This document shows, piece after piece, positions 1 to 64,000 of a DNA stretch of 64,000 nt. Position 1 is the first letter of the stretch; each line of letters opens with the position of its first letter. The stretch covers positions 372,001 to 436,000 of the forward strand of contig JAHEWK010000027.1 in the NCBI GenBank assembly GCA_020740775.1, read 5' to 3'. The position numbers and the translations under genes were made by a program. This DNA is from Ilyonectria destructans. Taxonomy: Eukaryota > Ascomycota > Sordariomycetes > Hypocreales > Nectriaceae. The notes under the pieces were generated by a model. That model was not told the origin of the DNA. It saw only the letters and a program-made list of their open reading frames with translations, and searched no databases.

Positions 1-234
1 CCATGTCACGATTTCCTCTGACCTTGTCTACCTTCGCTGGGATTAGTCATCTGTTCGATCGAATTCGAATCGAATGAAAGGTGCTTGATTCGGTATCGAA
101 TCTATGGGAGGCGTGCCAGATTCGAATCGAATCATATATGGCTACGCCGGAATCGAATGCCAAGCCATCGAATCGAATGGCAAGGCCGGGCATTCGATTC
201 GATAGATTCGATAGATGTCCGACCCTGCACGGTG

Positions 235-450
235 ACACACACGTTCATATAAATAACACACACGTTCATATAACACACACGTTCATATAACACACACGTT
301 CATATAACACACACGTTCATATAAATAACACACACGTTCATATAACACACACGTTCATATAACACACACGTTCATATAACACACACGTTCATATAACACA
401 CACGTTCATATAACACACACGTTCATATAACACACACGTTCAAGTCACGA
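235..450. repeat. 17/21-bp satellite array
   Basis: About a dozen head-to-tail copies of a 17-bp unit (cacacacgttcatataa), two of them lengthened to about 21 bp by an extra ataa. The unit spacing is nearly uniform with no unique spacers, so it is a simple satellite and not a CRISPR array. It runs directly into the sequence flanking the MITE. Confidence 0.95.
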
Positions 451-490
451 AAGTGCCACGCTAGCTTTCCGACAAAAACAACAGAACAAG

Positions 491-682
491 TTCTATTGAG
501 TCTTGCTAATAGGACGGTATCGGATTGCTATTGGGACGGCACACGTGACTTTGTATGTGGAAGAGTGAAAAAGAGGAATTGAATTGAATAGTATGCGAAA
601 TCCGCAGCTGTATGTAATCTAAGGTTACGTGTGCCGTCCCAATAGCAATCCGATATCGTCCCATTAGCAAGACTCATTCTAT
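491..682. mobile_element. Foldback MITE with ~50-bp terminal inverted repeats
   Basis: A 180-bp element (497-676) whose two ends are inverted copies of each other over about 50 bp with only a few mismatches. Both ends begin tgagtcttgctaat. It is flanked by a perfect 6-bp direct repeat, ttctat, at 491-496 and 677-682, which I read as the target-site duplication. The interior is short (about 75 bp) and has no coding capacity, so it would depend on a transposase from elsewhere. No transposase with these ends is in the window. Superfamily is not assigned: the TIR sequence matches none I recognise. Confidence 0.88.
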
Positions 683-1069
683 TACATGTTTATCAGATGT
701 CAGCGACTTGTAGCCCTGACGCGGATTTCCAGCGACACCTTGGCGTTGCGAGGGTGGGGCACAAGAAGGACACATGTGTCTGTAGGCAATCGGAGAGTTA
801 CGACAAGCAGGGTCAACAAAGGACGGGTGCAACGGGAAAGGAACCTGACAATCTAACCTCGACTTCCACGATCGACGCACGATCGACACGCGCGATGATA
901 AGTATAGTACTGTACTACTGTACCTACGTACCCTGAACATGCGACACATGCATCGTAGCAGACCCACCGGAACATGTCGCCCCACGTGCGGTGCCGCGTG
1001 CGGTGTCGAGTGTCGTGTCGAGTGTCGTGTCGAGTGTCGTGTCGAGTGTCGTATGCATACGTGTGTGCA
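683..1069. other. Non-coding spacer with 12-bp minisatellite
   Basis: No gene recognised. Positions 1003-1052 hold about four copies of a 12-bp unit (gagtgtcgtgtc) just downstream of the patatin stop codon. Short open frames here have no recognisable domains. Confidence 0.6.
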
Positions 1070-4000
1070 TTAGTCCCGTCCGCGTTCCCGATGGTCCGAG
1101 CGGCCAAAGTGTGCGTTCAGCTGCTGCGCTTCGACTAGCTCCGACAGACGAAACGGCGACCCGCTGATCGGGTACTCTGGAGAACCCTGCTGCAGAGTGA
1201 TGGAGATGGTGGCATCGCCGCTCGTGAACTTGATCTTCTTCCTAAAGTTACCGCAGGAGGTCCAGAAGGACGCACCCGACAACGTACCAGGTACCCTGGA
1301 GCCGTTCACCCTGAAGACGGCCGACGACTGGACAAGCTTCTGCATCAGGGCGGACAGAGCCTCGTCGGGGGCTCTACACAGACAGCGGATGCAGCCCGAT
1401 CCTCTGAACTGCATACCCCGCTGGCTCGGAATGGCGTCTAGCTCAAAGTAGAACAGGCTGGCGACGATGCGTTTCGCCAATGCGCAGATGGCGCCCTGAA
1501 GCAGTCGGTCCTGGTGTACGGAGCGCTTCAGCCGCGGCACCGACCCCGCGTCGTCCAGCGGGACTGGGGGGCCCAGGACGACTGCGTCGAGGCGGATGCA
1601 CCTCTCGAAGAGCGGGGATGTCTTGGTGGACCTGTCAAAGTCGTCCATGGTCTTCTTGCCGCTTAGAAGTGACATGTATGCTTTGAACAGGCGGTAGAGG
1701 AAATGCCTCTTGAAAAAGCCGGTTCTCTTGCCTGACACGTGTTCACGGCTTGCGCTCTCCATGCTGATGCCGGTTCCGAGACTGATGAGGTACTGGGGGA
1801 GGGATTGGGCCGGGTACAAGCTACGCAATTCTGAGAGGGCCAAGTTTATGGGATTGTTCTGTATGACGCCGGCATCCTGGAGCAGGCCTACGCCGTTGAT
1901 GTGCATGGGGGCAAAGTAACTTCTGGTGGGTTAGCTGAGGCTCATGGGAGACGACTTGTGCTGCAAGAGAGACTGTAATGGAAGAGGGTGGTAGAGACTA
2001 GAGAGAGGGGAGGAATGTCTACGCGCAGGGACGGACGGGGTGATCAAGGATACCTACGCTGGCGCCGCCGTGCAGCTGCGATTTCTTTCTCAAGTCAGCA
2101 TTGGCATCGACAAAGACCACAAACTGTCGGCGCGACTCACACCTCCCATACTGCCAAACCTTCCTCGCCGCGGTACACGTCGTAGCCTGTCTCGGTTAGC
2201 GAGGACACTCTTGCTGGCTGGGGTTCTGGGAGGGGAGGTCAGCCCACGCACCCTTTCTCTCCGACGTCTCCCCGACCCCGTTGTAGTTTGTGATGAGCAG
2301 CGGGCTCGGGGTCCAGGTCGGAGCGACCACCAACGCCAGCTTCGCGCCGATGGTGGATGCGTACGACGGAGCTGTCATGCTAGTGGTGGCATCGAAGATG
2401 GCCTTGAGCGTCACCTCCAGCGGCAGACTGTCGTAGAGGGCGTTGTTGACGACAGTCCACAGCTGGGAGATGCCAGGTAGTCCGGTCAGCTGGCCACGAC
2501 GGAAGACTGTTGTGGCAAAGGCCTCGAATGTTCTGCTGCACTTCGCTGCTGTCCAACCCTTGAGGAACAGGGTGGAGAGAGCGAGGGCGCCTGCCATATC
2601 AGTACGGTCTAGTCCTGTCAAGCCACAACTAGCTACTCGTCGTTTGGGGGGGCCTGGGGAAACGGGAAAGGAAAATAGTGGGAAGAGGAACGTACCGGCA
2701 CTGACCCCGGCGCATACCTGGAAGTGCTCCTGAACTGGGATGGGCAAGCCAATCTCCTCTTCCAGGAGCTCGAGGATTGTGGTGGGAATGATGCCTCGAA
2801 CACCGCCGCCGTCGATGCACAGCACCCCCACACCGGCGGTGGGAGGCCGTACGCGCACGTGCAACCCTGCGTAGGCTCCGCACAAGAAGCAATGGTAGAC
2901 GGTGAAGAACCGGGGTCCCTCCTCTGAAGCATGGCCGAAGACTCGGACGCAGTGCTCGCAGATGCTGTGGCGGCAGGGGAGCTCGTACTGGGGGACTCTT
3001 TGAATGCAGAGCAGACACGTGTCTCTGGTCCTGAGAGAGAGCCATTGATCCTGATGCTTGTGGTAAGATTTGGCGTGCAGTTCGACTGCTGGTTCTCCGG
3101 AGCGATGCAGTTCGTCCATCCTCGCTACGATGGACTCGAGGAAGGTGTCAGAGTCTACGATTCCGGTGCTGTTCTCGGTCTCGGGTTTGGTCTGAGCCGG
3201 AGTCTTGTTCCCGATTCTCAAGGCTTCCGAGCAGGCCTCGCGATGTAGGTCGTGGAACACGCGACGCGGCGGAAAAGCTAGGTTCAGTGTCAGTCTGTCT
3301 GTCTACTTGCGGCTGCTAGTGTGAAATCGCCCAGACACTCTACGTACCGTGCATGCCTGGTGCGTAGTGATCGAGGAGCAAGCTCGCGGCGATGGCATCT
3401 GTGGCGAACTCGCCAAACCCCTCAGGACCTTGACCTTGACCTAGGAGGGCGATGAAGTTTCCCAAGTGCTGAGACAGGTCCGGAGTCACAGGGCGGGCGG
3501 TCCTGGATAGCTCGACATATCCCGGAAATGGCTGGTCCCGCTGCAAAGACGCGTCAACGAGGGCCATCAGATGGTGGGCGGAGAAGAGCAGGCCAAGGTC
3601 ACTCTTCCGACTCCTGGTCCTCTGCAGCAGCTTTCGCGTGAGCTTGAGGACCGCCTCTCGATCCTCATCTCCCCCTTTGTCTCGGCCGCCAAAAGCATGT
3701 GAGCGTGTTACTGTCAACGCAGAAGGCCGGAGCATCCAGCTGTCCGAGGAGCCCTCAAGCACCCTTCGGACCTCTTCCTCCTTCACCTTGTGGCTAGTGA
3801 GGATAACCAAGAGCTCGGGAGCCAGCCGGGACTTGTCCTGGGTCCAAAGAGCAGAACGCCGCCAGCACGCAAACTGCTCCAAGAGCAGAGCTAGACACTG
3901 TCGGCTCGAGCACGGGAAGCAGATGACGTCGATGTAGGGAAAAAGTATTTGAAGGTGAGCGTTGGCTGGCCCCAGGCGTGGCTCGAGCGAAATTGACGTT

Positions 4001-4347
4001 TCGCTCATGATGGAACAGCATCGGCGGGGAGGGGTCAGACGGTCCGAGCCATGGGTGGGAAGCCTTGTGGCATTCGTCCGAGACAGAAACGACGTGGCCA
4101 GAAAGACTGGGTTAGGACTCGCGACGGAGTGAGGCTCGAGATCAAGGTGGACAGTGCTGCAAGCCGCAGCTGCGGAACGCTTCCAGGCCCCTCCCCTGCA
4201 GGTGAAGGTGAATACGAGCGACGGCGTCTGGGTCTCGGGATGCGGCAGCTGGTCGACCAGAGCCTTAAGCCTCCCGCTCTGCCGAACAAGCAGGCAGTCC
4301 TTGTCCTGCCTACTGGCTCTAGTCCATTCCGTATGTCCACAGCTCAT
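1070..4347 (-). CDS. RING-finger patatin-like phospholipase, six exons
   Basis: Predicted lipid acyl hydrolase/lysophospholipase of the large fungal FabD/lysophospholipase-like family. Exons: 4347-3348, 3277-2696, 2614-2252, 2186-2141, 2075-2058 (an 18-bp microexon) and 1922-1070, giving 953 residues in a single frame. Order: a conserved fungal N-terminal half (with LVRQSGRLKALVDQLPHPET), a C-rich RING-like finger from about residue 421 (CxxC...CxH...CxxC...CxxC), then the patatin domain. The oxyanion motif DGGGVRG is near residue 489, the nucleophile elbow GVSAG (Ser ~526) is rebuilt across an intron as GVSAGGL, and the catalytic Asp lies in QDAG (~686) before NNPINLAL. The tail (SPFRLSELVEAQQLNAHFG...) is typical, so the 3' end looks complete. 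The start is uncertain: 4347 is the first ATG giving the conserved block, but the open frame extends to about 4434 and an upstream exon is possible. Confidence 0.88.
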
Positions 4348-4742
4348 AGACACCCCATGGTAGCTTTGATCTCCGCTTCTTATAAACCATGGTCGGGCGG
4401 CATGCGCCAAGACATGGGGTGCGACGAAAGCCAAACTCCGACTGACTACGCCACGATTGACTCAGTGAGGAAGTCGATCGCTGTTGTGCCTGGCCTTTAC
4501 TGAAGTCGGAGAAGCGTCGCTGAGCTATGAGGATCCGGATGACGGAGTGGAGAGTGCGTACTAAGGCATGGATCAATGTGTAGGTAGCTAGCTCTGACGG
4601 TCAAGTATCCGTAGTAGTAGTCTACATGATCCCCATTGAGTCATCTTTTCTTTAGTTAGAATAGCGGACAGAAGCTTTATTACATTGAGTTCTATTGCAA
4701 ATGATGCATCAACATCCCGTGTCCTACCATTTCCGAGGCACA

Positions 4743-5541
4743 CTACCTGAACGTCCCCCCGTCAGTGCCTTGCCATCTGACAGTTTCTTGCTGGGTCCTT
4801 TCGCTCTCCGGGAGCATCTTGTACGCAGCCCAGAAGGACGAGCCCGGAAGCTTAGTCTGATCGACTTCGCGGAGACGGAGCTCAAAGAACCCTAGATCAG
4901 CAAAAAGACGCGTCGAAACGTCTTCCTTCTGGAGCAGCGCGGTGAGCTTGCGGCACTTTGGGCACAGCAGTCCATCTGGACTGTCCTGATCCACCAGGTC
5001 AAGGACGGACCACACGATTTCGCACCGCTCACAGTAGTGCTCAGGGTCCGTCGACGTTGGTGTTTCGGTTTCGTCCCTGATTGTGCTCAATCTCCACCTG
5101 ATGGCGTGGATGGCTGCCAGGTAGTTGACGAAGCAGTACGTGTTGACCGTGTTGACCTGATGTCTGCCGGAAACAAGTGAGCGAAAGGGAAGCGATACGT
5201 GACTCACAGGTGAGCGATGAATGAGTTGTTTGGCGAGTGGTGGGTGAGTGATGTGTAAGTGGTGTGTGTAGGTACTAGAGGAGGAATATCTGAAATGACA
5301 TACAGCTCCAGAATCCGAGCACTCTCCAGCTCGTTGCAGTAGGCTTGGATGCGCCTCATGGGCAGCTCTAGATGTAGCGACAGCTCGTGCAATGACAGAC
5401 TAAATCGCTATTAGCGAGTGCCTACCGCCACCACTGCCAAACTCACATCTGTCGTTGGGTGAGCAGGTCAACTATGACCACTTGCTCAGAGGAATAGAAA
5501 GACCGTGCAACGCGCCGTAGCAGGCTTTGTGCGGCTTCCAT
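4743..5541 (-). CDS. Short TFIIE-alpha (TFA1)-like protein
   Basis: Resembles the N-terminal half of the large subunit of general transcription factor IIE, which helps recruit and regulate TFIIH at the RNA polymerase II promoter. Exons 5541-5447, 5399-5304 and 5163-4743 (introns of 47 and 140 bp) give 203 residues. Residues 1-64 match the TFE winged helix (VARSFYSSEQVVIVDLLTQR, then LHLELPMRRIQAYCNELE). Residues 73-90 carry YCFVNYLAAIHAIRWRLS, equivalent to the TFIIE-alpha linker helix. A zinc ribbon follows: C108xxC111 and C131xxC134. After DVSTRLFADL the similarity ends in a short unrelated tail. Full-length fungal TFIIE-alpha is roughly twice as long, so this is a truncated or specialised paralogue and probably not the essential copy. 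The ATG at 5541 is preceded by an in-frame stop. Confidence 0.82.
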
Positions 5542-6109
5542 GACGTCAATCTGCTCCTCGAAGATCCAGGCTTGAGGCGAAGCCGTCTCTGCTCATCACA
5601 CCCAGGTTCGCTTGAAAGCAATCGGCTTCTGCGGGATCCATATATACATACAAGAGCATATTCCAGGCGGCCGCTGCGTTCTCGTTCATAACTGTGGATT
5701 GATCGCATACTGTAGAGGACATGTGTGCGTTGTAACTTGTTCACACGTGCAGTGGACAAGTAGCAGACTGTATTAGCCAGTACAATGGAACGATGAAACT
5801 GTTACATTTGTTTGTGGGTTGTCCTGACTCATCATTACTGGCTAATGTATGGTCATTACATGGCACGCCCACTGAAGCGACGTCTAGTTTCCGTCGTCTA
5901 TTATCTATTGTCCGCTGTTCACATTCGACCTTTTGCTCCGCCGCGCGCAAGATCATACCTCAGCAAATACAGTGATACACTCCACTGAGATCACTACATA
6001 CACTATCCTGTACTAGGGAGGAAGAATGTCAGGTGAGAGCACTGCATTGCATCATTATTGTATCTGTGTTGTAGCTACCACCAAGGCGTCCGCGTCCTGC
6101 GCTTCGTCT
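5542..6109. other. Intergenic, with short inverted repeat
   Basis: No gene seen. A perfect 11-bp inverted repeat (attagccagta at 5772-5782 and its complement at 5836-5846) encloses a segment that is similar to 31238-31310. It may be a remnant of a small dispersed repeat. Confidence 0.5.
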
Positions 6110-7009
6110 TCAGATATACCACCACCTGTGTCCCGCACTGATGTCCACCCACACTGCGTCTTCGTCCTCTTCCTCGTCGGAGAACGGGTCCGAGTCTTCT
6201 GCCTCCTCATCGCCGTTTACGCTGTCGCACTCTGCCACGCTCCCCGGTCGACGCTGTCGCGAGTCGGACTCTCGCCGCCGGCTCGCTGTGGCACGCGTAT
6301 TAATCACCACATTCCAAGGTTCCTCTCGTTCCTGAGGGACCCCGAGAAAACTGCCGATTAAATTCGCCTCCTCTAGGGTATCGTCGGAAAGTTTCTCCAG
6401 TAATGTCTCGGTGTCGACTGCTTTGGGTACAAGATACCCATCAGCGTCGAACCGGCAGACGTCCAGACCACGCTGATGTCTCGAGTACACGCCTAGGAAG
6501 TCTACAAGCTCTCTTGTTCTCCTGCAAGCGGTCTGGTCGTGGCGCCAGAGTGCCTCATTGTCCATGCATGACCGAAGTATCTCGCGAGCCCGGCTCAGCT
6601 TGTAGCGTTCGTACGTAGTGGCCTGATTCGTCAAGGAATCGATGCGTTCCAGCGCTTCGGCGATATTGTCCCTGATATCCATTCTGCCAGGCATAAGCGT
6701 ATCCCACTCTGGCAAGGTGATGTTTATATGTCCTGGGCGTGTTGCAACATCAGGGGCCAGTCTTCGCTCAATTCGCCGCGATCGGCCACAAAACACCGCA
6801 ACGGTTCGTGTCCCTGAGCTGAGCCAGCAGTCCCTTGACTCAACATGAACTGTAAGAGAAGAATCGACACAGCTGTCCACGTCAGGTTTAAAAGAAGAAA
6901 AAAACCTACCATGAATTCTTACTAGACACCACAGCTCATTTTCTCTTTCATCTGATACACGTTTCGGGGGACATCGCACGAATCGCCCTGGCCTTTCAGG
7001 CGTGGCCAC
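6110..7009 (-). CDS. Hypothetical protein with acidic C-terminus
   Basis: Unrecognised. The frame is open for about 299 codons and is protein-like: a helical, charged middle (IRDNIAEALERIDSL..., ELVDFLGVYSRHQRGLDVC) and an Arg-rich stretch followed by an acidic run (EDSDPFSDEEEDEDAVW). A 60-bp intron at 6909-6850 has good GT-AG signals and keeps the frame, so about 279 residues are likely. The 5' end is unresolved: the upstream end of the frame has no ATG, and an in-frame TAA lies just beyond it, so either a 5' exon is missing or translation begins at an internal ATG (TLMPGRMDI). No enzyme motifs are seen. It could be a nuclear protein on the basis of composition only. Confidence 0.5.
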   Translation of the reverse strand: MATPERPGRFVRCPPKRVSDERENELWCLVRIHGRFFSSFKPDVDSCVDSSLTVHVESRDCWLSSGTRTVAVFCGRSRRIERRLAPDVATRPGHINITLPEWDTLMPGRMDIRDNIAEALERIDSLTNQATTYERYKLSRAREILRSCMDNEALWRHDQTACRRTRELVDFLGVYSRHQRGLDVCRFDADGYLVPKAVDTETLLEKLSDDTLEEANLIGSFLGVPQEREEPWNVVINTRATASRRRESDSRQRRPGSVAECDSVNGDEEAEDSDPFSDEEEDEDAVWVDISAGHRWWYI

Positions 7010-8698
7010 GAGAGGTCGATTAGTAGTCGATTAGGTCAACGTGCCTGTGGTGCAAAAGAGCTTGACATGATGAAACGGGTTTCCAGATATTTTTAGAACG
7101 TCCCTGATACATCACAATAAGCGCTATATATGAATCAGGCAGCCATAGACCAAAACCAGGTACCTGGAGTGTAGTCATTTCACGACGTCCAACATGCTCT
7201 GTTATTGTCCATCACCTTCACAGCGGATAGAGGATTCCGGCTACGGTAAAGAGAAAAAAGGAGAAGAGATAGCATGCAAGAACCCATGTGTCACATTTCT
7301 GATTCGAGAATTAGCCGCGGCGCTGTCAGTCTCACCACGGTCTACAATCTTCCCACGCATGCTCTACACGCATACATGCAACCCTTTTCTCTCACGTAAT
7401 GCTTGTGGGCGCGGCACAACCTGTACGACTGAATGTTGCGGAAAGGAGCTCATGTACGTGCGCAGCCCAGAACAGATAGGGCCAGACTAACCATGTAAAG
7501 TGTAACAACTAGTGCATGCTGAAGTCAAGCCGTCTGGTCAATTTGATAGAGAGGGGAAAATCGTGAACACGACTTGCGGAAATGCTCCGACATACATGCC
7601 GACACTCGCAAAGGTAGCAATCTCTTTGAGGATGCGTGTCTACACATTGATGATAATCAACGTCAGACGGTAAAAAACGGGTTCTAAACTCAAACACACT
7701 TGCGCAGCGATCTTGATTGTATCACCTGTTCCGTCCGGTTGCCCAACTTGATCTAATCTGAGCTGCATGAATCTTGTCTCCGTTCATGTGCTAGATGAAC
7801 ATGCCATCCTCATCGCAACCAAACTATTCATCTGATGTCGTAGAAGATGAAAAAATGTCTCAGCTACTACACAGTAGGTACGGCGCCGAACGCTTGACAA
7901 GCAGGCTCGAGAGCCTGAAACTGTTAGGTATACAGATGTATGTACGTGTATCGTGACACAGCGGGGGTGCAAAAGCTATGACGCACTCCTAGGTATTCAC
8001 TAGAACTCAGTAGTACCTCCGATGTATCGTAACTTTTGTCCCCCACTCTAGTGTAAATCATCGATCGGATGTAAGGGAGAATCATCTAAGCTCTAAAGCC
8101 CAGTGTCTGCTTGTGTCCCACGTGTTCGCGTCGCCCTCTATCACAGCGTGTCGATCGACGTACCGGTGTCGAAACTTGCATCACAGCTGCCTGATGCTGT
8201 TCGTTCAGTAGACCACACTGGCTCGATGTTATACAAACGCGCCGTTCTGGCCTGAATGGAAGTATGTGACCTGCAAACGCCCCAGTTCTTTGTAGGTGCA
8301 ATATGTGGGATCTTCGAGGTTGGCAGGCGGGACCATGAACCATCTAAGTATGCGTTCACCATGTAGTCTATGCAGCCTATCATGTAGTCGATGCGCAGAC
8401 ATCGCTCCGCATAAGGCCTTACATTCAAGCTTAAGTTTCTAAGTAGACTAAGAACAATTTGAAGGAGTATCGGCCTTATGTATTTAATCTAAAGGACTGG
8501 CGGGAAATTTCCGAGTGATCAACAGAAGGGTGTCGGTCGACATGGATAAATTTACATCATAGGCTGAGCACTAAGGCTGCTTTTCTTGAGAGCTCGGAAG
8601 TTTTTTGCAAATAACCAAAGGTCATAATAATCAATTAAGCGAGAAAGCACTCGAATAAAAAAAATAAAAAGAGAATAAGGCATTGGCCTACTGCTTAA
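7010..8698. other. Long gene-free interval
   Basis: About 1.7 kb with only short open frames that have no recognisable domains and no convincing splice joins. It is AT-richer near 8560-8690, just beyond the 3' end of the secreted-protein gene. Confidence 0.5.
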
Positions 8699-9607
8699 TC
8701 AACACTGGCATATGCACTGGACAATCAAAGGAGAGGACCCGTCTTGGCCGAGCGCATCGCTCGAGGACGTCGCCGCAGTGTCTTGGTAGGTCGATGTAGT
8801 ATAGGCGTAGGTCGACGCATCTGTCAGCGGAGCATCTGTACCGGTACCTTGTGGCGGCGCGGTTTCGAGGGGCTGTGTGGACACGGCATCCTCGTCTAGC
8901 GGTGGCGTTTCGAGTGCTTGCCCAGGCAAGCTACCAGACGAAAGAGGAAGTTGTCCTTGTCCGACCGGTGGTGTCGTGGCGACCCCTGTCGCGTTTGGTG
9001 CCAGAATTGCTCCGTCAGAGCTCAGACTCAGACCGACTGGCGTGGTGTTTGTCGGTGTCTGCGTGGCTACGGCGCCGCCGGAAACATGTGATGCATCCTG
9101 GGATTCCTGGGGGGTGTTCGCGGGAGTAGAAAAACTGCCCCCGTCGATACCACTCGTAGTCACTGCGGGCAGACTCGAATTTCCGGCCAAGCTCGTCCGC
9201 GGATAATCGGTGACACATTCTTGGCTCAGATAGTATTCGGTGGCTGTAGCGGAGGCCAGAGTCGCGGCCTGAACAGATATCACCTGGCACGCGGCAGGAC
9301 CACCTTCGTCACATTCCCACACTATCTTCCCCTGCCCCAAGGGAGCATCGTCTGGCAGTGACAAGTGTATCAGGGGATACTCGGTGCAGGGCGGTTGGCT
9401 GTTCTGGACAGGGATCTTCTGATGCAGACTGCCGTTGGAGAAGAACACATCTGCTTCCCGACAGGTAAGGTTGGCATTTGGGCTCAAGAATTCGGTTGAT
9501 TCGCCAGCGTACAGAACCAGTCCGATCAAGCATTCACCCGTAACCTGGGCGTAGGCCACGCACAAAAGCAGGGAGAGAGCGAGCCATGTGACACCAGCAC
9601 GCTGCAT
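8699..9607 (-). CDS. Secreted Ser/Thr/Pro-rich protein
   Basis: A 302-residue intronless frame from the ATG at 9607. The N-terminus is a typical signal peptide (basic MQRAG, then a Leu/Ala-rich core ending AYAQ). The next ~110 residues have several Cys (ECLIG, NLTCREAD, PPCTEY, WECDEGG, AACQV, QECVTD) and N-glycosylation sequons, suggesting a disulphide-bonded extracellular domain. The second half is a mucin-like Thr/Ser/Pro/Ala-rich stretch, probably O-glycosylated. The end is Cys-rich (QCICQC) with no clear GPI signal. An upstream in-frame ATG would place extra residues before the signal peptide, so the internal start is preferred. The family is unrecognised; cell wall or effector-like roles are possible but not shown. 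Confidence 0.68.
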   Translation of the reverse strand: MQRAGVTWLALSLLLCVAYAQVTGECLIGLVLYAGESTEFLSPNANLTCREADVFFSNGSLHQKIPVQNSQPPCTEYPLIHLSLPDDAPLGQGKIVWECDEGGPAACQVISVQAATLASATATEYYLSQECVTDYPRTSLAGNSSLPAVTTSGIDGGSFSTPANTPQESQDASHVSGGAVATQTPTNTTPVGLSLSSDGAILAPNATGVATTPPVGQGQLPLSSGSLPGQALETPPLDEDAVSTQPLETAPPQGTGTDAPLTDASTYAYTTSTYQDTAATSSSDALGQDGSSPLIVQCICQC

Positions 9608-10911
9608 TTGCGCCTTAGCTGGACCTAGACATTGCAAACTATATACCATCGCCAACCTCTTGTCCACGCAAGTGATGATGACGTGAAGACAGAGCTGAAC
9701 AGCGCTTTGACGTGTTTGGTACGCTTGGGTTAGTCTCGATGCTCCTCGGGTTACGTCATGCGAAATGCTACGGTAATTTGGCTCTACCAACCGTTACTAC
9801 TGTGAACGGAAGTCGATACATCCTAGACGTTATGTCAGGGATGCGGAAAAGGCTGACAAATTAGGCACAACTAACATGCCGCCCTCGCCGAGGTTAAGGC
9901 CAAGAAACATCGACACATCACAGCCACTTTTCGTGTTGTGAGACGGAGGTGTATTGTAGATACTTGGCCGGTGCTGCTTGACCCACGCTTCGTGTGGAGG
10001 AAGTTACGTAAATGTCAGTTGGATGTTCGTGATTTGTGGTGCCCGGCCAGTACGCGTGATGGTGTCAACTACACCTTCGCTCGTGAACCAGGATGACTGC
10101 ATGCCCACTGATATAGTCTCCTCGATACTGTACATTACGCCTATAATGGGATCAATATTTATACTCTCCTGCTGGTATGCTTCTCTTGGTGACGGTATCT
10201 CATATTCTCAATCAGCTTTCGATCGGGCTTATACGATTCGAAACCTCAATCGCCACCCCACTACTGCTATATAGCAAACAAACATGTATTCAAAGTCTTA
10301 TACGGACCTGTCTTCTCGGGACGGTAAGTAGCAGATTCGTCTAGAAGGCAGATGCTGACAGTGTTAGGGCGTAGTGTACGTCACCGAAACAAGGGGGAAT
10401 GCATAAATGGTACTGTGCGCCTACCGTGCTGCAAGAAGAAGTTTCGCAATCACTCTCTACGCAGGATGCTGAGGAAGTCAAGGGTATGCCCGGCATGCAA
10501 GAAGGGGGTGGCCCCTGTGCTCGAAATATTTCACGACTGTTCCTGGAAGAAGATGACGCTTCACAAGTTCCGGATCATCAGAACATACGGGTACAAGAAC
10601 AGGAAAAGTTATTGAACGTATGCTGTGATCTTGAGCTGTAGATTGGATGTAGCAGTACCACAAAATACGAGCCATTTTCAGAGGTAATGCTTGAGTTGCA
10701 TGTGCATGTCAGTGACGAGGTGCGGACTTTCTAACGAAGCCGGGTTCACTTGTGGCTCGGCCTAGCTTCAGACTCGAGGCATAGTCTGAAATCTGTCTCG
10801 AGGAACAGTCTTGAAAAATTGTTACAATTGCATATATCTGACAACCCTCACGCGTCATGCAACTGGGCGACTCAAGACCAACGACTGGAAGCAACTTCTT
10901 ATATGAGCCGA
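9608..10911. other. Intergenic, no supported gene
   Basis: About 1.3 kb. A small plus-strand open frame at 10352-10615 is rich in Lys/Arg/Cys, but it has no family match, an uncertain start and no splicing support, so I do not call it a gene. Confidence 0.5.
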
Positions 10912-11742
10912 TCAGTAACCAGCGCCCCTACTGAACTGCTTCGACCAGTCTCTACTGACTCGGGGCCCGTTCTGATCAAGTAGAGTTTCGAGGCCTCTCG
11001 CGTCGCGAAGTAAGCGTTCTGGATCGATGCTTGCTGCAGCGCATGACCGTGACAAGCAAGAAAAAATGACAACAGGCTTCCCGGCCTCCCTGCTGTGCCA
11101 GCTGTCCGCACTCAGGATCAAGCTGGCGCCAGTCTCGTAGCCGGCAGGCAACAACGACGGATCATGAAAATCTATCGACAGAACCGACTTCAACACAAAA
11201 TTCGCGTACATTTCTGTCGGAATCAGCAGGTGGTGGCCGTCAGAAGGAAACTCTAGACCGTGCGCTACGAGAACGTATGCGCACAGGTTGTGGGGCGAGT
11301 ATTGCTGTAGGCGCGATAGGTCGATCGACACGACGAAAATGACGTCCAACTTGTAGGACATGGCAATCCGCGACGCCTCTTCGGCCGCGATCTTGTCGTT
11401 TAGGCTAGCTGGTGTTGGGTAAAGGTGTATAGGCGGTTGTTGCTCGTCCGTCTCCGAGTCAGCAAGTTCCCAAAATTCCTCGACTGTGGGACTACGAAGA
11501 TCCCGGTGGAGCGTGGGCCGCCGGTACGGTCTTGCCACGTTCAGTGGGAGCGGAGGCAGTGGTTTTTGGGTATGTGGCTTGCGCTGGAGTATCATCTTCT
11601 CTGTTCTCGGGCGCATCTTGGAAGAGCGTTGAAGATATGACGGTTTCTCGAACGTCGCGCCGGACGGTGCCCTCGTCTCCGTGCTAGCGGTGCTCGTGCT
11701 GGCATCTTTGCGAGCTCTTCGCCGCCGGAAGCACGATAGCAT
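10912..11742 (-). CDS. Hypothetical protein, basic N-terminus
   Basis: An uninterrupted 276-codon frame from a genuine ATG. The N-terminus is Arg-rich (MLSCFRRRRARKD) followed by a Ser/Thr-rich and then a proline-rich segment (KPLPPLPLN), likely disordered. From about residue 115 the composition becomes globular: IAAEEASRIAMSYKLDVIF, YVLVAHGLEFPSDGHH, YETGASLILSA. The Ala/Glu-rich helix followed by VIFVVSIDL strands looks like a conserved alpha/beta domain, but I do not recognise it. No transmembrane segments. No introns are needed, although a cryptic one near the 3' end cannot be excluded. Confidence 0.6.
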   Translation of the reverse strand: MLSCFRRRRARKDASTSTASTETRAPSGATFEKPSYLQRSSKMRPRTEKMILQRKPHTQKPLPPLPLNVARPYRRPTLHRDLRSPTVEEFWELADSETDEQQPPIHLYPTPASLNDKIAAEEASRIAMSYKLDVIFVVSIDLSRLQQYSPHNLCAYVLVAHGLEFPSDGHHLLIPTEMYANFVLKSVLSIDFHDPSLLPAGYETGASLILSADSWHSREAGKPVVIFSCLSRSCAAASIDPERLLRDARGLETLLDQNGPRVSRDWSKQFSRGAGY

Positions 11743-12359
11743 GTTGAAGCTCGCGGTATGAGATCTGGCGTTACTGCATCATGCTTTAGACCTGGGGTCG
11801 GTGTTGTGGAACCACAGACCTCAGATTCGGATGAACCTGGGGCTCACAAGGATCCTAAAGTACTGTGTCTGATTACCTGCGTTTTGTATTGTCATGCCGG
11901 GACGGTGTTCTGGAAAGGCCATCACCTCGCCTTAACAGCCATTGTCTAACAGCAGTTCTTGTCTAGCTACATCACGTAATACCTACTGTGCTGTGTGTCT
12001 CGTGCACATGAAGCGTTTGTTGCATCTGAAAAAAAAGGTCCCACGGCGTCCTTAAGGCTCGATCTGTTTCCTGCCATAGAGTGCCGTCGGCATACTGCAT
12101 AGCAACAGATACATTCGCCGGGGCGGTTCCTGCTCGGATGCTGCTGGCCTGAGAGTAGCTTCAGCTGCCGTCGTTTGGTGTCTAGGCTAGAATGGTATGT
12201 AAACTACTTGACTATACCCTGCGCTATCCGTTCTCGCTATTGACTATTCCGTTTCATTACAACAAAGGCCCGTTGCTGTGTCTGTAAACCGGTTCCAGCG
12301 ACCAGGATGTACAGGGACTCAGAGCGGGGATCATATGCAACTCAGAATATACACACACC
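11743..12359. other. Intergenic
   Basis: No gene or distinctive repeat recognised up to the first copy of the 12-18 kb repeat element. Confidence 0.45.
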
Positions 12360-12800
12360 CAATCAGACACTACAGACAATCTGGGCTCGTGACACCAATA
12401 AGACAGAGTCTCCTGGCAAGGCTCGTGAGGGCGGACCAGATGTCAGGAGTGGGTAATGTCTCCTGCTCAAGGACTCAGGTTTGACTAGGTGACGGAGGTA
12501 GACGGCTCCTGCGAGACTAGCGCGTCTCATTGACTCATGCCATTGTGGACTCAAAATCCTTTGAACGATGTTTGAGATGGCACGATGAACACATGTTTGT
12601 GCCGTCGCTAGCCTTGTCCGTGGCAGAGGCGGCGATTAGGCCATTGCAACGGACGATCGCGGCGCGATCTCGCGAAAAGCTTGTCACAAACAACTTGTCC
12701 CACTGGTGTTGATCCACCCGCGAAAAGGTTACCAACTGCCTACTTGTCTGGAGCGGGGTGCATGTGGATGAAGGGGTGTGTGCCGTTTGGTGTGTCGTTT
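12360..12800 (+). repeat. Dispersed non-coding element, copy A
   Basis: Contains three of the shared modules in the common order: a gtcaggagtgggtaatgtct block ending gtttgactaggtg (about 12438-12491), an aaaagcttgtcacaaac block with ttgatccac (about 12674-12720), and a tacttgtctggagcggggtg block (about 12740-12775). The segment between the first two blocks is similar to the corresponding part of copy C (ggcggygattaggc). No coding capacity. Confidence 0.75.
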
Positions 12801-12984
12801 GGTCATCGTCCGTCGTCGTGGAGGAAGACGGCGCGAAGACGAGGCTTAACTGACGACCCTACCCTACACCACAGGACTAAGAAAGCACCCGCCACCTAAA
12901 GATCGGCTTGATATTGACGCTCGAATGGTTTCAGCTGGAAGATGGCTCACTTAGTTGATTGTTCTACAGTAGATGTACAGTAGT

Positions 12985-13170
12985 AGAGTGTTTATAGTAT
13001 TTATTTTAATTTTTTATTGTAATTTTTTATTTTAATTTTTAATTTTTAATTTTTATTTTAATTTTTTACCTTATTTTTTATTTTAATTTTTTACTTTATT
13101 TTTTATTTTAATTTTTTACTTTATTTTTTACTTTATTTTTTGCTTTATTTTTTATTTTTATTTTCTTTTT
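12985..13170. repeat. AT-rich low-complexity tract
   Basis: About 185 bp of almost pure A/T made of ttatttttta and taattttt words, in sharp contrast to the roughly balanced flanks. It could act as a matrix-attachment or replication-associated segment, but nothing in the sequence shows this. Confidence 0.85.
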
Positions 13171-13659
13171 TGTGTTGCCATTCGCAGAGTTTTCGCGACA
13201 ATGTATCCGCGGTGCTACAGTACAACATTGTTGATCCATCACATCGTTCACAGATAACAGCCAACAATCGCCAGCGCCGAAAACCCATACCGAAAATCCA
13301 TACCGGCTTCAGACTACCACCCCCCACTCTTTGTTTTCTCTCGCACAGCAGACACTTTTGGACTTTGGATTGGGAGAATTATGTCATGTCGTACCTACCG
13401 TACCATACCGTACCATACCGTACCCGCGCTTGTTGGTCGACGCTACGACAGCAACCCCCTCAGCCTGGAGTGCTGGAAGCTGAGGTCATGTTCACCTAAC
13501 CGTATTGAGATTGGTTGATAGATCTGTCAGGTGGCCGATGTGCCGCATTTCGACCTAGTACGGCCCTGGCAGATCACGGTTGTCTCCAACTCGAGTCACT
13601 CGCGACACTCGATCAACGGGGTATAGATCGGAGCCCAATCCACGCTAGCACCTTGCGAA

Positions 13660-13940
13660 GGGTCTCCAAACGGATGGCTCGCATTGTCAAGGTCGCATGC
13701 ATGTTTGAAAACGACAAGCACGAGTTTGCGAGGCCAGTCGGTTAACACTGGGAGTGCAGTGGAGACTGATACTTGATGCGTAGCGACAAATGACGTCTGT
13801 GTCTGAAAAAGCTCGCTACGCATGGATGGATGGATGGATGGATGAACCCTCACCATCGATCCTTTCGGACGACACGCAAGACGATGCGACGGAGCGCGCA
13901 TTGCACCTCGACGTGCCCCACTGTTGATCCACTACAGTCT
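13660..13940 (+). repeat. Dispersed element, copy B (rearranged)
   Basis: Holds the gggagtgcagtggagactga / gcgacaaatgacgtctgtgt block (about 13750-13803) and a short ccccactgttgatccactac block (about 13915-13934). The part before it (about 13683-13735, caaggtcgcatgcatg) is an inverted copy of the sequence at about 17515-17565, so this copy has been rearranged. A tggatgga microsatellite lies at about 13822-13843. Confidence 0.7.
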
Positions 13941-14447
13941 TTTCGTGTCTTGAGTTTGAACAAGTGTTGCGCGACGTTTGACGTGTGTTTGTCGTGCGTC
14001 GTGCGTCGTGCGCCATCTCCAACCTTGTCACTTGTCATGAACGTGAGGACAAATAAGACCACAGATGTTCGCCATAACGCTTGCGCGGCGACGGTACACC
14101 AATACATCCAGACCCGCCGCAAGAGCCTGATAGGGTTCACTGTCGCGGAGGTAGACAAATAGACAAACGCACTTGGTCGGGAGCGGGTCCGTCAGGGTGT
14201 GCAACGAACGCCAGGCGGAGCTGGAGACAGGGAGAGATGGTGAGGGTCAGTTGGAGAGGGTCAACTGGAGAGGGTTAACTGGAGAAAGACTTCTCCGTGG
14301 GGCATTAAAGGACAAGTTGGGAACCGTAACAAGACCCCTCAGACCCTCTCAGACACTACAAGATGCTACAAGGTGCTACAAGACACGACAAGACACGACA
14401 AGACACTCCACAACTTGAGCAACCAAAGAGCGGGCATTTTGTCTGGT

Positions 14448-14590
14448 CCCCGCTTGCCTACCTTGCCAAAGCCTGCTTCGTTCTCGCGTAGGATAGAAGA
14501 ATAAAGTTCCGACCCAGACGACGTCCTATACCCTGCAGCACCGTGCTGCACAACGACCCATACGTGCGTGGCGAGCTGATCTCGAACACA
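14448..14590 (-). repeat. Second repeat family, inverted copy
   Basis: Reverse complement of sequence at 18962-19128 and partly of 18236-18300: gacgacgtcc...ctgcagcaccgtgctgcacaacgac matches the complement of gtacaccacggtactgcaaag...gacgtcg. Similarity continues into the ctaccttgccaaa / tagcaaggtag ends. Degenerate and non-coding. Confidence 0.7.
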
Positions 14591-14614
14591 TCTGTATGTA
14601 GTGTCTTGTAGTAT

Positions 14615-15440
14615 CTTGCTCTGAACTTGCATCGTGGCAGCTGGCGTCGTGAGGTGGGGGCGGGGTAATTGAGTAATCGGCCGTAATGTCTGCTAGGTCC
14701 GATGCTTAGTGATATCGCGTGCGTGGTTTCGTTTGCTGCGGACGGGGTTGAGGGGGCGCACGCTCGGGAGTCTGTGCACCTTGCTGTTTCCGGCAAGAGA
14801 AAGTCTCCTTGTCAGGTCCGTGACGATTGTGAGTCACAAGAACTGCCCCGTGAGCGGATCAGAATGTCAGGAGCGGGTAAGGTCTCGTGCTTGAGAACTC
14901 AGGTTTGACTAGGCAACCAAGCGACGTACATACAGTATGTGAGTACGTATGTATTCTGAAGCCTGGAAGAGATCAACCGACTACGGATTCTCAAGTCGCT
15001 TGCCAAGTGTAGACAGGAAGACCCTGTCGCTGTCTTCAACACCGGGGAGTGCAGTGGAGACTGATACAGGATACATAGCGACAAATGACGTCTGTGTGCA
15101 GACGAGCTCGTTACGCATGCGTTGTGGACACTCAGGATGGCGCGACGGAACACAGGTACCTTATGTCGTTGGTCGCAGCAGAAGCGGTGATTAGGCAAAA
15201 AGCTTGTCACAAACGACTCGTCCCACTGTTGTTGGTCCACTACAGACTAAGGTGCGACGAAATGTCGCTCATGAGAGCCCCCGAAATGGGTACCTACTTG
15301 TCTGGTGCGGGGTGGATGTGAATGAAGGATCTAGTTTGGACTTTTGGAATGTCTCGAGCTTTGTGGTGTGTGTCGTTTGGTGTGTGTCGTTTGGTGTGTG
15401 TCATTTGGTGTGTGTCATTTGGTGTGTGTCATTTGACGTG
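14615..15440 (+). repeat. Dispersed element, copy C (most complete)
   Basis: The longest copy, about 825 bp. Order: ctgaacttgcatcgtggcag; tttgctgcggacggg; aagtctccttgtcaggtccg; aactgccccgtgagcggatc; ggtctcgtgcttgagaactc; caagtcgcttgccaagtgta; cagtggagactgatac; acaaatgacgtctgtgt; aaaagcttgtcacaaacgac; tacttgtctggtgcggggtg; then a ggtgtgtgtcgttt tandem tail (about 15364-15432). No open frame of note, no terminal inverted repeats found and no obvious target-site duplication, so the class is unknown. Confidence 0.75.
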
Positions 15441-15639
15441 TGTTCGTCGGACTGAAAGGAAGAGAAGTCGGGAAGGGGGTGTGAAGCGAGGCTGGAGAAA
15501 TGGGCGCTCATATGCTAACAGTACCGGTAGTCAATCTCCTGCCAGACGGACTAGATGGAGTGGCAGATTGCCTGTATTGACGTCCTAGACGACGTGCTTG
15601 AAACTATCGTAGGGCTGGGTACGAGTAGGAGAGTGCCAC

Positions 15640-16247
15640 TTGAGGGTTGGATGGATTTTATTTCGCCCGGGGGGACACACCCCAGAGGGCCTTTGCGCTA
15701 AGCTATTTTCGTTTCGTACGGTTCTTCCATAATCACCCGAAGCCCCACAATTTCACTTTACTGACTGTTCCAATCTGATGTATATGCAGTGACAGGCCTG
15801 CTTGAAGGCCAATTTCTCCAAGTGTTCAGCATCCTATCCTCAGCAGCTGAAGCACGGTCTGCCAAAATGAGACTGTATGATGTTAGTAGGATTCAATCTG
15901 AATAGTTAGTGTGCCTGAGGCTTCTGGTCCATGTCAAGCCTCCCCGTTGCAATGGCAAATTTGATCGTCGCCCGTACTGCCCGCATGTCTGGCGCCCATT
16001 TGTCACCGTCAGACGCCGCCTTTCCTCCCAGGAAGTATGATAGGTTTCCCATCTTTGTCTGTGAGCATCGCAGCATGCCTTCTCGTTGCGCGGTCCATTT
16101 TGTGCAGCGGAATAGGAAGTGTTCCACTGTCTCTGATGCTTGCCCGCATTCGCAAGTGTCCGATTCCATTGCTCCTATCTTGCACAGAAAGCTGTTAAGT
16201 CTCGCCATTCCGGTGCGGAGCTGCGACGCCACTTGAGGGAATGAGCA
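15640..16247 (-). mobile_element. Tad1-like LINE, 3' end only
   Basis: The minus strand encodes the C-terminal tail of a non-LTR retrotransposon ORF2 between about 16247 and 15906: QLRTGMARLNSFLCKIGAME, then the Cys/His motif CECG...ETVEHFLFRCTKW, and ATIKFAIATGRLD. The reading frame is open to its stop. About 260 bp of 3' UTR-like sequence follow (to about 15640). Everything upstream (endonuclease, reverse transcriptase, RNase H) is missing, the classic result of 5' truncation during target-primed reverse transcription. It sits between copies C and D of the dispersed element. Confidence 0.82.
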
Positions 16248-16424
16248 TGCTCAGGGCCGCAATAAGCCTTCGCCGCGTTCCCAGCAGTCCTCGCGGGAAG
16301 CCAGTCAGCCATCTGGACCGATCCAGACCGATCTACCAGCCTCTGCTCGCTGGCCGCCTACGCAGCATAACAACCAGGAAAGCGGCGACTCGGGCCGCGA
16401 AAACGAGCGCGAGCCTAGAATAGA

Positions 16425-16750
16425 TTGGCCCTCGCCCTCTACGGATCCCCGAGTCGCTTGTCAAGTGTAGGCAGGAAGACCCCGTCGCTGTCTTCGACAC
16501 CGGGAGTGCAGTGGAGACTGATACTAGATGGGTGGATGGATGAACCCTCAAGATCGATCCGTTCGGACGGCCCGTAAGACGATGCGCGCATTGCACTCGA
16601 CTTGTCCCACTGATGATCCACTACAATGCGATCAAGTGTAGCTTGGAGAGCCTGAAAAAGGTCATCTACTTGTGTGGTGCGGGGTCTAGGGGTGCATGTG
16701 AATCAAGGGTCCGACTTAGACTTTTGGATATGTCTTGAGAGTTTAGTCAT
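16425..16750 (+). repeat. Dispersed element, copy D
   Basis: Begins ctacggatccccgagtcgct, then gtaggcaggaagaccccgtc, gggagtgcagtggagactga, a cgacttgtcccactgatgat block and ctacttgtgtggtgcggggt. Lacks the 5' third found in copies C and E. Confidence 0.72.
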
Positions 16751-17439
16751 GTGTTTCGTCTCCAGCCTTGTCGTAGTTGCTCGGTCCATGAAAGGGACTT
16801 GTCGCGAGGGCGAACAGTGTTCTACGCTGCGCAGACAGAAAGATCGACAGACTAGCTTGAGCTAAGACGGCGAAAGCTTGATAACACCAAACATTGTGGA
16901 GGAGGTGGACTGGGACACTGAGGGGCAGGTCGTAGCGACGAGTGCGCATGGGAACGAAAGAACAGAACGAGAGACCGAAAGGAAGAGAAGTGGGGGGTAG
17001 GGGGTAGGGGTTAAGGGGGTAGGCGAAGCTTGAGCAAAAAAAGCCCAGTGATGTCCTGAGGAGTGATGTCCTAAGGAGAGCAGTGACACTCTTGCCAGAA
17101 GCTCGACGAGACGGAGATGGCAGAGAGGGTTGATAAATAAACGCGGAGGTCATTTACCAAGTTTGAAGCGGATGTGGGCAGACAAGGTGGGTAATGGCAC
17201 CCAGTTCATACACACACCGCGAGGAAGGTGTAGGGCATTGCGGGACCCTACATGACGAGACAAAACCTTTCAGACATTCGAAGACATTCGAGGACACTAC
17301 AGGACACTACAAGACCGTCCTGTGAGTGTTGACTTAATAAAAATGGATATTGCATTGGGTCAAACGGGCGAAACCACAAGGGGGAGAGCGTAAGGTGTGC
17401 CCTTCTTCTTCGGACCGGGCCCGGCCCATCATTCGGCTC

Positions 17440-18110
17440 GTTGCTCTAAACTTGGGTCGTGGCAGCTGGGTTGGGATTGGTCGACAGATCCGATAGATCT
17501 GCGAGATCTGCTTCGTGGTCTCTGCAAGCTCGGCGTTGTCGTTTCCGATCATGCATGCGACCTTGATCGTCGCTCAGGGCAGGGGCGTGGTGAGTGAGCA
17601 ATCGTCGCACATGCATCTTGAATGAACGTCTTGCCGTAGTGTCTGCCGGCTTCGATGCTTTGTGACATGCGTGCACTTGGGGGGGGTTTCATTTGCTGCG
17701 GACGGAAACCGAATGAGGGATGGCACCTTACTGTTTCCAACAAGAAAAGTCTCCTTGTCGGGTCCGTGACGGTGTTTGATTGTGAGTCACAAAGAACTGC
17801 CCCGTAAGCGGATCAAATGTCCGGAGTGAGTAATGTCTCCTGCTTGAGAACTCAAGTTTGACTGGATGACGTATGTACTTTGACACGTGTATGCCATAGT
17901 ATGCACGTCAACCACGGACAGGAAGAGCCACCGTCTTCGACACCAGGGGTGCGGCTGGCGTCTGTGTCCAGGCCTCGCGAAAAGCTTGTGACCAACGACT
18001 TGCCCAACGTTGATCCACTAAAAAGTGCGACAAAATGAAGCTTTGGGGTGTGTGGTTTCGGATGTGTGGTTTCGGGTGTGTGGCATGACGTGTCAACGTG
18101 TGTTCGTCGT
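17440..18110 (+). repeat. Dispersed element, copy E
   Basis: Begins ttgctctaaacttgggtcgt and continues with gatcatgcatgcgaccttga, gtctgccggcttcgatgctt, tttgctgcggacgg, aagtctccttgtcgggtccg, aactgccccgtaagcggatc, gtaatgtctcctgcttgaga, the gaagagccaccgtcttcgac block and the aaaagcttgtgaccaacgac block. Its first half is duplicated again at 63540-63712. Confidence 0.75.
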
Positions 18111-18235
18111 CGGTCGTAACTCGGAGACACACGGAGACACACAGAAACACGGAGACACGGAGACACGACAAGACACACGGAGACATACAAGACAACACAA
18201 GACGCTACAAGGTAAGCCAGACACCGACACTGAAC

Positions 18236-18300
18236 TCGCGTACGTGTGCGTCATTGTACACCACGGTACTGCAAAGTATCAGACGTCGCCCGGATCCGTC
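18236..18300 (+). repeat. Second repeat family, partial direct copy
   Basis: gtacaccacggtactgcaaa followed by gtatcagacgtcgcc, nearly identical to about 19018-19060. It leads directly into the CA-rich tract. Confidence 0.75.
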
Positions 18301-18500
18301 TCACATACACATACACATACACATACGCATACACACATACACACATACACACATTACACACACACACATTACACACACACACATTACACACACACACATT
18401 ACACACACACACATACACGTACACATACACATACACAAACACATACACAATTACACATACACATACACACATTACACACACATACACATACCATACACAT
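18298..18500. repeat. (CA)n-type microsatellite tract
   Basis: About 200 bp of cacata / cacacatta words. The long Thr/His-rich open frames across it in several frames are artefacts of the repeat. Confidence 0.93.
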
Positions 18501-18961
18501 TTCAACAGCGGCAGACATTGTGGAGGAGGCAAATTAGGACATTGAGGAGCATTTCGCAGCATGACCGGTCCGGATTGTTGAGAGCAGGCTCTCCTGCCGG
18601 AAGGCTGACTGGATGAAACAGAGGATCGACAAACAAACGCGTGGGCAAGGAGCCAAAATGACGGCTGAGAGTTTAGAGCAAATGATGGCGGGCAGACGAT
18701 AACGGTGGGATGGCGAGGGTCGACCGGCGAGGGTCGGGAGAGACTGGCGGAGCATGGAGCAACGTGCCAACGCTGAGGAATGGCGTTTGCTCGTACACGC
18801 CAACGACGAAGAAGGTGGGCATTGCGGGGCCCTGCAAGACATGATGAGACGTGGCAAGTCCTTTTACAGACATTCGAAGACACTCAGAGACACTCGAAAC
18901 ACACGGAGACGCGACAAGACACGACAAGACGCTAAATTCATAGTGGTCGAAATCAACTCAC

Positions 18962-19128
18962 AAAAAGAGACTGGAGGCAGCCAGACACCGACACTGAACT
19001 CACATATGTGTGCGTCGTTGTACACCACGGTACTGCAAAGTATCCGACGTCGCCTGGATCCGAACTTCATCTATCTCGTCTCATGTGAGAATCAAGGAAG
19101 TTTTAGCAAGGTAGCTCAACCGTCGCCC
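18962..19128 (+). repeat. Second repeat family, longest direct copy
   Basis: Shares gccagacaccgacactgaac and gtacaccacggtactgcaaa with the copy near 18210-18300, and in inverted orientation matches 14448-14590 to its far end (gttttagcaaggtagctcaa). Non-coding. Confidence 0.72.
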
Positions 19129-19319
19129 AGCAAGGGTTACGCAAACGCGAACAGAGTTCAAACGGGCGACATCAGCGAGGAACGAGAGGTCGACTCTGGT
19201 GTTTGAGCTTGCGACAAGTGTCTCCACCGCACTTTGCAGCGTTGAACTCTTACGACATTTTGACTTTGTAGTGTTCGTCTCTGCGACCGCAATCTTGGAG
19301 TCAAAGTGATTGTATTGTG

Positions 19320-19395
19320 TAGCACGGCCCGCCGTCTTACCGGGTATAAAGAGCGAAGAACCTCGCCTCTTTCAGCCGTAATCAGTTCTGACACA
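19320..19395 (+). repeat. Diverged duplicate of 20375-20450
   Basis: ataaagagcgaagaacctcg followed by cctctttcagccg aligns with atcaagagcaaagaagctcg and cctcgttgagccg at about 20396-20432. It looks like an old local duplication or another small repeat family. Confidence 0.55.
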
Positions 19396-19975
19396 CGCAT
19401 ACACATCACCATGCTCAGATTGATGTCGCGGCTGGGTTTTGGACCGAACAACGATTGATTTGGTATCAAGCTATCTTACTGTTATAGTACCGGTAGTTTT
19501 CTTTTTCTTTTTTTCTTTTGAGTTCGGAGACGTTCACTTTTCCTCTCCCTCCTCTCCCTCCCTTTTTCTCTTGATCCCACACCCACTCTCACTGTCCTTC
19601 TTCACTCCACAGACGCCTCCTAGTATCCATGCTCGAAAACCTTGTTCTTTTTCTCCGGGACACTTCTCTACTTGTGTGGTCACGACGAGACATCTATTCA
19701 CACATAAGCAAGGTATGAAGGCACCCCTGTGAGCTTCAGTATACTGACATAGAGGCGTGAGAAGCCACCTTTTGCACAGAACAGAAAGACGGGCGGCAAT
19801 CATGGATATAGTGACAGGAGCTCTACTTTTTCTATTCAAGAGGTTGTCGCTGGTGGCTCGGCTCCTCACCCCCCTCATCCCCCATTTCCTGCTACTGACA
19901 TTTTCTGACATTTTCTGGCATTTTCTGGCATTTTCTGGCGTTCTCGGCGTTCTCGGCGTTTGCTACTTTTTTATT

Positions 19976-20103
19976 TTTGGCGTTTTGGCGTTTTGGCGTT
20001 TTGGAGTTTTGGCGTTTTGGAGTTTTGGCGTTTTGGAGTTTTGGCGTTTTGGAGTTTTGGCGTTTTGGAGTTTTGGTGTTTTGGTGTTTGGCCCCCCCCC
20101 CCC
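19976..20103. repeat. gttttggcgttttggag minisatellite with poly-C end
   Basis: Tandem 8- and 16-bp units of ttttggcg/ttttggag, ending in about 13 consecutive C at 20091-20103. It is preceded by short tttctggca and gttctcggc repeats from about 19898. Strongly G+T biased on one strand. Confidence 0.92.
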
Positions 20104-21754
20104 TCCCCCTCTTCCCCGTCCCCTCCCCCTTCTTCATAATCCTTTGACTGTTCGAACATTTGCTGCGACTATGTTGTAAGTGTTCCCGTCCCTACTCATA
20201 CTTCCTTTACTGCTATTATCTTACTTCTAACAGCTCTCTGACCTACCTACGAGGCACATCTGCGGTATAGCTGACACACCCACCCATCCTTCCTGCTCGT
20301 CAACAGGTTTGTCTCCACTTTATCCCCAAGTCCCGAGAAATCAATCTATCACCCACTATTAGGACTAGTTCATCGCGATCGCGATCGGGGCGGGCATCAA
20401 GAGCAAAGAAGCTCGCCTCGTTGAGCCGCATCGAGATTCAACAGGCGCACTTGCATCTCATTGCGCAGGATGGTGTTGCAATTGAGCAGCAGTCCGAACA
20501 TCTACCTCTTTAGCACTCATTTCTTATTTCATCCGTGTTACAGGTATAGTAGGCTCTCCGAGCTTGGACGCGTACCCTCTCCGTCTCCGACCCCTCCGCT
20601 AACAGGTCTCAGTGCGCTTGCTCGGCAATCATCCTCGTTGTGGCCGAGGCGAGTGTCTAGCACACAAGCCAGAGAAGGTCCGTTGTCGTGCTCGAGTATG
20701 CTTCGCTCAACGTGGCGGCTTGAGGAAGCTACCTTGGCACACGATACGAGACAACATGGACGACAATCGCGGGCGGGGCGTGCGGAAGCACTGCAACGTT
20801 CTGCCCAGTGATGTCGTGATTTATCCCCTCAGCCGTTCCCGAACGTTCACGGAAGGCTGGCCGGTACTAGCGAAACATAGTATGTGGCCAACGGGGATGC
20901 CTGGTTACCGTATCCGTGCTAATAGTACACTGACAACCACGGAACAGAACAGAAGTGGCGCTAGACTGACCTAGAGAGATAAGACCGTCGTAGTCGGTCC
21001 ATGTCGCAAAGTGTGGTGTAGGTTCGTGGTAAGGGCCGTCCAGGTGTCCATTTCTACGGTAGTGCGAGTTCAGGTACGTCAGTTGCTTCTCGTTGCTCCA
21101 TTCTGCCGTCCCTCCGCTTGCCACATCTTCATGAGCTTCTAGACGTCCTCCCCCCTTCTTCTTCTACTACGGCAATCCAACCTACTCTTGTCCAGCCTAC
21201 TCTTGACCGAAGCTTTCTTAGCCGCTACGTTCACGTCGTGCGGGATAGCCTCAGCACGAACATCTCCGGCGCTAGCCGTCAGAGATGGTTGGTGAGCAGC
21301 GTATCCGACTCCGGCCGTGGTCTCTATTCTCGCCCTACGTCCGGCGTTCGACTACATGAACCCGTCACATTACTAATACCTCAGCTGTATGGAGAAGGGA
21401 AGCATTCGAGAAGACAGCACATCACTAAACCATACGTAAAATGGTTCTTTCAGCACTCACTCCCGTGGATGCTCGTCGGCGAGAAGATTCATTCCACCAT
21501 ACTAACTGCTCTCGTACCCTCTCCCTTCCAATCCTGATCGGAGTTGGGATAGCAGACGATGGTGCAGGGAATCACTTTTCAGGAGTGGCTCCCTGCTGTG
21601 TTGTTTTCTGTGCCTCTGCCTTGGCAAGTTTCTTATTAAGAAGCTTGTTTTCGTCGCTGGCAGGAAGTCAGAGGATCCTCAACATGTTCCCGTCCTCCCG
21701 GAGCTCGTTAACAGAGTCGTGATTGCGGCGTATATGTTCTTGACCCCGACAGCT
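20104..21754. other. Gene-free interval before LINE remnants
   Basis: Open frames here are short and show no domain. The stretch from about 21118 to 21540 is open on the plus strand but has no recognisable family and no clean start or splice context, so it may already be decayed transposon sequence. Confidence 0.45.
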
Positions 21755-22335
21755 GGCGGGGTTGCTTGACTGCAAGTGCATTATTGAGACCAAGAAGGTT
21801 CCAGGTGCGATGAAAGTGCTTCGTGACCTACCATACCCAGTCAAAGTTGACGATATAAACCACACCGCCGTTCTTGACCAGGAAGGCAAGGTCTTCCCTG
21901 GAACAATGGTGGCTTTGGGCCAAGATGGCCTGGCTGAGTTGAAAGGACGACGCAAAGAAGGCATTTGGATCCATGGTGGCGTGCCTCACTAAAACCAGCA
22001 ATATCGGGAGACTCTTATTATACGAACACTGTTTACTTGCAGCTGGCGAATCGGCTTATACCAGCACGCTCGAGCGGAGAGTCGATCCGACACAATGTTG
22101 TGGCTGCCAGGTGCTCGGCCACTGAGCCTTCTCGTGCAGCGAGAACCAGGTGTGTGCGAGATGCGCCGCCGAAGGCCATCACCACAGCGCGTGCCAAACG
22201 CAGGAACTCAAGTGTGTGCCTTGTGGTGATGGACCGCACGAGTCGTTCAGCAGAAGCTGCCCGAAACTCTGATCTACCCAGCATGGGTAGGATGTTTCGG
22301 GCAATTCAACTGAATGTACCTTCCTTTGTCGTCTT
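21755..22335 (+). mobile_element. LINE fragment with ORF1 zinc knuckles
   Basis: At about 22149-22274 one frame encodes two CCHC zinc knuckles: C-x2-C-x4-H-x4-C (CARCAAEGHHHSAC) and C-x2-C-x4-H-x6-C (CVPCGDGPHESFSRSC). A nearby frame then reads MFRAIQLNVP, like the start of ORF2 in Tad1-type LINEs. The open frame before it (about 21762-21992) is compatible with ORF1. Because ORF1-like sequence starts again at about 22765, this fragment comes from a different copy from the longer unit that follows. Confidence 0.6.
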
Positions 22336-22764
22336 ACTTTCTTGGCACGCAGATTTTAACAGGGTGTTGCAGAAAGTAGCCTCAATTACACCCTTTTCCC
22401 TAGCAAGTGCACCGCAACAACCCATGATCCTGCGCTCCGCTCGGCCTCTGGCGGGGGCGATGGCACCAGTCACCACCGGTGCGCCCACCGTCCCAGATCG
22501 CTTCGACCTGAGAATCCATACTCGCGCCAATCTCAATCGAGGAGCCCGCATGGCTCTCTTGCAAAACAGCTCGGCCGTTGTGCATGGACATGTTGGTGTC
22601 CCGCCGGCCTTCGAGAGGACGGCGCAAACGCCATCTTCGCCTTCCATGCGCTCTCTACTACTACGGCCACGGAAGGAGCCTAGCTTGCCCGTCTGTCCTT
22701 CCGTCCGTCTTCCTCTCCCGATCGTACTCGGACCACTGAACAGCAACCAGTATCTCTTATTGAA

Positions 22765-23525
22765 TCAGCCGGTAGGCTCGCATGCAAGCGTGTGGAGGAG
22801 CACACTGCCAAGTTGAAGGTGTACCAGGTCTTCTGTGCTCAATTCGGGGAGGCGGCGGAACAATCCACAACGGGACTCGAATGAGAATTCGCTCGAGTTT
22901 GCCAATAGGTTCCTGGATTCATGGAACCAGGCACTCACTGACGCCAAATATGGTCCCGTGCCTACCTACAGCAGCGTCGCGGCCTCGCCTCCGGCTGCAA
23001 ACAGTTCTCTTACCCACCAACATCAACATCATCAACATCATCAACATCATCAACATCATCAACATCATCAACATCATCAACATCATCAACATCATCAACA
23101 TCATCAACATCAACAACATCAACAACAAAACCCCCCTCATCGCCAGGGGTAGCTGACTGCTGTTCTCCCTCCCCGCGAGAGAACCTCCGTGTCTTCACCC
23201 AGTTAGACGCCGGAGCTCCGGCTAGAGCTCACAAGGACTTTGTAACCCGGGCCCATATGTCCGGGAAACTTGGAGAGGGCTCACGCAAAATCCTGCGAGT
23301 TTTCCCAAGTCAGGTCCGGATGGGTCGTCCTCGCCACCGACATAATCACCCACGATCTCCTCGTACAGAGATAAACGGAATGGGCAGCCGATCTAGGGGC
23401 TGCTGCCATAGAGACTAACAAGGAGTGGTTTATATTTACCTATGTAGTCCCAGACTGGGCTGAAGCCTGTCGACATACGCCCCTTACGGCACCAGTCCGA
23501 CAACCCTCTAACAAAACTTGACTTA
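22765..23525 (+). pseudogene. LINE ORF1 (gag-like), decayed
   Basis: The reading switches frame and contains stops, but ORF1-like pieces are visible: KRVEEHTAKLKVYQVFCAQF, EFANRFLDSWNQALTDAKYG, TYSSVAASPPAA, then RENLRVFTQLDAGAPARAHK and, in another frame, TEWAADLGAAAIETNKEWFI. The order matches the gag-like ORF1 of Tad1-clade LINEs. A trinucleotide-like expansion (23022-23120) interrupts it. No intact product is expected. Confidence 0.65.
23022..23120. repeat. (atcatcaac)n microsatellite inside LINE ORF1
   Basis: About ten copies of a 9-bp unit (aacatcatc and its permutations), giving poly-His/Gln, Asn/Ile or Ser/Thr strings depending on frame. Confidence 0.95.
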
Positions 23526-23529
23526 TATC

Positions 23530-26145
23530 TTTTTCTCGGCAAGATGTCCCCGGTCTATGACTGTGCTCTTGCATTAGCAGACTCGGAACGATACGATGTC
23601 GTGCTCCTCAAGAACCATGGACAACGATAGCAAATCCCCGTTGCCCCACGAAGACTCACCCGGCATACGACACCTGCTCTCCAGTCGAAGCGTGGGATAG
23701 CAATAGCACTCGGCCCAGAGTCATGACGTATGCCCGCCGTGACGCCAAGCTCCTGGCAGACCAGAACCGACCCTACATAAGCCGCGATATCCTGTGGCTT
23801 ACGGTCAACGATATAGTGATCGTTAAATTCTACCGCCAGAACGATGAAAATGGTGGATTGGATATTCTACTGCAATGGCCCAACAGACGACGAGCTCAAG
23901 GGCTTCGTAGAAATCGCAGAACTCGGATCGACTGGGATCCCCGTTGCTGCCCGGGTCCGTCGAAGCTAGACGAGCTCGCATCTACGCTCGTGAGCCCCTT
24001 GCACTCAGCAGCGAAGGCAACGGACGGGCCTGCGAGGATGGGAGCGCACAGCGCTCCGTGGTGGACCGAAGAGTGCGCCCGTGCGGCAGCCGGATATCGT
24101 GCGATCAGAAGACTGTACACCCTCGGATTCAACCAAGATTTTTTAGCTAGCCAAACGAGATTTCCACCCTGTGGTTCGCCAAGCAGGAAGGCTCTTCTGG
24201 CGGAACCTGATCAACAGCTTCTCAGACAGCAACTCCGTTTTCAAGGTCGTCCGGTGACTGGGATCACCAGGGCCTTTCCAACCTCCTCCACTGCAAGTGG
24301 ACGAGGTAGTCTACGAAACCCAGCTGGACGAGGCTAACGTGCTCCGGCGAGCTACTTTGGAGCGGCAAACAGCAGATGATGATATATATTCACGACCCCT
24401 GGATTCAGGTCAACACTCACCCACACAATGATTCCACTCCCGCAGAAAATCTCTCTGGAAGCACAGGAAGCGACTTTCCGTACCGGGAAGACATCTCCGG
24501 GGGCAGATAGCATCACTGTCAAACTCCTTACAGCACTGTGGCACATCATTGGGTCGCACGCCCGTCGCCTCTTCGAGGGGTGCCTAGCAATAAGCCACCA
24601 CCCAAAACCCTTCAAGTAGCAGAGGTGGTTGTGATCGCTACACTTGGACATAGAGACCTGACAGCCCCACGAGCATAGCGACCTATCTCTCTGCTCTTCT
24701 GCTTCGGCAAGGGAATGGAACGGTCAGTTGCGCGCCGTCTCGTGTGGGCATGAATTCACTACAGAGTCCTTCATCCCCAGCAAGCCGGAGCTCTCCCTAA
24801 GACATCGGCGACAGACCTTGGAGCTACTTTGGTTCACGACATTGAGGAAGCATTTTCCCGCAAGAAGGTGGTCTCACTGGTCACGATGGACATCTAAGGT
24901 GCATTTGACACTGCCATGCGCAACAGACTGATTTTGCGATTCCGCGAACAAGGCGGGCCGGACCATCTCACACGATAGGCTAGATCCTTTATTGGATGAC
25001 CGATGTGCTCGTGCTAGGTACCGGTACCAAGACACCATCACACCGCTCTCTCCTCTCTAGTGCGGGTCTCCCTCAGGGATTGCCGGTATCGCCGGTATCG
25101 CCGATCCTCTTTCAGCTGTATACAGAACGCATGAGCCGATTAGGAAACCCTCAAGGCCGATTCGGTTATGCAGACGACACGGACGACACGGACGACACGG
25201 ACAACACGGACAACACGGACAATACAGGCGTCCTTAATCCCTCGACGAGGCCCACCCCATCGCGAAGCGCACGCTTCGACCCAGACATCCCACATACCAT
25301 AAGCTCATCAAGTGGAAGTACTAAACCTCATCAGAGGCAAACTTCAGGACGCGTCTCCGATGAGCCGGTGAGCTCCTCGCGCCCTGCGTACGGCCGACCC
25401 TCATCCAACAATGCTACAGCAAGGAACAGGAAATAGTCCTACAGATAGCTTCGGAAGAAGAATCTGCTGAGGCTTCCTAGGCTTTCCTCCAGTGGATCGA
25501 ATCAGTAAACTCATTTACCTTGATCGTATACTCAGACGGGTCCTTGTCCTCATAGGGAGCAGTCAGCTGCGGCTTCGCCATTCACCAGAACGACCTCTCC
25601 ATCTGCGACGGCTCCGGCCGTCTTGGGCTTGCCGAGGTCTTTGATGCGGAGACCATAGAAGCACTAGAGGGCCTCGAGACCGTCCTATACCTCCCGGGAT
25701 CAGCGACACAGGATATCGTAGTCTGCTTAGACAACCTGGCAGCTGCCACATGTGTACGTGGCAAGCCTTCCTCGAGTTCCAGGCCTGAGCTGCATCACAT
25801 GGAACCACACAAGTACGCTGCATACCTGGCTACACGAACAATCCTGGCAACAAACAGGCCGACAAACTGGCAAAAGCAGCTTTGTCGCTGCCGGAGCCGG
25901 ACGGCGCTCAGCCGACGCTGGCATACCTGCGAAAGATGACGAAGTTAAAACCGAAAGAAGCTTTCGCATCATGGTGGTCAACTTTCCCCTCGAACAGTAT
26001 AGGAGATTTAATCTTCAAGGCGACTATACGCTGCCCACGTACCCACCGGAGCTCTCGCTCCCTCGGACAGCTCTGCACCTGGGCCACGACACGACTTGTC
26101 AGTCAGTTCTTTTGCGCGACAAGAAAGGCAAGGTTTAAGCTTATG
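23530..26145 (+). pseudogene. Tad1-like LINE ORF2 (EN-RT-RNase H), decayed
   Basis: Fragments of one ORF2 in order, in changing frames with stops. (1) AP-endonuclease-like domain about 23545-23880 (YDCALALADSERYDVVLL, MTYARRDAKLLADQNRPYIS). (2) Linker about 24040-24340 (SAPWWTEECARAA, IRRLYTLGFNQ). (3) Reverse transcriptase about 24420-25240, with GADSITVKLL, the intact GLPQG-type turn, SPVSPILFQLYTE and the catalytic FGYADD at 25161-25178. (4) RNase H about 25530-25760 (YSDGS, AEVFDAETIEALEGL, IVVCLDNLAAAT). (5) C-terminal region to about 26145. Function would be target-primed retrotransposition, but this copy cannot make it. Many changes look like C:G to T:A transitions, which would fit RIP, but I have not counted them. 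Confidence 0.82.
25173..25226 (+). repeat. 9-bp expansion within the RT catalytic motif
   Basis: Six in-frame copies of gacgacacg and its variant gacaacacg begin with the two Asp codons of YADD, so the motif reads YADDT followed by extra DDT/DNT triplets before GVL. About 15 residues are added next to the catalytic loop. Confidence 0.9.
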
Positions 26146-27720
26146 CGACATTGCTGCCTAATTGTCGTCTGTTTGTCTTTCCCGGAGTCACGGCAACACA
26201 ACGTGTACATAGCGCTGCCTTTTGGTCGCCGCATGTGTGTGTCTCCTCCGCTTCGTGTTTCTGCGCAGGCTTCTTGTCTCGTCTGCCCGCTCTCCCTGCA
26301 ACTCTTGTCCTGGTAGGTTTTGATCACGTACTATTCCTGCCTACAGCCGGTTCAAACTTAGCAAAGGTTGCGAAGTTGAGACGCTGACGCTAAATACGGA
26401 TTGTATTCCTGGGTACACCACAGTGAAGTGCAGTGCCGTGAAGTGCAGTGCATTGACGTGCATGGAAGCAACAGTCGCTTCAGGCGTTCTTTCGTTCCTC
26501 CTCTTTACTGTTTCGTCTCATTAAACTTCTGGTAGAGGTGGGGCACTGCTCTAGGAGCATTCCAAGCAGCTTTCGTTTGCCCATTCTCCAGCTTTGCTCC
26601 GCCTTCCCCCACTTCTTCTCTTGGTTCCTTATTTTGTCTTGAACGGTTCCGATGCATGCACTCGTTGCTACAGATCTGCGCCTCAACAAAACGCCCTCAC
26701 CTTTGCAGTCCCTTGTGTGACTCATCGATGACTCAAGAGACCCGTTGCTGAGTACTGCATCTTTCTGCCTCCACAGTCGCAAACTCTACCAAGTTCTCGC
26801 AACGGGACTGAAAGGTGGATCAATGTGCCACGCGAACATGTGTTTGCACAATGTTCGTCGCCAATCTCGACAAGACAGGAAACAGCAGAAAAGCGGACGA
26901 GGCTACGTGGTGACGAAGTAGGCGACGCTAAAAGACAAATGACGAAAGACACGACGAGACATACAACAGACACACGACAGACACACGACAGACACGACGA
27001 CAGACGACGACAGACGACGACAGACGACGACAGACACACGACAAAGTTTAAAACGAACACTTCCACACGCACCTCACAGATGAGTGGGTGCCTGTCTTCG
27101 GCCCTCAGGAAATTACGCTTTCCACACTGATTCCGGGTGCGCTCCGCTGTTGCCACGCCCCTGGGTGTCGAGCCCGCCGACCATACCTCCTCGCTTACGT
27201 CGCCTCTCGTCTTGCTCGCGAATGGACGGACATGTGCAAACTTGTACGGCACTACGACACACTGCAATGGATCAGCACCGGACATGCTGCTGATGGCGAA
27301 CCTTTTTCGGGACGCCGGAGCGCGACCATCCGTTGTGATCGTCGCTTTTGTCGCGGACCGAACGATTGAGGCCACAACATGATCTTGTCACGTCGCATTC
27401 AAGGTTTTACAGAATATCCAAGGCCCGCAATGCGTGTACAGTGTCTATCTACCTGACCCATTTAGCGTGCCGACACCACAACAGAAGTCCGTCCTGAGCT
27501 GCAACGTCTCAGCTGCAGGGTTTCCCAGATGTCGCATGTCGCGAAATGCTCGCAAACATAGCTTCAAGTGCGATCCCTCGTGCACTCGCGGGAGCATCCC
27601 TCAGGCACACTTCGGTCCGGTCGTGCTGCGCAGCATGAAATATCCCAGGATCTCCCGCTTTGGAGCGGCACGCTGCACGAGAAGGCTGTTTAGCGTCCAG
27701 CACCCAACCGCATCGACAAT
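26146..27720. other. Gene-free, repeat-bearing interval
   Basis: No coding family recognised. About 26936-27050 is a minisatellite of acgacag words (tandem gacagacgac, with cacacgacag). A gtgaagtgcagtg duplication lies at about 26420-26460. The long minus-strand frame over 26722-27375 has repeat-derived composition and is not credible. Confidence 0.55.
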
Positions 27721-29052
27721 ATGCCCAACATCGCGATCGAGATCTTCGTTCTGCTGAGTATCGGACTCGGCCTCCTCGGCATGCGAATCTGCGTGCGACT
27801 CGACACCAGCCACGGCCGGAAGCTTGCGTTGGACGATTACTTGATGGTCCTGGTCGCAGTCAGTGATATCTACCCTTCGAACTCGTGCCCCGTGCTAACA
27901 TGTTGGCTGTAGCCTCTGTACCTCGTCGAGATGGCTCTTGCCTACGCCGTGAGGTCTCACCTGGGCGGCCTGGCGAACCACGGTATGTCGGATACGGAGA
28001 GAGCGCGGCTAGGTGCAGGCAGCGAGGAGCACGAGCTGCGGGTTCTCGGCTCCCAAATCTACTTGGCAGAATGGGTAGTTCACGTCTCTCTGCTCTGGAT
28101 GCTCAAGGCGGCTGCGTGTACTCACTGCCTGCGGTTGGCGAGGGATTTGGGAACTTACAGAGAGCCTGCCTACGCAGGGCTTGCGTTCGTTTTCATCACC
28201 TGGATCGTCGCTTTTCTGTGCGTTATGCTGGGCTGTCGGCCGCTGAGTCGAAGCCGGCAGATCAGTCCAGATCCTGGCAGTGAGTCCGAGCGACACGTCT
28301 CGTGAAGGGAACACTGGGGTGCTAACCGAAGACAACTGCCAGCCGGCTGTGTCTAAGATCGATCTTTTGGCAACGACGGTTCTCAATGAACTGACCAATG
28401 ATTACCGGCCATGCATCGTGTTGCTGATGCTACCATACATGCGACTATCTTCTCTCAAGAAGCTGGAGTTTGCTGCGGTCTCCGTGTGTGGTGCTCTTGT
28501 CATGGCGGCGGGCATTCTTCGATGCGCGCTCACGCTGACGGTAGGTGTCCTTGGTGTCCAATGACTGGTGTCAGGTGTCAGGTGTCAGGTGTCAGGTGTC
28601 AGGTGTGAGGTATCAGGTATCAGGTGTCATGTGTCAGGCGCCTCCTGTTTGGCGTTTGGTACCTCGCGTCTGGTTCCGGCAGCGAAGGAGTCTCGGTAGC
28701 TTGTTGACATTTCACCCAGAACCGATCTAGCGACATAGAGCAGGCAGAGCGTTAGGCGGTGCGAGAAGCTTTCGGGGCCATCACAACGGTCAACTTACCG
28801 ACCATCTTCTCTTTCTTCGTTGGAGGCCGAGGCCTACAGCGCAAGAGGGCCTGTCCGAGGGCGATGCCCGATACACCGCCTTCCAATCCGCCGTTCTTTC
28901 CGAACGACGGCGGCATATGGGTCACCAGCGAAGTCGGGGTTGAGAGCGTGGAGAGGCAAAGCAGCGTGTCTTGCGGAGAACGTTCACACGAGTGTGTCTG
29001 CCAGACGCCGGACAATGCAAAAGGGCGGTATACTCACGACCTCGTTCACTGA
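27721..29052 (+). pseudogene. Fungal rhodopsin-domain 7-TM protein, one stop codon
   Basis: Integral membrane protein of the fungal rhodopsin-domain (PTH11/SAT4-like) family. Exons 27721-27858, 27913-28279, 28332-28540 and 28720-29052; each intron has GT-AG ends and CTAAC-like branch points in the first two. Seven hydrophobic segments are visible: EIFVLLSIGLGLLGM; YLMVLVAVPLYLVEM; the segment around WVVHVSLLWMLKA; AFVFITWIVAFLCVM; the segment around TTVLNELTND and CIVLLMLP; VCGALVMAAGILRC; and AFGAITTVNLPTIFSFF. The family motif LGCRPLSRSRQISPDPG is present. The frame is broken only by TAG at 28753-28755, where relatives have Trp (expected ER-W-AVRE), so TGG to TAG is likely. The third intron carries a gtgtcag minisatellite. 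The tail (GIWVTSEVGVESVE) is family-like. It is either a recent pseudogene or a truncated 6-TM form. Confidence 0.78.
28563..28640 (+). repeat. ggtgtca heptamer array in an intron
   Basis: Seven or more tandem ggtgtca units, degrading to ggtatca and tgtcagg, all inside the predicted third intron (28541-28719) of the rhodopsin-domain gene. Confidence 0.9.
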
Positions 29053-30418
29053 AGAAGGACTCTGACTGTTCAAAGCGAGTGGTGTCTCCAAACTTGATCA
29101 GGTGTCACATGGGATAATACCGTCGTTGACGGTCGTCCTGTGCCAGTTGTTTGCGTTTGTTCGGTGAAAAGTCAAGACCAAGACACATTCTTTGAATAGA
29201 TCGCGGCCTTCCTATGATCTTTCCATAACCGTCGAGTGCCTAGTCTTGCTCAAGCGCGTTGGTTCGCGCGCGCAGTACCGTATCCCCTCTCGCCGCTTGT
29301 CCACATGTAGGTATTGCAATTGAGCTTGAGTGAGCATCTGACCAAAGCCACCTCGGTTACCAACTGGCAAGTGAGAGGGAACGATAACACGTATGCATGA
29401 CGGACAAAAAACTCAGGCCACTTGGCGAGATTCTCCTAGGTTTGTTCACTTCATTTACGACGAAGGAACTCGCCGATCATACGTGTGTTTCAAAAAGCCC
29501 CATCTATGATTCGGTCTGTACTGGCAACCGCTATCCCCCGGCAAGCGCCGGTTCACGCTTGGCGAGCGATGTTTTAAAGAGCGCAAGCATCATCGAGAGA
29601 ATAGAGTGCAGACGTGTAGGAGACCACAGTGCATGCAATTCCAAGCACGCGCACTTTTTTCTTTTCCTTCCACTTGCACCCTCTCTGATCAAATCTGGTG
29701 CGAAGTCTCTGAGATGCATGAGCCCACTACGTCAGATCCTTGAGGTAGCAAATACACTACAAACGACGGCAGCAAACGCGTGGCTTGATCCTTACAGACT
29801 ATCCGAAACTCTTCCTCCAGTTAGAAATGATTTCGTAACAGAAAAGGGTACTCATCAACTAAATTCACAAAACAGACCCAGTACGGAAATCACAGACCAT
29901 ACCACCAAAAAATAAAACAAAAAAAAAAGGTAAAGAAAAAAAATTCCGATACCACTTAACACGGCCAGCCCAAGTCGACGCGTTGACCAGAAGATGTTGT
30001 CTCAGATGGGCAGACCCCAGCTTTATGTCAGCCGCTGCGGCTAAGTTAGGATACGGCAATCTGCGAGACATTCTTTTACAGAGGTGGCTGTGCGAGAGCA
30101 TGGCCGTGCGAAGTTGCGCTCGCCGGGTGCATGACGAACCATCCGCGGCAGAGGCCGAGAGGAACCCATCTAGACCATTTGTGACATGCCGACGAAACCA
30201 GTCCAGAGAAATCGGTTGGGAGGAAATCTCTATCTAGCATCTCATTTCCCTGCCTGCTGATACGTAGTGTGAACAGCCATAGCACTCTCTGTTGGCTCTG
30301 GTGTTTTCTCCTCGTCGCGGTCGCAGTAGAGGGCTAGCCCCGGCGCTGATCCGTAGAAGTGTCTACCATGACTGAATGAGTGGTTGTCACAGCACCACAA
30401 TGGACTTTCCGCGAACGC
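29053..30418. other. Intergenic, no supported gene
   Basis: A 172-codon plus-strand frame starting with ATG at 29397 has no recognised domain, low-complexity ends and no splice evidence; it is not called. An A-rich tract is at about 29900-29945. Confidence 0.45.
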
Positions 30419-30794
30419 CTAGGTCGATCGAACGTATGAGCTGTCCTTCGAGTCGCCAGTTGACACATTCGGCAAAGCCCCATCTTCAGACACGATAATG
30501 CTGACGGATCTCTCAAGGTCATCGTTAGGCTCCAAAGAACTGTCTGACATGTTCTCTCGGTCTCTTAGCCCGGGATCAAACAGACACCAGTTATGAATTG
30601 GCCGACCCTCGCAATCAGTCATGGTGCATTGATTGCACCGTATATGCGGACATCTTGCATTTCTACAGAGGCATGTAGTTACTTCCCACGATGTCCAACA
30701 CTACCTCATCGTTAACACCTTGACGCATATTCACTAATCGAACGGGCATGCTTACATCGCAGCAAACCCAATGGGTGGAGTTTGAGTCAGGCAT
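30419..30794 (-). CDS. Possible small Cys-rich (zinc-type) protein, unresolved
   Basis: Two minus-strand pieces look related. The upstream piece reads MPDSNSTHWVCCDVSMPVR; the downstream piece reads CRNARCPHIRCNQC followed by an acidic Ser-rich tail. W-x-CC followed by a CxxxxC/CxxC pair resembles small zinc-binding modules found in fungal hypothetical proteins. The two pieces are in different frames, and I could not find a GT-AG intron that joins them properly, so this may be a frameshifted remnant. Confidence 0.25.
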
Positions 30795-31738
30795 GATCTG
30801 ATTGCGGCGCGGTGCGAGTTTAACGGGGTCGTTTTGGGGTGTACCCAATACAATATCAACAGAGGACTCGCTGATGGCTAAAAGGTATTTGTGCTGTGGC
30901 ACTGTATAGGGAAGAGCACGCTCGCGGCCGATAGTCAATCTGTTTTCTTGTTCGTTCTTTGGGCCTTCCTACTTTCCATTCTTTCTTTCCCATCTTATGT
31001 TCCTGAAGGAATGGGTGCAAGAGACGAATCAATCCTCATGATCATTTGCAATGGATACACCCTGAACTCTACGAGCATGGCGTGCAACGTATATGCGAAC
31101 ATTCGTCATGTTGTTGTAACGCGTCAACTACTGAATTGGGCAGAACATACGTTCAAAATTCCACAGTCACTAGACTATTTGTTTCTGGTTTGGGAGGCCC
31201 CATGGCGGCTCGAAAAGGTGTCCGTCTCAGACACGTAGCAGACTGCATCGGTCAGTCACCACAACGATGAAACTTGTTGTGTGGCAGGTTGTCCTGAGTC
31301 ATCCACCCCACAGGCTTGTAACATGATCAAACAGTTCGTGACGAATGTGCTATGACTACCCAGAGTTCGAGAGGTCAGGCTGTTGCTGGCTGGACTTCTG
31401 CTTCCTTGTATGTGCTGCTTGTGGGACCGAACAACAGGTGGCCTGTGCAGGGAATCAAGTTCAACATTTAACTGACGGACACTCTTAGGGGCTACAAGGT
31501 TTGTCCAGTTTGCGTTGCCTACTTCTGAGTAGATTGAACAGCCGGAATCAGTTTGGGCGCGTCTCGCGAGCGTAATAAACCACGGAAATGAATCAAGGGC
31601 GGATGAACACTCCATGGTATTGTCACATGGGATTTTGTGAAATGAAAGTCGCGGCAGCGGAAATTAGGTCTACCTAGCGGGATTCTCTACACTGTTAAAA
31701 AAGAAAGAAAGAAAGAAAGAATGGTGGGAGAATAAACG
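30795..31738. other. Intergenic
   Basis: No convincing gene. 31238-31310 resembles 5761-5836 (see findings). A 119-codon minus-strand frame at 31256-31615 has a real ATG but no recognisable domain. Confidence 0.45.
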
Positions 31739-32354
31739 CTACGTGTCCATAAGGATTGGGTCTCGAAAAGTGTCCGCCCACGTCGAGTACCGCAAACAAT
31801 CGAAATCGGCATAGCCTCCAGATCTGCCTGCGTTTCAGATAGTCAGTTAAGAAGATGAGCAGATGTGCGATCAGCTTACAATTTCCGAGTGTTCGCAAGA
31901 TATCACTGCAAGCTCCATCTCCGTTGATGCTCATGTTGGCCGCCTTGCATTTCGGCACCCAGGTGACTTGGAACATCTGAACAAGCCAAGTCGTATTGAG
32001 ATGATAGGTTCTAGATATACCGGGGAAGTCTTGAGCCAAGGTGGCGTCTCGTTGAGATTCGCAAAAACGGATTGCGTTATCGTCCCTTGTGGGTTTGGAC
32101 AGAACGAGATTATCGCCACCAGCAAAACAACGAATAACCGGGTCAACGATCGCGGAAGTGTGTGAAGTGAGTGCGGTGGAACTGATTTTCGTACCATCAG
32201 CTTCCCCCGTGGTTGTTGCGGCCAGTGTACTCCACAATCCACCGATGCCAGTAAGAATGTGCGTCGAGAAGCTAGGATGGGCGCTCTCGCTCTCCGCGTT
32301 TACTAATGTAAAAGTGGCAAGGAAGACATGCACAAAGAAGATGGTGAGGTTCAT
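31739..32354 (-). CDS. Small secreted Cys protein (GGYADFDCLRY type)
   Basis: Exons 32354-31880 and 31827-31739 (a 52-bp intron with GTAAGC donor) encode 187 residues. MNLTIFFVHVFLATFTLVNA is a clear signal peptide. The mature part has six Cys (RCFAG, RFCES, PKCKA, ACSDI, GNCRS, DCLRY). The C-terminal block, with W in TWVPKC, then CSDILRTLGNC and GGYADFDCLRY, fits a common family of uncharacterised fungal secreted proteins that end in a GG-Y-...-C-x-R/K-Y motif. No catalytic residues are recognised. It is a candidate effector only in the loose sense of small, secreted and Cys-containing. Removing the intron is what restores the conserved C-terminus, which supports the splice. Confidence 0.75.
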
Positions 32355-32979
32355 GATTCAGGATAGCCTTGTTTCTGCCGAAAGGAGTCTTGCCACTGAA
32401 ATATATAGTAAGTCGGCCTCGTGAGTTGATACGGTCAGAACTCAGAAGAGCAGCAGTGATGGGACAAGACGGCAGATCGGTGGATGGTTGTTTGGTACAG
32501 TCAGGGATGAGTCTATGGTGTGTCAGACTTCAGCTACCAGTTTTACGACAGGCGCAGCATGCACACCTCGTTAAAGCGGGTGTACCAGATTTCTATAATG
32601 TGACTGGCCTCTTATGTAACAACGCATAGTACGAACAGTACGTGAGGGGTGTTTACCAAGGCAAAAGAAGGCGTTCACGAACAGATTCGACCCATCCCAA
32701 CGTACAGTTGCCTTTTATGGATGGTAAACTTGCGTTGGCGTGCGTTGGCGACGTATCGAAACACGTTCAAGCGATGTCAGTTCCGTTTCAGAGCCCGAGG
32801 TTTCCTAGTGGACGGATATAATGACGCAAACTGTTATCGAAGGAGACCACCAGACCCAGGCGAACCGGACGGGGTTCTCTTCGCACCTTGCCATACGGAT
32901 GGGCAAACGTAACGTCAAACAAGTCATGGTGCCCGTGATGATTCGTTGGTGGTGGACGAGACAGGAAACATGACAATCC

Positions 32980-33618
32980 ATGTCCCCAAGCTACGATGGT
33001 CATGCCGGGTTTGGTTCTGGATCGAGAAATGACAAATCTCTACTAGCTTCGACCATCCAAATCAGCCGCAAATCCAGGACAGTTTCGTCAACATCCCTCC
33101 TTTACTCGTCAACAAACTGTGGCACCCGTTCAATGGCTGCGTCAATCATGGCTTCATTGGCTGCACTAGAGCAGCGCATGACTACGGAGTACACGGTTCT
33201 GCGAAGTCGAACGTCAGCTGTCGCTACTGTACGAAGCACTGCTATTGATAAATTGTGCGCAGTTACCTTGTACTATACAAATCCAATGGACAGGAGAAGA
33301 ATTGACAAGAGAATTCATGTATTCCTCCAAAGCGAAACCCCAGAGGCAGAGGATGCTTTTTTCTTTGTTCCCGAGTGGGAAGCTCACGAGCCTCAGGACT
33401 CCCCGTCCAAGCAGGCCCAGCCATCACTTCACCCGCTGAGGCCGGATCGAGAATCAACTGCCATGAACTCGCAGGAATCACAAGCTAGTAGCGGAGCTGA
33501 CGCGACAACCGAGCGAAACATTCTGTTTAGTCCGACAAACGGGCTGCCCGCGATGTATCGCGATATTTTCGAGGTACTAGACTCCGTTGTACCAGCGCGC
33601 AGCTCCTCAAGTGGGTAG
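32980..33618 (+). CDS. Hypothetical protein, doubtful
   Basis: A 212-codon plus-strand frame with ATG, convergent with the Hsp70/Ulp1 gene and ending 137 bp before its stop. The middle has helical character (ASLAALEQRMTTEYTVLRS), followed by a polar Ser/Gln/Pro-rich half. No domain recognised. It could be a 3' exon of something larger or fortuitous. Confidence 0.3.
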   Translation: MSPSYDGHAGFGSGSRNDKSLLASTIQISRKSRTVSSTSLLYSSTNCGTRSMAASIMASLAALEQRMTTEYTVLRSRTSAVATVRSTAIDKLCAVTLYYTNPMDRRRIDKRIHVFLQSETPEAEDAFFFVPEWEAHEPQDSPSKQAQPSLHPLRPDRESTAMNSQESQASSGADATTERNILFSPTNGLPAMYRDIFEVLDSVVPARSSSSG

Positions 33619-33755
33619 CAATAAACTGGAGTGAGTTTAAGATATTAAGAGGCAATTTTATAAAAAAGAAATTCAATACTTAAATGTTAGGTACATAAGC
33701 ATTTAGACAAGATCCATAAAGCAAATAAACAGGGCCCTCTCATTCAGTTTATAGA

Positions 33756-36700
33756 CTATAATAATAGCCTGTCATCTATGGCACTTCGAATAGCTAACCG
33801 CACCTCGGTCGTGTCAAGTTCCCAGCCCAATTCTTTATAAGCTGCTATCCTGGCAATAGCTACATCCGGGTCCTGGAAGAACAACCTCATATAGCCAAGG
33901 ATATAAACGCCACAGTCAACCGCGTTATTTTGCTTCGGGAGGTGCAGAGCTCTCACCTCACGCAAATCGTTATCCGCTTTGATGGACCTCGATTCTGCCG
34001 TAGCTGCCTGTACAAGAAACCCATGAAGCGGTTGTTCCACTCCTACTTCTTCATCGAAAAGCGAGTCCATGGTGATCACGATTGGCCGTTGGGAGGTATT
34101 GGCGTTTATGAGTGGCAACGCTGGGTCTGTTCCTCCAGAGACAGCGTTCGCAATGTCACACATAACGGCTATGCGCCAGTGCTCCAGACTCTTGTCGAAA
34201 ATGGGGATGACAACGAAGCGATATTCCTTAGAAAACAACTCCAATTTCCGGATCTCTTGATCGCTGATACTTTTTTTCTTCTCGCAAAGGCGTTTAAAAA
34301 AAAAGGAGTTGAGAAACAAAGTATCCTTTCGCTCTTTGAGTATGTATTTGAGGTAAAAGTTGACAACCTCATCGCTCAAGCGTCCACCCTTATCAAGGCA
34401 CGCCCTCAAAGACCGCAAGTTTGCCTGTTCTTCTGACTGAGTTCCCGGTGTACTAGAGTCCGAGGATACTGATACGACTTCGTTATCCTGTAACTGGTCA
34501 AATACTGGATAAAAAGGCTGACACGTATCTAAAACCTACATCATCCTTCGTAAGAGCTTCTTCGAAAAAAGAAACCCAACGCGAAGATTCTGCATCCCAC
34601 AATGCAGTGCAATTGGGTGTCAGAGGCACAATTAGGTCCCCGGAACCCCAAGATCCTTCAGACGGAACGTATGCCTTACCAGGCGTTTCTTCGCCGTTCA
34701 AGCGTAGTATACCGGGGCACTTTGGTTCCGCATCACATTCTTTCTCCGACGAGCACGGCGAAGGTGATTTCTCTAGACCAGAGTTGTGATAGTTAAACCT
34801 AGAAGTATCCGGTGGGTCGTTTCTCGTAGCATCGCTCTCCTCGTCGTCGCCATCCTTGAGCGACGTCGAATACCCGTTTTTTAATACAGCTTGGGCACTG
34901 TCCCTTTGAAGAGGTAAGCGGGGGATGTCACAAACTTGAATCCAGCCAAACCTTTTGTCGTTTCTCACATCAGCTTGATGACGGACACGCTGCTCGGAGA
35001 AGGTGTCCTTCAGGTCTTGCGAGCGATCTGGAGGCAACGGCGCGGCCTCTTCCCAGTTGACGTTCGTTTCGAGGATCTTGAGTGGTTCGTCGCTGCAAAC
35101 ATTCATATTCAACTGCAGTGCTGTGCTGCTTCCTTCGATTGGAAGCATTACAAACACGCGCCGACCCTTTCGCGAGAGCTCCGGTGCTTTAAAGTTGATC
35201 ATCGGGCAAAATCCAGCACTCGCCCAACTTGCCCCCCCGCGACCGATTCGATGTCCCTTTGGAAGTACGGGTCGGCGGTATAGCGCCCATGTTTTCCACT
35301 TATCATTGTGCCAACAGGCTTGTGATTCTTGCGGAGCACCCTATGCTGAGTCACTTCCTGCTCCGACCAAAGGCTTGTGCATACTCACCTGGTCCCACAC
35401 CACCTTGAATGCTCTACTGTTACCGAACCCTATCGCAAAAATGCTATTCCGAAGGTCGTATCTCAAAGGACTGTCGTCCTTGCACAGCTCGAGAACAATT
35501 CTCCATCGCTCTCGTGAAACCACAAACTCTAGTCTTCTGTAGCCAAAAGGGTGGATCACTTCGAGAATGATGCGTTCAGCTTTTGATCCTGAGCAAAACC
35601 GGTAGGTTATGAATCCTTCAGAACGTGCGCTGAAGTCGATTTTAATCGGATCCATATACGTTGCGCCCGCAGTTGACCGGGCTTCTCGAAGGGTGTCCTT
35701 CGATCGCTTGGGGAGCACTGCAGATTCCTCTTTGAGACTTACGTATACTGGGAAAAGAGTGACTGATTTAGCTTCTGGGGCTATTTGGATCGCCTCGAAC
35801 TTGTTTTCGAAAAGATCAAACGGTTCTCCCTGTAGGTGTTAAAATTAGGATGGACTTGTGCAAAGTAGAAAGCGGGAACCTACCCACAGCTTGGATGGCA
35901 GAACAATGTCCTGGATGTGACCGTCGGTGCCCTTATTGTCGCTTTCGGCGCTGTTCCCCGAATCCTGGACAGCGAGACCGAAACAGGCCTCTTGGAGTTC
36001 ATCGGTAGCTGTCCATTTCGGCCAGGGTATGACTGCGCCTTTGCAGGCATCAATGCTGTTATCAGTTCGCAGGCTGTTAGTGTGAGATCTGTCGTCGCCG
36101 TTGACCGCTCGCCTTGATTCTTCGCCGTGCGCAAAGCACACTTGGGGGTTGTATTTGCTAGCGATTTCTGTAATCATTGACTGGACCTTGTCGTTAGAAG
36201 CCGGTGCAGCTCCCATGACAACCAGGTATTGTAAATCCCTAACTTTGCCCAGTTCCGAATCGAGTTTGTCCAGAGCATCACCGAAGGCGCCCCGGAACAT
36301 GGCATCGACTTTTTCCTTAGAAAATACTTTGCCGCTCGGCAGATCAACCTCGTCAATGTCGGGCGACATCTTGCAGAACGCGTTTCGAGCGGTTAAAAAC
36401 TCGGACGCATCGACATACGGGCGTAAGTTCCTCCAAAGTCTTCCAACGCCGCCGCAACCCCCATATGGCCGAGAAATCGGAAAGACCTTCAGGGCGCTCT
36501 CAGGGCGGATCTCGAAAGCGGCAAAGGCCTGCTGCAAGATAAGTACATTATCGGAAGTCGGCCTCGGCGGGCACTCACATGGCACTGTTCGCCGAAGTCG
36601 GCTATCATGACCTAATGCTCGACCGGTTTGTTAGCGGCTCCTCCGTGTAGTATGTAGACTCAGGTCCTACTCGAGATTTGTGCTTCAGCTTAGGAAACAG

Positions 36701-37381
36701 GTTCAAGCGGTTCTGCAGTATCACAGCCAGGACAGCCTCCACATCCGATTCAAACTCGATCGACTCGCTAGGTATTCCGGCTACCTGAGCCTCCCCCTCC
36801 AAGAGCTTCTGAATAACCGCGGACTGCTCGTCTGCCTGGGTCCATAGGACTGGCACTACAAGGACAGTTTTACTCCAGGTCCACCTATCACCGATTTCCG
36901 AACTCAGGCAACTATCCACAGTTGCTTTCGCTATCTCATAGATTCGCCGAACAACGGTGCGAACGCCCACTTCAGTGTAACCGAGAGCTTCAGACAGCCG
37001 CTGCACATCTTTGTCTTCCAGCAACCGCGGATCCAAGGCTTGCTTGATTCCAGCTATGGGATCTTCTCTTCCGGAGTAGCAAGCCCTGATCTCGTTCTCG
37101 CAAAGCGCTTGCAAAGGTACTAGCGTGGTTCTCTGGAGGCCATTCCCTTCGGTGCCTCCCTGTATTGTTCTCGAGGCCTTGTCGTTGTCGTCGATCCAAT
37201 ACGCGGCTTGGATCTTGGAAGACCCAATCTCGATACTCACTGTGACATTGTATTTTCTGTTTTCGGATGCCATTTCAGATGCGTTGCCTAAACAGTGAAC
37301 CATTTGGATTCCAATCGCTTGCGCGACGCTGTCGTCCTTAAAACTTATTTGCGACTCGGCCAGCAATTTTGCAGTAGTCAT
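33756..37381 (-). CDS. Hsp70-like ATPase fused to Ulp1-type (C48) protease
   Basis: Exons 37381-36671, 36611-36579, 36531-35884, 35829-35389, 35340-34540 and 34487-33756 total 1122 codons; all five introns (47-59 bp) are phase 0 with GT-AG ends. Residues ~45-400 fit the Hsp70/HSPA12 actin fold: VTVSIEIGSSKIQAAYW (phosphate-1), TVLVVPVLWTQADE, ESDVEAVLAV, VMIADFGEQ (phosphate-2 position, rebuilt by two introns) and YLVVMGAAPASN (adenosine motif). Residues ~465-880 are unrecognised, with a beta-rich part (ITYRFCSGSKAERIILEVI) and a Ser/Glu-rich linker. Residues ~900-1121 are a C48 cysteine protease: YRFVVIPIF, EH981W, MD1019SL, Q1064 and DC1070G. Inferred role: ATP-dependent recognition coupled to removal of SUMO or a similar modifier. 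Substrate unknown. If introns 4 or 5 were false, it would split into separate proteins. Confidence 0.8.
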
Positions 37382-37959
37382 GCTTCTTCACATGGTCAAT
37401 CTTACCAGGAGGACCGCGTGCCGGGTCAGATTTCCGCCTTCTCGTCACCCAGCGACGAGGACTCAAACACATGAACGATTACAATCTAGATATGGCTTCG
37501 GTACCTACATGCAAACGTAAACAGCTTGAGCCACTATTTTCTTCGCAAATCGAACTCACTGTGAAATGACACACGCACTGTACGGCTACATACAGCCAAT
37601 GAGGTCAAGGGTGGGCCGGAACGGGCGAAGGTAGCTGACGACCTACTGCCTCAAATAGCCATGCATGAATGGCTGGAGACTGAGTCACATAGACCAGGGA
37701 GGTACACGGACGCTTGGTACTAAAACCTAGTGTACATTTAAAGATCGTACGTGCTTAGCCACAGTATCTGCGTCCTTGTGCCTGCCGGTTGAGTCATCTT
37801 GCTAGCATATAGACCCGAATCTAGTGTAGCGCCCTTGCAACGTTTATGTTGTGTTGTTCTCGATGGTTATGTGATATGACCACAATGGCGCTTCGACTTA
37901 GAAAGAGAGCATTGCCATACGTGATGCAGCATACCGCCCTGCAGCCCTATATTGTAAGG

Positions 37960-37968
37960 TATATAAAA
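37960..37968 (+). promoter_or_regulatory. TATA box of the 38085 gene
   Basis: tatataaaa lies 117 bp before the ATG of the plus-strand gene, inside the 703-bp divergent promoter region shared with the Hsp70/Ulp1 gene. Confidence 0.5.
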
Positions 37969-38084
37969 TGCGTATGGTCTCTGAAATCTTGACCCGGAAT
38001 GGCAACCAGAGCGGAACCTCCCCTTGAGGATAAGGATGGCCTCGTGCCTTCGTCTGGTCTCCCCGTTCTCGTCAAGCATGCAAT

Positions 38085-39027
38085 ATGCCTCATACTCTCC
38101 AGTTTCGAGCCTGCCTTACCATTCGGCCCCGAGATGAGCTAGATAAAGTCTATGAGAAAATTATTCGGCGCCCCCATGTTTGTGGAAGCGTTCTTCGAAA
38201 CAGAAGAAATAAGGAGCTGGTCATGGCCCACTTGATCTGGAAAGTGGACACCAGATCAATTTCAAACATCGAGCACCGAAACGTCGCAACTGTTGCTGGC
38301 ATTTTTTACGGGTGTCACAATGGACTGTTTGAAGTCATTCTCCTTCAACAGTATGCAGAACTGACTCTCGACGAACTACCCCAGCTAAACGAGGTGGAGC
38401 TTTCCAGTTCTTGCGAGCAGGTAACCCCCCGCAGTCCTCGATCTCGTCGGGAACATCGCTCATCGCAAATGCAGCTCGTCGATGGCTTTCGATACTTGGC
38501 GTCCACCAGCCCCCCCTTCTTCGTGGAAGACGTCCGCGTGAATCTGTCTGGAACTTTGAAGATAGGTAAGTGGAGGGAACTGCCCGACGTTGCGGTCTTG
38601 ACGCGTTGACTCGGACTCGAACGCTGACAACACCTCCTTAGTATTAGATTTTGGGCACAAGTGCGACTACATCAGCTCCACGGCAGGGGACTACTGGCAC
38701 ACACAGTACACTGGCCGTGCTGAGCGGTTGTTTTCGCTCCAGACCAACGGGAACCTGTCGAGTCTGGGAGTCCAGTTCCACCGGGTTATTTGGGAACAAG
38801 GCATGCCCTTTGTAGAAGTAAGAGACCAACGCCAAGCCATGCAATCTACTTATATAAGCACAGCACGAGTTTCTCATGCAATCTCGAGGGCCAAAGGGAC
38901 TGCAAAGCGCAGTGGCACGAGCGGCCACTCTGCTCCTTCACAGACGGCAGCTAATCCCTCCTACAATCTGAATCAGCATGGGAAAACACGATCCCTTCTT
39001 GGTAAAAGCGCGGGGCGGCGAAGTTAG
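38085..39027 (+). CDS. Unrecognised protein divergent to Hsp70/Ulp1 gene
   Basis: Exons 38085-38565 and 38642-39027 (76-bp intron, GTAAGT donor, CTGAC branch) give 288 residues. Protein-like stretches: LTIRPRDELDKVYEKIIRRP, VATVAGIFYGCHNGLFEVIL, the spliced VRVNLSGTLKIGVLDFGHK, and VQFHRVIWEQGMPFVEVRD. The C-terminal ~60 residues are basic, Ser/Thr-rich and probably disordered. The alternation of beta-like segments with a central Ser/Arg linker suggests two small domains. I recognise no family. Divergent arrangement with the ATPase/protease gene and a shared promoter region suggest co-regulation or a functional partner, but this is inference only. Confidence 0.6.
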
Positions 39028-39320
39028 GGACGTCGGGTCGATCCATCACTTTGTTGACAACTCACTGTTTGATCAGGGGCCTGATTAGGCACTGTTTATA
39101 TATTAGTAGTAAAGTTAGATAGTTATATTAAAACTAGAAGAGGTGCTGCAGCTGCATCAAGTTTTTGATATAGTCACATCGAGTAGGGGCAGACTTTTAG
39201 CATATAACTATAATCTAATCCGGGCATATAGTCCTCCAAGTCGCTACAAATCCTATGTTCCCGTAGGATCAATACAATCCAATAATTCTACATCGCAGTC
39301 AACTGAGCTCCTCCAGATAC

Positions 39321-39900
39321 TCAATTAACACAATGCAATACAGCATCATCATTCATTATCCTGTCGCCTAAGAGACGAGTAAAGCCCGGATCAGAATCGA
39401 GTCCGAACCGATCGCAGAAACCGCTCAAGACGAGAATTGACCAGGGCATCAGTTACGTACCTAAGGTTAGCTGTGTCTCTTGATGCTTGTCGTTCATTCC
39501 TTCACAGCTCGCTCGTAATCGAACAAATGTAGGGCCCGCAGCTTCAAACTGCAGGTCATCACATGATTGAGCGAAGTTTCTGCGAGCAGTATGTGAGCTA
39601 GAAACCCTTGGGCAAGAGTCCCAGGTCCGGTACTTACTCCCCGCCCCAACACAAGTAGCCATTGCAGTTTCCAACGCAGCTGCTGAGATCGATGGTAGAA
39701 TAAGTCATTGATGCGTTCTTCGCCCGACATTCACACGCCATGAGGGCATCGTCTACAATATAACAACTCTCGCAGGTCTCATCAAGAAACGTGATTTCTC
39801 TGACCGATGACCTTGGATGCAGGGTAGGCGTGTCTTGGGTAGCACCGGCTGCTAAGACGACGAGGATACCCACTAAAGGAAGGGAGTTAAGGCGGGTCAT
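39321..39900 (-). CDS. Secreted cyanovirin-N (CVNH) lectin
   Basis: Exons 39900-39638, 39579-39461 and 39367-39321 give 142 residues. MTRLNSLPLVGILVVLAAGA is a signal peptide. A Cys-rich stretch follows (TCESC, ACEC), then the CVNH fold: DLSSCVGNCNGYLCWGGENF, SCDDLQFEAAGPTFVRLRAS, and the last short exon completes the domain with GDRIMNDDAVLHC, equivalent to the usual final DGxxNxDGxLxC strand. CVNH proteins bind mannose-type glycans; in fungi they occur in the cell wall or are secreted. The two extra Cys pairs before the domain are unusual for a single-domain CVNH protein. Splicing is supported because both introns restore motif continuity. Confidence 0.8.
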
Positions 39901-40680
39901 ATTCACAAAGAGACAAAGGGTGGATCAGAGGTCCTGGTAATTGGAAAACTATGGCATTACCACCTAGTTAATAACGCTGAGGACCTGGCGCAGTCGCTCC
40001 GGAGAAGAAGCTAGTGAATGATTGAAGCAAACGACGCACACACCGACCTCATAGTCTATGTCTCTATCTTGCGTCACTTCATCCAGCAGACCCAGATCTT
40101 CATTGGGCCAAGAGCGTGTAAGGGGACAGCGTGGTAGATTACTTGCACCGTACTCTAATAAGATCATGTGTGACTCCCTTCTTCTTTGATCGATGCCCAC
40201 TTCCCAGGCGAATAGATGCATTGTACGTAAATAGTATGCCACAGCGCAGTATGCACTTACGCCACACGTGAACCCAGGACTCAACCTCGACGCGCTTATG
40301 TCATGGCAAGATCAGTCAAGTTTAGGCTTTAGATACGCTTATGCTAGGGTGCCGACACTTTACTTCAATGAAAGACAGTGGATCATATACTGTATTACTG
40401 TAACTAGGACGCACGATTCATCTCGCGTCCCAGGTTCGTTCTCCAACCTCGTGTACGGCTTGTTATAAGTCTAGTAAAGTATGTGACTATTGGTGCTTCT
40501 GCGCTTCCCCGGCTCCAGTAGGAACGGGCTCGGCGCGAGCGCTGTCGAACTGCGAAACATTGTGAGGGAGTTACATGCGACACAGCTTGGGATACCGCGA
40601 GCATCAAGATTCTCCAATCATCAAGTAAATCCCTCTCAGCATTTAAACATGCCCAGTGTCCAAAGCTTGCGCTCCCACCT
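39901..40680. other. Intergenic between CVNH and F-box genes
   Basis: Divergent promoter region of about 780 bp. Short open frames on the minus strand lack an ATG start and recognisable domains. Confidence 0.5.
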
Positions 40681-41997
40681 ATGCAGTCTCTTCCTTTAGA
40701 GCTACAGCACCTTATCTGTGAAAAGCTCTCCTTAGGTGACCTGAACAGTGTTTCCCAGTGTAGCCGATACTGCCATTCTCTCGTCACGCCACTGCTCTAC
40801 AAGAAACTCACCCTTCATTTTCGCGCCGGGGTTCCTGAAAGAGGAACTGAGTCTGCGTTGAGGGTTCTAAGCCATCGTCCTTGTTTCCACGCCCTCATCC
40901 GCCACATCAGGGTGACCAGCGATGGTACCCGCTCCTGGTCGGGCGGCCACTCGGCTTTGCTCAGCATCGTGCTGTCTCCGATCCTCGCCCAAACAACCAA
41001 TATCACGGCTTTCTCTACGTCCGTCAGCTGGCAGTATACGGACCACTGCTTTCAGGATCTCAAAGAGCTGGAAAGCCTACGCGTCCAGAGCAGCATCGAG
41101 TTCAGCTGGGTCGCTTGGCACCTTTCCAACTGCAAATCGTTGCAGAGGTTGCGCCTTGGAGTTTCTCCTTATCTGCCCATGATTACTTCGCACAGTATTT
41201 TGCCTCGCCTGAATTTGGCCAGAGTCAAAGACCTTTCTCTGCAATGCGTTGATCTGAGGATGGTCAAATCATCACTTGGGACTTTCCGCAACCTCGAGCT
41301 CAACCTTTGCCCGGGTACAGAGCGATTCCTTGAGCAACTCAAGGGACATAACGAGCTGAAGTCATTTCGGTTGGCCGGCCACGTCTCCGACAGTACTTTG
41401 TCCACATTTCTAGGGAAGCTAGGCAGGAGCTGCCAGCTGGAAGAACTTGCTCTGAGAATCGGTAACTGCTCCAACAACGTCAACATTGCGCTGATCCGAC
41501 CTCATTTCCAAAGTCTCAAGCTTCTAGTGCTGGACTACAGGCGTGAGATCACGGATTCCCGCTCCTCTAAGAAGTTCCACTTCCACCAGGTGCAGGCCCT
41601 TCTCCACATGTGTCCGCATCTCGAGTTTCTTGGTCTTCCGGTGGAGTTCCGAGACGCCCAGGGAAGAAGGGGCCGAAGGAAGGATATTATGGTACGTTGT
41701 GTCCCTTCACGCATTAGCATAGCATCACATCACTGACATACACGAAAGCGTCTATCCCAAGTCCCTCTCCCCCTCAGATACCTTCACCTCCGCGGTCATT
41801 GCGTGCCGATGGATCGTACACTAAAGGACGCAAAGTACCACCTGAAATGTCTCCGACTCGATGAAACTTTGACGTTATTTGTAGACCACGGGAGCAGGAC
41901 GCGGAAACATGCCTTTGGCGGTGACCGGTTTGCGGGTCGTTTGGAAGTCACACAACAGGAAAAAAATCGGTTCTGCTTAGATTTGTACATGTTATGA
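40681..41997 (+). CDS. F-box/LRR-type protein
   Basis: Exons 40681-41691 and 41749-41997 (57-bp intron, GTACGT donor, CTGAC branch) encode 419 residues. Residues 4-45 form an F-box (LPLELQHLICEKLSLGDLNS, then CSRYCHSLVTPLLYKKL), which binds Skp1 in SCF ubiquitin ligases. The rest is a leucine-rich repeat-like solenoid: LKELESLRVQSS, CKSLQRLRLGVS, ARVKDLSLQCVDLR, LEELALRIGN, FQSLKLLVLDYR, CPHLEFLGLPV. The chosen acceptor at 41748 gives RLSQVPLPLRYLHLRGHC, which continues the pattern; an alternative acceptor at 41776 would give a shorter, unconserved tail. Substrate unknown. Confidence 0.82.
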
Positions 41998-43924
41998 GAA
42001 TGCACTTTTATTGAACCAGAACTGGATTTTGTAGCGTAAAACTACTGTCACATCTTCAGCCTATCTGCCTACCTATTGGCGTGACAGGAACCTCATACAT
42101 CGCGGTGCTCACGGAATGTATATCGGTGTCGCCCATACCTTCTCGTGCACCGACGACGTATGCTGCACGGCAAGTGGCGCAAGAGGTGTCAAAGCCACGT
42201 CCGTGTGACTCACCGACGGAGAGATATTCCAACAAGATATTATACAATATTGTTATCAACCGAACCATTTTTCCAACTTTGTTAGAAATTCCAGAACACG
42301 AGATTCGTGCAGTAGACTCCAGCTTCATTCCGATATGCTTCAAAGCAGTGCGTACTCTTCTCAATCGTCCTAGTCTCTCACTTTATTCTCTCTATTCCCA
42401 GGTAGTCATTTCTCCAAAGAAAAAGATAAACCGTCATGAATGTACGGAGCTGGTGACTAAAGTGGCCAGCCGTTGCAGTCCCTCACACCATATAGTAGAA
42501 ACCTCGGGCGAATGTGGCCGACAGACGAGCCGCAACTCAATGACTCATCAAAGTATCCTAAATTTGAGCCAAGCAATCGACGGCCAGCCAAAGATGAGTC
42601 ATTGGCGCACTACTGTGCTAGAGATACTATGAGCATTCGACGGTCTCTGTGTCTGTGTCCGTGTCTATGTCTGCGATCTATTTCTATTTCTCTATAATTG
42701 CTTCGCGCTGCTCTTATAGAACAAACCGGTCAAGACATTGGCGATCTATAGCCGAGTGCACTGCATACTACCACACAAATTCCACCACGCTACAGAGACA
42801 ATATGGAGGAAACTGGCTGGTCTTGGGAGCTGATAGAAGAAGCGACCAAGGCATTCATCCAGAATTGGCGCTGGTGGTTCGTTCTATGGTGCCGACATGA
42901 TCACTGCGTCGTCCGGCTTTCGCCACCTGGGCACTGGCACTTTATCGCCGTAGGAGAGGCGAAGGCCGAGGACGAACTCTTCGCTCCGGAGCTCTTGCAC
43001 CAATCTCAGATCTGGTTTCTCCACAATCTGGTGCTAAATCTCCAAGAGGGCATCTACGCAGTCGGCAATGGGTGAGCGGGTGTGTTGATCGACTCCACAG
43101 CCAAAAGCAGAGAGCGGGTCAAGGTTATCTTACTGTCCTGCGCCGGGCAATCAGGACGCAAAAACCAAGTTGGCGAGTTATGGGGCGAGAAAGCGAGTCA
43201 GCAGCAGAGATAATGCCCCATAGTTTGAGGGCGATTCGAGTCATCCATCATTCATCATCTGTCATCCTTCTCGCGTACTGGTGGCTACCTCATCAACACA
43301 CACAGAGCTGAGCCTACGCGATGGTATCTCACTTATTAAGCGAAAAAAGCCCGATGTTGTACACACTGTCACCTAGGTGTCCAGAGTGAGGGGAGCAAGA
43401 AAGCGGTTATCACTTGAGCTATAGTGGGAAGAAGCGAGAGGAGAGCAATGCGCAATCACGATATTTTCTGCGAAAGTGCGATAGTACAATACAATAGGGT
43501 CTAGAATGATTATTAAGGCTCATGATAGAGCACCTCGTTCTCCCTCCTGTCCTTTCTGTTCATGGGCAGGAGCAAAACTGGGAATGCGTAAAAGCGTATA
43601 TGTTTACATGTACACTCATGGACCTAATAAAGAAGACAAAGAAAGGCCGCGGGAAAGAAAGAAGCAAACGGCTCCAGTATGGGACAAAGCAGCTCATTGC
43701 GACTGTCGGTACAGGCGAATGTGCGCTTTGCTCGTCTTCGTTGAATCTTACTCTCGACTCCTAGATTCACGCAAACCTTGTTCCTGTTCTCGCGACTTGC
43801 GACGCAGTCCCAAAGTATCAAGGCATCTTTTACAGCTTCGGCAGGTATGCCTCCTGTACTGTGCACTATACCCCGGGAGCTTATACTCTGTCCCGCCCGC
43901 CCACATTCAAACCCAGGACTCAAA
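41998..43924. other. Long interval, no firm gene
   Basis: Contains only weak candidates, among them the small frame at 42803. Frames at 42056-42632 on both strands lack ATG starts or recognisable domains. Confidence 0.45.
42803..43075 (+). CDS. Small hypothetical protein, doubtful
   Basis: A 90-codon frame with a real ATG and Trp-rich, globular-looking composition (WSWELIEEATKAFIQNWRWW, HWHFIAVGEAKAEDELF). No family recognised. A GTGAGC at its 3' end could be a splice donor, in which case it continues, but no good acceptor frame was found. Confidence 0.3.
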   Translation: MEETGWSWELIEEATKAFIQNWRWWFVLWCRHDHCVVRLSPPGHWHFIAVGEAKAEDELFAPELLHQSQIWFLHNLVLNLQEGIYAVGNG

Positions 43925-44723
43925 TCAAACCACAGTCCGATGGTTGAAACCAACAAATTTTGCCGAGAATGAAGGCAGCTCCGTTTGGTGAACTAACTGC
44001 ACAGGTTTGATTGTGCCGTGATACCTGTCCCGCGCTTTTATTCCCTCCTGTGGGCGGCGCCGCAACAAGTGCGTCATCAGTGCCCTCCGTGTCCCGTACG
44101 CCAGGAGGAACGCCAAAACGGAGAGGATGGCGTACAAGCTGGTCCCATACGACACGTTCCAGCTTGCAGGCGCTGAAGTCCCTCGTATAGACTGCCCTGC
44201 CAATAAGACGAGCACAGCTGCCGTCAAACATATCGTGAAGGACAGGCACAACACGAGCCATGTCAGCACGTGTGGCCTGAACACTAACGCAAGCACCAGC
44301 CATACGCTCGAGGTCAAGAGCGAACTGGCGAACAGCCACTCTACTGCAAGAGCCATGGTATACACTTTTTTCTCCGGAGGGTCCATGCCGAGGTTCGTCT
44401 GCGACAGATTCCAGAACGGCTGCTGATACAGAGGCTGAGGGTTATCAAACAAAACATAACTGCCGTCCGTGTTCAAGCACATGGCTCCGGAGGAGGCGTT
44501 GTGCAGGGAGCTATTCTGGGGCGAAGCCGACGTGACCTTGCGGTTGTTAGTGTGACGCGCTTAGAAGGACTGCTGAATCAGGCCGTACATTGAGGAGAGA
44601 ACAAAAATGCGGGGCATCAGTCTGGGTTCTCAGCAGAAAAGGGACAGTGATAAGAACAATCAGCCACGTAATCACCCATTCCTGAAACTCAATAAGCGAA
44701 GGTACACGCGATGCCAGGGTCAT
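43925..44723 (-). CDS. Four-TM membrane protein (SUR7/PalI-like topology)
   Basis: Exons 44723-44589 and 44536-43925 (52-bp intron, CTAAC branch) give 248 residues. TM1 (WVITWLIVLITVPFLL) lies near the N-terminus and is followed by an extracellular loop of ~65 residues with N-glycosylation sites and a Cys pair. Three more TM segments follow: WLFASSLLTSSVWLVLALVF, TWLVLCLSFTICLTAAVLVL and SLYAILSVLAFLLAY. A basic cytoplasmic tail ends the protein. One long extracellular loop after TM1 with clustered TM2-4 is the layout of SUR7/PalI and claudin-like proteins, but I see no diagnostic motif, so this is a topology-level call. Confidence 0.7.
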
Positions 44724-45525
44724 GGATCGGTGCTGGGCTAGAAGGCCATTTTATTAGCTCCCAGAATCCTCGATGACACACCTGTCGCGAGGGTAAAAGT
44801 AGCGTAGTCATTATGGCAGTGGTCTATTTTATTTTGTTGTCTTTCTTCCTCCCTTTCCCTCTCTCTTTCTCTCCCTCTTCCGTGTCTCACTGCCTTCTGT
44901 TTTCCCCCTAGGACTGAGAGGTCGCTGCAGGTAAGGGAAGCCTACAGGGCGAAGACAACCCAAAACCCTGAAGCATTTTTACTCAAATGATCGGTCATAC
45001 GTAGCTGCCTTCTTCAGCAAGAGCATGACTCGTCGCGGGCACCATCCCTGACACAAATCTTTAGTCAGGATGGAAAGTTTGGCTTGTACTTGCGTGTCGC
45101 GTCGATGGGATTGTTAGTAATGCTACAGCATGAACAACCCTCGCATCCGGTCCGATGAGTTACGGGTCATCGCATCGCTACTTCAGCCTGGTCGGCGCAC
45201 TGCCTGCTAGCAGCGATGCGGATTAAGCAACCTGCGCTCGATCGAGATACGCCGTGTCTAACCTCCAGACTCCAGTCTCCGGTGACATAAGACATAACAG
45301 TAGGCGACAACCCCGCCACAGGCTCACAGCCGAAAAGCCGAGTCGTCTCATTCTGAAACGAACGAACAAAGGTCAAATGCGAGCCCTAGGCTGCAATAGG
45401 CTGGAAGTAGCCGCGCGTGTCCGGAACTGAAACGCGGAGTCCGTACTTCTGCACCAGAAGTATGGGGCTGGGGCGACAAGACCCTGTACTTAAGATCAAG
45501 CCGGTGCGCTCCTGGCCGACAGAGT
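44724..45525. other. Intergenic
   Basis: About 800 bp between divergent membrane-protein and bZIP genes. Includes a pyrimidine-rich stretch at about 44830-44910. No gene seen. Confidence 0.5.
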
Positions 45526-46176
45526 ATGCGCCAGGAATCAGAGAAGCAAAAGCTGGAAAAGAGAGAGAAGAACCGCGTAGCCCAGCGAAATCATCGAAGA
45601 AGAGAGGCGGAGAAGAAGCGTCAGTTTGAGAAAAAGATAGTGGAGCTTGAAGCGAAGCTGGATAGGCTAGCTGAGGCTGCTCAAAGAAGTGACTTGGCCG
45701 AGATGATATCAATCCTTCAGGATGATGCTGAGAGCACAATCGCAGTCGTGTGTCGTCGCCCGACAATAGAGCTCGGGACGCCGCTGTACACCGCCGAGGT
45801 TGGCACGGCTCTTCTTCCTCCTCCTCCTCCTCCTCCTGCAATGACGACGCCGACAACGACGGAGCTTGTGACCCTTCTAGCTCCCAACGAAGCTACGGCA
45901 TCGCCTGAGATGGACGGCTGGCTCAACATCTTCGAGCCAGTGCCTGAGCCAGAGCCAACACTGGGCTTTGCGTCGTCCTATCCACTTGAGGACGGGTTCG
46001 AATGGTTGGCTCCACCCATGTACGGGTCGGACTACCTGTCAGCTTTCTCTTCTTACCCATCCCATCCGTTTCAGTATCCGATACCGGATGGTAACATGTT
46101 CAACTTCAACCCTGTCCCGGTGGATCCCTATCTCAGCCTTTCTTCATTTAGAGAGATGCCGCTGCTTGGGCTTTGA
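45526..46176 (+). CDS. bZIP transcription factor
   Basis: An intronless 216-residue protein from the ATG at 45526. The basic region KREKNRVAQRNHRRREAEK is at residues ~12-30, with the N-x-x-A-Q-R signature close to the Yap/AP-1-like fungal class, followed by a short zipper (FEKKIVELEAKLDRL). A poly-Pro run (PPPPPPP, coded near 45817-45837) precedes an acidic, aromatic-rich C-terminal half (WLNIFEPVPEPEP, EDGFEWLAPP) likely to be the activation domain. No Cys-rich redox domain of the true Yap1 type is seen, so it is not an obvious oxidative-stress regulator. The intergenic bases upstream do not show its target site. Confidence 0.85.
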   Translation: MRQESEKQKLEKREKNRVAQRNHRRREAEKKRQFEKKIVELEAKLDRLAEAAQRSDLAEMISILQDDAESTIAVVCRRPTIELGTPLYTAEVGTALLPPPPPPPAMTTPTTTELVTLLAPNEATASPEMDGWLNIFEPVPEPEPTLGFASSYPLEDGFEWLAPPMYGSDYLSAFSSYPSHPFQYPIPDGNMFNFNPVPVDPYLSLSSFREMPLLGL

Positions 46177-46416
46177 TGGATCCGAGCGCCGGCCAGCCAG
46201 ACGGGACGTGAGTGATTAAGGCGGTCAAGTCGGAATGGTGGATTGTTTGTTCGCAGGCGAGACGCGGACTTTCTTATTAGCCTTGTCTGCTAGTAGCTAA
46301 TCTTGCCACTAAACCACGCAACTTGAATAATAGAAATCCGTATGGAGATGACGTCAATTGCATGTAAAAATCGCCGGGTGGGCAGCCTCGGGATGTCTTA
46401 GATGGTGCGCACTTTA

Positions 46417-46460
46417 AACGGCAAACGGCAAACGGCAAACGGCAAACGGCAAACGGCAAA
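46417..46460. repeat. (aaacggc) heptamer array
   Basis: Six tandem 7-bp units about 240 bp downstream of the bZIP stop codon. Confidence 0.93.
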
Positions 46461-47102
46461 AAAAATGCTGCAGAGAGTCACGACCTTTTGCGCCGTGGTG
46501 AAGGGCGAACCGACGAGTGTGTTATTTAGAGAGCCCCGTTCAATTTCGTATAAGATTGTAGCTTTCTGCTATGGCCTTCCGTACCAATACAACTGGGTAA
46601 TACCTATGGACAAGGGTTGCACAAACTGTTAGCGCCAGCCCGTTTTCAGCTACGGCTGCACGATGTGTAATGCAGACGACACAGTGTTGGTATGATGTCG
46701 CTGCAAGATTGCTGCAATGTCGGCGCGATGCCGGAATCAGCGTGAAAAGAGGCTGAAGAAAGACAGACTCAACAAGTGGGTGGGAACCTACCTAGAAACC
46801 AAACACAATCATTTCTGACATGGGGGAGATGACCAAGAGACACCCGAAACAGGCGTCAGTGTTCCAGAAAGCTAAATCAAGAACACCCATGACATCTCCC
46901 ATAAGGAGACTTTGGTCAATCGAGCTATGACTCAATACCAGGCACTCGTTGCCTTCGTGCTACAGTACTCAACTGACATCGGCGACATACTTTAACAACT
47001 CATCCAGCGGCGTTCTCTGATGAGATTCTTCACTCTGCGAGCAGCCTACAAAATGCTCGAAGGGCGCTCCTGGCCGTGTCCAAATCGGAGCTTGCATAAG
47101 CC
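46461..47102. other. Intergenic
   Basis: No gene or repeat recognised between the heptamer array and the cyclin gene. Confidence 0.45.
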
Positions 47103-47594
47103 ATGAACGAAATTGTACACCGGTCGACGCAGCTCCTCGGACTTGGAATGCACAACAACTTATGGCTTTCTTGCGGCTGCAACGCGCCTCACATTGCAGA
47201 CTTTATCAGCTTCTCCATCGAGGCTTATGGCATTCAATACGTCGATCTGATCATCATGCTCATCTATCTCGAAAGAGCCCATCCAACCCTAAGACTGATG
47301 ACCAAGTCGCCAGTGTGTACGCCGTACAGGATTCTCGTCGTCATGCTCAATCTCGCGTGCAAATTTGCCAAAGACGGAGCCACGAGCTGGTGGGTGAGGC
47401 CCTGGCTGCACAATTTCGGCATCTCGGACGTGGGAATTTTCCAGACCGAGATGGGTCTTCTGGAGCTATTGCGGTGGGACCTCGCCGTGACCAAGGAGCA
47501 GTTCGATACAACGTCTGCGGGCCTGTGCTACGATATGCGTGTGCACGGGTCGTGGCCTGCTACTACAGCAATCTGGGCTACAACAAGCTATTAG
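47103..47594 (+). CDS. PHO80/PCL-type cyclin-like protein
   Basis: A 163-residue frame from ATG. It carries most of a cyclin box: YVDLIIMLIYLERAHPTLRL, CTPYRILVVMLNLACKFAKD, and FQTEMGLLELLRWDLAVTKE. The order and the L-x-L-x-C/S-KF and LL-x-WDLAVT features match Pho80/Pcl-like cyclins that bind a Pho85-type CDK. It is shorter than many family members, and the last ~30 residues (after TTSAGLCYDMRVHG) are not conserved, so the C-terminal part may be lost or an unseen 3' intron may exist. Confidence 0.62.
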   Translation: MNEIVHRSTQLLGLGMHNNLWLSCGCNAPHIADFISFSIEAYGIQYVDLIIMLIYLERAHPTLRLMTKSPVCTPYRILVVMLNLACKFAKDGATSWWVRPWLHNFGISDVGIFQTEMGLLELLRWDLAVTKEQFDTTSAGLCYDMRVHGSWPATTAIWATTSY

Positions 47595-49608
47595 TCTATG
47601 ATGCAGGAGCGAATCACCGAATCCACAAGCCTCCAGACGGCGGCTCTCGCAACAGAAAAACTGATTACCATAGCGTAACTGTTTAGATTGGATCATGTCC
47701 AGAGTAGCACTTCGTGTCAGACACGTGACTAGCGGCGAGGCAGTCGTACGGTCTGAAGCAGGGGTCTAATGCGATAGGGCAAGATAATCATGTATCTCGT
47801 GAATCGGGAAATAGTCAATTGGATCAGCTAGAGGGCGATTTCTGCGGTAATCACTATGCGATGTGTGTTCTGCGTGATCGTCGATAAAGCCAATGGCATG
47901 TTTCAGCTTCCGCCCATGAGCCCGGCTGTGAGAAATAAAGCGCAGTGATTGGTCTATTTTAACTGAGAGATGCCAATTTAATCAGCGAATAATAAGCCTT
48001 TATTTACTTGATAATAAACATTGTGATTGGAAGCCGCCCGAATAGGAAGGCGGTCAGAGAGGCCTAAGAACTATGACTCAGGATCACGGTCACAGTTTTG
48101 GTCACAACACATAAAAGACGTTCGAGTGCCACGCTAGCTTTCCGTTACATTTCCACCTTAGATTCCATATGAGACATCTACTCCAGTGACATCAGTGATC
48201 CCCCTGTTTCCTAGCTCAGTTACACACACAAGACACACGTCATTCACGAATCAACGATTCCTACGACGTTGCGTTTCGCAGACGCCCTTGAACTCACATT
48301 TGTGTCACATCTTTTGATCCTCATAAGCTTTGATATGTGCATCAAGCGTTACTTTTGTTGCTCTTGACGTTATGCATGACATTTGAGTTTTTGCCAAAAG
48401 CCTCACAGAGAAGACTAAAGTTATTTTGCGGAGGCGATTACGTAGTCGATTGGTACCGTTGGTACCGGCTACCTTGGCCTTGCCACCCACACCTCAACCT
48501 GCACCCAGAGCAATACTGTACCTAGCACGTCCCGAGTTTATAGGGTTACTGTCATGTTACAGCTACAGTGGGATTTTAGTAAACATAATAGATTTTGTCT
48601 TATCTTCTACAAAGGAAAGATGGCAGCAACAGCTGCCTTAAATGTGTGCTTAGCAACAGGGGCTGCTAGGCTTGGCCAAGCTTCCGGGCTTCCGTAACAA
48701 CCCGAGATAACCTCTGTGACAGTTACCTAATGACATGATTTACCGCCCGCACAGCAGCACATCCGCCTGCGAACACCCGTGACAGGCAGAGTACCTGCGT
48801 GGTTAAGGGATTGAGCTCTAGTTTGTCACAGAATGATGGAGGAGGCGTGATGTACTGTGGTCACGTTCGCCCGAGCTCAAAACACTGCGCAACGCTTTGT
48901 AGACACACAAAATGTCAGATTGAGACACAGAGCACCCCACTCAGTTATGCCTACTATTAGCATGTATGTGCGTATGAGCATTCTGGCATGCAAACTTCCT
49001 GACCATTGACTTGGCAATCGAACGTCTCATCCGTCAGTATCAGGCAGTTAACTCACCCACAAAATGTATCGAGGCCGCGGACCCGGCCCGCGGCCGGATT
49101 GCGGCCAAGGGGTGTGAGGGTGTGAAGCAGTAAATCAAATGAAGAAGGTAGCAGCGAAGTCGCGTGTCGTTACATGGGATAGATTGTGCAGCTTTCGTTC
49201 CCCTTTCCAAGTTCCAACCTTCGATTGCAGAAGGCATTCAAGGAGGCGTTTCTCTATTGGGTGTTTTCGAGTCCGGCGCGCACTCGCTCCTTCGTACGCT
49301 CCTGCGCTAGGCACGCGACACGCACGGAGTACACAGCAAACATCCAGATACCTCACTTCGATATAGTTTGAACCCCGAATACAGTGCTCCCCATCGTTCC
49401 CCAGTTTCTGCCCAGTAGGCTTCGTGCTAATTTACGTCTCTCCTGGGCCGTTCCCGGCTCGGCCGAAACCAGCAGCCTCAGCGATGCGGTGTCCGCCATC
49501 CGACACTCAGGCATGCAGTCTGAAAAGGGGCGAATGCGACCTGAAGTTTTCGCCGATTACTAGCGACATGTCAATAGATGTCTTGGAAGTTGGGCCCGCT
49601 CCTATCTT
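47595..49608. other. Long gene-free interval
   Basis: About 2 kb without a supported gene. At 48126-48145 it shares an exact 20-bp word (agtgccacgctagctttccg) with 451-470. Short open frames show no domains. Confidence 0.5.
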
Positions 49609-51127
49609 TCACCCACCACATGTACTTGTTTGAAGCTGGAGGGGCTTCTGCCGCAACAGATCTTGCAGGTCCTGCTCGGGCCCATCAATCTCGATCAACT
49701 CAACTCGGGTGGCTTGCCCGAGCGTCTTCATCATGCCGATTTCGCCTCCAAACTCTTTACTCGCTGCTCCGAAATAGATGATCTCGATGACGCTCCGGTG
49801 ATTCTGAGCGTGGAAGTGATCGCTGATGTGGGCCAAGAACATCTTTCGCAGCCCGTCTTGTACATTGTACCATGTCATTCGCGTCTCGTATCCGAGGCTA
49901 TTTCGCCGACAGAAACACGTGAACGCCTCGAAGAGTCCACTGTCAGAGACGGCGATGTCTAACTTTCTCGGCATAGTCGCGTACGGGGAATGCGGAATGG
50001 GGAAGGGACCCTCTATCTCGGAGGTGCCCAAGCTCGAAGATGTTGTCAGTAGGAGGATGGGTCTGTGGTATTGGCTTCCGTGGTCCCGCTCGTACCAAGC
50101 TGTTCTCCATGGTATCTTGTTAACTTTGAAGTAGTAGGCGAGTTCGTTGTTGTTGATCATATCGACTTGCGGTATCACCCTTGCGATTCCCGAGTCTCTG
50201 ACGCCCATCTCTTTCTTGAGGGTCTCTGCCCTGGTGAAACGGTAGAAAACGAGAACAACAATAATCAGAGAAGCGAGCAGGATGAAGGGGATGTTTTGCG
50301 TCTGGTAGTGAACTGCCACGAGTACAGTGAAGAGTAGTCCGAAGACGATGTGGAGGATTCGAAACATGCGCGATCCGAACTGGGTTGATGATATGATGAC
50401 GAACAGCACGAGGATAGCCTACTGCCTCGTTAAGCTCCACTCATGACTGAGAACCGTACTTCTCAAGCTGTGTATATTAGGGGGGCGGGGGAATGAGGGG
50501 ATAAGAAGAAGCTCACCGCAACACCGAAACAAGCTGTTGTAGCAACTCTGCTGCCTAATGCAATTAGACTCTTCTCGCAAAGCGACCAAAGAACCACGCA
50601 CCTAGATGGGAAACCTGCGAAATCGATGCCACAGAGTGAAGCAAGGCTTCGTACCACACCAGCCATCCAAGAAAGGCGTGTATCCACATGAGTTGTGCCT
50701 CGCTCTGACTGACTAAACGATTCAGAGCCCAGCCCGAGAACATTAGCATGATGAGCAGGATTAGGTTGCCTAGCGCAAGATCCCCTGCACGAATGCAGAT
50801 ACGATCTAGGCTCCTGCCGCTTGGTATAGTAGCAATTAAGATAGCGATTAAGTTTTGAATGAGAATGAGGGTAGCTATAATCGACCTTGTCACCCTGGGA
50901 GGGGTGAAGCCTGATATATTTCTATCGTCATATGCTAGCAGCTTAGCGTAGTGCTTCTTAGGGCGTTTTAGGACTGAGAAAGGGAAGGAAGAACGGCTGT
51001 GCTCATCTGAAGGCCGACGAAGCGAGATTGCGTCAATCCTCCGTCGGAGGAGATATATTCTGCGAGAAGCGACCCACACTATCAAGTCCAGTGCAGAGAC
51101 AAAGAACCACCAGAGCAAGAAAGCCAT
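49609..51127 (-). CDS. Ferric-reductase-like transmembrane protein
   Basis: Exons 51127-50602, 50554-50517 and 50418-49609 give 457 residues. The ferric reductase/NOX membrane domain is recognisable: RAGDLALGNLILLIML, then two His pairs with 13 residues between partners (WIH...LLH and ILH...AVH), the bis-heme ligand pattern. Both introns fall inside this domain, and splicing restores VATTACFGVA to AILVLFVIISS. In the C-terminal half the usual FAD HPFT signature is only suggested (SQYHRPILLL, then EGPFP), and no NADPH-binding glycine-rich motif is visible. It could be a heme-binding membrane protein that has lost electron-donor binding, or a divergent pseudoenzyme. The first exon may extend upstream because the frame stays open before 51127. 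Confidence 0.72.
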
Positions 51128-53160
51128 AATAGCAAGGCCAAACTCCCAGATGTCGGTCGAGGGCCTGACGTTATTCTTATAGTGTCGTTTGGAGCGCTAT
51201 TAGCAATCTCCTGAGTCATCCCCGCAGTGACTCTCGAGGATGATCAGTGTAGTCGGCTGTGTGTGGCTCCTGATGTATACCCATGTGCTAACGGCCGAGT
51301 GCGATACACGCTACCCAGGGGAGATCCTAGTACTAGAGTGACGAAACATACAAGCGCAGAACCTGAGCAGGTACACAGGAGCCGACCAGCGAACAGCGAA
51401 CCACACGGAAGGTAGCAGGCCTGTACGGCTTAGTACGATACTATAACATATACCATTCCAAGCAGTGCGGTCCCCGTTCGCGTTTCTGAACTACAGTTTG
51501 ACTTGGAGCCCCTCCGAACGGAGAATGCACTATGCCACTATCATACACAAGGGTGCGATGATGCGTTTGCATCAATGTCCGACGCAACAACCACAGACGA
51601 TCGGTCCTTTCCTATCAGAAACGGCCGCTATGGTTGGCACCTGGAACTTGACTTCGACCCACGCTAGTTTTACTGTCATGCAGCAGCTCACGGCAGTACG
51701 GACAAGTTACCGCATACCGCAGCCACGACTTCGTGCAATGGTTACCAAAGACATGCTTGCAAGCGCAAAAAGCAACAGGCGTTTCTACAATCCCCTCTGG
51801 GCCTTCATCCCCGTATCTGTTGTAGCATATGGGACATTCTACGCTTTGTTAGCTCTTCGCTGAGGAGAACACACCGGGAACTCCTCCTCACCTCTTTCCG
51901 TCTCGGGTAAACTCTCGACGCTGATGCTTCGTATCAGTGTGTAGGAAAATCGAAGAGGAGGACGGTCCAGAAGCCTCAAAAGAGGGAGTGAACGCGTTTT
52001 GTAGGCAGGTACGCGATTTCTGGACAACGCCGACATGGTTCTAACACTTTTGATGTTTTGTACGGGCACAGCCGCAGGGATCTGACGAACCTGTCGCTGT
52101 GTACCTTTAAGAAGGGGTAGGTAGGCGACAGATCTGGATTCCAGTGCTTGAGCGAGCTCCAGAGTGTCGCCATTCATCGCGGCGGTTGCAGTGGTCGAGG
52201 CGGCAGCGTCTGCGTTCTTAAATAAACCCTCACTTTCCCCTGCGTATACCGCACCGAACAGCGATGCGGCGAGCGTTTAGGCACTCCTCGGTCCACATCT
52301 AAGCCCGACACAGTACTAGCTTCTGCAATGTGGTAGAGGTGTAGCCCCAATATTTACTTGTCCCAGCCAAGGACTGCGTTTGAACACGACTCGCAGAACC
52401 TTAGTCTGCTCTGATCTGTCAAAACATCAATGCTAAGGAGAGTTCATTCTATGCTGTAGTCCTGTAGAAGCGTTACATCTAAGCAGTGACTTACGATGTT
52501 TCGAACCCGGGTGTCCTGTACATAACGATAGTTCAAACTTTGGAGCAGCAATCCCACTGCCGCAGATGAGTCATTCTGTTTCTGCAGTGGTGGCTATCAA
52601 GTGTCTCTGGCGACTAGTCCCTAACAAGTCTCCACCTGGTTAACAGCGTGCGTCACAGCCTCCATAACCAAAGGCGCGCCTAGGTTCGCTACTGCGTGTG
52701 GCTAGGATGACTGTCTAGTTCTGTCGCAACAGAAATAGCAGCCAATGTCTATTCTCGGTAGCCTCTAGCCGGCACAGCACCGTGAGCGAGGGCTCTCCCT
52801 GCTCGTCATCGACACCACAGGATGCGCCTAGTAGCCGCGAACAGTATTCTCAGGTTGCCGACTAGGGCATATATACAGCTGCTTTCCGTACCCTTTCATT
52901 TGCACCATAGCTTTTACTTCGTAGCTCATTATTTCTATCTCACACTCTTTGCTGCTCCTTGTAGTCTTTCTTTCCCTCGTCAAGTTGCCAAGGTCATTCG
53001 CTTCTTCGGACCCAAACTCTGTTAACCGTACTTTGCTTATGTTACAACAATCTGCCTATACCAACAGTGAGTCGCATTTACAGGCTTTTTCTCAGACAAA
53101 CCCGACCACAACACAAACATTCGTTATCCTTCCATCTCCCATACGAGTCGGCTCGCCGCT
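51128..53160. other. Long gene-free interval / promoter region
   Basis: The plus-strand frame at 51465-51863 starts at GTG and has no family; the minus-strand frame at 51839-52177 is equally unsupported. A tatata word at about 52870 lies 290 bp before the CFEM gene. Confidence 0.45.
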
Positions 53161-55424
53161 ATGAAAGCTCTGCTTGCGATACTGGTGATGATCGCCGGCT
53201 TTGGTGATGTCAACGCTCAGGTACGTTCCTGCCTAGGTGCAAGCTGCTATCGACCTCAAACTGACTATCGACCACTCTATAGTGGGGAAGAAATGCTAAA
53301 AAGTATATCATACCTAGCAATTCTATTAACTCCTGCGATGCCGAGATGAAGAAAAGTTGGACTTGGGAAAGTCTCAGTCCCGGCAGCTTTGATACCTGGA
53401 ATGGCTGGAACTTTGCTGGTAGCTGGTCGTGTCAGTCATCCTCTAAGCTTGGTCTTGATGGCCGCACATTTAGGAAAGCTATTTCTAGCTATTGTGGCCA
53501 TGATCTCTCCTCCGCTCCTTCGTTTGACTGCGGTTCCAAGTCTAGTGTCTCCAGCTTCTCCATCTCTACTTTTTACGTCAGTGTCGAATTTGACTCTCGT
53601 TTAGAGCTTTACTACGAGATGCAGGATGGGTCGCTGTGCCGTCAGTCCCACCAGTGTTCTAGCGGCAGCTATAACGAAATCACCAACACTCAATGCGGTG
53701 GAGCCATGAGGGTTTCATTCGTCTACCCCAAGCAGGGCAACAGCAAGGATAGATGCAAGATTGAGATCCCCTCTGTTGGCTTCCACTGCGAGACCTCGGC
53801 CACGCTCACCACTGCCCTCGTCACTACCAGCATGGGAAGCGTCCGCTCCGGCGGAACTACTACTGGTGACAGGTGCACTAAGCCTGACTGCAAGGGCTAT
53901 CAAACCGACGTCAGTGTGTCCACCGCCTCTACTAGGTCTACTGCTACTCGATCTACCGCTATCACTTCCGCAAGCACCCGCGGTTACTCTTGTATCGCCC
54001 CCAGTTGCAAGAGCTACATCCAGACTACCTCCACTGGTAGCTTTATCACCAGCACCCTTCCTACAAACAGCCACAAGTGCAGCACCCACAGCTGCGGAGG
54101 CCACAAAACCACCACTTCCGACTCTGGGAATCACACCCAGCCCAGCAGCCGTACAGCCGAAGAATCAACAACCACGAACCAGCAGTCAACTATCGCGCAT
54201 AGCAGCAGCCATGCCAGATTCACCACCAAGAGCACCCAGACTATTTCCTCGAGTAAGCCACTGGCCACCATCAACGAAAGCGTCGGTAAGGAGACCAACG
54301 GCTGCTCCACCCCGCACGTTGTCAATGATAACAGCACTTCCACTGCCAATACCCTCGTCACACACACAGCCACAAAATACGGGACCGGCATCTTGAACCG
54401 CACTACGGAATCACATCTCATCGACACCGTGACATATGCAGGCGCCGGCGAGACGTCGCTAACTAGGCTTCGATCCAACACAGAGACCTATATCGAAACC
54501 AAAGCCACCATTAGCGCCAGCTTTAGTAGCACGTCTACTATCTACGCCACCAGCCTCAGAACCATCACCTCTTGCAATTCCGAGGTTACTAGCTGCTCTA
54601 TCACCTCAGGACCTCCGGTTGTCATCACCGAGACTATCGCCGTCAGGACTACCATCGTCTCCACGGCCGAGACTCGCGTCGACAAGTCTGCCAGCACCTC
54701 GTCTCCCACTCATCTTAACGTCAACATCGCTTCCTCCTCCCAAATGACCGACGAGGATCGCCCTGCTACCCCTACCTCCAGCTACGACATCCCCGACGTC
54801 CTTCCCAGTTGCATCAACACCTTCCTCGGTTTCGCCGAGGACTGTACGGACAATACGGATGCTGCCTGCTATTGCCCGGACCAGACCTTCGTCAACAACG
54901 TCTTCCAGTGTTTGTATGCTCACGGCGAATCCGACGACGTTATCGCCAAGGCCATATCATTCTTCCAAGGTATCTGTGTAGGCTACGTCTCCGAAAACCC
55001 CGCTGTGTACACCGGGGCCGAAAGTGTTACCAGCATCATCACCGTCACCGGCACCATGGTTATTGCATTGGCTCCATACACCACGGTGACGGTCTATACC
55101 ACCATCACCCAGTCCTTCATCGCTACCGACGGCTCCGCCATCGCAAGGAATGGCACCGCTGTGGCTATCTCCACCGAATATGCTGTTCCGGAGATCGGCT
55201 TCACCACCGGCCCCTCTGGCAGTGTCAATGCCGTTCCTCCGGCTACTACCGAACCTGCCGTCCCCAAAGCTCTCTACCCCACTATCACTTCCGTCCCTAC
55301 TAGTACTGACAATTACGCTGTTCCGACCTCCACCTCCCCTGGTGAGGTTCTCGTCACTGGCGGCGCCGCACAAGCCATTGCAAGCTACGCAGCTGTTATC
55401 TTTGCTGCGGCTCTCGTGCTGTGA
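53161..55424 (+). CDS. CFEM-domain GPI-anchored mucin-like surface protein
   Basis: Exons 53161-53220 and 53346-55424 encode 712 residues. The first exon is almost exactly the signal peptide (MKALLAILVMIAGFGDVNAQ). Residues ~21-150 form a Cys-containing N-terminal domain (SFDTWNGWNFAGSWSC to VGFHC). Residues ~150-500 are Ser/Thr-rich, with three short C-x4-C-x2-Y/H repeats (RCTKPDCKGY, SCIAPSCKSY, KCSTHSCGGH). A CFEM domain follows at ~504-570 (PSCINTF, EDCTDNTDAACYC, FQCLYAHGE, GICVGYV), with six of the usual eight Cys. The end (AIASYAAVIFAAALVL after a Gly/Ala site) is a GPI-anchor signal. Inferred location: plasma membrane or cell wall. CFEM proteins include heme-binding and adhesion/virulence factors. 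Confidence 0.85.
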
Positions 55425-56543
55425 ACCGCTTCGCACATGCCACTGGCTTTTTTCCGTACTCTTCGGTGTCGTCACTTTTGATCCCCTTCAGGATGGCCGT
55501 TGCCGCACTTCTATCTACAAATTGGTTGAGATGGTTACCCTAGACGCTTTGTATTTTCTATATTTCCTTCCGCGCAACATCAATAATGACTGTGCTGCTT
55601 GATCTTTCGTTTCCGTGTATTCCGTTTTCTATTATTCCTGGTCCCTTAAAAGGAACACGCAACTCTTTCGCAAAGACCACGATCCCACGCTCTCGGCCCT
55701 GAACTCGGCCTGACGAAGCTTGACTTTAAAACCTTGGAGAAAGTTTGCAGCAATTTTCTTGGCGCCGCCCACAAGTTTCCTTGGAAAGACTTCCTGTGGG
55801 TATTGACTGGATAACTCTTGGCCTTCACTCCAATGGGGGCCAAACATGGCGCTGAAGATTTTCGAAGCAGAACGAAGGCACTGCTATCAGTGGAGATTTG
55901 TCCGGATGGCTTTGTTTTGTTGGGCTCTGCAATATCCATCTCCAAGGTAGTGTGAGGCTGTGTAAATCATTCACCTGGGAACTAACGAAGCTGGGACGGT
56001 GAGAAGTAGTCTTGACTTTCGATGTCAGGTTAGGGAAGCATCAAACCACGTACAAGATGGAAGTCGCTTGTCTATTGGCACGTGGCTAATTAGGGAACAC
56101 GTTCCTCATGCCCTCGACTCGACCATTTTAGATGAATCCAACGTCCTGATACCGGAACTGGCTCTTCTATTCGCCGGCAGGTGTTATCAGCACGGGTCAT
56201 GTCATGTGGGGCCAGCCAAGCATGAAAGCACCCCCTTCTAAGCAGCCTGTTTTAATCGGTATATAACAAGCCCCGCGCAGAGTAGTCAGAGAATGAAAAC
56301 GCACACTTGTCACCATTTTCTGCTGACCCCTTCCTTTCATAGTCCTGCCAACACCCTTCTCCACTTGAAATCTAAATTCCGGTCACGATTTCCTTCCCGA
56401 ATGCGATCGATTTCCTTTCAACATCCTTGCAACCCATCTCCGCGATCCCTCACCCGTCGTCGTACCAATTGTTTGAAGCACGACATCAGCACTGGACTAG
56501 CGTTTGAGGTTGCCAACCTCGTACAGAACGCGGAAGTCTTCTA
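55425..56543. other. Intergenic
   Basis: No gene recognised. An open plus-strand frame at 56293-56643 is mostly antisense to the rhodopsin fragment. Confidence 0.45.
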
Positions 56544-56906
56544 TCAGCCACCTCCAAAGATGCAGATAAGCATCGTCACCCAAACGATCAAGAAGCGGGT
56601 CGCCCGAAGCAGCCACACGGATTTGGGCGCGATTCGCGAGTAAGTAACCAGTATCGACACCTTGGGCAGACCTGACGAGAAGAGAAAGAGCGTCTGGGCA
56701 GCCAGGGACACCTGCCGGCCCTTGACGGCCTCTGCGGTACTCAGGTCCCAGATGTGGACGTTCCAGCCATACAGCTGATCCAGGAGAACGGCACACGCCG
56801 TCACTCCAACGGTGAAGGCCTGCAGGGAGAAGGTCATCTCGTCAGCTCCGACACAGGCGAGCCGGCGCAGTCGGCTCGTGAGAACACGAACCGCTAACTG
56901 GAGAGG
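56544..56906 (-). pseudogene. Fragment of a fungal rhodopsin-domain gene
   Basis: The minus strand encodes only the N-terminal third of a 7-TM rhodopsin-domain protein: LQLAVRVLTSRLRRLACVGA, then AFTVGVTACAVLLDQLYGWN, HIWDLSTAEAVKGRQ and ASQ/AAQTLFLFSSGLPKVSILV with YSRIAP. The family motif (YG-x-G/N-x-HIWD, then LPK-x-SIL) is clear. It stops after ICIFGG; the remaining four TM segments are absent on both sides and an in-frame stop lies a short way upstream. A degenerate remnant, not a complete gene. Confidence 0.7.
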
Positions 56907-57085
56907 GTACTGGAAGTCACGGCCTCGAGGTCAAGCTACCATACTGTACTTATATGCCAACGGGGATGGTTATTAGCGCTCAGGCGAACACAGGAGCCGG
57001 GGAGATGGACTCGGACACGGCTTTACATTTTACTCGGAGCAGTGAACGCAGAGTGTCGAATTTTTCTCCGTTCAAGTTGCTTCTG

Positions 57086-57117
57086 GTGTGTGTATGTGTG
57101 TGTGTGTGTGTGTGTGT
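57086..57117. repeat. (gt)n microsatellite
   Basis: About 15 gt dinucleotides with one a interruption. Confidence 0.9.
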
Positions 57118-57554
57118 TCGTGTATGGTACAGTATTGTGCACTCAACATTGGACTAAGCAAACGCGGCCATCGGGCTCACAAGGACAAGAAACTTACCAT
57201 TAGTTGGGAACACTAACACAGCTGCACAAACTTACACCTGTACGAGGGTGATGACGATGTCATCGCATAGCTTGGCCAAACGCTCCGGATGCGGTACCGT
57301 GTCTGAAGCACCTTGGTTGCATCAAAGACAGAACGCAGGGACGTTGACCTCTAGTCTAGCAACCAGTGTCGGGACCCACAAAGGACCGGGTTCAGCCTTC
57401 CGCTCGCAGCATCAAGTTCTCGAATCTGAGTAGACTGTAGAATGTATTGTAGCAGGAGCAGAGGTAAGTACATACTTGCCTTTTTCCATGATGCTCGACT
57501 GTGCAGTTGCCTTAGAGTCGGCCACCGAGAGTCTGTTCTAGGTACCGGTACTGT

Positions 57555-58967
57555 CTAGAATGTTGTGGCAGAATTCAAATCAATGGAATTTTTCTTGTAC
57601 AGAAAACTACGTCTCGAATACTTCCTATTTGTTTGGCAACGCTCCCTAAAGTTCATCCCAAAGGTGAACAAGAAGAGAACTAAAACATGAGTCTCACTAC
57701 AGGGGCAGTTGAGCGGATCTTCCATCATAGCAATTTGTATTTTCTTTCCATGTATTCTCACCGACCAACGAAGGCCGTGCGGCTGGGTGGGCGATGGCTT
57801 CTTCTCGGTACTAGTACACCCGTCGCATTGATAGCGCTTACACGGTGAGCTCTCGACGCTGACGTAGTCGCAGGGCTGCCAGCATTGGCAACTTTGGCAT
57901 CGGATTCGACCGAGCTCCTCGCCTGCCACGCTCGCGGGTAAGCTTGGCTCTTTGGGTGCTCCAGGTGCCTTGTGCAAGGAGTTCCTATCAGTATCCTTGA
58001 CATCCTCGGGGCTTCGTTCCCGTTGCCTCTCAGGGAGTGCTGTACACGACATTGCCTTTTGACCTATCCCTTGACCTACCCCTCGGCCAATCGCTCCAGC
58101 TGCCCCTTGAGCTGGTCCTCGATTTGCTCTGCTACCCGGAGAACTCTTTTGACGGGTCTCAGATTTGCCCTTCTTCCTTTTTGAAGCTGAGATCCGACCA
58201 ACGCGTCGAGTTTGACCACCTTTGCGTGAACCAAGTGCCGCTCTAAACGCCTCAACGGAACTCTGTGTTTCTCGCACCATCTCTTTGATGGCCTCGGTCT
58301 GTTCATGGCACTCGTTGGTACAAGCTATGCGAGCAGAGCTTGGAAGTGGCCGTCGTGGCTTGGATGCTTCGATGGACCTTTGTATGCTCGCGAGCTCTTC
58401 TTGAAGCTTTGCGTGGACCTCACCGGTCTTGGGGACGAACTCGTCCATCGTGCATTGCAAGTCGACAAGCCGACTCTGCAGGCTGACAAGGGCGCCGTTG
58501 ACGCTCGGCTGCCATTGAGAGCGCCTCTTCCAACAGAGTTCGCAGGCTTCCGAGTTCTCTGTTGAAAAGGCTCAAGTGCTGGCCCTTGATTTCGGCCATG
58601 AGCGTAGCAGCAACTACATTACTAAGTCTTTTTCCGTTCTCTTTGAAGAAGGCCTGCATCCCCTGTTGAACTCCAGACACAAAGGGGTTCAAGGGAGGGC
58701 CTTTGAGGCCAAGGCCAGCATAGCCAGGCCAGTGCGGCGGGTACGTGTGAGGGTACGGTGCGCGTGGTTGCTGTGGGTGTTGCTGCTGTGGGCGTTGTTG
58801 CTGTGCATCCAAATGTGGCTGCTGTGGTTGTTGACGTGGTGTTCGTGTATGTTCTGGATGTGTACGGGGAGGCGTTGGAAACTGCTGGTCCGTCTGATCC
58901 AACCCAGTGGAACAGGTGGAATGGGTGAAGCAAAGGACGGCGGCATCTGAGGCTCTCCGAATGCCAT
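57555..58967 (-). pseudogene. Gln-rich coiled-coil protein with Cys-rich tail, frameshifted
   Basis: The minus strand holds one protein-like sequence spread over three frames. Frame 1 from the ATG at 58967: MAFGEPQMPPSFASPIPP. Frame 2, about 58900-58520: Gln/His/Pro-rich low complexity, then a helical segment (SNVVAATLMAEIKGQHLSLF, RELGSLRTLLEEAL). Frame 3, about 58515-57670: LVSLQSRLVDLQCTMDEFVP, coiled coil, a basic region (ASKRKKGKSE) and a Cys-rich block (RCQSCQCWQPCDY, CKRYQCDGC) compatible with zinc binding. No GT-AG intron of sensible size can join the frames, so at least two 1-base indels are likely. It could also be intact in other strains. Function unrecognised. Confidence 0.55.
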
Positions 58968-60324
58968 GGTGATTGAAATGAGAATGGCAGAAACAGATGA
59001 AAAGGGGGGGAGAAAGAAAGAAGTTCCGTGGCTTTTCTGAGTGCAGAGCCCGACAAAGAAATCATCAGCTCTTCATTCGTAGCGTACAGATTTCCCGCAA
59101 CCCGCCGGCCGACGCGACATGAGCTTGCCATGTACATGCCTTTTGTCAGAGACCTTGATCGGCACCGGCTCCTGGGGCGGAAACCCGGACGAAGCTAGCC
59201 GATGTATGGACCGATGCTGCGGCAACGAGCATAGGTAGCTTTTTGTCAATATTCATCACTCCGTCACAGCAAAGGTTCCAACAACTGTAAAAGGTGGGTC
59301 CTGTTGAAATGGAGGCATCTTGCAACACCAGGGCTCCAGGAAAAGCTAGACCTCAATCCGCCCCCCGCCCCCCCTCCTCGGATGCTTGCTTCCGCCACTC
59401 TCAGTTCTGTCTCGTACCGAATGCGGCACATAACATGTTTATCTACAGCAGGGCTCCACAGGGGCAGGGGTCAATGTCGAGAAGCGTAGAGTTTGGCTTC
59501 GACGCCAACTCGATTGACGCCGACAGGAGACAAAACGTTCCATATCCCTGTAAGTGCCAAAGGCTGATCATCTCACGTTACTATCGTCGATTAGGCCACA
59601 ATGTCCGCTTCAAGGAACATAAGGTCTTTAGCCCCTAACCCCCTGTCCTGTAGATCTCATACTACGCAGCACACTCACAAACTCAATGGTCGTGCAGACG
59701 TGAACGAAGGCGGGGTTGAGGGCGACAAAGACGAGAATGAAAACGTGCTGCCTCTTTCCCATGGGATACACTTGCATTCCCTGCCAACCCTTCCTGTTCG
59801 CAGCCCTACTTTCTCGACTGTACGTAATGCGTAATGAAGCCGAATTCTCGGTGCGGCTGTCTAGGCAGGCGAGAGCTGTTCGAAACCTCGGCGAGGGGGA
59901 GGGAGGGAGAGGTCAGTCAGATCACCAGGGGCATTCAACTGTAGCATAACCAACACGCTTGGCAGATTGTTTGAATTGTCCCACGACTTTCGCGATCCCA
60001 ACAGAAGATGCAATATCTGTTTTCTTACTTATACCGACTGACTGGTACCCTAATTGTGCCGCTCTGTGTTGGTTGAACAAGATGCAACAGCGTTTCAGGC
60101 TAGTACGAGAGCCGTGAAAGATGAAGATGCGAGTTGGGTTGTAGAAATACAGGTGTTGCCGTGATGCCATTGCCGACTATCCATCTGTTCTGTTTCTGTT
60201 TCTGTTTCTGGATCTCAATCTAAGTCGTCTCGACCGAGGTTGTCTCGATCTAGATGATTTTGTTGCACAGCGTCTCAAGTAAATTCCACGACCCGCCGCT
60301 TCTATCTTGGCCGAACACAGCACC
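58968..60324. other. Intergenic
   Basis: About 1.35 kb between the Q-rich pseudogene and the forkhead-like gene. No gene recognised; a short tttctgttt repeat lies just before 60210. Confidence 0.45.
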
Positions 60325-61122
60325 ATGTCTGACAACAGCTTCCTTCAAGCTCTCGTTCCCCATAGTCGTCGGCATGCAGCCGCCCTGGCTTCGAACGAGC
60401 TGGACCTCGGCGGCCAGTTGTGGAACGGCGCTGAGACGGCGCTGGCGCCGACCTCCCACCCCGCCATATTGGATGTGTGTCAATTCTGGTATAACGTTGG
60501 ATGGCAGCAGGGCTTCAGCCAGGGCGCCAGCCAGTGCTACTGCCCCTACCAGGCCATGCCCGGTGCCCAGGCACTCCCAGCAGCCAGCCCTCAGTTCCCG
60601 CTTCAGATGACGAGCCCGACGGCACAGGCGAACCCGACGGCGTCGCTGGCGAACCCGGCGGCGTCGCTGGCTGGGTATGCCGCCCAGGGTGCGTGGTGGC
60701 CGCAGCATGGCCAGCACCTGACCCCGCCAGAGTCCCATGTTCGGTCTCCGCCCCCCTCCGACTTCTCGTGGAACTCAACGGGTGGGCTTCAGGCTCCGTC
60801 CAGCGCTAGCAGCGACCACGATCACCGGAACGCTGCCAAATGCCGCTGCGGATACGATGAGCTGCTCATGGAGGCGTTCCGCAGCAGCCCCGGCACGCCA
60901 CTGAGTATAGAGGACATACGCCAGTGGTTCAAAACAAACACGCACATTCCTACAAGCAAGGTTGCAAGCGCTTGGAGGGCAGGGATTCGCCGGAACCTGA
61001 CCATTTGCAAGGTGAGTTGTGTTAGCGTCCTGTACGAGAAGGCGGCCCGACTGATTGCTATCTAGACGTCCGGAAAATACCTTTCCGTAGGGAAAAAATG
61101 GGTGCTGAGAGACCCAGCATGA
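60325..61122 (+). CDS. Forkhead-like winged-helix protein
   Basis: Exons 60325-61011 and 61066-61122 (54-bp intron, GTGAGT donor) give 247 residues. The first ~170 residues are Ala/Pro/Gln/Ser-rich. Residues ~172-247 fit a forkhead domain: YDELLMEAFRSSPGTPLSIE, DIRQWFKTNTH, then AWRAGIRRNLTICK (recognition helix, equivalent to W-x-N-S-I-R-H-N-L-S) and, after the splice, WVLRDPA (equivalent to W-x-L-D-P). The recognition-helix Asn and His of classical forkheads are replaced (GIRRNLT), and wing 2 is absent, so DNA binding may differ. The last exon is needed to complete the fold, which supports the intron. Probable nuclear regulator; target unknown. Confidence 0.72.
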
Positions 61123-61725
61123 TGCGAGGCCATATGGGATGCTGCATGGTGAGTTGGGGATGGCTTGGATGTAGGACGTGCTGGGAAGATGGTGTATGTG
61201 ACTAATAGGGTCGATGCCTGTAGGATAGATAAGTTACTGCAAGTGTGGTTTCGAAAGCGGGTGCACGATAGGCTATATACGCATACGGAAATGGAGCAGC
61301 AAATGGAAAATAAGCGAACAATAGCTGAGCAATTGCTGGCAAACCCAGGCCGGCCAGTGAAGTCCGTCCAGCTACTGGTTCTGCTGTCAGGCACTATGAC
61401 CCCAGGAATCGACAACACATCTAAGTATCGCCATCGACTGACAAGCATTTCGCAAGGTCGGAGGCTGATCATCCGTTGTAATCGTCGCTTCTGTTGCTAT
61501 CTTGTACGTACGAGCTGAATGGGTCGGTGACACCGAGCCCCCCACAAAGTGACGCCCACATGGCCATCGCGGGTTTTAGGAAGCGGTTCTACCTTCTATG
61601 CATTTCTAGTGTGCATTGGGAAACAGTGGTAGCCTTGATCGAGGCCGGCTTGGTTCTGGGCGCTCGGCCCATGATTCTCGTGTCAGACCGCTGTGCAGCC
61701 CTGCAGCGACTACGAATGTGTTCCA
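61123..61725. other. Intergenic
   Basis: No gene supported. gttgtaatcgtcgcttctgt at about 61473 resembles gttgtgatcgtcgcttttgt at about 27333, a short shared word. Confidence 0.45.
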
Positions 61726-62253
61726 TCAATTGATCGACAGTGTGATACGTTGATTTGCAGCTCGGGCACGAAGCACTCTTCCGTAGCTGCGAACGTGGTC
61801 AGTTAACATCAGCCGTTGCATCGATTCACGTACCGAGTTCCTCTTGCGCTCTATGGCCTTTGGGCTACGGTTGAGGAGATAGGCGACGACATTGCCGGAT
61901 AGGAGGATAAACAGCTCCTGGATGCTCCACCTGCAGTTGGGACCCAGCTTGCCTGCTGTGCACACATGATTCCGCAGACCGTCCATGCGAGCAAAGAAGA
62001 CCAGGCAACGATGACAGACGTGCCGCTTGGGCCCGTGCACCTGTGTGAGATGCCGATTGAAGTTCTTCTTGCTTACGAACCGTCTTGGACACAAGGAGCA
62101 GGCGTGTTTGGTCGAAGGGCTGGGGAGCGCCGGCGAAGAGACCGGGGAAAGAAGAAACGCATCCAAGCTTGGGAAATCTTCCATATTGGCAACACAAGTT
62201 GACTTGGTCTCGGAGAAGGGATCTTCTTGGTTTGAACTCATTTGCGATATCAT
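61726..62253 (-). CDS. C2H2 zinc-finger protein with Myb-like helix
   Basis: 175 residues from the ATG at 62253 (a second in-frame ATG lies at 62241). Finger 1 is canonical: C52-x2-C55-x12-H68-x4-H73 (CSLCPRRFVSKKNFNRHLTQ). Finger 2 is irregular: C80-x2-C83-x12-H96 followed by C98, so the last ligand may be Cys. The linker GPKRHV is a little longer than the classical one. The C-terminal part (WSIQELFILLSGNV, LLNRSPKAIERKRNS) resembles a Myb/trihelix-type helix with a conserved RS-x-x-A-x-x-x-K element, suggesting a second DNA-binding module. Probable transcription factor. The open frame extends upstream without ATG, so a 5' exon cannot be excluded. Confidence 0.7.
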   Translation of the reverse strand: MISQMSSNQEDPFSETKSTCVANMEDFPSLDAFLLSPVSSPALPSPSTKHACSLCPRRFVSKKNFNRHLTQVHGPKRHVCHRCLVFFARMDGLRNHVCTAGKLGPNCRWSIQELFILLSGNVVAYLLNRSPKAIERKRNSVRESMQRLMLTDHVRSYGRVLRARAANQRITLSIN

Positions 62254-63539
62254 CCTGGGCAGTGCTAGGCGGACGCACAGCCCATCGGCCTTCAACACAC
62301 CTCGATGAGATCGATCTCTTTCGACTTTATATTCGTATGCCTAGTTCTGTACCAAACCACAGAGCACAGGAGTAACGACACAAAACGTCTCAAGATTGTT
62401 TTGTCGTCCATTGTAGTTGATGTTTTGCGCAGACTCTGCCCGTGTTCTGTTTCCGATAAAACACGTCAAGAACCCTGGCGAGAAGCTACAGTACAACGAC
62501 GAGGTCGACTTCCGAGTCTCATGGCCTAACAGCAACGCAAACACAGACGCAGTCACAGATGCAACCACAGATGTGAGCAATCGCAGACGAACTTGTTACT
62601 GTAAGTCGGCCAATGAGGCACCAGCATCTGCCTACAAAAGATTAGATACTTGATCGCCACGCTCGAGTCCCTGTGCTCACTACAAGTGCGGTACGAGACT
62701 GTTGATCGGATTGTCTTCAGAGTACGTCGTCATATGAACACGAAGCAATTGGCTGCAAAGTCTCCCTGTAGTGGAGTCTACCGGTCGTTCTTCCTTGTCA
62801 GCTGTAAGATGGACAGGATGTCGATGCACCCCGATGTATTGCGTCATCTGAGAGGGCTGGAGTTGTCCTAGTCCTGACGACATAATGTGAGGCAGGTCCA
62901 TTGCTTCGGTCCATTGCTTCTGTCCTCCGCATATTTGCCCTAATGTCGCTGGGCAGTAGACGCGACGCGAGGGCTGGTCCAAGCGGCAGGCAGATCGCAC
63001 CGCGTCGTGTGACCTCATGTACCTCATTTTTTTTAGCCCATTCATTGGTTTGTCTTACGACACTCAAAGGGATTATAATGACTGGCACAGTGACACGGTT
63101 GTAATCGGGTCAACAGGCCGAATTGGGTGCGATTACGGCCGCGAAATTGATGATAAGATTGAAGTTAAATTGCGGACGAACACCAAGAGGACTCTGCTCT
63201 GACTTCCGTTCGGTCGAAAAACACACACCTACGGGTGAGGTCGTCTCCGCTCAGTGGAGCATGATCGCGACGCTGTGGGGAAACACCGAGAACGGACGCC
63301 CAGTCCGTCGCCTAGACTACGGGACAGACACTAGACACCATGTATCCGACACGAACCATTTTGGTCGTCTTCACAGCAATAGGTTGCGTGTTTGACTTTG
63401 TTCCTCGAAGCTAAACTCGTAGCGCCGATGAATCCCTATCGTGGCCCCAGACAGTTCCAGCTTTGGTCTAGGGAAACTTCATAGTATCGTACCGTACTGT
63501 AACCGGGATGGCATGCCGTAACTTATCCTCAATCGTTTC
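62254..63539. other. Intergenic
   Basis: About 1.3 kb with no recognised gene; open frames are short on both strands. Confidence 0.45.
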
Positions 63540-63960
63540 TGATTATGCATGCGACCTTGATCGTCGCTGGGGCAGGAACGGCGTTTAACAGGGGAGCAAG
63601 CGATCGTCGTGCATATGTGACAGACCTTGAACGAACGTCTTGCTGCAGTGTCTGCCGGCTTCGATGCTTTGTGACACCCGTGCGCGCTTAGGGGGTTTCT
63701 TTGCTACAGATGGACCCGCAGAGCACCTATCCATTCTGGGCTTGCGTTCGTTTTCGTTGCCTCGCCGTGCTACGCTGTCGGCCACCGAGCAGTGACGACA
63801 GACGTTTGTGTCGCTACGTATGTACTATGGGCCCTCCAGATCCTTCGGACGACCTTCAGCATGATGCGACGGAACATGTCTTGTGGCGTCCTACGTCTCG
63901 TCCGTGGTGTCCGCGTCTGCAGGGGCAGAGCGCCGAAATAGGTAAAGTGACGACAAGGAG
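63540..63960 (+). repeat. Dispersed element, partial copy F at window edge
   Basis: 63540-63712 repeats about 17543-17705 of copy E, sharing tatgcatgcgaccttgatcg, tgaacgaacgtcttgc and gtgtctgccggcttcgatgc. Sequence to about 63960 (gatgcgacggaacatg, gtcggccaccgagcagtgac) is weakly similar to the middle of copies B and C. The copy probably continues beyond the window. Confidence 0.7.
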
Positions 63961-64000
63961 ACAGTGTATGTACATACGTATGTAGCGACATTCTCATACC

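Follow-up and report, generated by a model that had tools for sequence, protein, structure and literature searches.

Does a single gene of Ilyonectria destructans, a soil and root fungus, join an Hsp70-like region to a SUMO-type protease, and if so, where did the two halves come from and what might they do together? The gene lies on the minus strand of the window (the whole 64,000-nucleotide stretch of DNA analyzed), running from 37381 to 33756, where the splice model gives six exons encoding 1121 amino acids and a stop codon (Table 1). This model bears out the six exons, single frame and five phase-0 introns of the preliminary description, with introns of 59, 47, 54, 48 and 52 bp, each with GT-AG ends. 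For intron 2, AG acceptors 3 bases apart allow a length of 47 or 50 bp; the residue added by the alternative acceptor is absent from both Dactylonectria macrodidyma homologues in a four-protein alignment.

Table 1. Features of the fusion gene, with positions counted from the first letter of the window
Feature	Positions	Strand	Basis or remark
Entire gene: 1121 aa from six exons, with five phase-0 introns	33756..37381	-	Splice model; full-length D. macrodidyma homologues
Exon 1, residues 1-237: opening half of HSPA12-like region, preceded by an N-terminal extension (1-43)	36671..37381	-	
Exon 2, 33-bp mini-exon VMIADFGEQCH: degenerate phosphate-2 motif	36579..36611	-	
Exon 3, residues 249-464: remaining half of HSPA12-like region, with degenerate adenosine motif VVMGAAPAS and CKGAV	35884..36531	-	
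Exon 4, residues 465-611: unnamed conserved domain common to fusion and protease-free paralogue	35389..35829	-	
Exon 5, residues 612-878: end of shared region, then polar Ser/Asp/Glu-rich linker	34540..35340	-	
Exon 6, residues 879-1121 and stop: Ulp2-like unit (SIM-like motif, C48 domain, Ulp2-like stretch behind)	33756..34487	-	
SIM-like motif VVSVSSDSS, residues 882-890	34452..34478	-	Resembles ENDVVSV of own Ulp2
Peptidase_C48 domain, residues 915-1086	33864..34379	-	Pfam PF02902, E 5.6e-11
Catalytic His H981	34179..34181	-	Invariant 4/4; aligned with HW of Ulp2 and Ulp1
Catalytic Asp D1019	34065..34067	-	Invariant 4/4
Catalytic-site Gln Q1064	33930..33932	-	Invariant 4/4
Catalytic Cys C1070	33912..33914	-	Invariant 4/4

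A database search matched three fusion proteins, two from D. macrodidyma (P0001 and P0002) at 68-69% identity across the entire query and a partial one from Ilyonectria robusta (P0003), which holds part of the first half and continues through the exon 5/6 junction into the protease. The P0003 junction was judged by pairwise alignment with the I. destructans protein (41 ungapped columns), as the multiple alignment misplaces the P0003 linker. Because the whole layout recurs in a second genus at such identity, the gene is, by this comparison, real and its fusion architecture more than chance. The proposal of a single gene with an HSPA12-like part and a Ulp-family protease is supported: P0001 and P0002 carry both halves, so that these are not always separate genes, and P0003 carries the first in part. 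That the splice model wrongly merges two adjacent genes is scarcely credible; support for the model is at the level of exons, but both parts stand together in two gene models of D. macrodidyma and in one of I. robusta, the latter through the same junction, and all the introns have regular ends and phase. No Pfam or NCBIfam library model covers both the HSPA12-like part and the protease, and an index-level literature search found no report of an HSPA12-like part joined to a Ulp-family protease, in agreement with the earlier remark that no named family has this order.

The protease half scores well above the curated Pfam cut-off for C48 (43.1 bits for the whole protein against 20.7), and the H-D-Q-C set described earlier is present and unchanged in all four aligned fusion proteins. 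In phmmer searches of the fungus's own genome the protease matched Ulp2 at 3.7e-28, Ulp1 at 1.5e-6 and a Nep-like protein at 6.8e-4, these gene names being our own reading, and probable repeat-borne C48 copies (C9 and C24 tested) at 0.04-0.05. An unrooted tree of ten sequences gave the fusion clade support of 100/100 and placed Ulp2 as its neighbour with moderate support (87.3/81); the best PDB matches were SENP7, then Ulp2. The protease is thus, as judged from these searches, a C48 enzyme closest to the fungus's cellular Ulp2, and neither Ulp1 nor a probable repeat-borne copy. The former label of Ulp1 (SUMO) protease therefore stands as to family, with the kinship shifted to Ulp2. Since the protease is nearest to cellular Ulp2, the suggested capture from a mobile element is unsupported; Pfam found no transposase domain in the gene, and the probable repeat-borne C48 frames (C9, C24 and C26), while sharing the C48 core with the fusion, are broken by stops and not a likely source of its protease.

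Likeness to the Ulp2/SENP6-SENP7 branch (own Ulp2-like gene, C73:985906-986700; SENP7, 3eay; Ulp2, 5lnb), the nearest in sequence, extends beyond the common H-D-Q-C set to an insertion between His and Asp, short in the fusion, to a SIM-like motif upstream in the Ilyonectria proteins, and, for the own Ulp2, to a similar GW...R stretch behind the C48 domain. The fusion differs from Ulp2 in that the HSPA12-like N-terminus replaces the Ulp2 extensions, and from the own Ulp2 in that its long C-terminal tail is missing. Exon 6 opens with DNEVVSV, a likeness to the own Ulp2 that 3 of 2000 shuffles equalled in a test run after it had been spotted. The SIM-like motif, a short one, is found in the window and in P0003 and is missing at that place in P0001 and P0002 (two of the four proteins). 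Published work describes yeast Ulp2 as aimed by a short targeting motif together with a SIM (PMC6892545), and SIMs as present in SENP6/7 and Ulp2 (PMC12687455).

One position sets the fusion protease apart. Immediately before L-[NS]-D all four fusions have Arg, whereas the own Ulp2 and P0004 have Phe and Ulp1 has Trp. In known structures this site contacts the SUMO tail, and by this criterion, which is our own, the Arg lowers the claim of a SUMO substrate while leaving the C48 assignment unaffected. The protease could instead act on a different ubiquitin-like tag or protein, toward which the fusion would direct it, a reading also favored by the long stem branch of the fusion proteases (0.98 substitutions per site, compared with 0.50 in the own Ulp2). 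We consider it distinctly unlikely, as the nearest relatives are Ulp2 and SENP7 and the SIM-like motif is kept in Ilyonectria.

The identity of the N-terminal half is less direct. Pfam gave no Hsp70 match for the fusion alone, and when HMMER compared the fusions with an HMM built from HSPA12-like proteins of this genome, the window protein scored 3.7 bits (equal to its best shuffle), P0001 1.0 and P0002 7.9; hhalign gave the fusion alone 23% against the HSPA12-like profile. The fusion does match, at 5.5e-38, a paralogue that has no protease and lies on the same contig (P0005, EDB80DRAFT_899611, C20:85566 onward), and this paralogue reaches 95% and E 3.5e-8 against the HSPA12-like profile in hhalign. 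Because some shuffled hhalign targets outscored real ones (1 of 10, then 2 of 60 for each of three queries, with scores of about 134-139 over 6 to 51 columns), which we took for a numerical artefact, HMMER served as a second control. Its support was weaker: the paralogue was best among 2008 sequences at 13.5 bits, with an E of only 0.0028. Adding the paralogue to the HMM raised the fusions to 29-39 bits, a rise that reflects how closely they resemble the paralogue; by itself, the paralogue yields 107-128 bits. The profile searched in PDB for the HSPA12 question had no match. AlphaFold2 models built from four-sequence alignments had mean pLDDT values of 30.3 (P0001) and 35.6 (P0005), with even the C48 domain below 50. 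In Foldseek the P0005 model, at a pLDDT of about 36, matched 404 structures at E <= 10 but nothing at E <= 0.001, with rmsd above 10; the top four, and 18 of the best 50 of the 404, are actin-fold proteins by our classification, the top four being enzymes. The HSPA12/Hsp70 assignment of the N-terminal part thus rests on the paralogue as intermediary.

P0005 matches the fusion over 610 BLASTP columns and can be aligned along most of its first ~740 residues, has three introns at identical alignment columns, and has a 33-bp exon, encoding IFFVDIGEGTW, at the place of mini-exon 2. It differs in having only 25% identity, in lacking the C48 domain and in its ATP site. Among the ATP-site residues of Hsp72 named in a published report (D10, E175, D199, T204 and D206; PMC9438496), the fusions keep only D199 whereas the paralogue keeps all five. 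With G203 added to the mapping, the equivalents of D10, E175, G203, T204 and D206 are altered in all three fusion proteins that cover the region and retained in P0005, which thus keeps all six. The five genomic HSPA12-like Hsp70 relatives compared (L048-L052) share with the fusion the motif order of phosphate-1, VP..W, S-E/D-.-E, phosphate-2 D.G, LVV.G adenosine strand and.GAV; in the fusion most ATP-site residues are altered, the region at the expected subdomain IIB is short, the C-terminal half is different and a C48 domain is added. The phosphate-1, phosphate-2 and adenosine motifs reported before are therefore right in order and position yet degenerate (SIEIGSS, ADFGEQCH and VVMGAAPAS). 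The N-terminal part probably no longer works as an ATPase: what had been called an Hsp70-like ATPase remains HSPA12-like, by way of the paralogue, with five ATP-site residues altered. As to the earlier suggestion that the protease could be aimed at clients recognized by the ATPase, these alterations favor a passive adaptor over client binding driven by ATP.

Loss of the ATP site could also mean that the N-terminal part is a remnant with no targeting job, in a fast-decaying accessory duplicate of which only the protease, or nothing, matters. A duplicate of the gene on contig C15 is 98.6% identical but is interrupted between the halves by an in-frame stop (codon 744), so the fusion gene may be dispensable; the contigs are duplicated and bear repeats, and only three fusion proteins were found in the database search. 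We nevertheless regard a remnant as unlikely. The HSPA12-like and middle parts are conserved between the genera like the protease (76%, 76% and 72%, window against P0001), and four of the five altered ATP-site positions have the identical replacement letter in both genera. Comparison of the two copies gave dN 0.007, dS 0.026 and dN/dS of about 0.27 (p 8.7e-5), based on 20 silent changes, 10 of them in the linker. RIP as the source of the copy differences was unsupported (82 transitions and 45 transversions over 9.1 kb, with no clear CpA bias), and a diploid assembly is disfavored as an explanation of the two copies because the own Ulp1-, Ulp2- and Nep-like genes were each found once. None of the telomere matches listed was on C15 or C20, and a mini-chromosome is thus not claimed.

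A patchy, multi-copy, fast-diverging family on accessory-like contigs might also be a genetic-conflict or self/non-self locus. I. destructans has two copies, and for D. macrodidyma two proteins are listed; the C48 domains of the window, I. robusta and D. macrodidyma are about 72-73% alike throughout, with no excess within Ilyonectria; and P0001 and P0002 are identical at 194 of 194 C48 columns against 92% in the HSPA12-like part, as if by gene conversion. However, Pfam found no known incompatibility domain in the gene and no clear conflict system in 20 of the 34 neighboring open frames that measure 190 aa or more (some of the 34 being exons of the fusion), and we judge a conflict locus highly unlikely.

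Given one gene, a kept architecture, an intact catalytic set, kinship to Ulp2 and a degraded ATP site, all demonstrated at the level of sequence, we tentatively favor, with a little under even confidence, a Ulp2-type targeted deSUMOylase of chimeric origin with a pseudo-ATPase HSPA12-like module as passive adaptor. A piece of the cellular Ulp2 gene would have been copied and fused to a divergent HSPA12-like gene (Hsp70-type actin fold), with a phase-0 intron spanning the joint. The pseudo-ATPase module and its companion region may then bind a partner or client passively, as a scaffold; the flexible linker, which in Ilyonectria has the SIM-like motif, could engage SUMO; and the C48 domain would strip SUMO, or trim SUMO chains, from the bound protein. 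A bolder version, which we hold as doubtful, is that a dead Hsp70-type nucleotide-binding fold has become a client adaptor through which misfolded or marked proteins lose SUMO chains to the attached Ulp2 domain, a new class of SUMO protease; if true, a chaperone fold would be physically linked to SUMO-chain control.

The fusion looks like a little-known means of aiming a SUMO-type protease. A Ulp2-kind protease mounted on an Hsp70-type fold would amount to a natural experiment in the retargeting of deSUMOylation, with built-in comparisons: a paralogue that has no protease but retains its ATP-site residues, and an almost identical duplicate that ends ahead of the protease. The fusion also suggests that C48 domains may enter new proteins by a cellular path rather than by way of mobile elements.

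The gene joining an HSPA12-like N-terminal part to a C48 protease part has a reading frame of 1121 residues in our splice model, with its six minus-strand exons joined. As the preliminary description had proposed, the exons form one frame across five introns (59, 47, 54, 48 and 52 bp), all phase-0 with GT-AG ends; a tandem acceptor makes a 50-bp intron 2 possible besides the 47-bp form. The window corresponds to C20:372001-436000, C20 being one of the 74 contigs of the 71.67-Mb assembly. Elsewhere in the window, at 15642-16227, lies a young repeat of about 585 bp; the matches listed for it include at least 32 near full-length copies with 99-100% identity.

Exons of the fusion gene and other features of the window
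Feature	Position in window	Strand	Basis
Exon 1	37381-36671	minus	splice model
Exon 2	36611-36579	minus	splice model
Exon 3	36531-35884	minus	splice model
Exon 4	35829-35389	minus	splice model
Exon 5	35340-34540	minus	splice model
Exon 6	34487-33756	minus	splice model
Patatin-like match just under cut-off	2199-3302	minus	Pfam, neighbouring frame
F-box	40522-41733	plus	Pfam, neighbouring frame
CFEM domain	53283-55421	plus	Pfam, neighbouring frame
Forkhead match just under cut-off	60283-61062	plus	Pfam, neighbouring frame
Short tandem arrays	253-442, 13000-13164, 19975-20089, 23021-23127		

To identify homologues, a set of 5.8 billion proteins was queried with the whole protein, the C48 domain only and the HSPA12-like part, in searches that depend on common five-letter words among limited candidates and may miss distant relatives. 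The whole protein found three proteins at E <= 0.001 among 7999 candidates scored: P0001 (1075 aa, 69% over 100% of the query) and P0002 (1066 aa, 68% over 100%) from Dactylonectria macrodidyma, and P0003 from Ilyonectria robusta (675 aa, 78% over 35%). The C48-only search (1096 candidates) recovered the same three proteins plus one more, P0004 (a C48 protein of 1396 aa, 25%), and the sole match of the HSPA12-like part (7999 candidates scored) was P0005, a protease-free relative. The exon 5/6 junction is continuous in P0003, where window ...EEALTKDD/DNEVVSVSSDSSTPGT and P0003 ...KETLSKDD/ENEVVSVSSDSGTPGT align over 41 ungapped columns; this is the pairwise alignment, as the multiple alignment misplaces the P0003 stretch there. 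The stretch directly after the junction is absent from P0001 and P0002 in the multiple alignment. Identity between the window gene and P0001 is 76% in the HSPA12-like part, 76% in the middle, 62% in the linker and 72% in C48. The two Ilyonectria C48 domains (window and P0003) are 72% alike, against 72-73% for either with Dactylonectria; this lack of closer kinship within Ilyonectria is unexpected for one simple orthologous gene. P0001 and P0002 are identical in 194/194 C48 columns, but their divergence is 8% in the HSPA12-like part and 24% in the linker; judged from these sequences, the protease half looks as if it had undergone gene conversion.

The protease half matches Pfam C48 (E 5.6e-11), and the proposed H-D-Q-C set is indeed present, with H981, D1019, Q1064 and C1070 conserved in all four aligned fusion proteins. 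Its closest PDB relatives are SENP7 and then Ulp2. A C48 search of the genome itself listed eight places: Ulp2-like (C73), Ulp1-like (C6) and Nep-like (C23) genes, labels that are our own reading; the window gene (C20) and its C15 duplicate; and three very alike, stop-interrupted open frames on C9, C24 and C26 (L006, L007 and L008), which are probably repeat-borne. The window domain scored 3.7e-28 against Ulp2, 7.8e-17 against P0004, 1.5e-6 against Ulp1, 6.8e-4 against Nep and 0.04-0.05 against the two probable repeat copies tested. A tree of ten sequences groups the four fusions in a single clade (100/100) and places Ulp2 nearest to it (87.3/81). Because the start of exon 6 also aligns with the genome's own Ulp2 (DNEVVSV with ENDVVSV), exon 6 looks like a piece of Ulp2 over most of its length. 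This likeness was spotted before its shuffle test, in which shuffled Ulp2 equalled the match in 3/2000 (27-residue query), 17/2000 (longer query) and 22/2000 (I. robusta stretch) cases. At the position preceding L-[NS]-D, which has a role in holding the SUMO tail, Arg is found in all four fusions and Phe in Ulp2.

The HSPA12-like part of the fusion has no match in Pfam, and its affinity is seen through the protease-free paralogue on C20 (C20:85566 onward; 98% over 84% to P0005, I. destructans EDB80DRAFT_899611). The two share 25% identity over 610 columns (BLASTP 1e-39, phmmer 5.5e-38), and three of the five fusion introns share an alignment column with an intron of the paralogue (260, 271 and 494), including both edges of the 33-bp exon. 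Against a profile built from five HSPA12-like genes in this genome, the paralogue reached 95% (E 3.5e-8) in hhalign, where shuffle controls showed what is probably a numerical artefact. In HMMER it ranked top when 2008 sequences (real, reversed and shuffled) were scored, at a modest E of 0.0028. The fusions alone were at or near noise in HMMER (window 3.7, P0001 1.0 and P0002 7.9 bits, against best shuffles of 3.7, 2.4 and 4.4 bits); with the paralogue added to the profile they rose to 29-39 bits, which mirrors their likeness to the paralogue. NCBIfam gave the paralogue two weak matches near the expected place, HscA (0.035) and DnaK (0.66). In a structure search with its poor AlphaFold2 model, four proteins that we take to be actin-fold enzymes ranked first, none at E <= 0.001, and no Hsp70 chain was among the best 50 matches. 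Thus, of the Hsp70/HSPA12-type N-terminus first described, an HSPA12-derived actin fold is probable via the paralogue, while the fusion by itself gives neither a Pfam match nor a score clear of noise.

The ATPase-type motifs first described in the fusion are degenerate. When the paralogue and the three fusions covering the region are aligned with an Hsp70 and three HSPA12-like proteins encoded by this genome, two of the latter incomplete at the N-terminus, all three fusions are altered at D10 (Glu), E175 (Asp), G203 (Gln), T204 (Cys or Tyr) and D206 (Ala), in Hsp70 numbering. None of the five is altered in the paralogue. Every row has D199 and G201; G202 and G339 are altered in paralogue and fusions alike. 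The D10 column is anchored on an HSPA12-like protein because the Hsp70 frame was used without its N-terminal exon, and the Ser at D206 in the HSPA12-like L050 is, we think, a product of rough exon joining. A catalytic role of these residues is described in passages of PMC9438496. By its residues, then, the ATP site of the fusion is worn out.

Window 30001-40000 is matched at 97-99% on C15 (C15:764290-775601). The fusion copy there has every exon and splice site, but its codon 744, which lies between the halves, is an in-frame stop. The two copies differ by 20 silent and 18 replacement changes (dN 0.007, dS 0.026; binomial p 8.7e-5), 10 silent and 6 replacement in residues 741-905 and 10 and 12 in the rest of the gene. 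Further matches link window 10001-13647 and 16228-19826 to C15:740162-751335 and, inverted, window 57293-60000 to C15:860637-865258.

Yeast Ulp2 reaches its targets through a targeting motif and a SUMO-interacting motif (SIM), according to sections of PMC6892545, and SENP6 and SENP7 appear in portions of PMC12687455 as specialists in SUMO chains. By analogy, the HSPA12-like part and the region that accompanies it would serve to target the fusion, the SIM-like motif may hold SUMO, and the C48 domain would be the cutting part, or blade. The earlier remark that no named family is known to have this domain order stands within the sources searched: none of the Pfam or NCBIfam models matched covers both halves, and in listings of the open-access literature we found no report of an HSPA12-like/C48 fusion. 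The separate pieces are already known.
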